Assembly: GCA_963691705.1 (NCBI GenBank)
Contig: OY829541.1
Span: 15,866,564-15,930,563, forward strand
DNA: 64,000 nt
Origin: Viola odorata
Lineage: Eukaryota > Streptophyta > Magnoliopsida > Malpighiales > Violaceae
Reading direction: 5' to 3'
Both the position numbers and the translations under genes were made by a program. Positions 1 through 64,000 of the stretch are shown here, one piece after another. The notes beneath the pieces were generated by a model. The model was given only the letters and a program-made list of their open reading frames with translations. It did not search any database and was not told the DNA's origin. Numbering within the stretch: the first letter of the stretch is position 1; each line of letters starts with the position of its first letter.

Positions 1-213
1 GCTTTGTCTGAATCGCTGGAATTTTCAAACGTCTAAGTCTTTGTTGTCGTCTGGCCTGCCACGTGTTTCTTCTCCTCTGGATAGTTAATTCTCCTTGTCT
101 TCGTCTAATAATCAGTATTCTTCTTTATGTGAATTTGCCTTGTGCGTTGGATGAAAGGTAAAAGTCTCTTTTTCTTTTTCGTCCTCGTCTTAGTCCGTCT
201 TTTGCAAAAGGAG

Positions 214-1512
214 TCATGTTTGCAGTTTTTTTTTTTTTAATCTTCTTCCAAGCTCTAGATAGAGCTCGGCCATCATGTCGTTATCATAGTCGGGGTCTGA
301 GTTAGCTTGTGTATACGACTCTCCTCCATCGTCATCATCTGAGAAGTGGGATAACTTCTCCAAGAGTTCTTCCTTCATCTTTCGTCGAGCTGCTTTTGCC
401 GATGATTTTGCCTGAGCTGGGTCTAGTTGAAACCTTGATTGTCCTCTGGGTGAAGGATTATCAATGGTTGATTCTGACAATGTTTTTAGAACTGCAAATC
501 TCGAGGCCTATTCTTGTGGAAATCGTTTCCACCAATTTACCTTGAATCGTCTGATAAGTATTGGATGTTGTTCATGCTCTGTCTTGTCTGGTATTTCATA
601 TTCCCAATATATAATCCACGGAATATGAAACATGAGGGTGAAACTCATTGTCTTGGGTAGATATAGGTCTGGGTACTTCTGAACAAAGGCTCCATATCCT
701 TCTAAAATTGGATCTGGAAAGCAGATCTCATGAGCACCAAAGTGATGCCACCATCTATGGAACCATATTGGAAAGTTGGCTGAAATGTTTCTGTCAAAAT
801 GGAAGAACCACGAGTGTCCTCCTGTCGAGTATAAAAATGCATGGTGTCATGCCATCTGGTAGTCATGGTAATCAAAACCTTTAGGGATGAAAGGTTGTGA
901 AAACATTCTTCTCGTGTACGGGTTCATCTTCCAGTCTGTTGGTGTCAAGACTCTAAGAATTCTGCATTTTGAGTATGAATACCTGTCTGGTCTTGCTTCA
1001 GTAGATTCATGGGTAATTTCTACTAAGTCAGTGTCTACTAAAATAAACTCATAAAAGTTTATGGTTTTTTCTAGGTCTGTTGGTATGTAGTGAAAGTCTT
1101 TAGGAAACATGTTTGAGGTGATGGATCTTAAATCTGATCCATATTCTGGTTCAATATATCCGATATTTTTGGCAAAAGGCTTTAGTATTGGGCCTGATTT
1201 GTCTTGGGCTTTTGTCTGGTATGTCTGGTTTTGTGGTCTTGGTATATTGCCTAATACAGTTGATCTTTGGGTTATTGAGGCTGGTGATTTAGGTGGTTGG
1301 ACTTGTAAGGCTGGTATAAGTCTAGAAGGAGTTTTTGGGCCTGTAATTCCTTGCAGGAATAGGTTTGGGTCTAATGTCTTTGAGGTAGGCGTCTGTGGTC
1401 TTGGTGTTTGTGGTCTTAGGTTGTCAAATCTGTTTGGTGAGTCTGGTATGCCTGATGTTGTCATTGCATACGAGGCCTTTGTCTTCTTCTTTGGATCTAC
1501 TTTGGTCGTCAT
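214..1512 (-). pseudogene. Pararetroviral downstream ORF (unknown function), broken
   Basis: The reading frame begins at 1512, overlapping the last codons of the RT/RNase H frame, and is open for 221 codons down to an in-frame stop at 847-849. Similar sequence continues below the stop and ends in an 88-codon segment (480-214) with an Asp/Glu-rich stretch and a Lys/Arg-rich C-terminus. The N-terminal third is rich in Pro, Thr and Ser. An extra ORF downstream of the polyprotein is characteristic of florendovirus-type genomes; its function is not known. The stop and further lesions mean that no full product is expected. Confidence 0.65.
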
Positions 1513-3022
1513 TTTTCTTTCCCTGTAGAAATTCTCTGGATAGAAAGTCTGGTAAAGAAGTCTTTTCCTGAGATGTATTGTATTTCAAAATCAAAATTTG
1601 AAAGTAAAGCTTGCCATCTGGCAAAAATTTGTTTTGCAACAAGGTTTTTTACGTCCTTTTCTAAAACAAATTTCGCACTTTGACAATCAATTCTTAAAAG
1701 ATTTTTTTTGTTAAAAACATCATCTTGAAATTTGTTGATGCATAAAACAATGGCTAAAATTTCTTTCTTTATGGTTGAATAATTCTTTTGAGATTCTATC
1801 CATAATCCTGAATAGTATCTAATTAACTGCTCTTTTCCTTCACTCTCTTGTTTTAGTATTCCTCCATATCCTATGTCTGATGCGTCTGTCTCTACTATTA
1901 ATTTTGCTAAAGGATCTGGAATACCTAAGCATGGAAGGTTTTTAACCTTTTCTTTGATAAGTTTTACTACTGCAGTGTGTTCTTCTGTCCACTCAGTAGG
2001 AGTCTTTTTTAATCTTGCATATAAAATTGAACAAGTTGATCTAAGGTCTTTTATAAAGTCTGAAACATAATTTAAACATCCAAGAAATCTTTGTAGTTGA
2101 GTTTTGTCTTTTATTTCGTCTGGGAATTTACTAGCAACTTCTATCGATCTACTTATAGGACTAAACATACCTTGATGGATGTTGAATCCTAAAAATCGTA
2201 TGTTAGTCTGACATAATTTCAGCTTCAATGTTGATACTACAAGTCCATTTTCCCTTAATATTTTTAAAAAATTGTTAAGATGATGGAAGTGCTCAGTTAC
2301 TGACTTTGAGAAGACTAGCACATCATCAATGTATACTATAGTAAATTTGGTGTATGGGTTTAAAATGTCATTCATCATTTTTTGAAACTCTGAGGGTGCA
2401 TTTTTTAAGCCAAAAGGCATTACATTCCATTCGTAATGTCCTAATGGGACCGTGAATGCTGTCTTATATCTATCTTCTTCTTTGATTTGGATTTGCCAAA
2501 ATCCAGATTTCATGTCAAACTTGGAGAATATTGTTGTTCGATGTAATCTTTTTATTAGATCTCTTTTATTAGGTATAGGATACCTAATCCATCTAAGTGC
2601 TTTGTTTAAAGGTTTGTAATTTATCACAAGTCTAGGCGCTCCTCTTTCAAGCTCAGCATGGTTCTGTACATAAAAAGTTGCACACGACTATGGAGATTTA
2701 CTGGGTCTTATTAATTTCTTTTTTTTAATAAGGATTGTATTTCTTCTTTACAATATTCCATTAATTCTTTATTCATCTGAATGGGTCTAGCTCTAGTGGG
2801 TATATTTTTCTCATTAAAGTCTTTTTCATATGGTAAATCTATCACGTATTTCTTTCTATTCCAAAATGCATTTGGAACTTCTGCGCAAACTTCTTTTTCG
2901 AATCTTTCTTTTAATTCTTTAACCTTTTTCTGATTAAAGGGTGTTTGAATTTCTTCTTCTACCCTTTTATAGTTTATTTCTTTGGTAAGAAAATGTACAT
3001 GTCTTCTTTTTTGTATAAGCAT
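1509..3022 (-). pseudogene. Pararetroviral reverse transcriptase/RNase H, frameshifted
   Basis: The 372-codon frame 2627-1509 carries reverse transcriptase with a YIDD catalytic box (near 2330), then an RNase H domain starting with an ETDAS motif. The RT N-terminal portion lies in the separate frame 3022-2711. A length change in an A-run near 2715 and a stop near 2689 separate the two. The family match is clear from the RT motif set and the absence of an integrase. In life it would copy pregenomic RNA to DNA. Here it is a relic, and no intact form is proposed. Confidence 0.85.
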
Positions 3023-3121
3023 GATATTTTTAGTTATAGAATAGTCCTTTATAACGTTTAGATCTTTTTGTCTAGGTCTTTCTATAAATTTGAAGCAGAT
3101 ATCTGTACCTTTCGCTTTGGT

Positions 3122-3397
3122 CTAGATTCCTTCACGTTCTACTCTAAATGGACAAATTTGTGTTAGGAATGATGTTCCTAATATTACCTTTTGTCCTAAA
3201 TCTTTAGCTAGGATGAAAGTCTGTCTAAAACAGAATCCTTCTTTGCAGATGTATGCTTTTGATAACTTATACTTGATATCTAATTTTTCCCAATTTGCTG
3301 CGTATAAACGTTCTCTGGTTTTTTCGTAGTACTGTGTTGGTATTAACCCTTCTTGTATACAGTTCTGGTCTGCACTAGAGTCTACTAGGGCTACCAC
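3122..3397 (-). pseudogene. Pararetroviral aspartic protease remnant
   Basis: The frame contains a retropepsin-like core: a hydrophobic strand leading into VDSSADQN, followed by a second half with a GTSFL element. Caulimovirid proteases normally have Asp-Thr/Ser-Gly at the active site. Here the Gly position reads Ser, so a catalytic residue of the triplet is missing. The segment lies between the coiled-coil region and RT, as expected for the polyprotein. It is enclosed by stops on both sides. Confidence 0.7.
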
Positions 3398-3429
3398 GTT
3401 GATGTGAAAATCGTTGTCTAATTTTAACT

Positions 3430-4125
3430 CTATATTAACATGCCATTTTGGAATTCTACTCTAGATATTACATTTAGGTAGTGTTCTTCATCAACTATTC
3501 CTAAGGCCTCATTTTTAATTTCTTGATTTAAATCAACTTCTTTCTCTCGATTTTCTTCTACAAATTCTTCAGTGTTCTTATTTTCTATCATATCCATTCG
3601 TAGATTTAATTGGATATTTTCTGTTTGCAAAGTTCTTATTTCAGCTTTGATTTTTCTAATTTCTTCTTTTAAGTCTTGTATTGTTACTGCCGATTCTTGC
3701 TTTGAAAATCTTTTTATTACATCTTTCATAGTATAAGGTTGTATGGATTTTGCCTTTTTGTCAATATTAATGGCGTCTTGAAGTTTTTCTAAATATTCTC
3801 TTTGTGTATCTGCATCATTGACTTTACCAATTAATTCCATTAATAAGTCTGTTTCCTTGGTAATAACATTGATTTGCTTGTAAGAGTAGACACATATGTT
3901 ATCTTCTTCTTTTTCTTCTTCTGAGTTCATCTCTTCTTCAGAAGTATTTTCTTGTATCTAGTATATTACTTCGTTATTACTACTTATATTTTCTTCATGC
4001 AGGTTTTTCTTTTTCCTTGTTTGATACAAGTTTTTGTCCCATCTTTATTTGTTTGGTTCGAATGGCAAAAGGGAATCCCCCGAGGTGATAGTGTCTTTTG
4101 TACTTAGTGTTCGTAGTTCTATCCT
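3430..4125 (-). pseudogene. Pararetroviral gag-side coiled-coil segment
   Basis: The open part (3930-3430, 166 codons) is highly charged. It has a long heptad-like stretch rich in Glu, Lys, Ile and Leu, as seen in caulimovirid polyproteins between capsid and protease. Similar charged sequence continues upstream to about 4125 across an in-frame stop near 3958. No CCHC knuckle is visible, so the capsid core is missing or unrecognisable. Confidence 0.6.
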
Positions 4126-4128
4126 GTT

Positions 4129-4539
4129 TTAAAAAAAAAAAGTTATTGACATTATGTAACTTTTTTTTTTATGCAACTAAATTGTTATTAAAGAAAAATT
4201 TCATAAATAATAATGATCAATAAGACATTGTTATTGCTCAAAATGTTCAACTATATGTTTTTGTGACATAAATTATGAGTTCGATACCTAATATTGTAAT
4301 AAAAAAAATAGCATTGTTATTTTGTTTTCTCCAGCAACATGCAAGTTTGAAACTAATTTTGAGAAAAAATTAATAAAATTGAACAAAAAATGATTAACAA
4401 CTGTAGGTAATGAATTAATGCATTGTTCAAGGCAACGCAAGGGCATATATGTACATGCAATGCCATTCTTTGCTTTTTAAATAAATCCAAATAATCTAAA
4501 CACTGTTTCCTTTTTATCCAACAAAGAGAGAACCAGCGA
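4129..4539. other. 3' flank / 3' UTR of the hydrolase gene
   Basis: AT-rich sequence lies between the pararetroviral remnant and the hydrolase stop codon. It probably includes the 3' UTR and polyadenylation region. I see no gene or structured repeat in it. Confidence 0.5.
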
Positions 4540-7500
4540 TCAACAAGCACTGCTGCTTTTATTGCTGCGTTCATCAAGCCAAGAAATGATGTCATTGAGA
4601 ACTTGAATCGTCGTTTCATCTGGCTCACCCTCCAGAAGAGAATGATAAGCATCCTTATAAAGCTTTAATGTCTTGTCCAAACTGCTCGCTTTCTCGTACA
4701 GAGCCTTGCTCACCGATGGATCGGTTATAGTGTCAGCCTCTCCGTGGAGAACTAAAACTGGCAGAGAGACCTGAAAAATTATCCGATAATTTGAATCAGT
4801 GACCAATATGAACACTTTAAACAAAGGAAAAAATATCAGTTGCCACCGGGTGAATCTGGTGGATAATCGTGCTGGGGCATAATTATAGAAAGTTAAGGAA
4901 AACTGGAATTACTTCTTCCAATCGACGTTCCATCTCTTCAGTAGCTTTGAGCATCTCTAGGGCCGTCCTTAGTCGTGGCTTACCACCGTAAGCAATGACA
5001 TTATAGGCAGTCTGCATTTGAGCAACAGACTCTTTAGTTTATGTACATCTGGTCAACTATATACACCACACAGATAATTACAATACGCCATACGGACGGA
5101 TGGTTGTGGGAAGATGATAAACCTTGAATGACATAAGGCGCTAACGCAGGTGAACGATTATTATCAGGTAAAAGCTGTCAAAAGAGAATATGAAGAGGAC
5201 AAGATACAAACCTGCTCTCTTTTCTTCAAATCCCTGAAAGCTGTCTCAGCCAAGTCCTTCTGTGGAACTAGCTTCATCTTCGGCAGAATACTAGCAAGTC
5301 CTATCAACATTTTCTTCACTACCAAAGGTGGCACCATGTCATCTGCAATCTACATAAAAGGGGAAAACGTATAAATTAATGAAAAGGAAAAGGTACTGAC
5401 AAGGAACTAACATATAATAAGGCAGAGAACCATACTTTGCACATAGGTGCAACAAGAATTGCACCACTCCACCCTTTGGGTTGTTTGAAGTGCACCTTCA
5501 GAGCTACAGCTCCACCCAGTGATTGACCAAACAGGAACGACGGGAGATTACAGAAATCTGGGTCCTCTACATCCACATAAAACAAAAATTTCCCATAAGA
5601 AATAAAATTTCATCCTTTGGCACTGTAAATTGGAAATCCCAGCAGAAAATATAAAGAAACTGTATGAGAATAGAGTATTTGCGACAGCAATGCTTGTATA
5701 AAGCCCATTCTGTTGTAGGTCAGAAAAAAAGTATGCACAACCAAGCAGGAGGAATCCAACAGAAGTAAAGACCACTTGAAGAAAAATAATTCAGAAGAGA
5801 GCTGCATACAGGAAGGCATTAGTAACGCGAATGAAGTCCCTGGGAACGATTGTTTAGGATTCACTTGCTCTTAATGCAAACATTAATGACAATAAGTTTT
5901 AAAAAGATCAGAGGAGCTGCAGATCATTTAGATGGCCATTTCCCGCTGAAGTAGTCTGGATTCTCACAAACTCAGTCATCTATAGGAGGCTTTATCTCAG
6001 GATTTTACATTGCAAGGACCCTAGAATTTGCAAGATCACTTCTCCAGGGTAGCCCCTCGGAAGGTTCAAAGATACAGCTTCTCCAGGGTAGCCCCTAGGA
6101 AGGTTCAAAGCTTATATGTTTATTCTCATCTGAGTAGACCATGACATGATGGCACCATGGTGCTATACCACCTCGCAAAAAACTGAATATGTTTTAATTC
6201 TACAATGTTACGTAACATTGAGCCAGCCTGTGTTAACATGTTCACGTCCACATCAGAAGAATCAAGAATGCACAGGACATCTTGGTCCCTCATATCACGA
6301 AGCACGCCAGAAAAAAGAACATACTCAAGGTTATATAGGACTCCAAGAAATGTGAAAAGTACATGTAAGCACAGGAAATTGAAAGAGGTGAAAAAATCAT
6401 AGCAGGAAAAATAGGATACACTTCCACATTCAAGATATGTACTCCATGTCCCCAGCCACTATCCCCCTTCCCCCAAGATCAGGATCTTCCCAAGTTCACG
6501 GTGGATCAAAAACTGCAACTTTGCACACATAAGAAACTATCCCCCAGTCCACAAAAAGGCTCCAGATATAATCACCCTAAACATATTACTAAAGTCAAAA
6601 ACCTCAACCATATTCCGAAAATGAAAACTAAAGATAACTTTAAAATGCCCAACAAACTCATCTGTCTAGATCATAATAACCTAAAAAGTCAGCCCTTCCA
6701 AAGAGGAAACTTGAAATGAAAACTCTCAGTAAGCAGAGTATTTAAACAGGAAGGTGCAATGTTTATGATAGATGTTGAGATATGGAAACAAATAGATATT
6801 TAATTTCCAGTTATGTAGTTTCTATTTACGTATATATAGGAATTAATTAGATTGATATGGAATTAATTTCAGTATCCTATTTAAGGATATACACTTTGTA
6901 TATATAGATATATTCTGGTGGAATAGAAAATCAAGCCTTATCAATTTCTTTCATGGTAGCGGAGCTCTAGGTTTCTTAACCTAAAAATAATTCTCTCTCC
7001 CAAACCAAAAGATAAACATGTCCAGCCTCAAAAACACCAATGACACCTCAGATTCTGGCAAGCCCAGAACTGAGGAAGAACCCAATACCCAGAGAGTAGG
7101 AGACTTTCAGAGTGTTAGGGTTTCCTATAGATTGAATGGAAAAAATTACCTCAAGTGGTCCCAAGTGATTCAGACATATCTAAAGGGCAAAGGGAGATAC
7201 AACCACCTTCTCAGCAATGGACCAGCAGAGACTGATCCAAAGTTTGCAGCATGGGAGGAGGACGACTCCATGATCATGTCCTGGCTTTGGGAGTCCATGG
7301 AACCAGCAATCAGCGACACTTGCATGTTCTTTAAGAACTCGAAGGAGGTTTGGGACTTCATTAAAGCGACTTATTCCAAGGCTCGTGACACTGCACAAGT
7401 GTACGAAATAAAGACCAAGACTGCAGGAACCAAGCAAGGTGATAGATCGGTCACAGAATATGCAAATCAGCTCCAAAGTCTGTGGCAGGAGCTAGATCAT

Positions 7501-10500
7501 TACAGGGCCTTTAAAATGAAATGCCCGGCAGATGCAGAAACTCTAAAGAAGTTCATAGAGAAGGACAGAACCTATGATTTTTTGGCTGGATTGAATCCAG
7601 AATTCGATCAGGCTAGAATTCAGGTGCTAGCTAAGGAGGAGACTCCATCTCTGGAAGAAACAATCTCCCTAATCAGATCTGAAGAAAGTAGGAGGGCTGT
7701 GATGCTAGACTCTCAGACTAAATATGAGTCTGCCTTGGTAACAAGACCACAGACTCAGTTACCGACGAGTAGCAGACAGGGGTACCAGGATAAGGTGAAG
7801 GAACAAGGGAATCAGTTCAGGACACTTGGCAAAGAAGGCCAGTGGAAGAAGGACAGGGACAACCTTTGGTGTACTTATTGTAAGAAAACTAGGCACACTA
7901 AAGAAGAATGCTGGAAACTGCAGAATAAGACAAATGGCAGGGAGGCTGGAAACAGAGGGGGATGGCAAAGACCCCAAGCTAAGATGGCACAAGGAACTAC
8001 CACAGGTCTTGATGAAGAAGAAGTGGAAAAGTTGAGACAATTGCTGGGATCACTAGATACAAAACAGTCTCCAGGAATGACAGCAACCTCCTCCCCAGAC
8101 CTAGCAGGTATAACTTCATTCTCCACCCGTTTAAATGTTCAATCACTTTGTTATGAGAATACTTGGTTGTTAGATTCAGGTGCCTCACACCACATGACCT
8201 ACACATCTAAACATTTTTCCACCTACACACCATGTTCAAGTAACAAGAAAGTCATGGTTGCAGATGGCTCTCTAGTAACTGTAGCAGGCACTGGTAACAT
8301 TCAAATTACACCTGATATCACTCTAAAGAATGTTCTTCATGTACCCAAACTTTCAGCCAACCTCATATCTGTTCAAAGATTTACCAAAGATACTAATTGC
8401 CTTGCTATCTTTTTCCCAACTCACTGTATTTTTCAGGACAGAAAAATGAGGAGGAGGATTGGACAAGCTAAGGAGAATAATGGCCTGTATCAACTCTCAA
8501 TCACTCAGGGCCTTACGAATAAAACTTCTGTAGCTTTAGTGAGTCTCTCGAATAAGGAAACCATTTGGTTACACCATCTACGCCTAGGTCATCCTTCTTT
8601 TAAAGTCTTGAGAATTATGTTTCCTCATTTATTCCTAGAAATTGATACTGAGTTATTCCATTGTGATGTATGTGAACTTGCAAAACACACTCGTGTCTCT
8701 TCTCCTATTAGCAATAAAAGATATTCTCAACCATTTCAACTGATTCACAGTGATATATGGGGTCCCTCTACAATTCCAAACATATCTGGTTCCCGTTGGT
8801 TTGTAACTCTCATTGATGATTGTACTAGAGTCACATGGGTTTTCCTACTTAAACAAAAATCTGAAGTTAGTGCCATTATACCCAATTTCCATTCCATGAT
8901 TCAAAACCAATTCGGAGTAAGAATAAAAAGCTTTAGAACAGACAATGCTAAAGACTACTTTAACAACACCCTATCTTCATTTTTTCAATCACAAGGGATT
9001 ATTCATGAATCATCTTGTGTATATACCCCTCAACAGAATGGGATTGCTGAACGGAAGAATAGACATATCCTTAATTCAGCTAGAGCTTTATTGTTTCAAG
9101 GCAATGTTCCAAAGTCTTATTGGGGAGAAGCAGTACTTACTGCTACACACTTGATTAACAGGTTACCAACTCCTGTTCTAGAAAACAAAAGCCCTATGTC
9201 TGTCCTAAACACTTTCTATCCTAATTTCAGAACTGAAAATGGTCTCACTCCTAGGGTGTTTGGGTGCACTGCTTATGTACATGTCCATCAACCTCTTAGA
9301 AGCAAGCTAGAACCCAGAGCAGTCAGATGTGTGTTTCTAGGATATTCCTCCACTCAAAAGGGGTATAAGTGTTATGATCCAACCACTAGGAAAGTAATCA
9401 TTTCTATGGATGTCACCTTCTCAGAAAGTACCCCTTTCTTCAAAAAAACCTCATCCCACGAGGAACAACTTTCCTTTGAACCGACACAGACTTTCCTCCA
9501 GCCACTTGAACTACCTCAAATTCCTAAAATCACATCTAATATTCCATGTCTAGAAACTCCTAAGAGTACAGATGCATCCAGATTTTCACAGGTTTACTCA
9601 AGGAGAAAACCTATCCCGGAGTTGACGCAAGGCCAAGAGTCCAATCCCCCTCCTCAAGAAGAAACCACTGTAAGTCCACCAAACTCACCAGTCAATCTAA
9701 ACACAGATCCAACAGATGATCCTATTGATGTTAATGATCTCCCCATTGCGGTCAGAAAAGGAACCCGACAATGCACAAAGAAACCCTTATACCCTCTATC
9801 CAACTATATTTCTCTCCAGCACCTTTCAAACCCACATAAGAGGTTCATCCTGAGTCTAAATACTATTAGTATTCCTAACAATGTTTTTGAAGCATTAAGA
9901 CAGGAGGAATGGAGAAATGCAATGAAGGAAGAGATGAATGCATTGGAGAAGAACAACACTTGGGAGATTGTGAAGAAACCTACTGGAGTAAACATCGTAG
10001 GATGTAAGTGGGTGTTTACTGTCAAATACAGGGCAGATGGATCACTAGAGAGGTACAAGGCCAGACTAGTAGCCAAGGGGTACACTCAGTCATATGGAGT
10101 AGACTATCAGGAGACCTTTGCCCCAGTCGCAAAGATGAATACAGTAAGAATTCTTCTAGCACTTGCAGCCCAGTTTGGTTGGAACCTTCACCAGTTTGAT
10201 GTGAAAAATGCTTTCCTTCATGGAGACTTGGAGGAAGAGATTTATATGACTGTCCCACCAGGTTTTGATGAAGAGAAAAGGGACAAGGTGTGCAGGTTGA
10301 GGAAAGCATTGTACGGCCTGAAGCAATCACCAAGAGCGTGGTTTGGGAAGTTTTCCAAGGCCATGAAGGGGTTTGGATACAAACAGAGTCAAGGAGACCA
10401 CACCCTGTTCATCAAGCACTCTTCCACTAGAAGTATCACTGCCTTACTTGTGTATGTAGACGACATAATAGTGACAGGAAATGATGAAAAAGAGAAGGAG

Positions 10501-13500
10501 GAATTAAAAAGGAAGCTGTTAACAGAGTTTGAGCTGAAAGAGTTAGGGAAACTCAAATACTTTCTTGGTATTGAGGTGGCTTACTCATCCCAAGGAACCT
10601 TCATTTCCCAACAGAAGTATGTCATTGACTTACTCAAGGAGACAGGGAAACTTGGGTGCAAACCAGCAGCTACACCCATAGAAGTCAATCATAAACTAGG
10701 AGAAGCGAAGGAGGAACCAGCTGTTGACAAGAAGATGTATCAACAACTGGTTGGAAAATTGATCTATTTATCTCATACGAGGCCCGACATAGCTTACTCA
10801 GTAAGCGTCATCAGTCAGTTTATGCATGACCCGCGGGAACCTCACTTACAGGCAGCGTATAGGGTACTGCACTACTTGAAAGGGAGTCCAGGCAGAGGGA
10901 TATTGTACAAGAAAGGCAACGAATTCATTGTGGAAGGATACACAGATGCCGACTATGCTGGGTCTCAGATAGACAGAAGGTCTACTACAGGTTATTGCAC
11001 CTTTCTAGGAGGCAATCTCATAACTTGGAGGAGTAAGAAACAAGGTGTAGTTGCTAGATCATCTGCTGAATCAGAGTTTAGAGCACTTGCTCAGGGGCTG
11101 TGTGAGTTACTGTGGGTAAAGATCATCCTAGATGACTTAGGAATCAAGCTGGAGGGTCCTATGAGAATCTACTGTGACAACAAATCAGCAATAAACATCG
11201 CACACAATCCGGTGCAACATGACAGGACAAAACACATAGAGGTGGATAGACACTTCATTAAAGAGAAGTTAGAAGAAGGATTAATATGCATGTCCTATGT
11301 GCCTTCTATGTCTCAACTGGCAGATGTCTTGACAAAGGGCTTATCCAATACGGTGTTTCATGGTCTGATTTCCAAGCTGGGAATGGAAAACATCTATTCC
11401 TCAGCTTGAGAGGGGGTGTTGAGATATGGAAACAAATAGATATTTAATTTCCAGTTATGTAGTTTCTATTTACGTATATATAGGAATTAATTAGATTGAT
11501 ATGGAATTAATTTCAGTATCCTATTTAAGGATATACACTTTGTATATATAGATATATTCTGGTGGAATAGAAAATCAAGCCTTATCAATTTCTTTCAATA
11601 GATATCATCGCTTTTTAGTTGAACTAAAGATATGCACCAAACTGAGCACAAAACAGAAAAAAGAAGACAAAAAATCCTAGCACTTTCATTTATGCCTGCA
11701 CTGAAATAACTGGTGACAGAAATTCTAAGAACTCAACAACTGTAATGCACACATGTTAAAATCTGACGAGCTCGCCCAACAAGGGCTGTTACAACCAGAA
11801 AAAAGAAGAAAACTCCAGAAGATAATCCCTTTGCCACAATCAAACTCCTTGGCAACACTATGGAAATATCAGTAACTTACAACCAATCTCTAGCATCCTA
11901 ATCAACATTTGCCACTGCAGAAAGCCTTCCCCATGCATTGAAATTTTGCTGATTCAAGTTCTGAGCTAAATATGTGTCAAAGTAAAGGGGTCGATCACAC
12001 ACTGGTACACTAGAAAGGGACTGAAAAGGCATACGATGCCTTGATGCTCCTAGTTCAATCTATGTCATAGTAAAGGGTTTGTCACACACAGGTACACTAG
12101 AAAGGACGAGAAAAGCATAACACTCCTCTACTTCCCCAAACATCATTAAAATAAAGACAGAATGCACAGGTTAAAATTTGCTCCATTAAGTAGCTATGGC
12201 AAAATCTAACATTGAATGCCTGCCTATGCTGAGTGTGTAATGTAGTCAACTCTGCAAATATTACAAGCAGCACATGATTGCAGGAATAGAACTTCAAAGA
12301 TTTCCAGCAGTAGAGACTTGAATACATAATAACGTTTGCCACCCTGTACCCACATACATTTGAACCACAAAAACACTGGCTCATTTGTTCACTGCTTCAA
12401 GACATCAATCAGTTCACCAAGTAGGAGACTCACCCTGCTTTTTACCAAAATTTTATAAATTTTTAGAGAAATATGAAAGCAGCAGATGTACCTTTTACTT
12501 TTGAGAAATGCTCAATGACATCATCAACAAGCAAGTCAAAGCTGGGAATATACCCATGAAGACCTTCTGAAAGTCCGAATCCAGGGTAGTCCATCGCAAA
12601 AACTCCATATCCGGAAGAAGCCAACTTCCTTGCAAGCCCTGGAAACAATTAACCAAAAAAATTGATTCTCACCATCACAATGAGCTGAATGTCCAATATT
12701 AGTCACTTCAACTAGACAAATGCTACATGCCTTCAGCAAAAAATGTGCAAGTATCTCCATAACCATGACAATAGCACACTACTGCTTTTGGAGGAGAAGC
12801 CCCGGGAAGCCAACTCTTTGTGAAAATTTCCAAGCCTCTAGAGTTCACCTCATAAGACTGAAACAGAGGAAAACAGAAAGATTGCCAGTATTACACCGCA
12901 CCTCCAAAAAGAAAGAAACGTATATGCTAATTACACTCGATGCAAAAGGCGAGGCAAGCAAAAATGATTATTTTATTTTTCTTTCCCTTTTTCAGTAGTG
13001 GTGGAAGAGAATGGAGGTGGCCTGAAGTTAAATGTTTCAGTATGGCAGGGGATTGCAGTCTTATGAATGCACTGAATCCATCATCATTCATTACTTCTGT
13101 CCAATCTTATACTTTCCAGTCTACCAATAACCCATGAGAGCACACATTGGATACCAAAACCCATGAGCACATTTAATAAAATGAGAAAGGCATGCATTTA
13201 TGATGAGAATTCTTTTAAAAAATAAATTCTTTCTTCTTAGCATTCAAAAATGAGGTCAAAATAAAAGTGCCCATCTTGTCATTTTTTGCAAATTTCTCTT
13301 TAGGAGCCCTAACAAAATTAAACAGTTAATTCATGCTTATTCCCACATGGTGAAATCCTCTGCGACACAAAACACACGTATAAACATTGGTTCACACAAT
13401 AAAACAAAAAAATGCAATCCCTTAACGGCCACATAAATAAATCACATTTTAACCAGCAAGAAAACAACAGAAAAAACAAATCGAAGTGGTCTAGTTTGAT

Positions 13501-13860
13501 TTTTACCTCCTTCATTTTCAACCCATCACAGGGCGTCTGCAAAACAATGAAAGAAACAAAGATTCACCGTTATCATCATCATCAATAACAGCAACAACCC
13601 AGAACCATTCAAAGTACAAAATAAAACAGAAATAAATACTTGAACATTATCAGATTCAAAAAAAAAAAGAAAAAAAAAAGAAAAAAAAGGAGAAGGGATC
13701 AAAATGGTTATACTACCTTGAACAACAGATGGTCAATCCCAAGCTGGATATGTTGGAAGGCTTGGCGAGCACGGCGGCGAGCAGGAGCTTCGTCCATGTC
13801 GGCATTTAGAACCCGCCTCATTTCCTCATCGATTCCCGGAATCCTCTGCGCCCGACCCAT
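4540..13860 (-). CDS. Caffeoylshikimate esterase / monoacylglycerol lipase-like alpha/beta-hydrolase, 8 exons
   Basis: Exons (high to low): 13860-13717, 13536-13507, 12857-12731, 12638-12492, 5566-5436, 5349-5212, 5011-4913, 4770-4540. They total 1,047 nt in consistent phase, giving 348 aa. The protein has an HGYGDT oxyanion-side motif (residues 89-94), the nucleophile elbow GQSLGG (Ser165), HGEAD (Asp285) and His315, which form the expected Ser-Asp-His triad. This family hydrolyses monoacylglycerol, caffeoyl-shikimate (lignin pathway) or related esters; the exact substrate cannot be told from sequence. There is no obvious signal peptide. Exon 2 is a 30-bp microexon. The intron 3 donor is GC rather than GT. 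Intron 4 is 6,925 bp because of a Copia insertion. An upstream in-frame ATG at 13932 would add 24 residues; I chose 13860 because the family normally begins near this point. Confidence 0.9.
5567..6772 (-). other. Intron 4 of the hydrolase, left part
   Basis: This is intron sequence between exon 5 and the Copia insertion. It contains a small direct repeat: two near-identical 33-bp copies at 6039-6071 and 6078-6110 (one mismatch, period 39). No coding sequence of its own is seen. Confidence 0.7.
6773..6953 (+). repeat. Copia 5' LTR
   Basis: 181 bp, begins TGTTGAGATATGG and ends ATTTCTTTCA. No mismatch with the 3' LTR was seen by eye. It is AT-rich and contains several TATATA stretches that could act as the TATA box. 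Confidence 0.97.
6954..6971 (+). promoter_or_regulatory. Copia primer-binding site
   Basis: TGGTAGCGGAGCTCTAGG lies directly after the LTR. It resembles the initiator-Met tRNA primer site of plant Copia elements (TGGTATCAGAGC) with a few changes. Confidence 0.75.
7018..11409 (+). CDS. Copia gag-pol polyprotein, intact
   Basis: One open frame of 1,463 codons. In order: gag domain (about residues 35-240); zinc knuckle CX2CX4HX4C (about 286-299); aspartic protease with DSGAS (386-390); GAG-pre-integrase zinc region with H and C pairs; integrase with Asp579, Asp642 and Glu678 (D-D35-E); reverse transcriptase with YVDD (1146-1149); and RNase H with Asp1310, Glu1351 and Asp1387. The protease-integrase-RT-RNase H order defines Copia. 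Every catalytic residue checked is present, so the product could be functional. The start is the first ATG after the primer-binding site. The ORF stop lies 7 bp before the 3' LTR. Confidence 0.97.
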   Translation: MSSLKNTNDTSDSGKPRTEEEPNTQRVGDFQSVRVSYRLNGKNYLKWSQVIQTYLKGKGRYNHLLSNGPAETDPKFAAWEEDDSMIMSWLWESMEPAISDTCMFFKNSKEVWDFIKATYSKARDTAQVYEIKTKTAGTKQGDRSVTEYANQLQSLWQELDHYRAFKMKCPADAETLKKFIEKDRTYDFLAGLNPEFDQARIQVLAKEETPSLEETISLIRSEESRRAVMLDSQTKYESALVTRPQTQLPTSSRQGYQDKVKEQGNQFRTLGKEGQWKKDRDNLWCTYCKKTRHTKEECWKLQNKTNGREAGNRGGWQRPQAKMAQGTTTGLDEEEVEKLRQLLGSLDTKQSPGMTATSSPDLAGITSFSTRLNVQSLCYENTWLLDSGASHHMTYTSKHFSTYTPCSSNKKVMVADGSLVTVAGTGNIQITPDITLKNVLHVPKLSANLISVQRFTKDTNCLAIFFPTHCIFQDRKMRRRIGQAKENNGLYQLSITQGLTNKTSVALVSLSNKETIWLHHLRLGHPSFKVLRIMFPHLFLEIDTELFHCDVCELAKHTRVSSPISNKRYSQPFQLIHSDIWGPSTIPNISGSRWFVTLIDDCTRVTWVFLLKQKSEVSAIIPNFHSMIQNQFGVRIKSFRTDNAKDYFNNTLSSFFQSQGIIHESSCVYTPQQNGIAERKNRHILNSARALLFQGNVPKSYWGEAVLTATHLINRLPTPVLENKSPMSVLNTFYPNFRTENGLTPRVFGCTAYVHVHQPLRSKLEPRAVRCVFLGYSSTQKGYKCYDPTTRKVIISMDVTFSESTPFFKKTSSHEEQLSFEPTQTFLQPLELPQIPKITSNIPCLETPKSTDASRFSQVYSRRKPIPELTQGQESNPPPQEETTVSPPNSPVNLNTDPTDDPIDVNDLPIAVRKGTRQCTKKPLYPLSNYISLQHLSNPHKRFILSLNTISIPNNVFEALRQEEWRNAMKEEMNALEKNNTWEIVKKPTGVNIVGCKWVFTVKYRADGSLERYKARLVAKGYTQSYGVDYQETFAPVAKMNTVRILLALAAQFGWNLHQFDVKNAFLHGDLEEEIYMTVPPGFDEEKRDKVCRLRKALYGLKQSPRAWFGKFSKAMKGFGYKQSQGDHTLFIKHSSTRSITALLVYVDDIIVTGNDEKEKEELKRKLLTEFELKELGKLKYFLGIEVAYSSQGTFISQQKYVIDLLKETGKLGCKPAATPIEVNHKLGEAKEEPAVDKKMYQQLVGKLIYLSHTRPDIAYSVSVISQFMHDPREPHLQAAYRVLHYLKGSPGRGILYKKGNEFIVEGYTDADYAGSQIDRRSTTGYCTFLGGNLITWRSKKQGVVARSSAESEFRALAQGLCELLWVKIILDDLGIKLEGPMRIYCDNKSAINIAHNPVQHDRTKHIEVDRHFIKEKLEEGLICMSYVPSMSQLADVLTKGLSNTVFHGLISKLGMENIYSSA
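11408..11416 (+). promoter_or_regulatory. Copia polypurine tract
   Basis: GAGAGGGGG directly precedes the 3' LTR and overlaps the end of the stop codon. It would prime plus-strand DNA synthesis. Confidence 0.85.
11417..11597 (+). repeat. Copia 3' LTR
   Basis: 181 bp, reads the same as the 5' copy, and is followed by ATAGA, matching the 5 bp before the 5' LTR. Confidence 0.97.
11598..12491 (-). other. Intron 4 of the hydrolase, right part
   Basis: This is intron sequence between the Copia element and exon 4. It holds two related segments, near 11980-12030 and 12065-12115, that share a block about cacactggtacactagaaagg, a degenerate local duplication. No gene seen. Confidence 0.6.
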
Positions 13861-14711
13861 CACTTCCCTTGTACTACTACTACGACTCCTGTTGCTTCCC
13901 TGCAACCAAACGCGACCTGCAGCCCAAAACAATTACCAGAGTAATTAATTAAAGTAAATAGCACTACTAATATGTAATTATATTATATTATATATTTATC
14001 TATTTTTGAATTTTCTATGAGTAATTGAAGAGACGAGAAAGAAAGGGTCCAACTCTTGAATAGTAAGTGACGGTGGGCGCTGCTGCTGCTAAGCTTTCCC
14101 ATTTCTTTTATTTAATTTACTTTTACTACTACGTCGTCTCTGTTATTTGGGATGGAAAGTTGATGATCAACACGTCATCTTGTACGTCATCTTCTATTTT
14201 TTATTTTTATTTTTATTTTTGGATTTCTTCTACAGTTACGGTTTTTTGTTTTCTAGACTATTCTAGTATTAGTTTGTTACAACTTCCTTTCCGCGCTCTC
14301 CTCCGGCCACCACCACCACCTTCACCGCATCCTCCATCATCATTGATCCTCGTCCTCCACCTCTCTCCTTCACTCCACGTCGGATCCATCACCATGTCGA
14401 TAGATCCGACCAGATTTGATCAGATCTAGTTTAGCACATTAGTCCTTTTATTACCGGCGCATCTCTGCTTCCTCACCTCCTCCATAATCCATCCCTTCTA
14501 CCACAATAAATCCAGAACTAAAAACCATCTCTGCTTCTTTTCTCTCCACCGATTCATTCCAATAACAAATCCAACATTAATTAGAAGCAATAACAAATGT
14601 AGCTAGAAAAATAATGGCGATGAGATCATACTATTTGGGAGTGGGGGAGAAAAGATGAGGAAGGGATAAGGTTGTGTGGGTGTGAAAAAATACCAGCAGA
14701 GAGGATGCAGT
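13861..14711 (-). promoter_or_regulatory. Upstream region of the hydrolase gene with TATA-rich segment
   Basis: On the minus strand an AT-rich block at about 13981-13998 holds TATATAATA, about 125 bp upstream of the chosen ATG. This fits a TATA box plus a short leader. The remaining 700 bp up to the hAT element is CT/AT-rich, with no convincing gene. Open frames here look like chance. Confidence 0.45.
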
Positions 14712-14926
14712 TAGGGATGGCAATTGGGCGGGTATGGGTATGTTAAACTGGGTATGGGCGGGTATGGGTAAATATCCAATTCATACCCAAAACTAAATAT
14801 CCATTATTACCCATACCCAATATGCCCCATACCCAATTGGGTATATAATGGATATCCAATTCACCAAATTATTTTATTTTTTATAATTAATAAAAAAATT
14901 ATTATTTAGATCCGTTTTCATTAATT

Positions 14927-15400
14927 ATGTTCGTTTTTTACCATTTTAGCTCGTTTTTTACCGTCTTGGCTCGGTTTTTACCATTTTGGCTCGTTTTTTA
15001 CCGTTTTGGTTCGGTTTTTACCATTTTGGCTCATTTTTTACCATTTTGGCTCGGTTTTTACCATTTTGGCTCGGTTTTTACCGTTTTGGCTCGGTTTTTA
15101 CCATTTTGGCTCGTTTTTTACCGTTTTGGCTCGGTTTTTACCGTTTTTGCTCGGTTTTTACCATTTTGGCTCGTTTTTTACCGTTTTGGCTCGGTTTTTA
15201 CCGTTTTGGCTCGTTTTTTACCGTTTTGGCTCAGTTTTTTACTGTTTTGGCTCGATTTTTACCGTTTTGGCTCATTTTTTACCGTTTTAGCTCAATTTTT
15301 ACCATTTTGGCTCATTTTTTACCATTTTTGCTCGATTTTTACCATTGTGACTCATTTTTTTTACCATTTTGACTCATTTTAACTCGTTTTTTACCCTTTA
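14927..15400. repeat. 20-bp tandem repeat array inside hAT-1
   Basis: About 23 copies of a 20-bp unit (core TTTTTACCRTTTTGGCTCGG). The unit length is not a multiple of 3 and has no stop, so long repetitive open frames appear in all three plus frames; they are by-products. The array sits between the subterminal repeats and the transposase stop. Confidence 0.95.
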
Positions 15401-15795
15401 TAATTTTCCAACTTCAAAATTCAAAAGAGTCAATGCTTTATCGAATAAAATAATAATCTGTTCAAAATTATCTAAATCCTCATAAACATGTGGGCCTGTT
15501 TAGTATTTGATGATTTGTCTTGGGCCACTAAATCTAATCTAGTTCTTGGGCCGGTAGATACTATTCACAAAATTTAAGAAACTAGAGTAAGTAACCGTGG
15601 AAATAGCCTTCAATTCCAATCTGCATAATTTTCAAGTCAAGAAAATCAAAACTTCAGCCTTCAATTCCAATCAAGAAATTCTACCAAAGTAACACATTTT
15701 CAACAATTTCAACAAGCTGAATATCACCAAGTCAAGCTGCTCAGCAATCTCATCTAGCTCAGCCTCACATCTATTCATGTACTTGTATTTGGATC

Positions 15796-17895
15796 TCAAT
15801 CCTTAAAAACAGTAGCATATTCTGTTGAAGACATTTTGCCACCATCTAACAAAAGAGAAAAATCAATTGTGTAAAGGATATAGTTACAAACTAAAATAAT
15901 TAAAATAATTAATGTATTAAAAATACCTGCCCATAACCAGCTTTGAGAACACATCAATGCCTCCACTGTATCTTCATGTAGTCTACTGCGATTAGGACTC
16001 AATAATCTACCACCAGCGCTGAAAGATGACTCAGAAGCTACGGTAGAAACAGGAATAACAAATATATCTCTAGCAATCGCCTGAAGTGTCGGATATACTA
16101 TCCCATTCACTTTCCACCAAAGTAGGATATCAAAATCTGCAGTTCTTGGCAACACATCCATATCCAAATAGATATCTAGCTCATTCCTAACAACAGATAA
16201 TCTGGGCCTCTTAGAAGCTCTCAATACAAAGGAATCATACTCAGACATACTATCTGCAGGAGGATCAAGATCTACTTGAGTAGAAGACTCACCAAGAACT
16301 TCATTAGAAGTAACCATCTTGTGCCTATATTCATCCACCAAACTATAACAAATATCACAAATCTCTTTAACTTTAGCTGAATATTCTTCCCCGTAGATCT
16401 TAAAAAAGAAAAATTCAAGCAATTTAAGCTTATATCTAGGGTCTAAAATAGTAGCTACCCCCATCAGCTTATGAATCTCATTCCAATACTTGTTAAACTT
16501 TGACAACATGCACGGTGCCATCTTTTGCACTACTTCCACGGGTGAGCTTAACCACTCATGCAATGCTAACTTTAGCTCACAAATCTTTGGAAAATATATA
16601 TTAGCAGTTGGGTATTTAACACCTGAAAATAACTCCGTTACAGTGCAAAACAGTTTCAATTTCTCACAAATTATTTTTGCAATTTCCCAATCACCATCAC
16701 AAGGCAAGCAAGTATAAGTGTTATCCCTCTGCTTGCACCGAATAAAAATATCCTTATACCTTAAAGCATTCTCAAGCATCACATAGGTGGAATTCCATCT
16801 AGTCGGACAATCAAGAGATAACTTTTTTGAATATGTAACACGCAATTGTCTACATGTTTCTTCAAACTTTTCATCTCTTTTAGGGGAAGCAGTCCAAAAT
16901 GCAACACTTTGACGAATCTTTTCAATCCCCTCCTTAATAACCTCTAACCCCTCTCTCACTACTAGATTCAAGATGTGAGCACAACACCTCATGTGAATTA
17001 AAGAACCAGATAATATCAAAGACTTTCTATCCAAATCAATCAATAGTGAAGAAATCATTGCATCATTAGTTGAACAATTATCCACTGTAACAGTAGATAA
17101 TCTCCTATCTATATTCCAATCCATCAAGCAATTGAATAACACCGAACAAAGTACTTCTTTAGTGTGGGGAGAAGGCACATATGCAAACCTAAATTAATAA
17201 TAAATTGAAATTACAATCGGTATAAAGCCAAATTAAAACATGTAAGGAGTTATTTATAAGTTAAAAAATTACCTCAAAATGCGACTTTGCAACTTCCAAT
17301 TGTTGTCAATGAAGTGTGCAGTAATTGCCATATAGCCTTTCTTTTGGTTATCTGCTGTCCACATGTCTGTAGTAATAGCAAATCTACCTACACTCTCATC
17401 AAAAAACTTCATAACTCTCTCATTTTCTTCCATAAAAATATTCAATATATCCTTCTTAACAGTGTTTCGGGAAGGGCATTTAAATTCAGGTTGAAGTGAA
17501 AGAATAAATGTCCTAAACCCGACATGCTCAACAATAGACAGGGGATACTCATGCATGATTATCATATTTGCTAGTTCTCTTCTTGCAATGCCATGATCAA
17601 ATAAAAAAGTTGAACTACTTGATCTTTCTGTATCTGCCTCTCTCTTCTTAGCACACGTTCTGAGATGTGCATGCAAATGAGACGTCCCGGCTGTTGTAGT
17701 TCCAGTATAATGTCTACCACAATAATTGCACTGTGCTTTATAAATCCCCTCAACTTTTACTCTTTTAAAGTGTTTCCATACAACACTTCGTAACCGGGAT
17801 TGAAAAAGTTCAGCGGCACTATCAGTGACAGAGACTTCGTCACTTTCTTCAGTAACATTGACTTGATCTGCGCCACTGGCAGCATCCATTGTCAT
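15796..17895 (-). CDS. hAT transposase, BED zinc finger and hAT dimerisation domain, 3 exons
   Basis: Exons 17895-17273, 17188-15927 and 15845-15796 join in phase across two short GT-AG introns (84 and 81 bp) to 1,935 nt, giving 644 aa. The N-terminal part has a BED zinc finger (CNYC ... HLHAHLRTC). Next come the first catalytic Asp in TTDMWT, the second in VDNCSTND, and the C-terminal dimerisation domain with SESSFSAGGR containing the catalytic Glu. The protein resembles RICESLEEPER/DAYSLEEPER-type proteins. ATG 17895 follows directly after a strong acceptor (TTATTTTCAG), so a 5' exon is likely. No stop or frameshift was seen. Confidence 0.9.
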
Positions 17896-17898
17896 CTG

Positions 17899-19500
17899 AA
17901 AATAATTCCAAACACAAATATAACTATAGGAAGGATAAGCTTGCAACATGCCATCTTAATTAGTTGACAACGAAAGTAAGTACTTTAAACCAAATCATTA
18001 CAGATAACAACCATGGGATTGTAATTTTAGAGTAAAAAGCGAAGAGTTATCAGCAGGTAAAATATCCTATTTTCATTTAGCACTTATGATCCTAGTAGAA
18101 GGTAAAATATCCTATTTTCATTTAGCATTTATCCTTGCTTCTCAAAGTCAAATGCTTTCTTGTTTTACTTTTCCTCTATTGTTTTAGGTCCGTGGATGAC
18201 AAAAATAGTATGAGAGAAAAAATTTCAACTATGATAACTAAGAGCCAACTTGGCATTCCAGTAGAGATGCTACTAGCTATATTGAATAGAGGATAGGGTT
18301 TTGTAACTATGGGATAAACATTTTCACATATATGCATATGAAGATCTGTTCATGTCTTTAGGATCAGTCAAATCCCCATAGATATTCATGTGTTTATACT
18401 AGAATGGGATGCTAATGAGTTGCGTAAAGTTGTTCAGTTACTGGTTGATGCCACTTCCTGCTTGCTCTATATCATATAGGAGGAGTTATAGCACCTTTAC
18501 ACATAAGGGGAGCATCACTACAAGGCTGAATGGGTCTACATATCCAGATTATATATATAAAAGAAAAGGATAGGCACTAGCCAATACTACGAATTGACAA
18601 ACAAGTACGACTTTGACTGCTAAGAGAGAGAGATAGAGAGCCACGGTTGACCTAATCAACCTTCTAGCCAAATTAAATTAAGTAACATGCGGAACTAATT
18701 ATAATTACTAGCTAGAAGGTGGAACTTAACCTACTAATTAATTCTAGTTATCTCGTTCAATTCCAATAAATCCCCTAGCAACAACATCACAGTCCCCTAG
18801 CAATAATTCCAATAAATCAACCTGAAATCAGATTGAGAAGCATCACAGGACAGTCAGAACATCACAGAGTATGGCTGCAGAGTACCTAAAACTAAATGAA
18901 TAGATTAGATGAGCTATGAAGAAGTAATGAATGTGCACATGATCTGCAGAGTATGGCTGCCAGCTTCTAATTCTAAATTCCAATTACTTTAATGTGCCGA
19001 TAAGAGAGGAACGCATACATTCTCATTAATGTGGTGGTAGATCAGATTCATCAGAACAATGTTAATGTAGAGGAAGTTTGGATGAAATAACAAGATGCAG
19101 TGCAATTCAGTTGTAAAAGGATAAACAAAAGTAATCACTTTCTGCCATTGTAGACTTGCATCAATATACTTGCTTATGGGCACATAACTGAGTAGTATCC
19201 ACAACTATGTTTTCTTTTGGGCATTAAGCTGATAACTTAAAGCCTAATTCCACTTTACAGGCAGCCCAAAGCTCTCCAATTTTCGTTCTCATTTTAATTA
19301 AGGTTTCCCTTAATCTAATTTTAATTCTCTTTTACGGTGGTCATCACTAAGCATAGGATGGCTCGACCTTAAGGTAGTCTAACAGAGAAAATTAAAGTAC
19401 TAGTCAGATAGTAAATCAACCAAATCTCATTGGGTTAACAACAACACACAGTGCAAACAGACAAATATGTAGAGGAAGTTTGGATGAAATAACAAGTACA
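17899..19500 (-). other. hAT-1 internal noncoding region
   Basis: AT-rich sequence between the transposase ATG and the upstream exon-like segments; it could be an intron of the transposase transcription unit. It has short direct repeats: a 29-bp block (tgtagaggaagtttggatga...) at about 19068 recurs at about 19468, and a block (aaggtaaaatatcctatttt...) occurs twice between 18050 and 18125. No gene seen. Confidence 0.55.
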
Positions 19501-19503
19501 TAC

Positions 19504-19910
19504 CTTAAATTTTTCAGGTTTCTCTGTCAATAGTTTTCGAATTGCAACTGGATCTTTTCCCACTGGTGAGCCCAATTCGGCAAAATCATCTTCTTCCTTA
19601 ACGCAAGAGTGTAAGGGCCGCCGCAGGCTTTCAATCCTATTCAAGTGGAAACAATTAAGCAAAGAAGATGCATTAAACCATTATCTCAAATTCCTAGTTA
19701 GACTCGCAATTATAATTAAAAGAAAGGAGTAGGTAAAGTAGAGTACCGGAGAGCAGACGTGCCGGCGGAAAAGACGGCGGTGATGGCTTCTATGCCACTG
19801 GTGGCGGAGTTGGTGGTTGGGGATCCTTTCTCGATGATAGAAAGAATCGAGTAGATGAAGAATTTGCACAAAGATTGCGCAGCGAAGGAAGAAGATACAG
19901 AACCGAGAAG
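19504..19910 (-). other. Two exon-like segments near the hAT-1 right end (captured host exons or 5' exons of the transposase)
   Basis: Segment a (about 19910-19747) ends at a donor CCG|GTACTC. Segment b (19636-19504) begins after AG and ends at AAG|GTATGT. Spliced, they read in one frame without stops into IESLRRPLHSCVKEEDD and VGKDPVAIRKLLTEKPEKF. Segment b contributes 44 codons and ends in phase 0, so it could join in frame to the transposase ATG at 17895. I do not recognise the protein. The composition is unlike a transposase and like an ordinary plant gene, so transduplication by the hAT is plausible. No start ATG is visible. Confidence 0.5.
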
Positions 19911-20119
19911 AAGAGAATAAGCAAAAATTGGAAAAAAAGCACATATACCCGTTCGGGTATAGGTAATACCCGAACGGGTATCATACCCATTATACCCGAA
20001 TGGGTATGGGTAATATCCAAACCATACCCAGTCAAACCGGGTATGGTTTGGGTATTACCCGGTCAAACAGCCATGGGTATGGGCGGGTATCCGAGTATGG
20101 ATACCCGTTGCCATCCCTA

Positions 20120-20265
20120 GATACAGTGGTGTACTGCAGGATTTGTTTTTTTTGTTTTGAAACATGTTGTAACGAACAATAAATAAAAACAAAAAACTTT
20201 TCTATATCTATAATTTTGTTACATAAAAATATCTTTTTAATTGGTTATATTATTAACTATCAATA
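20120..20265. other. Spacer between hAT-1 and the MULE
   Basis: AT-rich sequence with no recognisable feature beyond the right copy of the hAT-1 target duplication at 20120-20127. Confidence 0.5.
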
Positions 20266-20556
20266 TAAGTCATTTTTTTGGCACCTGTATATTATTTGAC
20301 TGATTTATTTGGTACCTCTTTCGGTCAAACGGTTTAAAAAACACATCCATTTAAAAGATATGACTCATTTAACAATCCCACTCACACCATTAATCGTCCA
20401 CCATCATTTGCTGATGTGACATACCATTAATCGTCCACCATCATTTGCTGATGTGACATGCTAGTCATCAACATAATGACGTAGCATGCCAAATCAGCAT
20501 ATATTAATTAAATTAAAATATTTTTTTTCTTTCTTTTTTTTTTTTCTTTTTTTTTT

Positions 20557-20588
<32 letters not shown>

Positions 20589-20600
20589 CTCTCTTTCTTT
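20266..20600 (+). repeat. Pack-MULE left TIR
   Basis: Inverted match to about 25460-25782 with scattered mismatches, a local duplication (cattaatcgtccaccatcatttgctgatgtgacat twice) and a T/C-rich tract at 20520-20595. Confidence 0.8.
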
Positions 20601-21057
20601 TTCTGCATGTCTTACCGTTTTTAGATTACCTAAATAATTTTTATTTTCTTAATATGTCACACAATTCATAGTACGAATAAAATAGTCATGTCTACCGAAT
20701 ACAAATTTCATCATTTTCATTACTCAATAGTAAAAAACAACAATTTTATCAAATAATTAAAAACGAATCGGTGAAGATTAAAAAATCAAATTTTGGTCCT
20801 AATAAAATCCCAAATATAGACTCTTAATAATTTTTCTTCTCGTGGTTCGAATTTTCTTCCTTCACTTCCTCTGTGTGATTTTTCTCGCTGTCCAAACAGC
20901 GTGCAAGTTCAATTTGCTATTTGCCTTCTCATGGTTCAGTGGATCACCAAACCCGGATCCGTTCATCACCATCTCCTCTCCCCACCAAACCGATCCGCCC
21001 ATCACCGTCGCTCCTCACCCTCTCGACAATCCACACCAACCATCAAAACCACATCCA
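20600..21057. other. Pack-MULE internal filler left of the VHA-c fragment
   Basis: AT-rich sequence to about 20830, then CT-rich, possibly 5'-UTR-like sequence (20840-21057) that does not match VHA-c. It may be a second captured fragment. I cannot identify it. Confidence 0.4.
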
Positions 21058-21452
21058 GCCTTAGGGTTAATTCCAGTACTGATGATCACAGCAATGATCA
21101 ATCCGTAAATACCCAAGACTCCAGCCATAACAACGGGCACAATCGATTTCATAACCAGCTCTGGCCTCATCACACCCATGGACGCCACACCAACACCGCT
21201 TTTCGCGGTTCCGTAAGCAGCTCCCGTACCTGCAATTCATCCCATCAAAAAAGCCAACGGTGACAAAATCAAACCAAGATCCTGGTAGATCTACACAAAT
21301 AAGTAAAAGTACGAAGCAAAAACATGGATGAAAGATCGGTTAAGGAATGGATATGAAAGGAGAAATGGATTACAGGAGAAAACAAGGGCAGCAGCGGCGC
21401 CGCGGAAGCCGAAGAAAGGAGCAGTTTCATCGCCGCTGAACGTAGAAGACAT
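21058..21452 (-). pseudogene. Captured 5' part of a V-type H+-ATPase subunit c (16-kDa proteolipid) gene
   Basis: Exon 1 (21452-21374) encodes [16 protein letters not shown] and onward. A 144-bp GT-AG intron (21373-21230) follows. Exon 2 (21229 to about 21058) encodes [18 protein letters not shown] through the first membrane hairpin to STGINPKA. This is the highly conserved N-terminal half of plant VHA-c. In life it forms the membrane ring of the vacuolar proton pump. After STGINPKA the match stops abruptly, so the second half, with the proton-binding Glu helix, is missing. Leader-like sequence upstream of the ATG suggests the 5' UTR was captured too. The retained intron shows capture at the DNA level. 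Confidence 0.93.
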
Positions 21453-21786
21453 TGTTAGGATTGGTGATTTCTTTTGGATCTGAGATGGTTTTTGTGCTGC
21501 TCTGTTTTTCTGGGATTTTGTATTTTTCTTCCTCCACGGAAATATCTAGGGCTGTACAAGAACCGGCCCGGACCGGGAACCGACCCGGAACCGGCCTTTT
21601 TTTGACCCGGATCGGACCGACCCGGGATTTTTTTTTTTTTTGACCTGGACCGGACCGGACCGGAACTTCCGGTTCGGTCCGGTTCTCCACACCTCTAAAT
21701 CCGGGAACCGACCCGGAGAACCGGTAGAACCGGAAGTATATATATAAAAAAAATATAAATATATATATATGTACAATAATATCAAA

Positions 21787-21861
21787 GTTTCCATTTGGTT
21801 CAATGGTTAACTCATCACTTTTTGTATCAAAGGAGAGAGGTTCAAATCCTCTTGGCTCCCA
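21787..21861 (+). other. tRNA-like sequence with A-box and B-box resemblance
   Basis: TTGGTTCAATGGTTAACTC resembles a D-arm/A-box. AGAGGTTCAAATCCTCT forms a 5-bp T-stem with a TTCAAAT loop (B-box). It ends TTGGCTCCCAC. The acceptor stem does not pair convincingly and there is no clear anticodon arm, so this is a tRNA relic or SINE-like pol III promoter rather than a working tRNA gene. Confidence 0.35.
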
Positions 21862-21974
21862 CTTTTTTTTTTCTTTCTAAACTTAACTCATTCTCTTTCT
21901 TTTTTCCTTCTAAATTATATTAAAATTTCTCATGTATGTATATATTTTTTCTAGTAATATAATTGTAAACTCAA

Positions 21975-23595
21975 TTAAAAATCCTCATTTTTTTCTTTTT
22001 ATTTGTTATTTTAAATACAAAATTGTATTAAGGATGTTATATGAACTAAGAAATAAAATTTTAATAGCCATTTATATAGTTAAGATGACACATACTAGTA
22101 ATATATTATTGTAAATTGTAATAATCATTTATATAGTTAATATGTATAAATTAAGACCATTAATTATTAATAATATAGTTACTAATTATTATCAATTGTC
22201 ATAAAATTAAAATTTACACATTGTTTAGAGTTTTATGCTTTTAATTTAAATTGTATTAATTTTTAAATTACTAATGTATTATGCATTTTTTCTTTTTTCT
22301 TTTAAACTCAATTAAATTTAAAAGTCCTAATTTTTTCTTTTTATTTGTTACTTTAAATACAAAATTTTATTAAGGATGTTATATTACCTAAGAAAAAAAA
22401 ATTTAATAGCCATTTATATAGTTAATGTGTATAAAGTAAGACTACTAATTATTAATAATATAGTTTAGGGATTATTATCAATTGTCATAAAATTAAAATT
22501 TACTAATTGTTTAGAGTTTTGTGCTTTTAATTTAAATTGTATTAATGTTTAAATTACTAATGTATTATGCATTTTGTCTTTTTTTCTTTTAAACTCAATT
22601 AAAAGTCCTCATTTTTTTATTTTTATTTGTTACTTTAAATACAGAATTTTATTAAGGATGTTATATTACCTAAGAAAAAAAAATTAATAGCCATTTATAT
22701 AGTTAAGATGACACATACTAGTAATATATTATTGTAAATTGTAATAGCCATCTATATAGTTAATGTGTATAAAGTAAGACCACTAATTATTAATAATATA
22801 GTTTAGGGATTATTATCAATTGTCATAAAATTAAAATTTACTAATTGTTTAGAGTTTTGTGCTTTTAATTTAAATTGTATTAATGTTTAAATTACTAATG
22901 TATTATGCATTTTGTCTTTTTTTCTTTTAAACTCAATTAAAAGTCCTCATTTTTTTCTTTTTATTTGTTACTTTAAATACAGAATTTTATTAAGGATGTT
23001 ATAACTTATATTACCTAAGAAAAAAAAATTAATAGCCATTTATATAGTTAAGATGACACATACTAGTAATATATTATTGTAAATTGTAATAGCCATCTAT
23101 ATAGTTAATGTGTATAAAGTAAGACCACTAATTATTAATAATATAGTTTAGGGATTATTATCAATTGTCATAAAATTAAAATTTACTAATTGTTTAGAGT
23201 TTTGTGCTTTTAATTTAAATTGTATTAATGTTTAAATTACTAATGTATTATGCATTTTGTCTTTTTTTCTTTTAAACTCAATTAAAAGTCCTCATTTTTT
23301 TATTTTTATTTGTTACTTTAAATACAGAATTTTATTAAGGATGTTATATTACCTAAGAAAAAAAAATTAATAGCCATTTATATAGTTAAGATGACACATA
23401 CTAGTAATATATTATTGTAAATTGTAATAGCCATCTATATAGTTAATGTGTATAAAGTAAGACCACTAATTATTAATAATATAGTTTAGGGATTATTATC
23501 AATTGTCATAAAATTAAAATTTACTAATTGTTTAGAGTTTTGTGCTTTTAATTTAAATTGTATTAATGTTTAAATTACTAATGTATTATTGTAAA
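21975..23595 (+). repeat. AT-rich tandem array, unit about 340 bp, about five copies
   Basis: Copies begin near 21975, 22318, 22600, 22939 and 23283 (marker: aaagtcctca followed by a T-run). The unit beginning near 22318 is shorter (about 282 bp) and lacks the gatgacacatactagtaata block. The last three copies are nearly identical, so they arose by recent unequal exchange. No coding potential. Confidence 0.9.
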
Positions 23596-23599
23596 TCAT

Positions 23600-24134
23600 G
23601 TTCAATGTCAAAACGACGTGTTTAATGTCAAAATGACGTCGTTTTGACATTCAACCAAATCAAAATCAAAATTAGATTGTAGGAACCCTAACTCCTCTCT
23701 CTATCGTCAAACTAAAACAAGCTCAAGCGCACACACAGCAGCCGCACACAACGTCTCTTCTCCTCTCCTCTCCCGTCGCCGTCGCAGCCTCCGTCGCAGC
23801 CGCACACAACGTCTCTTCTCCTCTCCTCTCCCGTCGCCGTCGCAGCCTCCGTCGCAGTCGGTAGCTACGTCTCTTCTCCTCTCCTCTCCCGTCGCCGGCG
23901 TCAGCCTCTCACTCTCTCTCGCGGCCTTCAGCCACCCCTCACTCTCTCTCGCGGCCTTCAGCCACCTCTCCTCTCTCGTCCGGTACACCCCTACTGATTT
24001 AAATTGATTTGTTAGGTCTCCCACTGATTTAAATTGATTTGTTAGGTCTGCCACTGATTTTAATTAATTAGTTTAGGTCTGCTACGATTAATTTGTTTTC
24101 TAACTATCGATAATTGCTCTGTTTCGTAGAGATA
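23600..24134 (+). promoter_or_regulatory. hAT-2 leader/promoter region with three small tandem repeats
   Basis: It holds an AAAATGACGTCGTTTT-type palindrome (about 23625-23645). A unit of about 59 bp (acaacgtctcttctcctctc and onward) is present about 2.7 times (23747-23900). A unit of about 30 bp ending cggccttcagccac is present twice (23907-23965). A unit of about 27 bp (actgatttaaattgatttg) is present about three times (23993-24080). TTTCGTAG before the BED exon looks like an acceptor, so this may be a 5' UTR with an intron. Confidence 0.5.
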
Positions 24135-24481
24135 ATGGAGTCGGGGTCCGGGTCTCCTATCATTGGAAGTGGAAGTGGAAGTGCACCAGTAGAGATGCCG
24201 ATGTCATCTACACAACAAGGGGATATACAACTGCAATCAACTGTGGGGGCAGACGGAGTGGAAGTCAATGAAGAGTCACAAGAAGAAACCGAGGGAAAGA
24301 AAAGAAAGGAAAAGTCATTCGTTTGGGATCATGTCATCAAGTTCACAACTCGTAATAATGAGTTAAAGGTACGATGTAAATATTGCAAGAAATCTGAGTA
24401 TAAGTATGATCCTAAAGATCTTGGCACATCTTCAATTAGTGATAGATATTACTTCATGAAGATTTTAAGTGATGGTTGCAG
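24135..24481 (+). pseudogene. Degenerate BED-finger exon of a hAT transposase
   Basis: ATG 24135 begins a Ser/Gly- and Glu-rich leader, then FVWDHVIKF and CKYCKK, the start of a BED zinc finger. The second half of the finger lacks the expected His pair (the region reads GTSSISDRYYFMK). A donor follows at 24481|GTTAGT. A candidate next exon at 24864 (KDMAERLPVGAP) would run into a stop in the joined frame. RNase-H-like and dimerisation domains are absent. The product cannot transpose DNA. Confidence 0.75.
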
Positions 24482-25459
24482 GTTAGTCAAGTTCTTATTT
24501 TGGATACGGATTTGCTTGTTTTGGATTAATTCAGCTTTATTTCTCTGATGCTTGGTGTGTCATGCAAATGTATTTGGATAAAAATCTTGCTTTCTCTGAT
24601 GCTTGGTGTGTCATCGGCATAATCATGTTTGGTTATCATGTTGGATGCATGTTGTACACAGCCCATGTGCATAGATCTTAATTGTTTAGGTAAAGATGAC
24701 AAAAGTGAATTGCATAGAGTACTGCACTAATATATTTCAGGTTGTGTTGGGTGGAATTATCATAGCAATTGAGATAATTGATATTACGTTTTATTATTCA
24801 AGTTGGAACAATGCTTTATAAGTTCATAGTTATCTTACATCCATCTCTATTGATTTATTTTTAGCTGAAGGACATGGCTGAAAGATTGCCTGTTGGAGCT
24901 CCGAGAAATAGCAATTCCCCCTCGTATTTTTCTACAACCACTCCTCCAAGGGATGTTTCTTCTGCAGTCATTGAGCAATTGGATCATTTGTGTTTATTTT
25001 GGAACCATATTAGTCTATAATTAATTAGTTGTACTGGATATAATATTTTGGATCATTTGTGCTGGAATGGATATGTATTTTGGATCATTTGTGCTATTTT
25101 TGGATCCATATTTGTTTTTGAGTAGGAGTATTTTTATTAATTACTATTTCAAAAAAAAAAAAAAAAAAAAAAAAAAAGGGAAAAATTCCGGGTCAGAACC
25201 GGAACCGGCCCGGTCCGACCCGGAAAAATTGGAACCGGCCCGGCCCGGACCGTAAGTGTCCGGTCCGGTCCGGTTCTGAATCAGACAAGAACCGCCATTT
25301 CCGGTCCGGTCCGGTCCTAGCCCAAGAACCGGTCCGGACCGGACCGTGTACACCCCTAGAAATATCAGAGGGAGTCTATTTCTTTATTTTGGATTGTTGA
25401 TGGATGACTGAGTGATGATCCGTGGTTTTAATAATTAAGTAATTAAGTTACAAGAGCTG

Positions 25460-25782
25460 ACGAAGAAAGAAAAGAAAAAGAAAGTGAGAAAAATAAAGAA
25501 AAGAAAAATAAAAAAGAAAGAAAGAAAAAGAATAGAAAAGAAAAAGAAAGAAAAATTAATTTAATTAATATACGCTGATGTGACATGCCACATCATTATG
25601 TTGATGACGTGTCATGCCACGTGGCGTGCCACATCAGCAAATAGCGGTGGACGACCAACGGTGTGAGCGGGGAGTGCCAAATAAGTCATATCTTTCAAGT
25701 GGAGGTGCCTTTTAAACCGTTTGACCGAAAAAGATGCCAAATGAGTCAGTCAAATAATATACAGGTGCCAAAAAATAACTTA
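25460..25782 (-). repeat. Pack-MULE right TIR
   Basis: Reverse complement matches the left TIR, including tcggtcaaacggtttaaa and the ATGACGTGTCATGCCACGTGG-type block. The inner A/G tract (25470-25555) mirrors the left T/C tract. Confidence 0.8.
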
Positions 25783-28175
25783 ACCCTAAAAAATCGAACA
25801 CGTTATTTGCATTATAAAGACGCATCTATTAATTAGTTGAACTACGATTTCACTTCCCAACAAAATTATGGAGTTAATTCGAAAGGTTTGTATATTGGCC
25901 TAGGTAACCATTTTATATTAATTATTTTAAAAGGTTGAAATTGAATATGTTTGATTTTTATTACCAATTAAAATCGTAGTTCTTTTAAAAATGTTAAAAT
26001 ATAATGATACCTACTCGGGCATCTTAAAATTCTTTCTCAATTTCTTTGTGTTTTTTCTTTATAGTAGAAGTTAGGGGTGTTAAAACGGGTTGACCAGACT
26101 CGATCCACCTCATTTATAGTTATCCTTTTAAAAAATGGGTCAAAATTGACTAAACCTGTTTTTAACCCGTCAGTTAACTGGTCGATTCGACCTGATCCGT
26201 TTGACTCGTTAATTAAAACGATGACTTTTTGGTTGAATACACACGGCGTTAATTAACCAAAACGACGTCGTTTTGATCTAATTAACTAAAACGACGCCGT
26301 TTTAGTTTTATGGAGGAAACAAAATTTAGGGTCTAAATGGGTCAGTCCAACCCGCCTGGTTGGTCAACTCTGACCACCGTTCAAATTCGGGCTGGGTTGA
26401 CCCGTTTAAATTCGGGTCAACCCTTCCTTTATTCATTTTTTGCTAATTCCATCATTAAGCTGTTTTGGTAGAGTAATAAAGGGAGCCACTTTTCCGATCC
26501 ATATCTTAAGAGAACCACTATTCTTCCATCCCTCCCACAACAGTCCATCTTTGGTGTCTCTGTTATATCTCTAGTGACCGTCGGATCTAGGATCTGGCTG
26601 AGGAGAGTAGATCAAAACTGTTAGGAGAGGTCGATAGTGGTGCGGTGGTCTGGATCTAGTCGAAGATGGAGGTGGCTGGTTTTGGTGATGGTGGATATGG
26701 TGGTTGTTTCTCCACCCACCAACTATCTCTCTCTAACATTTTGGTAAAAGAAAGAAAGAAAGAAAAGAGTCAGTATGAATTTTTTTTGTAAGAGGATGGT
26801 GATGATGAGATGAAGATGGAGGCCGGTGATGATTTTGTAAGATGATTTGATGGGAGATGGTGGTAGTGTTAGTTTGGTTGTTTTTAATGGAGATGGTGTT
26901 GGTGTACAGTGGTTATGGAAGAAGTGGACGTTAAAACAAGGTTAACCCAGCAGAATGTTTCAATGTCATGCTAAAGTAGTAGGGTTCTAGAAAAGCCGTC
27001 AAGAACGAGGGTAAAAACTTGCATCAAATTGACTCTAATATCATTGGGAAACCAAAGAAGCATGTATAATGTTCAAGAGATATTCACCTTCATAAATGGT
27101 CGATCATGACTAGGGTATGAATCTATGAAACTCTCTTTTAAAAGAAGTGAAACCTACAAGGAATGAAGGTCAGGTTTACAGCATTATATGTTAGTATTCT
27201 AAAAGATTACAGAATACCAGTTAGTATATGGAGTATGAAAGACAAACCTTATTGTTATTAGACTGTACATTTGTAATCGTGTGTGACCGCAGGTTCGAGC
27301 AAAGTGAATCCAAATAGGATCTTACCACTGCTAGAAATCCCTTGGCAGCTTCAGCCTATATGTCAAAATGTATTTTCAGCAAAAGATCAGCAAATCACTT
27401 GACAAACACTCAAGCAAAGTGTCAAATAATAAGGCCATAAACAAGGAACAACGTGGAGGAGAAGGGGAAGAAGGACACTAACAGTGTGCAAGGTGAAATG
27501 TATTGTGACAGTAGAGAGATTTAAGTAGAAAAACGCACTTGCACATATGTACACTCGTACATTGGTCTTTTTTAAGCCAAATAGCTTTCACCAACAAGCT
27601 TTGCATAATAAGGACTCAGTGATCAAACTAACTCCCGGTGTTTTGGCAGTTGTGGTATTGATGGTGACTTTACCTATTTCTATCATAGAATGACTTGGTT
27701 AAACATTTAGGCAAAAGCAATGTTGTTTAGAGAAGAACTGAGGTTGGGCGGGGGGGTCAAGCACATGGAAAAGAAAAGATGATAAACTCAAATAGAATTT
27801 GAATTTTACCTTGGTCTATTACTAGTAAAAGGATAATATAAATTTCCACAACCCAAGCAATCAGAATGTATAGTTATATCTAAGACGCAGTTGAAGGTGC
27901 AGAAACATAATGCATTTGAAATGTGAATAAGGCTAAGAACACAGAATTGCTAAAAACAAAATATAGACTTGGTTCTTGTTAGCATCAAGCAAGATAACAT
28001 TTGCCAACTTTGATTGTACTTCACTTGTTTTGTTTTTTACACCAACCTACAGATGGAGTGTAACACTCAGCCCAAGCTAAGTATACAAGCAATGCATGAA
28101 AACATTAATGGTTAAAGCTGCCACATTTACTTATCCAAAATTTCAACCCATTGGAGCAAATTTACAAAGGATTCT
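25783..28175. other. Intergenic region without recognisable gene
   Basis: AT-rich sequence with a hAT-like remnant at about 26073-26430 and a GATG-rich low-complexity stretch (26640-26930). The part 26930-28175 has no long open frame and no transposon ends that I can identify. Confidence 0.5.
26073..26430 (+). mobile_element. Possible degenerate hAT-like fragment
   Basis: It begins TTAGGGGTGTTAAAACGGG, like a hAT terminus, and is full of GGGTTGACC / GGTCAACCC words in both orientations. Two AAAACGACGNCGTTTT palindromes lie inside (about 26262-26300). No matching right end or target duplication was found. Confidence 0.35.
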
Positions 28176-29228
28176 TGATACGATCCTAATTGCATAGGAT
28201 ACGTAGCACGTAATTCTTATCGTTGTTCAAGGATGGATTTCGATGCAGAAATAATTAACTCGACAAGTGCAAACTTAGACCACTTAGCCAACCTGTGCTA
28301 AGAGCCCTAATCATAGTTTTAAAAACCGGACCGACCCGACGGTCGGACTGGAAAAACTGTGACCTGAAGAGATTTTCGGTTCGGTTCAGCTATCTGACCG
28401 GACCTGCAATCGAACCAAAAAAACTCGGTCGACCCGTTATCGACCCGACTGGGTCGATGAAAACCAAAACGCAAAACAACATCGTTTTGTGTTTTTTAAA
28501 TATTTTTTTATTTTTTTATTTTTTTCAATATGGAAAATTTGATGGGCCGGCCCATTACAGGCATGGGCCGGTCCATTATAGACACCGGTTCAATTATCTA
28601 AGATTGAACGGTTCGATATGTGAACGACCCGGAAAGATCCAATGGGTCAATCCGGTCAAACTCGGTCGAACTCCGGTTGAACCCGGTTCAAATCGGTCCA
28701 ACGGGTCACTCTAGGTCAGGTTTTTAGACTATGGCCCTAATCGATTTCAAGTCAAGGATCTTATATCGGATTCTTAGATCTAGACTCGACTAGGTGAGAA
28801 TCAAACTAAGACAAACGAAATAATGGTTGCAATTTCAGGGGTTTCACTTACGACGACTCAAGCTCGAGAAGGAATAAGGTTCAACACGTGAACAATGGGC
28901 AGAGATTTGCAAAGAACAAAGTCTTGATTTATCAAAATAACAACCAACCAAATAATGAAGCCAAATGGCTCCTTAAGTAGCGTTTACAAGTAAACCCTAA
29001 TTGGATAAGAAGTAGGAGTTCTAATTAAGGAAAATAGCTTAATTAACTAATTAATTAAAATAACTTAATTAACTAATTAATTAAAATAACTAAACTGAAG
29101 TTTGTTGTCTTAAAACGGACAAGAAAACGCCACACACACTTTAGGACAAGGGACGCGTCTTTAGACCGTGCCACTTAGGCACTCAGACAAGGAATCCTAG
29201 CGTCGAAAGGACTCGCGCGCCTCGCACC
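28176..29228 (-). repeat. LTR of Ty3 element C, distal part (interrupted)
   Basis: Read on the minus strand this has LTR features: a CTACTTAAGGAGCC TATA-like promoter (about 28970-28985) and a transcribed CT-rich stretch. It ends ATCGTATCA at 28176, compatible with a TG...CA LTR. It is contiguous with 46565-46650 once Tat-A is removed, because the GCACC duplication joins the two. The MITE at 28312-28733 lies inside. The outer boundary is inferred, not proven by a partner LTR. Confidence 0.55.
28312..28733. mobile_element. 422-bp MITE (hAT-like) with perfect 8-bp TSD
   Basis: The ends CATAGTTTTAAAAACC and GGTTTTTAGACTATG are inverted. It is flanked by GCCCTAAT at 28304-28311 and 28734-28741. 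The subterminal regions are rich in GGTCGACCCG-type words. The internal 139-codon open frame is a by-product. An 8-bp duplication indicates mobilisation by a hAT-type transposase. Confidence 0.93.
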
Positions 29229-29800
29229 TGATAACAATCCACCTAAGGAAAATGGTATTTCCGTCTATTGCCCTGAACTGAAAAAAGAGATCACTGTTCC
29301 CACCTTCGCGGTAGGTAGATGGCCACCGCCTTCCCTAGAGGCTGACGCCAAGAGGACAAAACAGCGCTCGGGAGTCTTCCCCAAACGAACCTTCTAGATG
29401 GCTCGAGGAGCTGTCTCATTCTGAGGAATACCACGCGTCAGGGGGACCACTCAGTCGCTACCCTATCGTGGTAGCATTTATCCCATGGCTATCGCCACAT
29501 TAACATATCATCCGAGGGGCGAACCACGATCCCTAACGTTAGGGATAGCTCTCTAGCTATCCCCAAATGCGGAAATGCTCAATTCTTCTATATATATACC
29601 TCCCCCTCAAAGGAGGCAGGTAAGCTTAATCTGACTGGCCCAACCTCTGCCAAATTCAGTACACATACTGACTTAAGCATCAGAGTGTTTCCGCCGGAGA
29701 CCCCCTCCGGCGTATTGCAGGTACCGCGGACCGTCGTGAGCACTGATCTGAGAGGAGCCGTTCCGCCATACATCCTTCGGCAGAAGACAAAATCTTATCA
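29229..29800 (+). repeat. Tat-A 5' LTR
   Basis: Begins TGATAACAATCC and ends AAATCTTATCA. It carries a TATA box (CTATATATATACC, about 29588-29600) and, downstream of it, a strong hairpin (29692-29712). Confidence 0.95.
29692..29712 (+). promoter_or_regulatory. Conserved LTR hairpin followed by a CAG|GT site
   Basis: CGCCGGAG / CTCCGGCG form an 8-bp stem around loop ACCCC in the transcribed part of the LTR. A GCAGGTAC sequence follows 8 bp later. The same stem and following CAGGT occur in the Tat-A 3' LTR (46457-46475) and in the diverged Tat-B LTR (49896-49912, reverse strand). Confidence 0.7.
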
Positions 29801-29802
29801 AA

Positions 29803-29821
29803 TTGGTGCTCTCGTTGAGAG
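29803..29821 (+). promoter_or_regulatory. Tat-A primer-binding site
   Basis: TTGGTGCTCTCGTTGAGAG lies 2 bp after the LTR, the expected spot for tRNA priming. The tRNA partner is not assigned. Confidence 0.6.
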
Positions 29822-29885
29822 TATTGGTTCTATTAAGTGAGCATCCTTAATAACCAAGCTCCTTCTCCCCGAAGCTAGAAGAATT

Positions 29886-30693
29886 ATGGCCTCAGAGTCA
29901 GATCCGGCGCTGTCCCAAACTTCCAACATCCCATACAACACCCGCAGACGACTGTTTGCCTTCGTTACCTCTGATACCTCCACCCCAGTGCAGGACGTCA
30001 CTGCGGGAGAATCAGATCTTCCTCCTGGGCAAAGTACGGAAGAAATTACATTCCAGATTTGCTCTCCCTTCTCTCACGTAGTAGGAACCAGTCGTCTTAC
30101 ACCCCAAGCAGGGAGATCCATGATGGGTGAAGCGGACAACCCTTTCGCAAATTCAATAGCAGCTCTCCAAGCTCAATTGGATCAGTTGACAGAGATGGCT
30201 GTTGGATTTACTCCTCATGCCTCGAGACCTGGTGTGTCCTCCCAAGTAGTTTTCACTCCGTCTATTGTCAATGAACGACCATTATCACCCCGACAATCCA
30301 GAGGACTCCCGTCCTCCTTACCATTCTCATTGGCCCCCATCAACGTCCCGCCACTCACGCGTGGACCTGCTGAACATTCTGGACAATACAGGAGAGGAAT
30401 CTCTATCCCTGAAGTAGCCCACCGACGTGATGAGTACAGAGAACATTGGGATGATCGACGAGGGGATATATTGAGAGAGCCATCTCCTAGATACAGTGAA
30501 AGATCTAGCAGCAGAGGTCGACGAGCTCGAACTCCAAGAAGCCGCAGTCGATCTCCCAGGCGGCATCAGGAATATGACCCTCAGAATCCCAGATATGACG
30601 TTGAAATTCCACACCCACATCAGCCTCGTGGGGTCCCTGATATTAACGTTGGCCATCCGTTCAGTTACCGTGTCAGGCACCACAGAGTCCATC
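29886..30693 (+). pseudogene. Tat-A gag, N-terminal part (interrupted)
   Basis: ATG 29886 opens a frame rich in Ser, Pro and Arg. A coiled-coil-like piece lies near residues 95-115 and an Arg/Ser stretch near residues 195-225. The frame is cut at 30693 by a solo LTR; the rest of gag resumes at 32906 past the repeated CCATC. Gag would form the virus-like particle and bind genomic RNA. With 2.2 kb inserted no full Gag can be made. Confidence 0.8.
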
Positions 30694-32905
30694 TGTGAGA
30701 CCCCTAGAAATTTTAACTTCGATTTATTTTAGTTAGCTAGACGAGTACTAGTTCGATTAGAAAAGAGTTAGAAATTTTTTTGGGTTCGTATAAATTAGTG
30801 CTTTCTATAATTATAATGATCTAATAAAAAGAATTGGAAAAAAAGAAAAGAAAAGGAAAGAAATAATAGAATAAGGAAAAGAAAGGGATGAGGTTCAGGT
30901 AAGAAATAAAAAATAAAGAAAGGAAAAGTGGGATATGGATTAGAGAAAAGGAAAAGTGGGATTAGATAAGAAGAAAAAAAAAAAAAGGAGAGCGTGGCTT
31001 GTCTAGGAAATGAGAGAGAGAGGCAAAGGGTAAGAAAGGAAAGAAATAGAGACCGAGAGAGAGGTCGGGAGAGAGAGCAAGAGAAGGTCGAAGCTTTGGT
31101 CGAGAAATCAAAGGTTAGAATACTAAAATTTTAATTAAGTATCTTCTAATAATTAAGCTTGAGTTTAGTTAGTAGTTGGGTATGCTATTAATTTCTGCAA
31201 TTCCTCATCCAAGAATGCATAAATATCAATTATGGGATTTTGAGATGATTCTCTTTTAAGTATTGGTTTTGGTGTTGAGATATCTTATGGGTATTTGAAA
31301 TTTTGGTCAAATTCGTGTGTAGTTGATCATTGGAGTTTGATTTTATTTGGAGGTTCTGCTGCTGTTGCTGGAAATTCTGGAATAATAATTGCAGAAAATT
31401 ATTTACAATTTAGTCCCTATAATTTTGGAGATGGTGAAGTTTGGTCCTCAAAGTTTTAGCGTTTACAGATTAGTCCCTATAGCAGGACCAGTTTTGGGAA
31501 AGTTGTTTCTAGTGTTAAATGCGTTATATATGGGATAATTATTGGTGTGCTGGACGTTTGTTATAACTATGTTATGCAAGTTTTCTTTTATTTGTTATAT
31601 TATTTATTGAATTAAATGGATTTTAATTAATTGGTTGTAAGGAAAGAGAGGAGCTGGAAATTGAATAAAAGCAGGGAAAGTGGAGATGAGGGCCTTTTAA
31701 TTAATTGTGCAGGTCTGAAATTTATTTAATTATTGTGTAAATAACCGATGTGATATTTAATTGGTGTTAGGTACGAAGCCTACGGAACCTACCGCGGAGT
31801 GAGCGGAGCATGTGAAGTGATTTTGCTGTGTATATACAACTGTGAGTGGATAATACAAAGTATAAACTGCATGATAATATTGCATGCTGCTTGTTCGTAT
31901 AAATTATGATTATGAATGTGTACTGTATCATGGTTGTGGATATACGTGGTGATAGTATTTGGTAATGAAAGATGTGGTGTATTATTCTGGTTATGACCCT
32001 AGCTAACAGGGGCGGTGTTAGCACATGTGCACATGGTCTGTTATACCTTAGCTAGCCGGAGGTTATGGCGGTAGCACGAAGTGGCTTGGCCAGCACTTCG
32101 GTCTGTTGAGAATTATTGAGAACTTTATGTCCTAGCTGACAGGGACAGTGGTGTTGGCCGTGATGGGATCACGGTCTGAGTTAATGTCCTAGCCGACAGG
32201 GACAATGGTGTTGGCACGTGACGGGATTATAGTTTGAATTAATATTCTAGCCTATCACGGTCTGAGTTAACATCCTAGCCTGCAGGGATTAAGGTGCTGG
32301 CACGTGATTTATCACGGTCCGAACGTGTTTATTTTGCTTGTGCTTTGACAAATTTAACTAGATAATGATGAGTATATAAGTTATAGTATTTGCGAATTGA
32401 AAAAGCTATATTATGTTATACGTATTAAATACGTTGAATGGTTGCTTGTGCATGCCTGTTTATATCTTGTATTATCTATTCACTGAGTTGTGGTAACTCA
32501 CCCTCTCGTATTAAACCTTTTTCAGCTGGTAGTAGACGGTAGTGAGTTTTGGTTGGCAGATCTAGGGAGTACTCTTCAAGGTTGATCGGTATGCCCAGCA
32601 TTCTCCTTCGCTAGGGCCTAGTAGCTTAATGATGTTGTACATGTCTGTTTTGGAGTTGTAAATTATAGACTTCCTAATATGTCTGTTACTTATGATAATA
32701 AGTGCGGGAGTGATTGTGTGTGTTGCTGTAAATATTGCTTGGTAATCTATATTAATAAAATCTCAAGTTTGCTTAAAATGAACCATCTGTAATTTTAAGA
32801 AAAATGCCTTAATAAAGAGTTAAGTAGGCGAGCGAGAGTCCGAGATAAATCCAGGAATCCATTCGGACTCTTTGCCGGTCACACGCGCTAGTTTGGGGTG
32901 TGACA
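30694..32905 (+). mobile_element. 2,212-bp solo LTR inserted in Tat-A gag
   Basis: Begins TGTGAGACCCC and ends GGGGTGTGACA (short inverted ends). It is flanked by a perfect 5-bp duplication CCATC (30689-30693 and 32906-32910). It has no internal gag or pol, so it is the product of LTR-LTR recombination. It contains a degenerate minisatellite at 31990-32335. The large LTR suggests a different Ty3 family from Tat-A; its clade is not assigned. Confidence 0.95.
31990..32335 (+). repeat. Degenerate minisatellite in the solo LTR
   Basis: Five or six imperfect copies of a unit of about 60-70 bp with the core CCTAGCYGACAGGGAC and a following TTGGCACGTGA. Such blocks are known in long plant Ty3 LTRs. 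Confidence 0.75.
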
Positions 32906-35900
32906 CCATCGACATGTGAAACTCCCAGCTGAATCATATGATGGCACGAAAGATCCCATTTCTCACCTCAATAAGGTGAAAGATTTTGTGCAATTCCAAA
33001 CGCGCAGTGACGCAGCATTGTGTCAGATCTTCGTAATGACGCTGTCAGGCGTGGCACGTCTCTGGTTTGAGGGACTCCCGGCCGGGTCTATTGATAATTT
33101 TTCTCAACTGGAAGAAAAATTCAAAAGTCGGTTTAGCATGGCTATTCCTATCAGGAAGTCAGCAGCTGCACTGTTCGATATCCATCAAAAACCGCAGGAA
33201 TCGTTGAACGACTTTTTAGGTCGATTTGATCTTGAAATGTCCCTAACGCTAGGGGTCACTATCGATTTTGCGGTTGAGGCCCTAAAACGCAACTGCCGAT
33301 ACGAAAAATTGAGAGACACGCTAACGGTGGACCCACCAATGACCCTGGATGCGTTGAGGCTGAAAGCGCATAATTATGCGAGAATGGAAGAGGAGGAAAA
33401 TAGAGAATGGATCCGAGACATGCCAACGGACCCATATGTGGCCCCTAACGCCCCGCATAACAGTGCCCCTGACGCACGACCCACTGATGATCATGGGCAA
33501 CGAAAAGAGCATACTGTCAAGGCCTCTAACCGGCAGAGAGGCAATTTCTCGAAAGGAAGACCCGAAGGGTCCCCCACTCGGAAACAAGCGGATCCGCCAA
33601 AAGGCCGGATATATGATCCTGACCTTCCATCTCTTATACTCCCAAGGGCTGAAATCCTAGCGATAGTCCAACAGCGAAATCTGCCCATTAGATATCCGGC
33701 TCCTGTGAAGCCAGGAGTGATCATGGGAGGAAGGGAAAACGCGTATTGCAAGTTCCACAAGGTCAAGGGACATTCGACAGATGTATGCAGAGAACTGAAA
33801 TTGGCCATAGAGCGATTGGTCGAAGAGGGCTACCTAGGAGAATTTGCCACCAAGGCAAGAGAGGAGGCCAGGAACAACCCAACGGGAATGACAACTAATC
33901 AGAGGCAAGCGTCTTCACGCGCCACGGGGGCTAACGCAATTCCCCTTGGACAAAATAGAGAAGCTCTCGTTGTTCATAGCGATCAGATGCCTATGATTAA
34001 TATTATTGCCGGGGGAACACCCTACTTCGAGGAGGCCATACCACAAACGCCCAGTCCTGGGGAAAAACGCAAGCGAGAAAGCGCCCAGGTAAAAATTGAG
34101 GCGATAAACGCCTTAGATAGAATGATATTGTCCTTCTCAGAAGAAGACGAAAAGGGCATTGTTTTCCCACACAACGACGCGTTGGTAGTCACACCTGTCA
34201 TAGGAAGTCACGGGGTGAGAAGAACCCTTGTTGACAACGGGAGCGCAGTAAATCTATTTTCGCTGGAAGCGTATAACTTGATGAAACGCCCTGATGGGGA
34301 GCTAGCGCCATGCGTGAGGCCAATTGTCGGGATTGATGGCGTACCGATACCGGTAGCTGGAATAACATCCTTACCAGTGTACTTCCGAGAAGACACATCC
34401 AAGCGCTCTGAAGAGCTATTATTCCTGGTTGTAGACCTAACGTTACCATACAACGCTATACTGGGGCGACCGTTCCTCAATCGTTTCGGGGTACCGATAT
34501 CCCAAAAACACCTGAGGATGAAATACCCCTCGTGGGACGGAGTGGTCTCAATCAAAGGAGACCAGAAACTGGCAGCCGAATGTTATTTGCTTATGACTCA
34601 GAGGAGTTGTGACCGCTACGTTTGCGTGGCAGACGATCCTTTCGACGATAAAGAAGAAAAACACACTCAGCCACTAGATCAGATGATGTCAATACCTATC
34701 GCTGAGGACAATGAGGCAAATCTCTTGGTCAGTGAGAAACTAAGCCCTGAAGAGAGGGTGCAACTAACCCGACTATTAAGAAAATGCAAGGGAGAATTCG
34801 CATGGAAACCAGCGGACATGCCTGGAATCTCGCGAGAAGTCGCGGAGCATCGACTAAACGTCAGCCCTGAGGCCAAGCCTATTCAGCAGAAACGACGCGC
34901 CTTTTCATCAGAAAAAGTGGCGGCTATCGAGAAGGAGTTACTGAAGCTCATGGACGCGGGGTTCATTCGAGAAGTTCAGTACCCAACCTGGCTGGCTAAC
35001 CCGGTGCTAGTTCCAAAGCCTAACGGAGATTGGCGCATGTGCATCGATTTCACTGACCTAAATAATGCTTGTCCCAAAGATTGCTATCCCCTTCATCGAA
35101 TTGACCAGCTGGTCGACCAAACTGCGGGGTACGCTTATTTAAGCTCTCTAGATGCCAACTTCGGGTATCACCAAATCCCAATGGCCGCAGAAGACGAAGA
35201 AAAAACTGCCTTCATCACCCCTAGGGCCACATATTGCTACACCGCAATGCCGTTTGGGCTGAAGAACGCCGGGGCAACGTTCCAGCGCATGGCGAATAAG
35301 ATTTTCGAAAAGCAAATAGGGAAAAATGTAGAGGCCTACGTGGACGATATTCTGATTAAAAGTCGAAGCTTCGGAGACCATCTTGCCGATTTGGAAGAAG
35401 TTTTCAATGTGATGAAAAAAATACAAAATGAAGCTAAACCCGCGAAAGTGTATGTTCGCGTTCCAAACGGGAAAATTCTTGGGCTACGTGGTTAGCCGAA
35501 AGGGTATTCAGCCCAACCCTTCAAAGGTAAAGGCCATTCAGGACATGATATCCCCGCGAACCGTCAAGGAAATACAAAAGCTCACTGGTCGCATCATCGC
35601 GTTAGGACGGTTCATATCTAAGCAAGGAGAGAGATGCCTCCCCTTTTTCAAGGTCATTCGAAATAAGGCCCCATTTGGGTGGACAGAGGAATGTGAAAAC
35701 GCGTTTGCAGGACTGAAAGCCTACTTGTCATCCGATCTAGTGCTAACGAGGCCTGAGTTCGGCGATGAGCTATACCTATACCTGGGAGTAGTTGACGAGG
35801 TAGTCAGCGCCGTCCTCGTACGAAGTGAAGGGCATGTACACCGCCCTGTATTTTTTGTGAGTCATATATTAAAAGACGCGGAGCTACGATACGCCCGCAT

Positions 35901-37965
35901 CGAGAAGATAACGCTTGCTCTAATACAGGCAATGCGAAAGATGGACCGATACTTCCAAGCCCACCCTGTTACCGTACTAACTGATCAGCCGCTGAGATTT
36001 TTTTTTAGAAAGCCTGAGTCCTCAGGGAGAATGTTGATTTGGGCAATCGAGCTCGAACAATACGGGCTGCAATACAAAGCCAGGTCGGCAATAAAAGCCC
36101 AGGCGTTAGCTGACTTCATAGCGGAATGCACATTCACCAAGGAGGTGTTGGAAAAACTGTCAGAGGAAGAACCAGAAAACTCATGCCTACCGTTCCCGGA
36201 AACGCACGCAGACTCATGGGTTATTCACGTAGATGGCGCAAAAAATCAAGAGCTAGCAGGAGCAGGCGTTTTCCTGGTGGGGCCAATCGGCATGGAAATG
36301 CGATATGCCATCAGAATCCTGCAGCCGTTATCCAACAACGCCGCTGAATATGAAGCGCTGCTGGCAGGACTCAGAATTGGAAACACCTTCTCCGTCGAAG
36401 CCTCTACCATGGCGGAAGAGCAATACGGCTTGCGCCTAAAGATACGAGGAGACTCTAAATTGATAATGGATCAAGTCCTTGGAAACTCCCAAGCCCGAGA
36501 ACCCGTCATGATTCAATACTTGGCCAAAGTAAAGCGTGAGCTGTCGGAGATGCAGAAAAAAGGCACTCGGGTAATCTTCGAACACATCCCCAGAGAAAGT
36601 AACGAAGAGGCCGATAGCCTCGCCAAGATGGCAGCCAACGCAGACGCCTCCATACCCAACGAGGTACATTACGGGGAGCTATCCATACCCTCTTTCATAT
36701 CGTTGTGTGTGGAAGAAATAGAAAGTGACTGGAGGATCCCAGTGGTAGAATATCTGAAGCATGATAGGCTACCAGATGAAATTGCGGAAAGAAGGAAAAT
36801 CCTAAAACGGGCGGCGCGATGTACATATTACAATGGAGAGTTAATACAGAGGTGCTTCTCCCACCCAGCCGCTAAATGCATAACGGAACAAGAAGGCCTG
36901 CATGTGCTAAGAGAAATTCACGAAGGGATATGCGGCATGCACATCGCGAGCGATACTCTGGCAGCTCAAGTCTTTCGGTCGGGATTCTATTGGCCCACCA
37001 TACGAAGAGATTGCCATAACTTCGTGAAAACCTGTCAGAAATGTCAGGAATACGCTAAGATCCCTCGAAAACCGGCCACACCAATCTCAGAAATAATTGC
37101 TCCATGCCCGTTTGCCAAATGGGGCATTGACATATTAGGCCCGTTTCCAATGGCTAGATCTCAGCTAAAATTCGTGGTCGTGGCGGTAGACTACTTCACA
37201 AAATGGGCCGAAGCCGAGGCGTTAGCCACCATCACCACTGAAAAAATTTGGCATTTTTTCAAACACCAAGTCATCATGCGATTCGGGGTTCCGCGCGTAC
37301 TGGTTAGCGACAATGGAGCACAGTTCACAAGCCAATTCTTCAGGGATCAGTGTGCGGGATTCCAGATCGAACAAAGGTTCTCTTCCATGGCACACCCCCA
37401 AACCAATGGCCAGGTAGAGGTAACCAACCGCAGCATCCTTAGTGGCATCAAAAGAAACCTGGAAGGTTCCAAAAAGAAATGGCCGGATGAATTGCCATAC
37501 GTACTATGGGCCTATCGCATGACTGTCAAGACTGGCACTGGAGAGACCCCATTTGCGTTAGCATTCGGAACCGAAGCTGTCACACCGGTTGAGATCGGAA
37601 TGATGAGCCTTCGGGTGGCTCATTTCAGAGAAGAAAATAACGAGGAAAGGTTACGTGCTAACCTTGACGCCCTACTAGAAACACATGAGGAAACACTGCT
37701 GAAAACTCTGCACTACAAAAGAAAAATGGCGCAATACCACAACCGGCAAGTGAGAGAACGATTGCTCAAAGCTGGGGATTTAGTGCTCAGAGATAGACGA
37801 GCGGTAGGGCAGCGCATGGGCAAACTCAGCCCAAACTGGGATGGACCGTATCGCGTCACCCGTATTGTGGGAAGAGGAGCTTACCACCTGGAAATGCTCG
37901 ACGAAATGCCTCTACAGAACTCGTGGAATATAGCCCGGCTGAAGCTATACCACGCCAGGAACTAG
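32906..37965 (+). pseudogene. Tat-A gag C-terminus and pol (one frameshift)
   Basis: The frame holds the gag domain, a CX2HX4HX4C zinc motif (about 33745-33790), an aspartic protease with DNGS, RT with YVDD (about 35337-35350), and then a break. A run of seven A (35415-35421) shifts frame by one, and pol continues in the frame ending at 37965. The second part has RNase H, an additional archaeal-type RNase H (HVDGA, AEYEAL, RGDSKL), an integrase HHCC zinc region, DDE residues in GIDILGPF, VSDNGAQF and TNGQVEVTN, and no chromodomain. Two RNase H domains mark the Tat lineage. Apart from the A-run, pol is open. Confidence 0.92.
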
Positions 37966-38039
37966 CTCACCCTATCTGGTAACATCAATACTATTCTAAC
38001 AAGATATATCTTTCTGTGCGTTTGTTGTTGAATAAAATG

Positions 38040-38475
38040 CAGATAGTGAAGCATGCCAGGAGTGAAAATCCTATCCTTGTGATGGCTGGTCCTGATCAGA
38101 CAGCTCACTAAGACGAGGCACGCCCTGGCATGACTAAGCGTTGGGAGTGAAAATCCTATCCTTGTGGCAACCGTGCTCACATAGACAGCCCATTAAGACG
38201 AGGCACAGCCCCAAATGCTCCCGGGAGTGAAAATCCTATCCTTGTGGCAACCGTGCTCACACAGACGGCCCATTAAGACGAGGCACGATCCCAAGGAGAG
38301 ACCAACTCCGTCCTGGAAGTGAAAATCCTATCCTTGTGGCAACCGTGCTCACATAGACGACCCATTGAGACGAGGCACGTTCCAGGGACGCGAGGTTTCA
38401 ACGCTTAGGAGTGAAAATCCTATCCTTGCAATGGGTGGTCCTGATCAGACAGCTCGCTAAGATGAGGCACTCCCC
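38040..38475 (+). repeat. Five-copy motif array between pol and the antisense genes (Tat-A)
   Basis: GTGAAAATCCTATCCTTG recurs about every 80-95 bp (near 38062, 38146, 38226, 38318 and 38409). Each copy is followed at a fixed distance by a GACGAGGCAC-type block (GATGAGGCAC in the last). Related motifs occur at the same place in Tat-B (58490-58930, reverse strand). The zone lies between the convergent ends of pol and the antisense gene 4. Confidence 0.85.
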
Positions 38476-38938
38476 AAGCCAATCTCCGGCGGAAGGAAGG
38501 AGGGGACATTCCAGCTAGAAATTGAGCGGCCGACACCCGACGAAGTAAGGCTGGAAAGACATCCGTACTAAAACAACAACGTCGTAGCAGGCCTAACGGG
38601 GCAAGAAAGCTCCCCAGACAACAAAGGGTGATTTGAATCTGAGCAATGCTGAGTCATTCTTGGAAATGCTATCGGAAGGCAACAATAAGGCCATCAAAAA
38701 GGCAGCTGAGGAACCTATATGAAGGTCATGCGAGAGCAAAGTGGGCATATCTATAGAGGCGCGGCAGCAAACGCCATGGACGAATAATTGCGCAAGAAGT
38801 ATTATGAAACAGAGCAGATAAGGAAGTTCCGTTCAAAAGGGGTAGCCCAACCAAGGCAAAAAGTGATATCGTTAATATTACAAAACAAGGAAGGGCTCGT
38901 CGGCCGCAAAAATCAGAATATATCTAAGTTCAAAAAAA
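38476..38938. other. Tat-A spacer between motif array and antisense gene 4
   Basis: Purine-rich sequence without an open frame that I can support. It probably carries the 3' UTR of gene 4 on the minus strand. Confidence 0.4.
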
Positions 38939-41214
38939 CTAAGGAGGGGGTGGTGCGTTGACTCCTCCTTGCTGTCTCGATTTCCATAAATAGAAGTCCT
39001 CATCAGTAATAGTGGAGACTCTCCTATCAAAATACGCGGCCAACTCATCAATACGGAGTTTTTCTACCCCATGATGATGCATCAACGCCTCCGACATGAG
39101 CCCTCCGCCTTCCTTCAAGTACCACTGATTCTTCTCAACGTTTAAAGCCAGATCGGCAGTCAGCTCGGCATTCCTCTGCCTCTCCTGGCGCAACTCATTC
39201 TCCTCACGAGAAAGGCGTTCGGTCAGAATCCGTTTATCCTCCTCCAAAGCGTGCTTGACAGCCTCCAGCTCTTGCTTGACAGTCGTCACTTCCTGTCGGG
39301 CAGACTCCGTTTCTTGGTTGGCAAGGTTAAGCGCATCCACAAAACTCTGGCGCTCGTTCTGCAACCTGGTTATCTCCCCCTGCCCGTTTGCGGCAATCCT
39401 AGCATTCTCCTCATCCATGTAATGGAGGTGGCAGAAAAAAGAAAGCGCTTGGGAGCGAAGAAATTTTATACGCTCCTGCTCACTCCTAGCCGCAAAGGCA
39501 TCCCTCTCCCTTGGAAGAGACATAATCTCGACTACCAGGTAAGAGGTAGACGCGAGAATGGAATCATGATCAGTCCCGGCAGGAAATTGCAAAATGTTGT
39601 CCCTGAAAGAACGCAAGCCAATATGATGAGTGGGCATGAGGGGAGGATTATAAGTAGAGGCACCGGCTATCAAAGCAGGGGCAGGGCCACCTCTCGCGAT
39701 AGGGGGAGGAGACATCGGAATAAAAAACAGAGTGGCAGGAGAAGAGGGTCGACTGCCGGAACCTCCCGCGTTGGGCACTGGGGACCCATCTCCACCAAGT
39801 GCTTCAAGGTTAAGGGCACTTGAGTTATAGCCTGTCGCGGTGGAGGAATCACCTAAAACGCAAGGACTACCACCGAAATCAATACCCTGCGATTGCTCGG
39901 CAGGAATGCCACCGCCCTCAGGGACGTTCAGAGGAGGATTCGCAGCAGAAGAGGTAGGGCTGTGCTGAAGCTCATAGCGAGCCTTCTTCTGACGCTCTCG
40001 AAGGACCTCAGAAATAGACATATCACCTAGAGAGGTTGAGTGAGCAGAAACAGTGGAAGCCTCCTAGAAAACGCAGTGCACGTATGATAAGAAAATTATA
40101 CAGAAGAAAAGAAAACCTTAGAGAGAAAACAACGCATACCTGGGTGACTACGGAAACCAGAGGTATCGCGGTAGGAATGGGATCAACTATCGCCTCTGAA
40201 GAAACAACAGTGTGGAGGGAAACGGGTTGCGTGGCACGTGTTTTCCACACTCTCTTCTTCCTTGCAACAAGGGTACGAGGTGGTGGCGATAAGGTAGTAC
40301 CCGTAGCGGTAGCAATGCCTTCCTCTTCCGCAGCGGCAGCAGCCCTGGCGGCGGCGACAACTTTCTTCCTTTGTTCCTGTTTCCTCTTCCTCCGGAAGTA
40401 CTCAGGCTCCCAACCAGGCGGAGGCACTGCACAGTTAAAGAAACGTTAGCGTTAGTACCTCTTGGCAGCACAAAAAGAAAAAGGGCAAACGCTCACCCTT
40501 TTTGCACTGTTCCATTTCCAGACCGTTAGCCACTTTTCGGGCATCAACGCTGAAATCTAGTTGAAGTAGCGTCTTCAACCAGCCATCTTCTGGATCAGAA
40601 AGGGGTTTCCGATGGCCCCAAGCTCCATCTTTAATTTTCTCATTGAAGCCGGCCCTCCATAACGGCTCGGGCAAATCAATAGTAAAAAAATCCTCTTTCC
40701 AATGAGGAACAGAAGACTCGATACCCATAAGCTTCCAGGTAAAGGGCTTCAATGAGCCATCTTCATAACGAGGGGATATTGATATCACCCTCTTACGAGA
40801 ATACAACTGGAAAATGTCATGAAGCAGGGCCAGAGTGGGAGACTCGATCCCCTTGAAACGACACAGTGCGGCAAAGGCACTGACAACGCAAATCGCGTTA
40901 GGGCTCAATTGAGCCGGAGCCAAATCAGAATCAGCCAATAACAACTCAACAAGCGGGTCAAGAGGAAGACAAAACCCATGGTCAAATAACTTAGCATATA
41001 ATATTCTACTGTTACCGGGCAGAACGCTGTTCAGGCGAAGTGATTCGGAAGCAGCGTGCACAGGATATTCTCTGGGAAATCGCGCATTACACGCGGCAAG
41101 CCTACGATTAAATAAGGGCAGAGTATAGAGAGAAGTGGGGGTAATGCTAATTTTTTCTTCTCCGGCGGACCCTTGAGGATCCTCCTCATCGGAAGATCTC
41201 TTAGTCTTAGCCAT
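38939..41214 (-). CDS. Tat-A antisense gene 4: Transposase_28-like protein with coiled coil, 3 exons, open
   Basis: Exons 41214-40497, 40426-40140 and 40063-38939 join in phase (718+287+1125 nt) to 709 aa with no stop. Exon 1 holds a globular domain with the pattern of the Pfam family for putative gypsy-type transposon proteins (PF04195): LYAKLFDHGFCLPLDP, then LAPAQLSPNA, then WKEDFFTIDLPEPLWR. Exon 2 is short and basic (RRKRKQEQRKK), like a nuclear signal. Exon 3 is Pro/Ser-rich, then has a coiled coil of about 90 residues. Tat-B carries the same three exons with the same phases. The gene is antisense to gag-pol. Function unknown. Confidence 0.85.
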
Positions 41215-41869
41215 GACCAATAAAGGAGAAGTGACGAGCAAAGAAAGGGTGTGTACCTTCGGAAAGAGAACACCAGGATTCTCAGACCAAAAAGAAGAGA
41301 GCGGCGCGAGTTGTTTGTCCAGAAAGCAGCAGCGTGCGAGAGAGGAGATTAAAAAAGAAAAAGAAGGAAGGAAAAACATTATATATAACACTGAAAGGGC
41401 GTGACCAATCAGCGGCGGACACATGGCAAAGCAACGCGTCGGGAAATAAGGCACGCGCGAGGAGATACAAGTTTAAAAAATGATGACGAAACGCTTCGGC
41501 GATTCACGTCTCCCTAGGAGACGCTTGCTTCAAACGCCTTTTCGTAGAAAGACACGTGTCCTTTTCCATCATTGCTTTTCAGATCGAATTAAATGGAAGG
41601 ACTGCGGTATTTAATGGCCTAAAAAGCAGTGCTGGCTTAGCCAAACGGCGCGGCAGCACAAGGAAGATAATGAAGAAATGGCGATAGCATCACAACAATT
41701 CACACGAATGCGATAAAGGTTATGTAGCGTCAGCATTATTACAAGAGGAATAATGACAAATGGTTTTCGGGAAAAAATAGAAGCAGACAACAATAAGAAT
41801 AACAAGGGAGGGTCCAGAAACCCGTTGTGACACTTCTCGAAAAGCAAAGCGGCACCCCAATCTTTGGAG
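41215..41869 (-). other. Intergenic region between antisense genes 3 and 4 (Tat-A)
   Basis: Leader and promoter of gene 4 plus the 3' flank of gene 3. It contains an inverted G/C-rich patch (about 41505-41525, tctccctaggagacg) and no supported ORF. Confidence 0.5.
41379..41386 (-). promoter_or_regulatory. TATA box of antisense gene 4 (Tat-A)
   Basis: TATATATAA on the minus strand about 169 bp upstream of the ATG at 41214. In Tat-B the TATA box of the same gene is about 170 bp from its ATG. Confidence 0.65.
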
Positions 41870-43985
41870 TTAGCCCCTTTCCCCTTCTGAGGCAGAAGAA
41901 CCAATCCCACCTTTGCTAACCTCATCCATCACGGCAGAAATATAGTCAGCAACCTGGGCAGGGTCGGAAGAGTTGCCCTTGAAACGGGTTGCGAATCCAG
42001 AAGTAAAGACTTCTAAGATTTTCTTCTTCCACCATTCCTCCTTTAATGATTTCCTAGCGGACTCCTCGTCTCGAGCAGACATCTCTTCGCGAAGAAGGAG
42101 ATTTGTCTTCCTCTCTAGCGCTAACTCTGCCTCCAGAACCTCCACCTTTGCTTTCTCGACAGACCTCTCTCTGTTTAATTCCTTTTGCGACTCATCGCAA
42201 AGACGCGTTAGCAACCCCATTTGCCCCACCGCTTTCTCAAGCTGCGCTTGCTTAACGCACAGCGCGTTGGAAAAATTGCGTGACTCGCGATCATGAATCT
42301 TGAACAGATAGTTCAGGTGATGGAAGAAATCCAGAGAATCATTCATCATATGGCGAAGACGAGCCAGTGGAGGAAGCTGAAGAAACTTTTCCTTCTCCTT
42401 CTGGGAGCCCAGCATCTCTCCTATCAAAGGCGCAGTAAACTCATCTCGGGAAAAAGGTTGGGGAACCCCGACAGCACGAAGACCATCAAAGCAGAATCCC
42501 TTCAAGCCCATACGGTAGGAGGGGGTCTCGGTAGGACTGCCATAAGAAAGATTAATTGACGGAGCGGGAGAGGAACTCCCGGAAAAAACATCCGTGATAG
42601 GAGAAAAGAACAGTTGTGGAAGGACTTTAGGCGGTAGCCCAGCAGTCGAATCCGTAGTAGAAGGCGTAGCGACTACGTCAGGAATGCAATGAGAAATTGG
42701 AGAATCGGGAGCGTCAACTGTAGGAAGAGGACACGCTGTCGATGGAACCTCTGCCTCGGCAGAACACGTAGCAGCCGGTGCCTCAGTAACTCCCACCGGT
42801 TGGGAGACACTCGTCCCAGTCGAAACGGCAGAGATAGGAACAATCGCTGCATCCACAGAAGAAGTCCCGGTGGCCTGCTCATCCGTGGCAAATCGAAGTT
42901 TTTTCCGACGCAAGGAAGAGGCATGGCAAAGGTCCGACTCGACATCCACATCCTCATCATCACTAGCAATCACCGTCGTTGCGGCTGGGCTGGAATCCGT
43001 CCTCTTGCGATGCTCCGGTAGCCAATTTTCCACAAAGCGAGAAACTCGGGCAGAGCTAACGGGCTTTTGCCCTCCCCGGGCAACCGTCTTGGTTCTCCTC
43101 CTTGGGGGACGAACGTTACCCTGATTAGAGCCATCGGCAAGGGGGGAAGCTGGTAAAGTTTGAAGTGGCGTAACATTCAAAGGAGCGCCAACGTCACCTG
43201 GGAATTAACCGTTAGCATCCTATAACAAAAGAAACGCGCAAAGACAAAAGCAAAGAAAATACGAAAAGAGGCAGACTCACCCATAGCACACTCCTCTAGA
43301 GGTTTGAACAAGGCAAAGCTACGGATGCGGTAGTGAGTACCTTCGTCTAACAGAGCGTTAGCTTGCTCCAACTCAGCCCTGGTCAATATCGAGGGATTCG
43401 ACCAGATGGGGCCTATCAGCTCCTGGTTGAAATTAATACGCCACAAACGGGACGGTAGCTCCAGAACAAAGAAACTGTTTTCCAATCAGCTACACCCTTC
43501 TTAAAGCCGTGAAAACGCTGCCAGAACGACTGCACGAGCGCGTCATTCCACCGAGGAGTAATTTCGATTAAACAATTATGGCAATTCATACTAAAGAATT
43601 TGCGAAATAAATTGAGAGATGGGGTAGAAATGTTCTTCAACTCGCAAGCGCGAAGAAAAGCATAAACCGCACACCAGGAAGAGGGAGTTATCTGGGCAGG
43701 ATTAAGGTTATACTCCCGCAGCAGCGTTAGTATCGATTCATGAACAGGAAAGCGGAAACCGTAAAGGAACATCTTAAAGTAAAAAAGCCTACTGTAACCC
43801 CACGCCGGATTATGGAGCCGCATATCACTTCCAGGGATAGAGGGCTCATACCCGGGAGGAAAGGTAATACCGTGTTCCTCCAGTTCGGCTTTCAGAACCA
43901 CATCGCATGTAAAAATACTAGGTGATTGCGCGACCTCTGGATCCATGGGTTTCCAGATAACCTGGCGAGGTCTATTTCTAGCCAT
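41870..43985 (-). pseudogene. Tat-A antisense gene 3: Transposase_28-like protein with coiled coil, 2 exons, one frameshift
   Basis: Exon 1 (43985-43281) carries the same kind of globular domain as gene 4: FKMFLYGFRFPVHE, LNPAQITPSSW, and WRINFN after the break. Exon 2 (43197-41870) has basic clusters (PPRRRTKTVARGG), a Ser/Thr/Pro-rich middle and a long coiled coil near the C-terminus. The splice is GT-AG in phase 1, at the same place as in Tat-B. A run of four Ts at 43478-43481 (As in the coding strand) is one base short relative to the frame, separating two open parts of exon 1. Otherwise the frame is open over about 677 codons. Confidence 0.8.
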
Positions 43986-44478
43986 AACAAACCAGCAAAA
44001 ATGAAATCTGAGAAGGATTGAATTGGTACCTTGAAAGGGGAGAGTTACAGAGGAATCGGCGGACGACGACGGACGACCGGTAAGACGTTCGAGGAAGAGG
44101 ACGAAGGAAGATAAGAGAAAAAATTCGAAGCAAGGGCAAAAGTTCTGAAAAAAGAAAAATGGCCCCTCTTAAAGGATTAAAATGCCACCGCATTAATTAA
44201 GCCACCAATCGCTCGGAGACGCGTGTAAAAAGAGGTTGGCCACGTGGAATCACATTAAAGAAATTAGAAAAAGAGAAGTTATTCAGCGTGATTCCCCAAA
44301 AGGGCGACAGAGTTGACCCAGTCAAGATAACTGCGAAGCGACTGCCTCGGCCAAGCCAACCGCTTACGCTGGCTATCACCAAGGACCAGTAGGCTAACGG
44401 AAAGTAACGACAGAAGAAAAAGGCAGAAAATATCATCTTATTCATAAAATGCCAATAGGCATATACAACACAGAGGCG
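43986..44478 (-). other. Intergenic region between antisense genes 2 and 3 (Tat-A)
   Basis: Leader of gene 3 and 3' flank of gene 2. No separate gene supported. Confidence 0.45.
44166..44173 (-). promoter_or_regulatory. Weak TATA-like box of antisense gene 3 (Tat-A)
   Basis: TTTAAGAG on the minus strand about 185 bp from the ATG at 43985. Tat-B has TTTTAAAA about 190 bp from the same gene's ATG. Confidence 0.4.
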
Positions 44479-44934
44479 TTAATCCTCATCAGCCCAATCC
44501 ATGTCATAACAGTACTCATAGTCCTCCGGGGACGACGACAATCCACTATTGTAGGAAAAGAAATATTCGACAGGTTTGGGCACAAGCTCCGTCGCATGGG
44601 CTACCGTCTTGTCATAACGGGCACGGGAACTCTCCCCAACGGTAGAAGCCACTGGCTTCAAATCAGTGCCATGAGAAAGAGCCTTATTCTCGAAAGAAGG
44701 AGAAGGAGGGGCAGACGGTGACGCTTCATCACTTTTTGGTAGCGTCACGTAGTGGGGCACAAAGCCGGTAAAGAAGGACTCAAAGGTCTGCTTCTTCACT
44801 TTCACTGGTTTCTTGGGACCCTGGCGTCTAGCAGGACATTTAGTAGGTCTCCACGGAGGAGTCGAAGGAGGATTATCCGAATCCGGCGAAGTCGGAGGTG
44901 TTGGCAAGGAATCACGCCCGCAAAAATCTGTCAT
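44479..44934 (-). CDS. Tat-A antisense gene 2: proline-rich protein with acidic C-terminus (151 aa)
   Basis: A single exon. The N-terminus is Pro/Ser/Thr-rich (TPPTSPDSDNPPSTPP). Next come a basic stretch (PKKPVKVKKQ) and a conserved ESFFTGFVPHYVTL block. The C-terminus has conserved aromatic and acidic residues (YNSGLSSSPEDYEY ... DED). Tat-B has the same protein with the same motif order at 51506-51993, so the frame is under constraint, or was. No known family recognised. An acidic aromatic tail of this kind could be a protein-interaction or activation segment (inference). Confidence 0.75.
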   Translation of the reverse strand: MTDFCGRDSLPTPPTSPDSDNPPSTPPWRPTKCPARRQGPKKPVKVKKQTFESFFTGFVPHYVTLPKSDEASPSAPPSPSFENKALSHGTDLKPVASTVGESSRARYDKTVAHATELVPKPVEYFFSYNSGLSSSPEDYEYCYDMDWADED

Positions 44935-44999
44935 TCTGACCTACAAAAAGCAAAGAGAAGGAAAAGATGAAGATGAACAGGGAAAGGGAAAGCATTTCC

Positions 45000-45007
45000 C
45001 TTAAATA
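45000..45007 (-). promoter_or_regulatory. TATA-like box of antisense gene 2 (Tat-A)
   Basis: TATTTAAG about 70 bp upstream of the ATG at 44934. In Tat-B the spacing is about 71 bp. Confidence 0.55.
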
Positions 45008-45426
45008 ACCAAGGAAGCGCTCCGATCCTCGCACAGATCCTGAAAAATCAATTAAGATGTCTGGAAAAAATAACCGCAATGGTAGAAGCTGATCCGGCAC
45101 CAATATACCTGCTCGTTAAATGCGCCAACCAAAAGGCACCAAATAACTACCCAATCACTCACCCCTGGAACGGCGGCTTTGGAAATAGTTGAGTCAAAGC
45201 ATTCATTGCTCATTCATGGAACGCAACCACTAAAAGGGTATGTACGGAAGAAGGCTCATTTTCAGTTGGGCTTGCCACCAACACATTCAGCCAATGCAGC
45301 GAGAAATAAACGAAAAGACTGGAAAAAGCAAAAACAACCATTTATTTATGGCCTGAGCGGCCTCAGCGTGCAGATATATACATAAAAGCATAAGAGAAAG
45401 GCAACAAGAGGAAACAAAGGCAGCGG
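45008..45426 (-). other. Intergenic region between antisense genes 1 and 2 (Tat-A)
   Basis: No gene supported. It contains a 20-bp block (ggctcattttcagttgggct) at about 45248-45267 that is repeated next to the 3' LTR at about 45970-45989. Confidence 0.45.
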
Positions 45427-45810
45427 TCAGGCATTGGATCCAGCATCATCCTCCCCTGGTACGACCGGGATATCCCTCAGTGCGTCAGCAACAGAGGTCA
45501 GCTCAGCGGAGCAGGCCCTCATCCCCTTCAAGCAGCAGGCTAGCAAGTCCTTCCGCTGCTGCAGCATCGAGGCAACCACGCCAAGGTGGGCAGTAGTAGT
45601 GGCCAGCTTCGCCAAGCTCTCCAAAGGACTGAAGTCCTCCAAAGATATCTCCAGCTGTTTGGACAAAATAGGGGTCAGTACCCCCTGCAACTCCAGGACA
45701 TCCTCCGAGGTCTTGGTGATCATCCTCTCCAAAAAGCCGATGTCACCTTCAGTAAGGTTCTTCAAGGTCAAAGTTTTGGAGATCAGGAAATTTCGGGCCA
45801 GTTCATCCAT
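45427..45810 (-). CDS. Tat-A antisense gene 1: small helical protein (127 aa)
   Basis: The start was chosen at 45810 (MDELARNF) because the Tat-B homologue starts with MDEVTKNF at the matching place, although the frame is open further upstream. The protein is predicted all-helical: ISKTLTLKNLTE, TSEDVLELQGVLTP, LEDFSPLE, QQRKDLLACCLKGMRA, and a DDAGSNA C-terminus identical in both copies. It has regularly spaced Leu and conserved Cys-Cys. No family recognised. Tat-B gene 1 is also open, so both copies remain intact while other genes have decayed. Confidence 0.75.
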   Translation of the reverse strand: MDELARNFLISKTLTLKNLTEGDIGFLERMITKTSEDVLELQGVLTPILSKQLEISLEDFSPLESLAKLATTTAHLGVVASMLQQRKDLLACCLKGMRACSAELTSVADALRDIPVVPGEDDAGSNA

Positions 45811-45872
45811 GGCGAAATATGGAAAAGAAAGGGACGTACAAGTGCGAGGAAACTTGCGCAGAAGAAACTTCA

Positions 45873-45879
45873 ATTTATA
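45873..45879 (-). promoter_or_regulatory. TATA box of antisense gene 1 (Tat-A)
   Basis: TATAAAT on the minus strand, 66 bp upstream of the ATG. Tat-B has TATAAATA 86 bp upstream of its copy. Confidence 0.6.
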
Positions 45880-45992
45880 AGCCCTGACAGAAATCATCTA
45901 AACCACCTTCTGACAAGGAAACGCTCTGATACCACATGGAGAAGGGGCGTTAGCCCTTGGTAAACACTCGGGCTCATTTTCAGTTGGGCTTA

Positions 45993-46564
45993 TGATAACA
46001 ATCCACCTAAGGAAAAGGGTATTTCCGTCTATTGCCCTGAACTGAAAAAAGAGATCACTGTTCCCACCTTTGCGGTAGGTAGAGGGCCACCGCCTTCCCC
46101 AGAGGCTGACGCCAAGAGGACAAAACAACGTTCGGGAGTCTTCCCCAAACGAACCTTCTAAATGGCTCTAGGAGCTGTCTCATTCTGAGGAATACCACGC
46201 GTCAGGGGGACCACTCAGTCGCTACCCTATCGTGGTAGCATTTATCCCATGGCTATCGCCACGTTAACATATCATCCGAGGGGCGAACCACGATCCCTAA
46301 CGTTAGGGATAACTCTCTAGCTATCCCCAAACGCGGAAATGCTCAATTCTTCTATATATATACCTCCCCATCAAAGGAGGCAGGTAAGCTTAATCTGACT
46401 GGCCCAAGCTCTGCCAAATTCAGTACACATACTGACTTAAGCATCGGAGTGTTTCTGCCGGAGACCCCCTCCGGCGTATTGCAGGTACCGCGGACCGTCA
46501 TGAGCACTGATCTGAGAGGAGCCGTTCCTCCATACATCCTTCGGCAGAAGACAAAATCTTATCA
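45993..46564 (+). repeat. Tat-A 3' LTR
   Basis: 572 bp, same ends as the 5' LTR, about 17 differences. It is followed by GCACC. The sequence just before it (agttgggctta) is not a polypurine tract. Confidence 0.95.
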
Positions 46565-46713
46565 GCACCCGCCTCCGCACCCCAAATTAGGGTTTGGCTT
46601 ATCTTACAAACGCCTCGGGCGTTTTAGCTGATTTTTGGACACAAACTCCTTGACAAGTTGCAGTACATGTCAAACTCAATTGATGGTGAAGAACATTCCA
46701 TTTACGCGTCGAT
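46565..46713 (-). repeat. Ty3 element C: LTR start and pol-LTR junction
   Basis: This continues the interrupted LTR of element C beyond Tat-A and leads into the end of its integrase frame at 46714. The exact LTR start was not resolved. Confidence 0.45.
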
Positions 46714-49700
46714 CTACTGCCCAGCAAAAATACCATCGTACGTTGTGATGGTGAGTAGGTTGACCACTCGTGGAACCTTCTCTCGAAGCGTAGCCTCCTC
46801 AACTATCATCTCGCACTCCAGCTGCTTGTGAATGAGGGATGACAACTTGTCTTGAAGCTTTCTAGTTCTTGCACACGTCGTTGGACCTGCAGGTGGTAAC
46901 CGTATGTTGATGCGTGGATTCGCATCATTCCCTCCCCATTCGGAAGGATTCGTCCTCGAATCCAAGACAACATCATCAACAACTCCATAATTGTCTCCTA
47001 CATCAAACAAAGACAAGTCAGAAATGTTAAAATTAGAGCTAATGACACCATACTCACTAGGTAAAACAAGTTTGTAAGCATTATTGTTGATCTTCTCAAC
47101 AATCTGAAATGATCCATCTCCTCTTGGGGATATCTTTCCACGTTGTTGGGCTGGAAAATATTCCTTGCGCATGTGCAGGCACACCCAATCTCCTACGTCG
47201 AAAGTAACCAGCTTCCTTCCATCATTCCGCTTATGCACAACCTTCTCATTCATGCGCTTAATGTTCTGCTTTGCCTTGGCATGGAGTTGCTTCACGAACG
47301 CAGCCTTTTGTGCACCATCTAGACTTACAGCATCACTCAAAGGTAAAGGAGTTAGATCCAAAACAGTTCTAGGATTAAAACCATAAACAAGTTCAAAAGG
47401 TGAGTAATGAGTAGTAGAATGGACAGCGCGGTTGTAAGCAAACTCAATAAATGGCAAATGATCAACCTAAGTAGAAACATGCTTACGGACCATTGTAACG
47501 AACCGAGTATATGATTCACTGCTTCTGTCTGCCCATCTGTCTGAGGGTGGTAAGAAGTAGAATATAGTAATTTCGTACCAAGTTTCCTTCATAAGACAAG
47601 CCAAAAATGGCCGAGGAACTTGGTATCTCTATCACTCACAATAGACAAGGAAATTCCATGCAGAAGAACTACTACACAAAAGAATAAATCAGCAATCTGA
47701 GTAGCATCGTAAGTAGTTGAACATGGAATAAAATGTGACATCTTGGAAAATCGGTCTACGAAAACAAAGAAACTATCCTTCCTATGTTTGGACTTGGGCA
47801 ACCCTACAATAAAATCCATGGACAGATCAGTCCAAGGATGGGAAGACACAGGTAATGGAATAAACTCGCCATGATTAGCTACCTTAGATTTGGCTCTATG
47901 ACAAATTAAACATCGAGTAACGATGCGCATTACATCGCGCTTCATATGAAGCACATCTAAAGTCTTAGTCACACCAAAGTGACCCATCAAACCGCCACTG
48001 TGTGACTCATGCACAAGAAATTCACGTAATGAGCAATGCGGAATACACAACCGTTTATCTTTGAACAAATAACCCTCATGCTTATATAATTTAGAACCAA
48101 CAATAGACACACCATGTTTGTATATATCACCGAAATTAGAATCAAGAGGGTAGAGTTCAATTATGTGTGCAAATCTAAGTAACTTGGCATTAAGTGAAGT
48201 GATTAGTGCATACCTTCGCGATAGGGCATCGGCGACTACATTCTCCTTACCTTGCTTGTAATGAATGTGGTAGGGAAAGGATTCGATGAACTCCATCCAT
48301 GTAGCATGGCGTCGATTGAGTTTGCCTTGTCCCTTGAGGTACTTCAAGCTTAAATGGTCTGTATGTACGATGAACTCATGCGGCATGAGGTAATTTTGCC
48401 ATGTCTTGAGTGCGTGTACAAGGGCATAGAATCCCTTGTCGTAAGTTGGGTACCTTAGCTGCGCGTCCTTTAACTTTTCGCTGAAGTAGGCAATGGGTCA
48501 TTTTTCCTGCATAAGAACCGCTCCAATTCCCACTCTACTTACATCGCATTCAATTTCAAATGCCTTGCTAAAATTCGAGAGAGCTAACACCGATGCCGAA
48601 CATAAACGCTCCTTGAGTGTGGTAAACGCCTCCTCTTGCTGCTGCTCCCACCTGAAAACAACATTATTTTTGGTCAGTTCATTCAAAGGTATGGCTATAG
48701 TGCTAAAATCCTTGACAAAACACCTATAAAAGCTCGCCAAGCCATGGAACGAGCGCACGTCACTCGCGTTCTTTGGAGTCAGCCATTCCTTGATCGTTCA
48801 AACCTTCTCCTCGTCAACCTTTACACCATCTACACTCACAATAAAACCAAGAAAACCAACTTGTTCCATTGCAAATGAACACTTACTAGGCCCAGCATAC
48901 AATTGTTGCTCACGAAGTGTTAGAAATACTGCTCTAAGATGTGAAACATACTCATCAAGTAATTTGCTATAGATTAAGATATCGTCAAAATAAACTACAA
49001 CAAATCTGCCAATAAAGTTCCTAAGGACATGATTCATTAACCTCATGAAAGTGCTAGGAGCATTAGTCAAGCCGAAAGGCATGACCATCTATTCATACAA
49101 GTCGTACTTAGTTTTAAACGTTGTTTTTCATTTGTCACCCTCTTTCATGCGAATTTGGTGATAGGCACTCATCAAATCAATTTTAGAAAATATTATGCTA
49201 CCACTTAATTCATCTAACATGTCATCTAAATGAGGTATAGGGTGACGATACTTTATAGTGATTTTGTTGACTACTCGACAATCAACGCACATGCGCCAAG
49301 TTCCATCTTTCTTCGGGACTAGGATTAAAGGAACGACGCATGGGGACAGACTTTCCCTCATGTATCCTCGGCTAAGTAACTCATCTACTTGCCTCTGCAG
49401 CTCCTTCGTCTCCTCTGGATTACACCTATAAGCTGGACGGTGGGGAATTATGGAATCGGGCAGGAAGTCTATTTGATGTTCGATGCCTCGGATTGGAGGC
49501 AATCTAGGAGGCATCTCCTCGGGTAGAACATCCTTGAATTCCTGCAAAAGAGATGAGATACCAATAGGAATAAAATTCAAAGGGTTAGGGCTAGAGGTGT
49601 TTAAACATGAAGAACGAAAATGAAGTAAAAGTAGAGGGCGGTTTGCACCAAAACAATTTTTTTGTAAAATCAGAGCTTTCCTCACTTTGCTCCCTTTGAC

Positions 49701-49807
49701 ATATACACTCAATTTCTTTTTATTTGCCTCTCCTTTTGATCTCTCAATGCCACTCTCAGGACGCTTACTCTTTTCATGCGAATGTTTACACTCACCCTCT
49801 GCATGCT
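46714..49807 (-). pseudogene. Ty3/gypsy element C pol (RT, RNase H, integrase), decayed and truncated
   Basis: Minus-strand pieces in order: RT N-terminus with WRMCVDCRVVNK (49712-49128); RT centre with [11 protein letters not shown] (49088-48798); start of RNase H (48758-48498); RNase H end ADALSRRY plus an integrase zinc region and catalytic Asp in [10 protein letters not shown] (48386-47589); and the integrase end with a GDWVCLHMRKEYFP-type C-terminal domain (47457-46714). Pieces are separated by stops and frameshifts. RT before integrase defines Ty3/gypsy. The integrase tail looks like a chromovirus (clade uncertain). Protease and gag are separated from it by Tat-B, which enters at 49808, and lie outside the window. 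Confidence 0.88.
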
Positions 49808-50340
49808 TGATAAGAGTCCGAGGGATACTGAGCAGGATCGACTTGATCTGGGCTGGTCGGGAACACTGTACTGGGTCTTCGTCACCTGCAAAATACCGGA
49901 GGGGGTCTCCGGCGTAAACACTCCGATGCCAAAGTCAGTGCAGGTAGCCAAAATGGCAGGGGTTCAGTACGCTATCTTAGTCTTACCCCCTTGTCTGAAA
50001 AGGTGGGGGTATTTATAGGCAAAGGAAAGAGTGTACCGACAGGGGGTGGGAATAGTCCCTGGTAGGTGTCGCTGGGGTGATAGATGCCGCCGGGGTGGCG
50101 TTGAGTGATGTCATGCGGGATGACGTCATGCGGAGTGACGTCATGGATGACCTAGGATGGGATGCCGCCGTGCGGATGCCACATGAGAGCCCCCCCGCTG
50201 ATGTCGACCATCCCAGGGTCGGTCGCCTAGGCTAAGGGCGGTAAGAATAGGGTCTCGTATCCCGTGGCGGGTACAGTATGTTGGCCGGGTCACCCGACGG
50301 GGTAGTGGAGATGCCGCTTCTGTGGTATCGATAGTTATCA
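49808..50340 (-). repeat. Tat-B 3' LTR
   Basis: Read on the minus strand it begins TGATAACTATCG and ends CTCTTATCA, like Tat-A. It has a TATA box CCTATAAATACCCC (about 50006-50019) and the conserved CCGGAG/CTCCGG hairpin (49896-49912) followed by GCAGGTGAC. It is 533 bp against 572 bp in Tat-A. Confidence 0.88.
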
Positions 50341-50480
50341 TATGCCCAAACAAAAACTAACCCGAGTGTTTACCAAGGGCTATCACAGCGTCTCCGGTCC
50401 TGCCCCTTCGGAGGTTTCTGCCCCAATGTGGGCTCGACGATCGATAAAGGTATATCTTCGAAATGCCTTTTTCCGAAGTC

Positions 50481-50488
50481 TATAAATA
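50481..50488 (+). promoter_or_regulatory. TATA box of antisense gene 1 (Tat-B)
   Basis: TCTATAAATAGG is a consensus plant TATA box, 86 bp upstream of the ATG at 50570 and about 140 bp from the edge of the LTR. Confidence 0.75.
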
Positions 50489-50569
50489 GGCCTTTCATTT
50501 TGCCCTTGCCTCATAACTCTTACAACTTTTCCATCTCTCTCTTCAAATTTCCTTATCTCTTTTTTTTTC

Positions 50570-50956
50570 ATGGACGAAGTCACCAAAAACTTCCTGCTCT
50601 CCAAAACCCATGCCCTGAGGAACCTAACTCAGGCAGACACCGATTTCCTGGGTTCGCTGAGCGTTAAGACCTCGGAGGATATACTGGAGCTCCAGGGGAT
50701 GCTGACTCCCCTGCAAGCTAGACAGGCTGCTGTTACCTTGGAGGATTTCAGTCCCGTGGAGAAAGCGGTGAAGCTGTCGGTGGCTGTTTCTCAAATTCAG
50801 TTGCTGATGACGACGCTACAGCATAGGAAGGACTTGCTGGGATGCTGCCTGAAGAGCATGAGGGCATATTCTTCTGAACTGACCGCTCTTGCGGATGCCC
50901 TGAGGGAAATTCCTTTCCTGGAATGGGAAGATGATGACGCTGGGTCGAATGCATGA
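50570..50956 (+). CDS. Tat-B antisense gene 1: small helical protein (128 aa), open
   Basis: Homologue of 45810-45427. Shared blocks: NFL-SKT, NLT, TSEDILELQGMLTP, LEDFSP, HRKDLLGCCLKSMRA, ADALREIP and a DDAGSNA C-terminus. It is predicted helical and has conserved Cys-Cys. The length matches Tat-A within one residue. No stop or shift, unlike its three neighbours in this element. No known family. Confidence 0.8.
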   Translation: MDEVTKNFLLSKTHALRNLTQADTDFLGSLSVKTSEDILELQGMLTPLQARQAAVTLEDFSPVEKAVKLSVAVSQIQLLMTTLQHRKDLLGCCLKSMRAYSSELTALADALREIPFLEWEDDDAGSNA

Positions 50957-51431
50957 CCAGCGATGGGGATCCTCTTGGCGTGTCTTTCTGTGCTCCTCTG
51001 GGGCCACCTTTTGGAACTCCGGGCCGTTAGGCCTTTTTGTAATCTCGGGCCGCTGAGCCCTTTAAATAAATAAATATGCTTTCCCTTATTCACTTGCCGC
51101 GCTATCAATATTTTTCTTCTTTCTCATGTCGTCTTTCTTAGAAAACAACTTCTATTCTCACTAATTGTGAGCGTGGTGTCCCTTGGGATCCCGTAACTTT
51201 ATTTGCCTATCTGGCTCATAATGACGATTTTCCCATATCGCATCCGTCCTGAATATATTTTGCGCCATTTTTCAGTGTTAGTGGATTGGGCAACGATTTC
51301 GGTGCCTCCTGGCTGGTGCAGACTTTTGACAGTTGCTGAGTCAGATCTTTCCCCCCAATAGACGTTATCTCTGATAGCATTAACTGTCCTCGATAATACG
51401 CGAAAAGGCAGGCACGCTTCCTCACCTCGGC
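50957..51431 (+). other. Intergenic region between antisense genes 1 and 2 (Tat-B)
   Basis: Likely 3' UTR of gene 1 (TTTAAATAAATAAATATGC at about 51060-51078 resembles a poly(A) signal region) and promoter of gene 2. No other gene seen. Confidence 0.45.
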
Positions 51432-51439
51432 TATATAAT
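51432..51439 (+). promoter_or_regulatory. TATA box of antisense gene 2 (Tat-B)
   Basis: CTATATAATG about 71 bp upstream of ATG 51506; the same spacing as in Tat-A. Confidence 0.65.
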
Positions 51440-51505
51440 GAGGCTCTTCCTTTCTTTCTCTGTTCATCTTTTTTCTTCTTTCTTCTCACTCTTACTGATA
51501 TTTCC

Positions 51506-51993
51506 ATGGCTGACTCCCGTTTTTTGTTTACTGCCGCTCGCGATTCTCCTCCGACCCCTCTAACTTCTCCTGACTCTGACAATCCTCCACTCTCACCCCC
51601 TAGAGGCCTGCCAGACATTCCGTAAAGTGCCGGGGTCGCAAGAGATTGAAGAAAATAAAGAAACAATCTTTCGAATCCTTCTTTACCGACTTTGAACCTC
51701 ACTACCTTTCGCTGCGGCAAAAGGATGAAGCGTCACCATCCGTCCCTTGTCCTTTTCCCAAGGACGGGACTTCTATGCAAGATGCCGCTCCAGGACTGGT
51801 TACCCCGACCCTGGAGGAAAGCTCCCACGCCGCTTCAAAGGAGGGAACTGCCCCTACGACAGGTTCCGCGACTGGGCTTGGTAAAAGACCTTTCGAGATT
51901 GGCGAGCCCTTTCCTTTCTATAACAGTGGGTCGCCATCATCTCCGGAAGATTATGATTACGTCTATGACATACACTGGGTGGACGAAGACTGA
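51506..51993 (+). pseudogene. Tat-B antisense gene 2: proline-rich/acidic protein, frameshifted
   Basis: ATG 51506 opens a Pro/Ser/Thr-rich start (SPPTPLTSPDSDNPP) that matches Tat-A gene 2. An indel near 51600-51610 shifts the frame, and the rest (ESFFTDFEPHYLSL, YNSGSPSSPEDYDY, WVDED) lies in the frame ending at 51993. The span is 488 nt, not a multiple of 3, confirming one net shift. Confidence 0.75.
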
Positions 51994-52510
51994 TGATGTC
52001 GCACTTATTGTAGATGCCGCTGGCTTTCTCTTTCAATGAATAAAATAGAATGAAATGAAACAAAATGTCATTTGCCTTTTTCTTTTCATTTTTGTTATAA
52101 TCGTCGCCCTATGGGATAACTGCCGCTGGACAGCCAATTGCCGCTTCATACGACCATCTTTGTGGGGTTTCTTGAAATTAACGAGTCTTTCTTTTACGAC
52201 ATTCGAGGCGAGCGCTTGACTTTAAGTTTCTGTTAGGGTCTTTCCACGTGTCCCATTTGTCCCGTACGTGTCTTGCTGTGATAGGTTGCCCTTCTGTCTG
52301 ACTTTTCCACCATCTCTTTTAAAAGGAAAATGCTCCTTCTTCGTACCTTTTTGCTCATTTTTATACTTCAGAACTCTCTTCATTTTTCGCTCGCTCCGAG
52401 GAAATTCTCTCGTTCGCATCCAAATGACTCGCCTATTAATTTCAGTCTTCTCTCTTTCAAGGTATTCTGCTCGATCTTGCTTTTGATTTTCCTTTGCTGC
52501 TTTATCTATC
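51994..52510 (+). other. Intergenic region between antisense genes 2 and 3 (Tat-B)
   Basis: An AATGAATAAAATAGAATG stretch (about 52036-52053) carries an AATAAA poly(A) signal for gene 2. A TTTTAAAA TATA-like box lies at 52317-52324, upstream of gene 3 by about 190 bp. No other gene supported. Confidence 0.55.
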
Positions 52511-54578
52511 ATGCCTCGCACGAGATCTCAATCTAGTTCTTTAGCTACCCCTAGGCCAATTTCTCGATATCCCGAACTTGAAAACACCCCTAGCATCTTT
52601 ACTTGCCCTACTGTCTTACGCCTCAAACTGGAAAGCAATAATATTACCTTCCCCTGCGGCTATCGCCCCACTATTCCTTCTGACACTATGAGGCTTCATA
52701 GCCGGCTCTAGAAAACTCATAGGATTCTTTACTTTAAAATGTTTCAATATAGGTTCCGCCTCCCAGTTCATGATACGCTGGAGCGTGTGTTGCGCGAGCA
52801 CCGGCTTAACCCTGCGCAGATCACCCCTTCCTCGTGGAGTTGCATCTACGCCTTCCTTCGTGCTTGCGAATTAAAAGATATTCTTGCTCCCTCTGTTGCT
52901 TTGTTTCGCAAGTTCTTGACTCTGATTTTTCGCGACGGCTTCATTAATATTATTCCAAGATGGGATGATGCTCTGGTAAGGCCTTTTTGGCAGAAATTTC
53001 AAGGATTTGAGGGGAACGTCGAGAACTGGAAGAGCGGTTTCTTCGTTGTCGAATTACCCTCTCGCCTGTGGCGTCCTGATTTCAACCTGGAGGTGGTTGA
53101 TTGGGCGAGGCCAGCGCCTCTGTCTAGGGAAGAGTTGGATCAGGCCAACGCTTTACTGGAGATGGAGTCCTTTTTCCAGATCCGAAACTTTGTCTTGTAC
53201 AGGCCTTTAACTGAGTGTACCATAGGTGAGCTTTTGAGCTTCGCCGCTGCCTCGCTTACCCCTTGTTTACTAACATAGCTTTTCGCAGGGGAGACCATCG
53301 CTCGACCGCTCTCCGAAGGTGACGCTCCTCACAAGGTTGTCGCCCCTTCAACGACTGCTCCCTCTACTTCCGCTGGGGCTCGAGCTGATCACTGTATGCC
53401 CATAAAGAAAAGAGCTTTAGACGAGATTCTTTCCAGGGAAAGCGGTTCCTCCTTCCGCACTTCCCGCTTCGTGGAGAACTGGTTACCCAGTCGGAAGAAG
53501 AGGTCCGGGTCTGGTTTGCCAGTGACTGAGACAAAGATTTTCTCCTACGGAGTCGAGGACATGGAGGACATGGACACGGAACTGAGCCTACGCCGGGCTT
53601 CCTCAGCTCAACGAAAGAAACTAAGGGAAGCAAGCGAATCTCAAGGGACCAAGATGGCTGCTCAATCTCCTCCAAGCGACGCCTCAAATACCGTCGCTTC
53701 CCAGACTGCCGCTTCTCCCGACACCACTATGGAGGGTGCCGCTTCACTGGATGGCGCTTCCTCGACTCTGGGGTTGGCTGCCCCCAACAAGACCTCCTCT
53801 GCCGAGACGATGCCGCCATCCGCTGCAAATTCCACTCCTGTCATGGAGCCTCCATACTCGCCCATTGGCCCCTGTATTCTTGATGTGCATCCCTCAGTCC
53901 CAAGTGGGCCTGGTTCTTCTCACTCTCCCCCGAAGTCCCCTTGCGCGTTGTTCCTTACTTTAATTCGAGACATCGGGGGCTCAGGCGGTATCTCCGCCCC
54001 TTGCTTTGTTGCTGATCTTTCCCGTGATGGGCCTCAAGGGCCCCCCTCTCACCGGCTAAATCTGTCGAAATTTGGGACTGACGGGTTCCGTGCCCTGGGT
54101 ATATCAGACCCCTTATCGCAAGATCAGCGCACGACTATCTTGGCCTGCGAAATGTTTCGCGCCTCCGAGGAGGAGAGTAGGCTACTGCAACTTCCTCCCG
54201 AAGTTCAGTATGTGCGCGTCATGAACAACTGCCTTGCTGCCTTTCGACAACTTCATTACTTCATCAAGGCTCGTGCTACCCAATCTCAAAACCCTGGTGC
54301 CTTGGCAAAGGTAGAGGAGCTGTCGCGACTCCACAAACGCGCTCAGGCCGAACTCATTCCTTCTTGAGGAGGTATCCTCCCGCGATGCGGACCTGTTGAA
54401 AGCTTTCAAGAAGGTGACCTGGTGGAAGAAGAAGACTGAACAAGCCTTTATCGCCGGGGTGACAGATCAGCACCGCAGCAGATCCGCTGATCCCACTGAG
54501 GTCGCCAGGTATGCCTCCGCGAGGATGAAAGAGATTGATGAGAGCCAAGAGGGCTTCCTCTCCTCCAAAGAGGAGTAG
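52511..54578 (+). pseudogene. Tat-B antisense gene 3: Transposase_28-like/coiled-coil protein, 2 exons, broken
   Basis: Exon 1 52511-53225; intron 53226-53288 (GTGAGC...CGCAG); exon 2 53289-54578. The domain pattern is the same as Tat-A gene 3 (FKMFQYRFRLPVHDT, LNPAQITPSSW, ELPSRLWRPDFN, RFVENWLPSRKKR). An in-frame TAG lies at 52709-52711. The coiled coil shifts frame near 54355, and the C-terminal piece (WWKKKTEQAFIAG ... SSKEE) is in another frame. The intron is in the same place and phase as in Tat-A. Confidence 0.82.
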
Positions 54579-55077
54579 TGGGTCAGTGCCTGGGAAGGAC
54601 CCATTTGATGCCGCTTGATTGTTGGTGTCGCTTCTTTACTTACTCCCTTGTTGTATTAATTTTCCCATTTGGACTTTGACGTCGCCTCCTTGCTTGTAAT
54701 AATTAACAGATCTTGTAATCTTGACCAAATAATGCGTGCTTCTTAACGATGTCGCCCTTTATCACATGCCGCTTGACTACATTTTCTTCGCACTTTGCCT
54801 CTTGCATGCCGTGTCATTACATCTTGCCGCTCCTTTTTGCCGGGTTTGACTGCGCCCTTTTTAGAGCATTTAATGCTCTGACTCCTTTTATTTGATACGG
54901 AGGAGACAATCATGATGCTTTGAGCCCATGTGTCATCAAAGGGGAATGCTAAAGGACTGGCGGGCTGAGCATGTCTTTTCGCTCCTTAGGGATTGCACCC
55001 GCTTCCCGCGTCTCTTTGCCCTTGACACGTCACACACTACAATCGCTTGACCCACCGTTCCCTTTAGTCCTTAGGGT
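54579..55077 (+). other. Intergenic region between antisense genes 3 and 4 (Tat-B)
   Basis: CT-rich 3' UTR and promoter sequence with recurring GATGCCGCTT-like words. No gene seen. Confidence 0.45.
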
Positions 55078-55084
55078 TATAAAA
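55078..55084 (+). promoter_or_regulatory. TATA box of antisense gene 4 (Tat-B)
   Basis: GGTTATAAAACCCCC about 170 bp upstream of ATG 55251; the same spacing as in Tat-A (about 169). Confidence 0.72.
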
Positions 55085-55250
55085 CCCCCACGTTCTTTCT
55101 TTTTATCTCTTGTTACCTTTCTCTTTTGAAAAATGAAAAGAAAGAAAATACAATTCCTCTTCTTCCTCCTACGATCCACCGCCGCCCGGGTGCTTCGATC
55201 TTCTCCTCACCACAGGTACCTTCCTCTCTATTCTTCTTTTAAGCTTGCGC

Positions 55251-57567
55251 ATGGCTCGTAATCGCCGCTATCCCCGCTCTGCTAGGGAGGGGGATATTGA
55301 TACTACTGTTTCCACCATTGCTTCCACCGCTGTCCTTCGACGGCGCCTGCGGAGCTATAATGCTACTCTCGACCAGCTGGAGGGGTATTCTACTGAAGTT
55401 GCCCCAAAGTCCCTTCGCCTTAATAGCGAATTACCTAGCAACCGTAGGGTTCTTTATGCCAAAATGTTTCATTATGGTTTTCGGTTGCCTCTAGATCCTT
55501 TAATTGCCGAGTTATTCTCTGAATTTGATCTAAATGCTGCCCAATTGAGTCCAAACACCTACTGTGGCATTTATGCTTTTATAGCCCTTTGTAGATATAT
55601 AGGGAATGAATCTCCTTCCTTGTTGTTACTTCGCTCCCTTTTTCAATTATACCACCATAACAACGGCATCATAGCGATATCGCCACGCTATGATGTTGAA
55701 GCTCTAAACCCCTTTACCTGGAAGCTGTTATTCCTTGAATCTTCTATTGATGCTTGGAAAAGAGGATTCTTCATCATCAATCTGCCCCAGCCTTTGTGGC
55801 GGAGCGGGTTTAATCTCGTCGTCCGAGACGCTGCCTGGGGTGGCAGGCCAGAGTTAGGACCGGTTGACCAAGGCTGGCTGGACAAGCTGCTCAACCTGTC
55901 GGGGATTCCCAGTGTTCGCACTCGCGAACTCGCATGCCGGGGCGACATCCAGGGTTGCATTCAAAGTGAGCACCGTCCCTTTGTTCGTTGTTTCACGCCA
56001 ATACTAACTCTAACATTCATTTCTTATCTCTAAAGATCCTCCCGCCGGGTGGAAACCTGATTGCATCAAGAAAAGAGAGAGAAGAGCTCAGCAGAAGAGA
56101 GAAAAAATGGCTCTTTCTGCCGCCTCGGCTGGTGCCGTGACTGACACCACGCACGCGTTCACTTCTGCACCTGAGTCCTCTTCTCTTCCTCGAGTGGAGG
56201 CTACTGCCACATCAACTGCTGAGCCAATTTCCTCCCCTAGCGTTGCTCCTACACGAGCGTCATCTTCTCGTCCTCCCCTTGCAAGAAAGAAGAAAAGAAC
56301 TCTCCGCCTTCGCGTTATCGCTCCTACCCGTCCTCCTGTTCAGGTGGTTTTTACAAAATTTTCTCTGTCTATACATTTTGTGTCCGTTTCTTAATTCCCC
56401 TATTTCTTTTGCACGTAGGATACCGCTGCTATTGCCTCTTCTACTACTCCTTCGCGCGACGATATGGATTTGTCGGGTATTCTTGACCCCAAGCGTCCGC
56501 GTCTTAATGAGGACTCAACTTCAGCGAACGACTTTGTCGTTGCTCAGGAAAGGCAAGGCGGCGTCACCAGTACCGGCCCCCTGGCGGGTAATCAAGGCTC
56601 TGGTCTGGCAGGGAACGGGGCTACCTCTGCGCCGCTTCACTCTTCTTTTGCCGTACCATCTCCTCCACCTGGCAATCCCTTGGACTTTCTAGAGGATCTT
56701 GCAGAGGAAGACTTTCCCTCCCTACAAACTGGCGATTTCAATATTGACGCTGGGCCATCTAATCGTTCCCCTCCGTCCCCTCCTGATGTCTTCTTCATTC
56801 CTACTGCTGTTCAAACAATCTCTCCCTCTCTTCCCCCCATGGACACTCCGCGCATGGTGGCTGACCTAAGCACTATACTCTCTAGCGGAGCCGCCTCCCA
56901 TCAAGTTGATTTAAGTAACATTCGCCAGCGCGGGTTCCCGACATTGGGGGGCGACAGCTCCCTAGCGACATCCGCCTATCTGGCAGGGCATCTGATGTCG
57001 GTTGAGGAGGAGGAGCAGGCCTTTCTCTCCGTTGCCGAGGGCGAGCAACTGCAGCAGATAAGGACCCAGCTGTTCTCTAGCTTTCAGGGCTTCCATTACT
57101 AGTCTAGGAATGTGACGAGACGAATGAGCTCTCTCCAATCTTCCTCCCAGGAATGGCGCAACACTAATCACCAGCTCTTGGAAGAAATCAACAAGTACCA
57201 AAGGGAACTTTATAAAACTCAAGAAGAGCTGAGGAAGTGTGTTGAAGAGCGACGATGTGCGTAAGCCAGTTTGGGAGTTGCGAGGAAAGAGTTGGAAGAG
57301 GCCATGAGGGATGCCGCTCTTCAAGCGGAGCAAAGTAAGAATGCCGCTCTTACGGAGGAAACGGCGGACAAGTGTAAATGGTTTCTGGAACAAACTGCGG
57401 GCCTCATGGCCGACTGCTTCATTGAGCGTCACGGCCGCAATTTCTTCGACGCTGATGCCATTATCCGCCTCTTCAAGCAGAAGTCCAGGTTCCTCACGAA
57501 AGAGGGCTACCGCCAAGCGAAGAGGCCACGGCACGGTGAGGGGGACAACAGCATGCCCAAGCCGTAA
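55251..57567 (+). pseudogene. Tat-B antisense gene 4: Transposase_28-like/coiled-coil protein, 3 exons, two stops
   Basis: Exons 55251-55965, 56036-56343 and 56419-57567, all GT-AG, with phases identical to Tat-A gene 4. Exon 1: YAKMFHYGFRLPLDP, LNAAQLSPNTY, WKRGFFIINLPQPLWR. Exon 2: PPAGWKPDCIKKRERR, basic. Exon 3: Pro/Ser-rich, then coiled coil, ending RLFKQKSRFLTKEGY ... MPKP. Two in-frame stops lie in exon 3 (TAG 57100-57102, TAA 57262-57264) with the frame otherwise kept. A neighbouring in-frame ATG at 55245 is possible. Confidence 0.85.
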
Positions 57568-57960
57568 ATGTCACTTCTCTTTTTGTCCATCGGGCGCCCT
57601 GACTTCTTTGTCCTTTTTGTGTTTTTGGGGCCTTTTGTTTAAACAAGTATCCCCTCTTGTACAAACAGTTTGCACAATTTGCCATCATTTTACTTTATCG
57701 ATGATCTTTCTAACTTTACTTTCGTTAGCCCTTCTTTCAAAACTGGTTGCCACCGTTGAACTGATGTTGCCTGCGCCTTCGAACTCCCGTTATGGAGTCG
57801 CAACACGCCATGTCGTCGCGCTTTTCTCTCCGCGCAATAGGGTAGATCCGCTCCTTACCATTATCTCGTACCGTGCTTGAGACGACTGGATCTCCCCTTT
57901 AGACGCTCTGCCTCTCCGCGGCTTCATTATTTTCCAAGTGCTCCATCACTTTCACACTTT
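57568..57960 (+). other. Tat-B 3' flank of gene 4
   Basis: T/C-rich, probably 3' UTR. The open frames here are unsupported. Confidence 0.4.
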
Positions 57961-58300
57961 ACTAAATTTTCTGCACATTTACTTATAACTTTCGTTAGTA
58001 GCGACATATTCCCGAAAAGCCTTAGTTACCTTGGGCCATTGCCGCGCGCGCTCCTCACTTTCTTAGCGCGATCCTTCCGAGATATCGCTTGTGATGAATT
58101 TTCTGCACATTTTCACTTATCACTTTCGTTAGTAGCGACATATTCCCGAAAAGCCTTAGTTACCTTGGGCCATTGCCGCGCGCGCTCCTCACTTTCTTAG
58201 CGCGATCCTTCCGAGATATCGCTTGTGCCGAATTTTTTGCACATTTTCACTTATCACTTTCGTTAGTAGCGATATCTACTAAAATATCTTAATTACCTTG
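57961..58300 (+). repeat. About 133-bp tandem repeat, 2.5 copies (Tat-B)
   Basis: Copies start at about 57964, 58098 and 58231 (AATTTTCTGCACATTT). Each contains CTTTCGTTAGTAGCGA and GCCATTGCCGCGCGCGCTCC; the third is partial. Copies 1 and 2 are nearly identical. Confidence 0.9.
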
Positions 58301-58489
58301 GGGTGTGGGCTCGTATTTCCCCAACTCACGTGGGGCGATCCCGCCCGATGTCGCTCATGTCACGTACTCTTCCAGCCAAACTTCACCGGGTTTGTCCCTT
58401 CCGGTTACTAGCTGGGGTACCGTGACTTCCCGCATTTCTTCAATCGGCCGGGAAGTGCCCCCTCTCAGTGCGCCGCCTGATCAGGGCTA

Positions 58490-58930
58490 GCCATCACGAG
58501 GATAGGACTTTTCACTTCCTCAGCGTTGCCCTCGCACCTCAGAACGTGCCCCTTCTTTACGAGGGGCCTATGTTAGCGCTACCCTCGTAAGGATAGGATT
58601 TTCACTTGCGAGGTGGAGTTTTTATCTTCCCTAAGGTCGTGCCTCACTTAATGATCATCCGCCTATGCGAGCACGGGCTGTCACAAGGATAGGACTTTAC
58701 ACCCCCAGGGGAGTCGGGGCGTGCCCTCTCTAGGTTTCCCCAGGATAGGATTTTCTCTCCCGACAGTGCTGGAGCGTGTCTCGTCTTAGAGAGCCGCCTG
58801 ATCAAGGCCGGCCTCACAAGGCCAGAATTTTTCACTTCCAACACCATATATTGCCAGGATCACCAGGGCGTGCCTCGTCTTGACGACCCATCTGCATTAG
58901 CCCGTTCTGCCCCAAGGCTAGGACTTTTCA
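58490..58930 (-). repeat. Motif array between pol and antisense genes (Tat-B)
   Basis: On the minus strand, GTGAAAAGTCCTATCCT-type words recur about six times, each paired with a GAGGCACG-type block. This matches the array at 38040-38475 in Tat-A by position and wording. Confidence 0.75.
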
Positions 58931-59017
58931 CCCCCGACATCCTCCTTTCCTTGTTATCTGCACATTACACAGACAACCAACAAGGAACAAGAAATATTTC
59001 CACAACAATTGTTAGAC

Positions 59018-59590
59018 CATGCCCAACGACATGTCACATTTCAATTTCTAGACCATGGCCATCGGCATGTCACATTTCAATTTCTAGACCATGCCCACCG
59101 GCATGTCACATTTCAATTTCTAGACCATGCTCAACGGCATGTCACATTTCAATTTCTAGACCATGCCCACCGGTATGTCACATTTCAATTTCTAGACCAT
59201 GCCCACCGGCATGTCACATTTTAATTTCTAGACCATGCCCAACGACATGTCACATTTCAATTTCTAGACCATGCTCAACGGCATGTCACATTTCAATTTC
59301 TAGACCATGCCCACCGGCATGTCACATTTCATTATTTCAATTTCTAGACAAATTCAATTTATATTTCTAGACCATGCCCAACGGCATGTCACTTTTCATT
59401 ATTTCAATTTCTAGACCATGCCCAATGGCATGTCAGACTCAATTTCTAGACCATGCCCAACGGCATGTCACTTTTCATTATTTCAATTTCTAGACCATGC
59501 TCAACGGCATGTCAGACTCAATTTCTAGACCATGCCCAACGGCATGTCAAACTCAATTTCTAGACCATGCTCAACGGCATGTCACATTCT
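59018..59590. repeat. 36-bp tandem repeat array (Tat-B)
   Basis: About 15-16 copies of a unit with the core ATTTCTAGACCATGCCCA and CGGCATGTCACATTTCA. The left half is regular (36 bp). The right half has shorter and longer units. Because 36 is a multiple of 3, a long repetitive open frame appears on the plus strand; it is a by-product. Each unit contains the XbaI-like palindrome TCTAGA. Confidence 0.93.
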
Positions 59591-62500
59591 AGCATGATAT
59601 AATTTTAATCGAGCAATATTCTAAGAGTTAGGTAAGGGAGTACCGTCAAGCGTTTCGAGGTGATACGCTCCCTTTCCGATAACACGAGTGACGCGGTACG
59701 GGCCTTCCCAGCTTGAGCTAAGTTTCCACATTCGTTGGCCCGTCGCCCGTTTTTCTCTGAGCACGAGGTCTCCCGCCTTGAGCAGCCGCTCCTTAACATG
59801 TCTGTTGTGATACCGCACCATTCTTCTTTTGTAGTGCATTATTTTCAGGAGGGCTTCCTTGCGCGCCTCAGGCAACATATCAAGGTTAGCACGTAACCTT
59901 TCCTCGTTTAACTCCTCCTTGAAATATTCCACCCTTAAGCTTAGGGTGCCAATTTCGACGGGCGTTACTGCTTCGGTACCAAAGGCCATCGCAAAGGGCG
60001 TTTCCCCCGTACTAATTTTGACGGTCATGCGGTAAGCCCACATTACATAGGGTAGCTCGTCTGGCCACTTCTTTTTTGACCCCTCAAGATTTTTCTTAAT
60101 ACCGCTCAGTATGCTTCGGTTGGTTACCTCCGCCTGACCGTTAGTCTGAGGATGGGCCACAGAGGAAAACCTCTGTTCGATCTGGAATTCTTCACATTGC
60201 TCTTTGAAGAAGCGGTTGGTAAACTGTGCCCCATTGTCGCTAACTAGCACGCGAGGTACCCCGAAACGCATGGTCACTTGGTGCTTAAAGAAGTGCCATA
60301 CCTTCTCCGTCGTAATACTGGCTACCGCTTCCGCTTCTGCCCATTTGGTAAAGTAGTCGACTGCCACAATTATAAATTTCAGTTGAGACCTGGCCTTTGG
60401 AAAAGGGCCTAAAATATCGATTCCCCACTTGGCAAAAGGACAAGGTGCCACGATCTGAGATATTTCAGTGGCGGGTCGTCGAGGGATTTTGGCAAATTCT
60501 TGACACTTATGGCATGATTGCACAAAGTTGTTACAATCCCTGCGGATAGTGGGCCAATAAAATCCTGACCGAAACACCTGCGCGGCCATGGTACCACCCG
60601 ACACGTGCATGCCTCAGATGCCTTCATGAATCTCGCGCAGGGTATGGAGGCCTTCTTGTTCCGTTATACATTTTGCAGCCGGGTGCGAGAAACATCTCCG
60701 AATTAACTCCCCATCATAATAAGTGCACCTTGCCGCTTGTTTCAGCACTTTTTTCTTCTCTGTACTGTCGCTGGGCAACTCCTCGTGCTTCAAAAATTTT
60801 ATCACAGGGACCCTCCAGTCCTTTTCAATCTCCTCTACACATAGCGACAACTGTTCCTCCATGAAGGACGGTAATGACCTTTTCTCATAGTACACGCCTT
60901 CTGGTATGACAACCTCCTGGTTAGCTGCCGCCTTGGCAAGATTATCCGCCTCTGTATTGTCCTCCCACGGAATGTGTTTTAAAGTAACACACACGCCGCT
61001 TTGTTCCATTTCTTCCAATTCCCTTTTCACTTTCGAGAGGTATTGTGCCATGATCGGTTCTCTAGCTTGGGAATGTCCCAGGACTTGATCAATTATCAAC
61101 TTGGAGTCCCCTCGTATTCTCAACCGTGGGGCTCCTACTACCACGTCATTTTCAGTTTTAGCGAAGAGGCTTCTTCCTACTCTAAGCCCCGCCAATAACG
61201 CTTCATACTCTGCTGCGTTGTTGGACAATGGTTGCAGGATTCTAATGGCATGCCGCACCTGCACATTATGTTTCCCGATCATGTATATGTCAGCTCCCGC
61301 CAGCTCCTGATTTTTGGCGCCATCTACATAGATGACCCATATGTCCGCGGGGGCTTCTGAGGGTGGGACTTTTGCATCACTTTCTTTCTTTTCGAGCGGC
61401 TCCACCGCCTTGTCCCCAGTAAATGTACACTCGACGATAAAATCTGCCAAAACCTGAGCTTTTATGGATGGCCGAGCTTTGTACTGTAATCCATATTGTT
61501 CCAGCTCAATTGACCAAATCAACATCATCCCCGAGGATTCTGGTTTCCTAAGAATTCTTCTCAAAAGCTGATCCGTGAGCACGGTGACTGGATGGGCCTG
61601 GAAGTACCTGTCCATCTTCCGAGTGGACTGTAGCAGGGCGAATGCCACCTTTTCAATGTGGGTGTATTGCACCTCGGCATCTTTTAACACATGGCTAACA
61701 AAGAAAATGGGGCGGTGGGCGTGATTATCCTCCCGAACCAAAACGGCACTGACCACTTCATTCACGACGCCGAGGTACAAGAATAGGGTGTCGCCCGGCT
61801 CCGGTCGTGTTAGTACCAAGTCGGACGACAAGTATGTTTTCAAACCCACGAACGCCTCTTCGCACTCTTGTGTCCATCCGAAAGAAGCTTTCTTACGTAT
61901 GACTTTAAAGAACGGCAAGCACTTCTCGCCCTGCTTAGAGATGAACCGCCCCAGAGCAATGACGCGTTCTGTTAACCTCTGAACTTCCTGGAGGGTTCGC
62001 GGCGATACCATATCATGGATAGCCTTAATCTTTGACGGGTTCGGCTGGATGCCCTTTTGGCTTACCACATACCCCAAGAATTTTCCCGTTTGAAATGCAA
62101 ATGCGCACTTGCGGGGGTTCAACTTTATCTGGTACTTCCTCAATGTATCAAACACTTTGTGAAAATTGGCCAGATGGTCACTGAAACTTCTGCTCTTGAC
62201 CAATACATCATCTACATACGCTTCTACATTTCTCCCGATTTGCTTTTCAAACACTTTGTTGGCCATACGCTGGAAGGTCGCCCCTGCATTCTTTAAGCCA
62301 AACGACATTGCCGTGTAGCAGTAGGTGGCCTTCGGAGTTATAAATGCCGTCTTTTCCTCATCTTCCTTGGCCATGGGAATTTGATGATATCCAGAATTGG
62401 CGTCCAGGGAACTCAAGTACGCGTACCCTGCCGCTTGATCGACCAACTGATCAATCCGAGGAAGCGGATAACAGTCCTTAGGACAAGCATCATTCAAGTT

Positions 62501-64000
62501 AGTGAAATCAATACACATGCGCCAGTCTCCGTTGGGCTTGTGGACTAAGACGGGGTTGGCCAACCAAGTGGGGTATTGAACTTCTCGGATGAATCCTACG
62601 TTCATCAGCTTTACTACCTCCTTATCAATCACCACCGACTTTTCTGTGGAGAATGCTCGCAGTTTCTGTTGAACTGGCGTGGCGCGCGGGTCAACGTTGA
62701 GTCGGTGCTCAGCCACTTCCCTAGACACGCCAGGCATGTCCGCCGGTTTCCACGCGAATTCTCCTTTGCACTTGTTCAACAGCCGGGCTAATTGTGCTCT
62801 CTCCTCAAGGGTCAACTTGTCACTGGCCTGGAAGCTCGCCTTATCATTGCCTTGGACGGGGATGGACACCATCGCATCCACTGGCTGAGTTCGCCTTTCA
62901 TCCCTTTGCTCGTAGGGATCTGCTGCCACACACACATATTGATCACAACTTTTTTGAATCATGAGTGAGTAACACTCGACGGCTAGCTTTTGATCGCCCT
63001 TGATCAATACTACCCCTTCCCAAGAGGGGTATTTCATCTTGAGGTGTTTCTGAGATACCGCCGCCCCGAAACGATTGAGGAATGACCGCCCTAGAATGGC
63101 ATTATACGGTAGGATAAGATCCATAACCAAGAACATCAACTCTTCTGATCGTTTCGACGCGTCTTCTCTAAAATACACAGGCAGCGTTGTGACTCCAATT
63201 ACAGGTATAGGGATGCCGTCCACTCCAATAATTGGTTTCTTACAAGGCGCCAGTTCACCGGCAGGGTGTTTCATGAGATTATACGCTTCCAACGAAAATA
63301 AGTTTACCGCATTGCCGTTATCAATGAGGGTCCTTCGTACCCCATGACTCCCAACAACCGGTGTGACTACTAGCGCGTCGTTATGAGGGAAGACAACGCC
63401 CTTCTCATCTTCTTCCGAAAAAGATATTACCATCCTGTCCAGTGCATCAATCACTCCCTTTTTTACAGGCTGGCCTTCCCGTTTCCGCTTCTCTCCTGCC
63501 ACGAGTGTTGCTGGGGTAATCTCATCCAGGAACGACGCGCCCCCAACAATAATGTTAATAATGGGGATGTCCTCGTCATACATCATTAGCGTTTCATTCC
63601 CCTTTGCCTCAGAAGTTCCGCTGCCCCCAAGGGGGGGAGGCAATTGATGGTCACCTAACGCCCCGTACGGAGGGTCGCTCCTAGTTTCTTCTCTCATACG
63701 AGTGGCGAATTCTCCAAGATAGCCTTCTTCCAATAGGCGTTTTATTGCTAACTTCAATTCCCTGCATGCCTCTGTAGAATGCCCCTTAACCTTATGGAAT
63801 TTACAAAAAGTGTTTTCCCTTCCTCCCATGACCACCCCTGGCTTCACAGGGGCTGGATAGCGGATCGGCAGGTTCCGCTGCTGAATGATGGCTAAGATTT
63901 CCGCTCGTGGGAGTGTAAGGGGCGGAAGGTCGGGATCGTACATTCGACCCTTAGGGGGATCCCCCTGTCGCTGAACATTTAGACCGCTGCCCCTTCCTCT
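59582..64000 (-). pseudogene. Tat-B gag-pol, two stops, 5' end outside window
   Basis: From the right edge: late gag with the CX2HX4HX4C zinc motif (about 63790-63835); protease with DNGN; RT with YVDD (about 62210); RNase H; and archaeal-type RNase H (YVDGA, AEYEAL, RGDSKL). These are open from 63943 to an in-frame TGA at 60611-60613, which replaces a Cys of Tat-A in the integrase zinc region. Integrase (GIDILGPF, VSDNGAQF, TNGQAEVTN) then runs to a TAG at 59621-59623 that replaces a conserved Trp codon about 12 codons from the normal end. Apart from these stops the frame is maintained. Confidence 0.92.

What the first reader, a model, noticed from the sequence alone, without database searches (positions are those of the whole stretch)
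38939..45879. Four-gene antisense cassette conserved between two diverged Tat retrotransposons
Between pol and the 3' LTR, Tat-A and Tat-B carry the same four genes in the same order, antisense to gag-pol: small helical protein, proline-rich/acidic protein, two-exon and three-exon Transposase_28-like proteins. Their amino-acid motifs are conserved while intergenic DNA is not, which indicates past selection on protein. Single antisense extra ORFs are known in Tat-lineage elements; a whole cassette of four looks new or poorly described. It may serve regulation, nuclear import or countering of silencing (inference).
Basis: partly seen in the sequence, partly recalled or inferred. Interest (0 to 1): 0.92.

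Follow-up and report, generated by a model that had tools for sequence, protein, structure and literature searches.

The report
Four-gene antisense cassette in plant retrotransposons
Some large plant retrotransposons in this genome carry, on their opposite strand, four host-style genes (two of them with introns) plus a conserved row of repeated DNA motifs, which suggests a regulatory module of the element's own rather than a single stray reading frame.

Summary
Tat-A (LTRs 29229-29800, 45993-46564) and Tat-B (minus strand) carry the same four antisense genes in the same order. I and II are short and intronless; III and IV are paralogous Transposase_28 (TRP28) genes with one and two GT-AG introns at matching places. 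Protein sequence is constrained: A-B pN/pS is 0.35-0.43 for gene I, part of II and the TRP28 exons; between other copies at intermediate divergence it is 0.08-0.22 (I, III, IV). In the window's genome, 14 of 20 sampled TRP28 loci hold genes I-IV in this order; six do not.

The novelty claim needs trimming: antisense TRP28 genes are a published hallmark of Retand elements (PMC11963269).

Best reading: a trans-acting nuclear regulatory module, perhaps acting through the array. Anatomy is well supported; function is inferred.

The parts
29229..29800 (+). Tat-A 5' LTR, 572 bp, TGATAA...TTATCA
   Evidence: 97.03% identical to the 3' LTR; GCACC on both outer sides
45993..46564 (+). Tat-A 3' LTR
32916..37965 (+). 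Tat-A gag-pol reading frames (two overlapping ORFs): gag, RT, two RNase H domains, integrase
45427..45810 (-). Tat-A gene I, 127 aa, intronless; predicted helical hairpin; tail DDAGSNA shared with B
   Evidence: 57% identical to B; relative P0002 from another source 48%; model pLDDT 85.9
45873..45879 (-). TATAAAT, 69 nt before the ATG of gene I (89 in B)
   Evidence: one within 230 nt in 12 of 13 testable other loci, 11 of them at 56-70 nt
44479..44934 (-). Tat-A gene II, 151 aa, intronless; (S/T)P-rich start, acidic-aromatic tail
   Evidence: matching frames between I and III in 14 of 14 cassette loci
43281..43985 (-). Tat-A gene III exon 1 (TRP28 domain), frame break between about 43491 and 43482
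   Evidence: PF04195 45.1 bits, cut-off 26.2
43198..43280 (-). Tat-A gene III intron, 83 nt, GTGAGT...CAG, CTAAC 18 nt before the end
41871..43197 (-). Tat-A gene III exon 2
40497..41214 (-). Tat-A gene IV exon 1 (TRP28 domain)
   Evidence: PF04195 29.3 bits, cut-off 26.2; P0001 50% identical
40427..40496 (-). Tat-A gene IV intron 1, 70 nt
   Evidence: same length in B; 68-70 nt in 10 of 15 scanned other loci
40140..40426 (-). Tat-A gene IV exon 2, basic
40064..40139 (-). Tat-A gene IV intron 2, 76 nt
   Evidence: 75 nt in B
38939..40063 (-). Tat-A gene IV exon 3; spliced gene open, 709 aa
41379..41387 (-). TATATATAA, 173 nt before the ATG of gene IV (173 in B)
   Evidence: 11 of 13 testable other loci at 174-178 nt
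38058..38490 (+). Tat-A noncoding repeat array: five units, each AGTGAAAATCCTATCCTTG ... AGACGAGGCAC (one unit AGATGAGGCAC), starts 85, 80, 92, 92 nt apart
58344..58836 (-). Tat-B counterpart of the array, collinear with A
   Evidence: 372 of 543 columns identical
50570..50956 (+). Tat-B gene I, 128 aa, open
51506..51993 (+). Tat-B gene II, frame broken near 51600
52511..53225 (+). Tat-B gene III exon 1 (TRP28), one in-frame stop
53226..53288 (+). Tat-B gene III intron, 63 nt
53289..54578 (+). Tat-B gene III exon 2, frame change near 54350
55251..55965 (+). Tat-B gene IV exon 1 (TRP28), open
55966..56035 (+). Tat-B gene IV intron 1, 70 nt
56036..56343 (+). Tat-B gene IV exon 2
56344..56418 (+). 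Tat-B gene IV intron 2, 75 nt
56419..57567 (+). Tat-B gene IV exon 3, broken by in-frame stops
45938..45999 (.). 62-nt block at the 3' LTR border conserved with B 50334-50395
   Evidence: 80.6% identical

Best explanation
The region between pol and the 3' LTR is a module of four protein-coding genes transcribed from the opposite strand, probably each from its own RNA polymerase II promoter. Because the element replicates through its sense RNA, in which the antisense introns are not recognised, introns in these genes survive transposition. The two TRP28 paralogues (III, IV) carry basic segments and are probably nuclear, nucleic-acid-binding proteins; gene II, with an acidic-aromatic tail, looks like a transcription-activating or recruiting partner; gene I is a helical-hairpin adaptor. 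I think they act in trans on copies of their own element, most likely on transcription or silencing, and that the conserved array of bipartite motifs beside pol is a candidate binding site. Shown: genes, order, predicted introns with conserved sites, selection on protein, array conservation. Inferred: actual splicing, promoters, nuclear role, binding to the array, effect on expression.
For: Same four genes in A and B and in order in 14 of 20 sampled loci of the same genome. pN/pS, A against B: I 0.43, II (109 codons of its later part) 0.42, III exon 1 0.35 and 0.38, IV exon 1 0.40; between copies with pS 0.1-0.5: I 0.08-0.09 (54 pairs), III 0.19-0.22 (47), IV 0.22 (6). Six GT-AG introns, matching places; a III intron of 65-67 nt in 11 of 15 other loci, a IV intron 1 of 68-70 nt in 10 of 15; the frame shift it implies also fits P0001 from another source. 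TATAWAW at 56-70 nt before gene I in 11 of 13 and at 174-178 nt before gene IV in 11 of 13 testable loci, against 6.6% of 3,000 random 230-nt stretches. Array: 372 of 469 ungapped positions identical (79%) against 130 of 385 fourfold sites in pol (34%); motif cores 129 of 150, spacers 182 of 283; found beside 12 of 15 loci of this type. Grande gene23, an antisense gene of another plant element, is nuclear with its own promoter (PMC7264820, sections read).
Against: No transcript, protein or binding was seen here. The TRP28 model matches no solved or viral structure, so DNA binding rests on another paper's prediction. Before gene III no strict TATA box stands in any locus tested (0 of 14). A first, stricter intron scan gave a III candidate in only 4 of 15 other loci; the looser one was written after looking at five of them. 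The array was not found beside L010, L013 and L017, and five loci with one TRP28 gene have neither array nor gene I, so neither is indispensable to every TRP28 element. III exon 2 and IV exons 2 and 3 evolve fast (pN/pS 0.59-0.71).
Confidence: 0.5

Rival explanations
1. The proteins serve the particle or the pre-integration complex (assembly, nuclear entry, integration), like some retroviral accessory proteins, and the array is an unrelated RNA or DNA signal.
For: Basic segments in genes III and IV, a helical-hairpin gene I; nuclear location reported for Grande gene23 (PMC7264820).
Against: Expression from separate antisense promoters would uncouple dose from gag-pol; the acidic-aromatic tail of gene II is unusual for a particle protein (both inference).
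Confidence: 0.25
2. Antisense transcription itself is the function: the RNA pairs with the sense RNA and feeds or blocks small-RNA silencing; coding capacity is secondary.
For: Proposed as a possibility in PMC7264820 (section read).
Against: Selection on amino acids and reading frames kept across intron positions are not explained.
Confidence: 0.1
3. Self-recognition anti-silencing like VANC of VANDAL transposons: TRP28 proteins bind the element's own repeat array and remove silent marks.
For: VANC targets are tandem repeats with short motifs in noncoding DNA (PMC10398659, abstract and passages); here a motif array lies beside 12 of 15 loci of the cassette type and 0 of 5 single-TRP28 loci.
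Against: VANC targets diverge fast, whereas this array is conserved between diverged families; co-occurrence is confounded by kinship of the copies.
Confidence: 0.2
4. Envelope-like or cell-to-cell movement proteins.
For: Position between pol and the 3' LTR, where env lies.
Against: Opposite strand; the highest 19-residue hydropathy in the nine pieces scanned is 1.34, below the usual 1.6 for a membrane helix (the 1.6 is recalled; the second exon-1 piece of A-III was not scanned).
Confidence: 0.02
5. The array looks conserved only because A and B exchanged that stretch recently, not because of selection.
For: Retrotransposons recombine often (recalled); gene I also has fewer synonymous changes than pol (pS 0.57, 0.45-0.69, against 0.82 and 0.86).
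Against: Cores are more conserved than spacers (p 1.1e-6), and nine other loci keep the stretch at 64-77% identity to A.
Confidence: 0.15

Closest known systems
Retand lineage (Tat clade, Ty3/gypsy) with antisense TRP28 ORFs, PMC11963269
   Same: Antisense TRP28 coding between pol and 3' LTR; long pol-LTR region; tandem arrays often next to pol.
   Different: That survey counted ORFs of at least 600 nt (57 of 104 antisense ORFs with TRP28; shorter ones only for TRP28) and the word 'intron' does not occur in its main text; arrays were called highly variable. Here: four genes, introns, two TRP28 paralogues, two small genes, a conserved array; pol-LTR region 8.0 kb in A against 2.9-6.6 kb there.
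Maize Grande gene23
   Same: Antisense gene between pol and 3' LTR with its own promoter and a nuclear product (PMC7264820).
   Different: Described as one gene; its sequence was not compared here.
VANDAL VANC anti-silencing proteins
   Same: Element-coded trans factor and motif repeats in noncoding DNA (PMC10398659) would be the same logic.
   Different: DNA transposon; target repeats diverge fast; kinship of the proteins was not tested. Works-like only, not a member.
Antisense genes of deltaretroviruses (HBZ)
   Same: Antisense nuclear regulator in a retroelement (named in PMC11963269).
   Different: No likeness was tested; that it is a single gene driven from the 3' LTR is recalled.

Membership tests
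Tat/Retand lineage | second, archaeal-type RNase H between RNase H and integrase | tested here: met
   RT_RNaseH 112-212, RVT_3 268-402, rve 559-657 in 35428-37965; reading RVT_3 as aRH is recalled, its place fits the passage of PMC6317226
Tat/Retand lineage | antisense TRP28 coding between pol and 3' LTR | tested here: met
Tat/Retand lineage | place in a reverse transcriptase tree | not tested
   no reference RT set was fetched
Transposase_28 (PF04195) | score over the curated cut-off of 26.2 bits | tested here: met
   A-III 45.1, A-IV 29.3; B-III 35.1, B-IV 33.6, P0001 46.9
VANC-like anti-silencing system | motif repeats in the element's own noncoding DNA | tested here: met
VANC-like anti-silencing system | protein binds those repeats and removes methylation | not testable with these tools
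   needs binding and methylation data
VANC-like anti-silencing system | sequence kinship with VANC | not tested
   no VANC sequence was fetched
Envelope-like proteins | membrane helix | tested here: not met
   highest 19-residue hydropathy 1.34 over nine pieces; a crude measure, one A-III piece not scanned

The most novel reading that the evidence does not exclude
An LTR retrotransposon lineage carries a complete self-recognition system on its opposite strand: four genes, two of them spliced, with their own promoters, whose products bind a conserved motif array of the element and keep its copies expressed against silencing. It would be the retrotransposon counterpart of VANC, kept since before these element families parted.
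Probability: 0.2. Interest if true: 0.9.

Novelty: new variant of a known kind. Interest (0 to 1): 0.68.

Why it matters
It changes the picture of such elements from retrotransposons with an extra ORF to retrotransposons with a four-gene, partly intron-bearing antisense gene set and a conserved cis array. They may be very numerous here (first-look candidates: 6,878 for gene I; 11,414 for TRP28; 150 scored each), so many host-like transcription units may be annotated as plant genes (inference). It makes the open question of what these proteins do directly testable: predicted splice junctions, TATA positions and a candidate binding site are given.
Full report
What is there. Tat-A is bounded by two 572-bp LTRs, 97.03% identical (29229-29800, 45993-46564), with GCACC on both outer sides. 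Its gag-pol runs on the plus strand; the later ORF holds RNase H, a second RNase H-like domain and integrase in that order. Tat-B lies in the opposite direction; its pol frame runs to the window's end, so its 5' part is outside. Between pol and the 3' LTR (37966-45992 in A) four genes lie on the opposite strand.

The genes. Tblastn of A against B pairs all four in order. Gene I (127 and 128 aa, 57% identical) and gene II (151 aa in A) are intronless. Genes III and IV begin with a TRP28 domain over Pfam's cut-off in both elements. III has one predicted intron (83 nt in A, 63 in B). IV has two (70 and 76 nt in A, 70 and 75 in B). All six are GT-AG; the four first introns of III and IV carry CTAAC 18-32 nt before the end, and exon 1 lengths give the same phase for A-IV, B-IV and B-III; A-III is off because of its frame break. 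Spliced A-IV is open over 709 aa. A-III is broken in exon 1; in B, II, III and IV are broken.

Selection. A against B, pN/pS with bootstrap range: I 0.43 (0.32-0.57), II, 109 codons of its later part, 0.42 (0.31-0.56), III exon 1 0.35 (0.26-0.47) and 0.38 (0.24-0.55), IV exon 1 0.40 (0.34-0.49); III exon 2 0.59, IV exon 2 0.71, IV exon 3 0.63 and 0.65; pol 0.12-0.22 and a gag/protease piece 0.24. Synonymous sites are near saturation, so these are rough. Constraint is weaker than on pol, and weak in the later exons.

Other copies. Two searches of the window's own genome (699 Mb, 26 contigs) were answered. TRP28 gave 11,414 first-look candidates, 150 scored, all 150 over the cut-off. Gene I gave 6,878 candidates, 150 scored; the listed ones are 92-100% identical to A's, and 20 of 150 have a stop inside. 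I took 10-kb stretches around 20 of the 150 scored TRP28 hits, picked by eye for variety of score and frame length. In 14 of 20, genes I, III and IV lie in the same order on one strand (IV exon 3 was matched in 11 of the 14), and each of the 14 has between I and III a reading frame matching A's gene II at E 1.6e-5 or better, low-complexity filter off. Whether every gene is intact in these copies was not checked. One locus (L014) has III without I. Five have a single TRP28 gene close to pol and no gene I. These are high-scoring hits, so the share is not an unbiased estimate.

Pairwise counts between copies, A and B included (pieces with a stop dropped): gene I, 15 of 16 pieces, 104 of 105 pairs (one short pair left out), median pN/pS 0.32 at pS 0.02-0.10 (5 pairs), 0.09 at 0.10-0.30 (21), 0.08 at 0.30-0.50 (33), 0.34 at 0.50-0.90 (45). 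III exon 1, 15 pieces: 0.43 (4), 0.19 (22), 0.22 (25), 0.26 (54). IV exon 1, 10 pieces: 0.22 (1), 0.22 (6), none in the third bin, 0.47 (38). How many III and IV pieces were dropped was not printed. Gene II was not counted between copies.

Introns in other copies. A IV intron 1 of 68-70 nt starting GTGAGT was found in 10 of 15 scanned loci; L028 gave another candidate, L014 (no IV gene), L016, L017 and L018 none. For III a strict scan gave candidates in 4 of 15. After reading five of the others I used a looser pattern without a branch site: 65-67 nt in 11 of 15, none in L016, L018, L021, L024; L016 and L021 had candidates in the strict scan.

Relatives elsewhere. The protein database returned one relative for IV exon 1 (P0001, 50%) and one for gene I (P0002, 48%), sources not named. 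Behind P0001's exon 1 the letters fit exon 2 best in another frame: against B's exon 2 score 81, 0 of 500 shuffled targets as good (other frames 7% and 12%); against A's exon 2 0.8% in that frame, 1.8% in the unshifted one, 62% in the third. An intron at the same place would give this.

Two paralogues. A tree of 29 TRP28 pieces gives three groups: III (15 rows, 100/100), IV with P0001 (99/96) and the single-gene loci (4 of the 5, 99/98). The root is only a midpoint, so which two are closest is not settled. III and IV each hold A and other families, so they parted before these families did.

Promoters. TATAWAW lies 69 (A) and 89 (B) nt before gene I and 173 nt before gene IV in both. In other loci: gene I 12 of 13 within 230 nt (11 at 56-70 nt; L026 was measured from another ATG), gene IV 11 of 13 (174-178 nt), gene III 0 of 14; 6.6% of 3,000 random stretches have one. 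Gene III has only a weaker TTTAARA at 188 and 193 nt in A and B. Gene II has TATTTAA in A and TATATAA in B, 73 and about 74 nt before the ATG; other loci were not checked for II. That each gene has its own promoter is therefore an inference, best for I and IV.

The array. Right behind pol, A has five units, each with AGTGAAAATCCTATCCTTG and AGACGAGGCAC-like cores. The stretch is collinear with B (372 of 543 columns; score 176, 30 base-composition shuffles at most 26), all frames of both have stops and most gaps are not multiples of three. It is the best conserved long stretch between pol and LTR at DNA level (67.7% in blastn; genes I-III 58%, IV exon 1 59%). Cores were located in A's letters, but chosen after the A-B alignment had been seen: 129 of 150 core positions are kept in B against 182 of 283 others (p 1.1e-6). 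Ungapped identity, 372 of 469, compares with 130 of 385 fourfold sites in pol; alignment choice inflates the first figure. Of 13 downstream stretches 9 match A's array, at 64-77%; L014, L016 and L018 match within their own stretch, L016 at 80%. L010 matches only on the far side next to another integrase piece and was not counted; L013 and L017 do not match. So 12 of 15 loci of this type, and 0 of 5 single-gene loci.

Structure. Gene I models as two long helices (pLDDT 85.9, pTM 0.69, two sequences). TRP28 gives a mixed model (pLDDT 73.8, pTM 0.73, seven rows) without a known match. No function can be read from either.

Literature. PMC11963269 (abstract, background, results on structure, discussion and passages read) surveys Retand elements in 617 assemblies: antisense ORFs in the representative elements of all clusters, TRP28 in 97% of clusters; ORFs from 600 nt; 'intron' does not occur. 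PMC7264820 (abstract and five sections read) reports Grande gene23 as nuclear with its own promoter. PMC6317226 and PMC11728184: passages; PMC10398659: abstract and passages. The rest: listings only. Much of the field is in journals not held, so 'not in print' is limited to the searches named.

Judgement. The anatomy is solid and recurs in this genome; part of it is known, part seems new. The function is inference: regulation in trans is my first choice, with VANC-like counter-silencing as the boldest form. The contig sizes (ten large contigs among those seen, 699 Mb) resemble sorghum, which is recalled and untested.

Noticed in passing
37-58 nt before the ATG of genes III and IV: An AGGTAY motif stands at nearly fixed distance: 14 of 14 testable loci for III (44-47 nt), 12 of 13 for IV (55-58 nt), and both genes in A and B (37-51 nt); absent within 80 nt before genes I and II of A and B and within 60 nt before gene I in 13 of 13 other loci. 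No explanation found.
   Followed up: partly
59006-59588: Tat-B has an extra array of about 16 units of 36 bp, many with CATGCC-CAAC-GGCATG-like palindromes, between pol and the conserved array; no such array was reported in A.
   Followed up: no
45427-45810 and 50570-50956: Gene I has fewer synonymous changes than pol (pS 0.57, 0.45-0.69, against 0.82 and 0.86), which hints at a further DNA or RNA signal in it or at exchange.
   Followed up: partly
45938-45999 / 50334-50395: A 62-nt block abutting the 3' LTR is conserved (81%); the purine-rich GGAGAAGGGGCG lies about 45 nt from the LTR instead of next to it.
   Followed up: no
30698-32916: Stretch between a 270-aa ORF (29886-30698) and the gag frame in Tat-A, lower in GC than its surroundings; may be an insertion in the 5' part of the element.
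   Followed up: no
46714-49712, minus strand: ORFs that look like pieces of another gypsy-type pol between Tat-A and Tat-B (by eye).
   Followed up: no
14865-15400 and 21968-23718: A 20-bp tandem array and a satellite-like array with spacing mostly 338-345 bp.
   Followed up: no
L009, L019, L020, L023, L025: Loci with one TRP28 gene close to pol and no gene I or array match; four of them form a third TRP28 group of their own in the tree, the fifth is not in it.
   Followed up: partly
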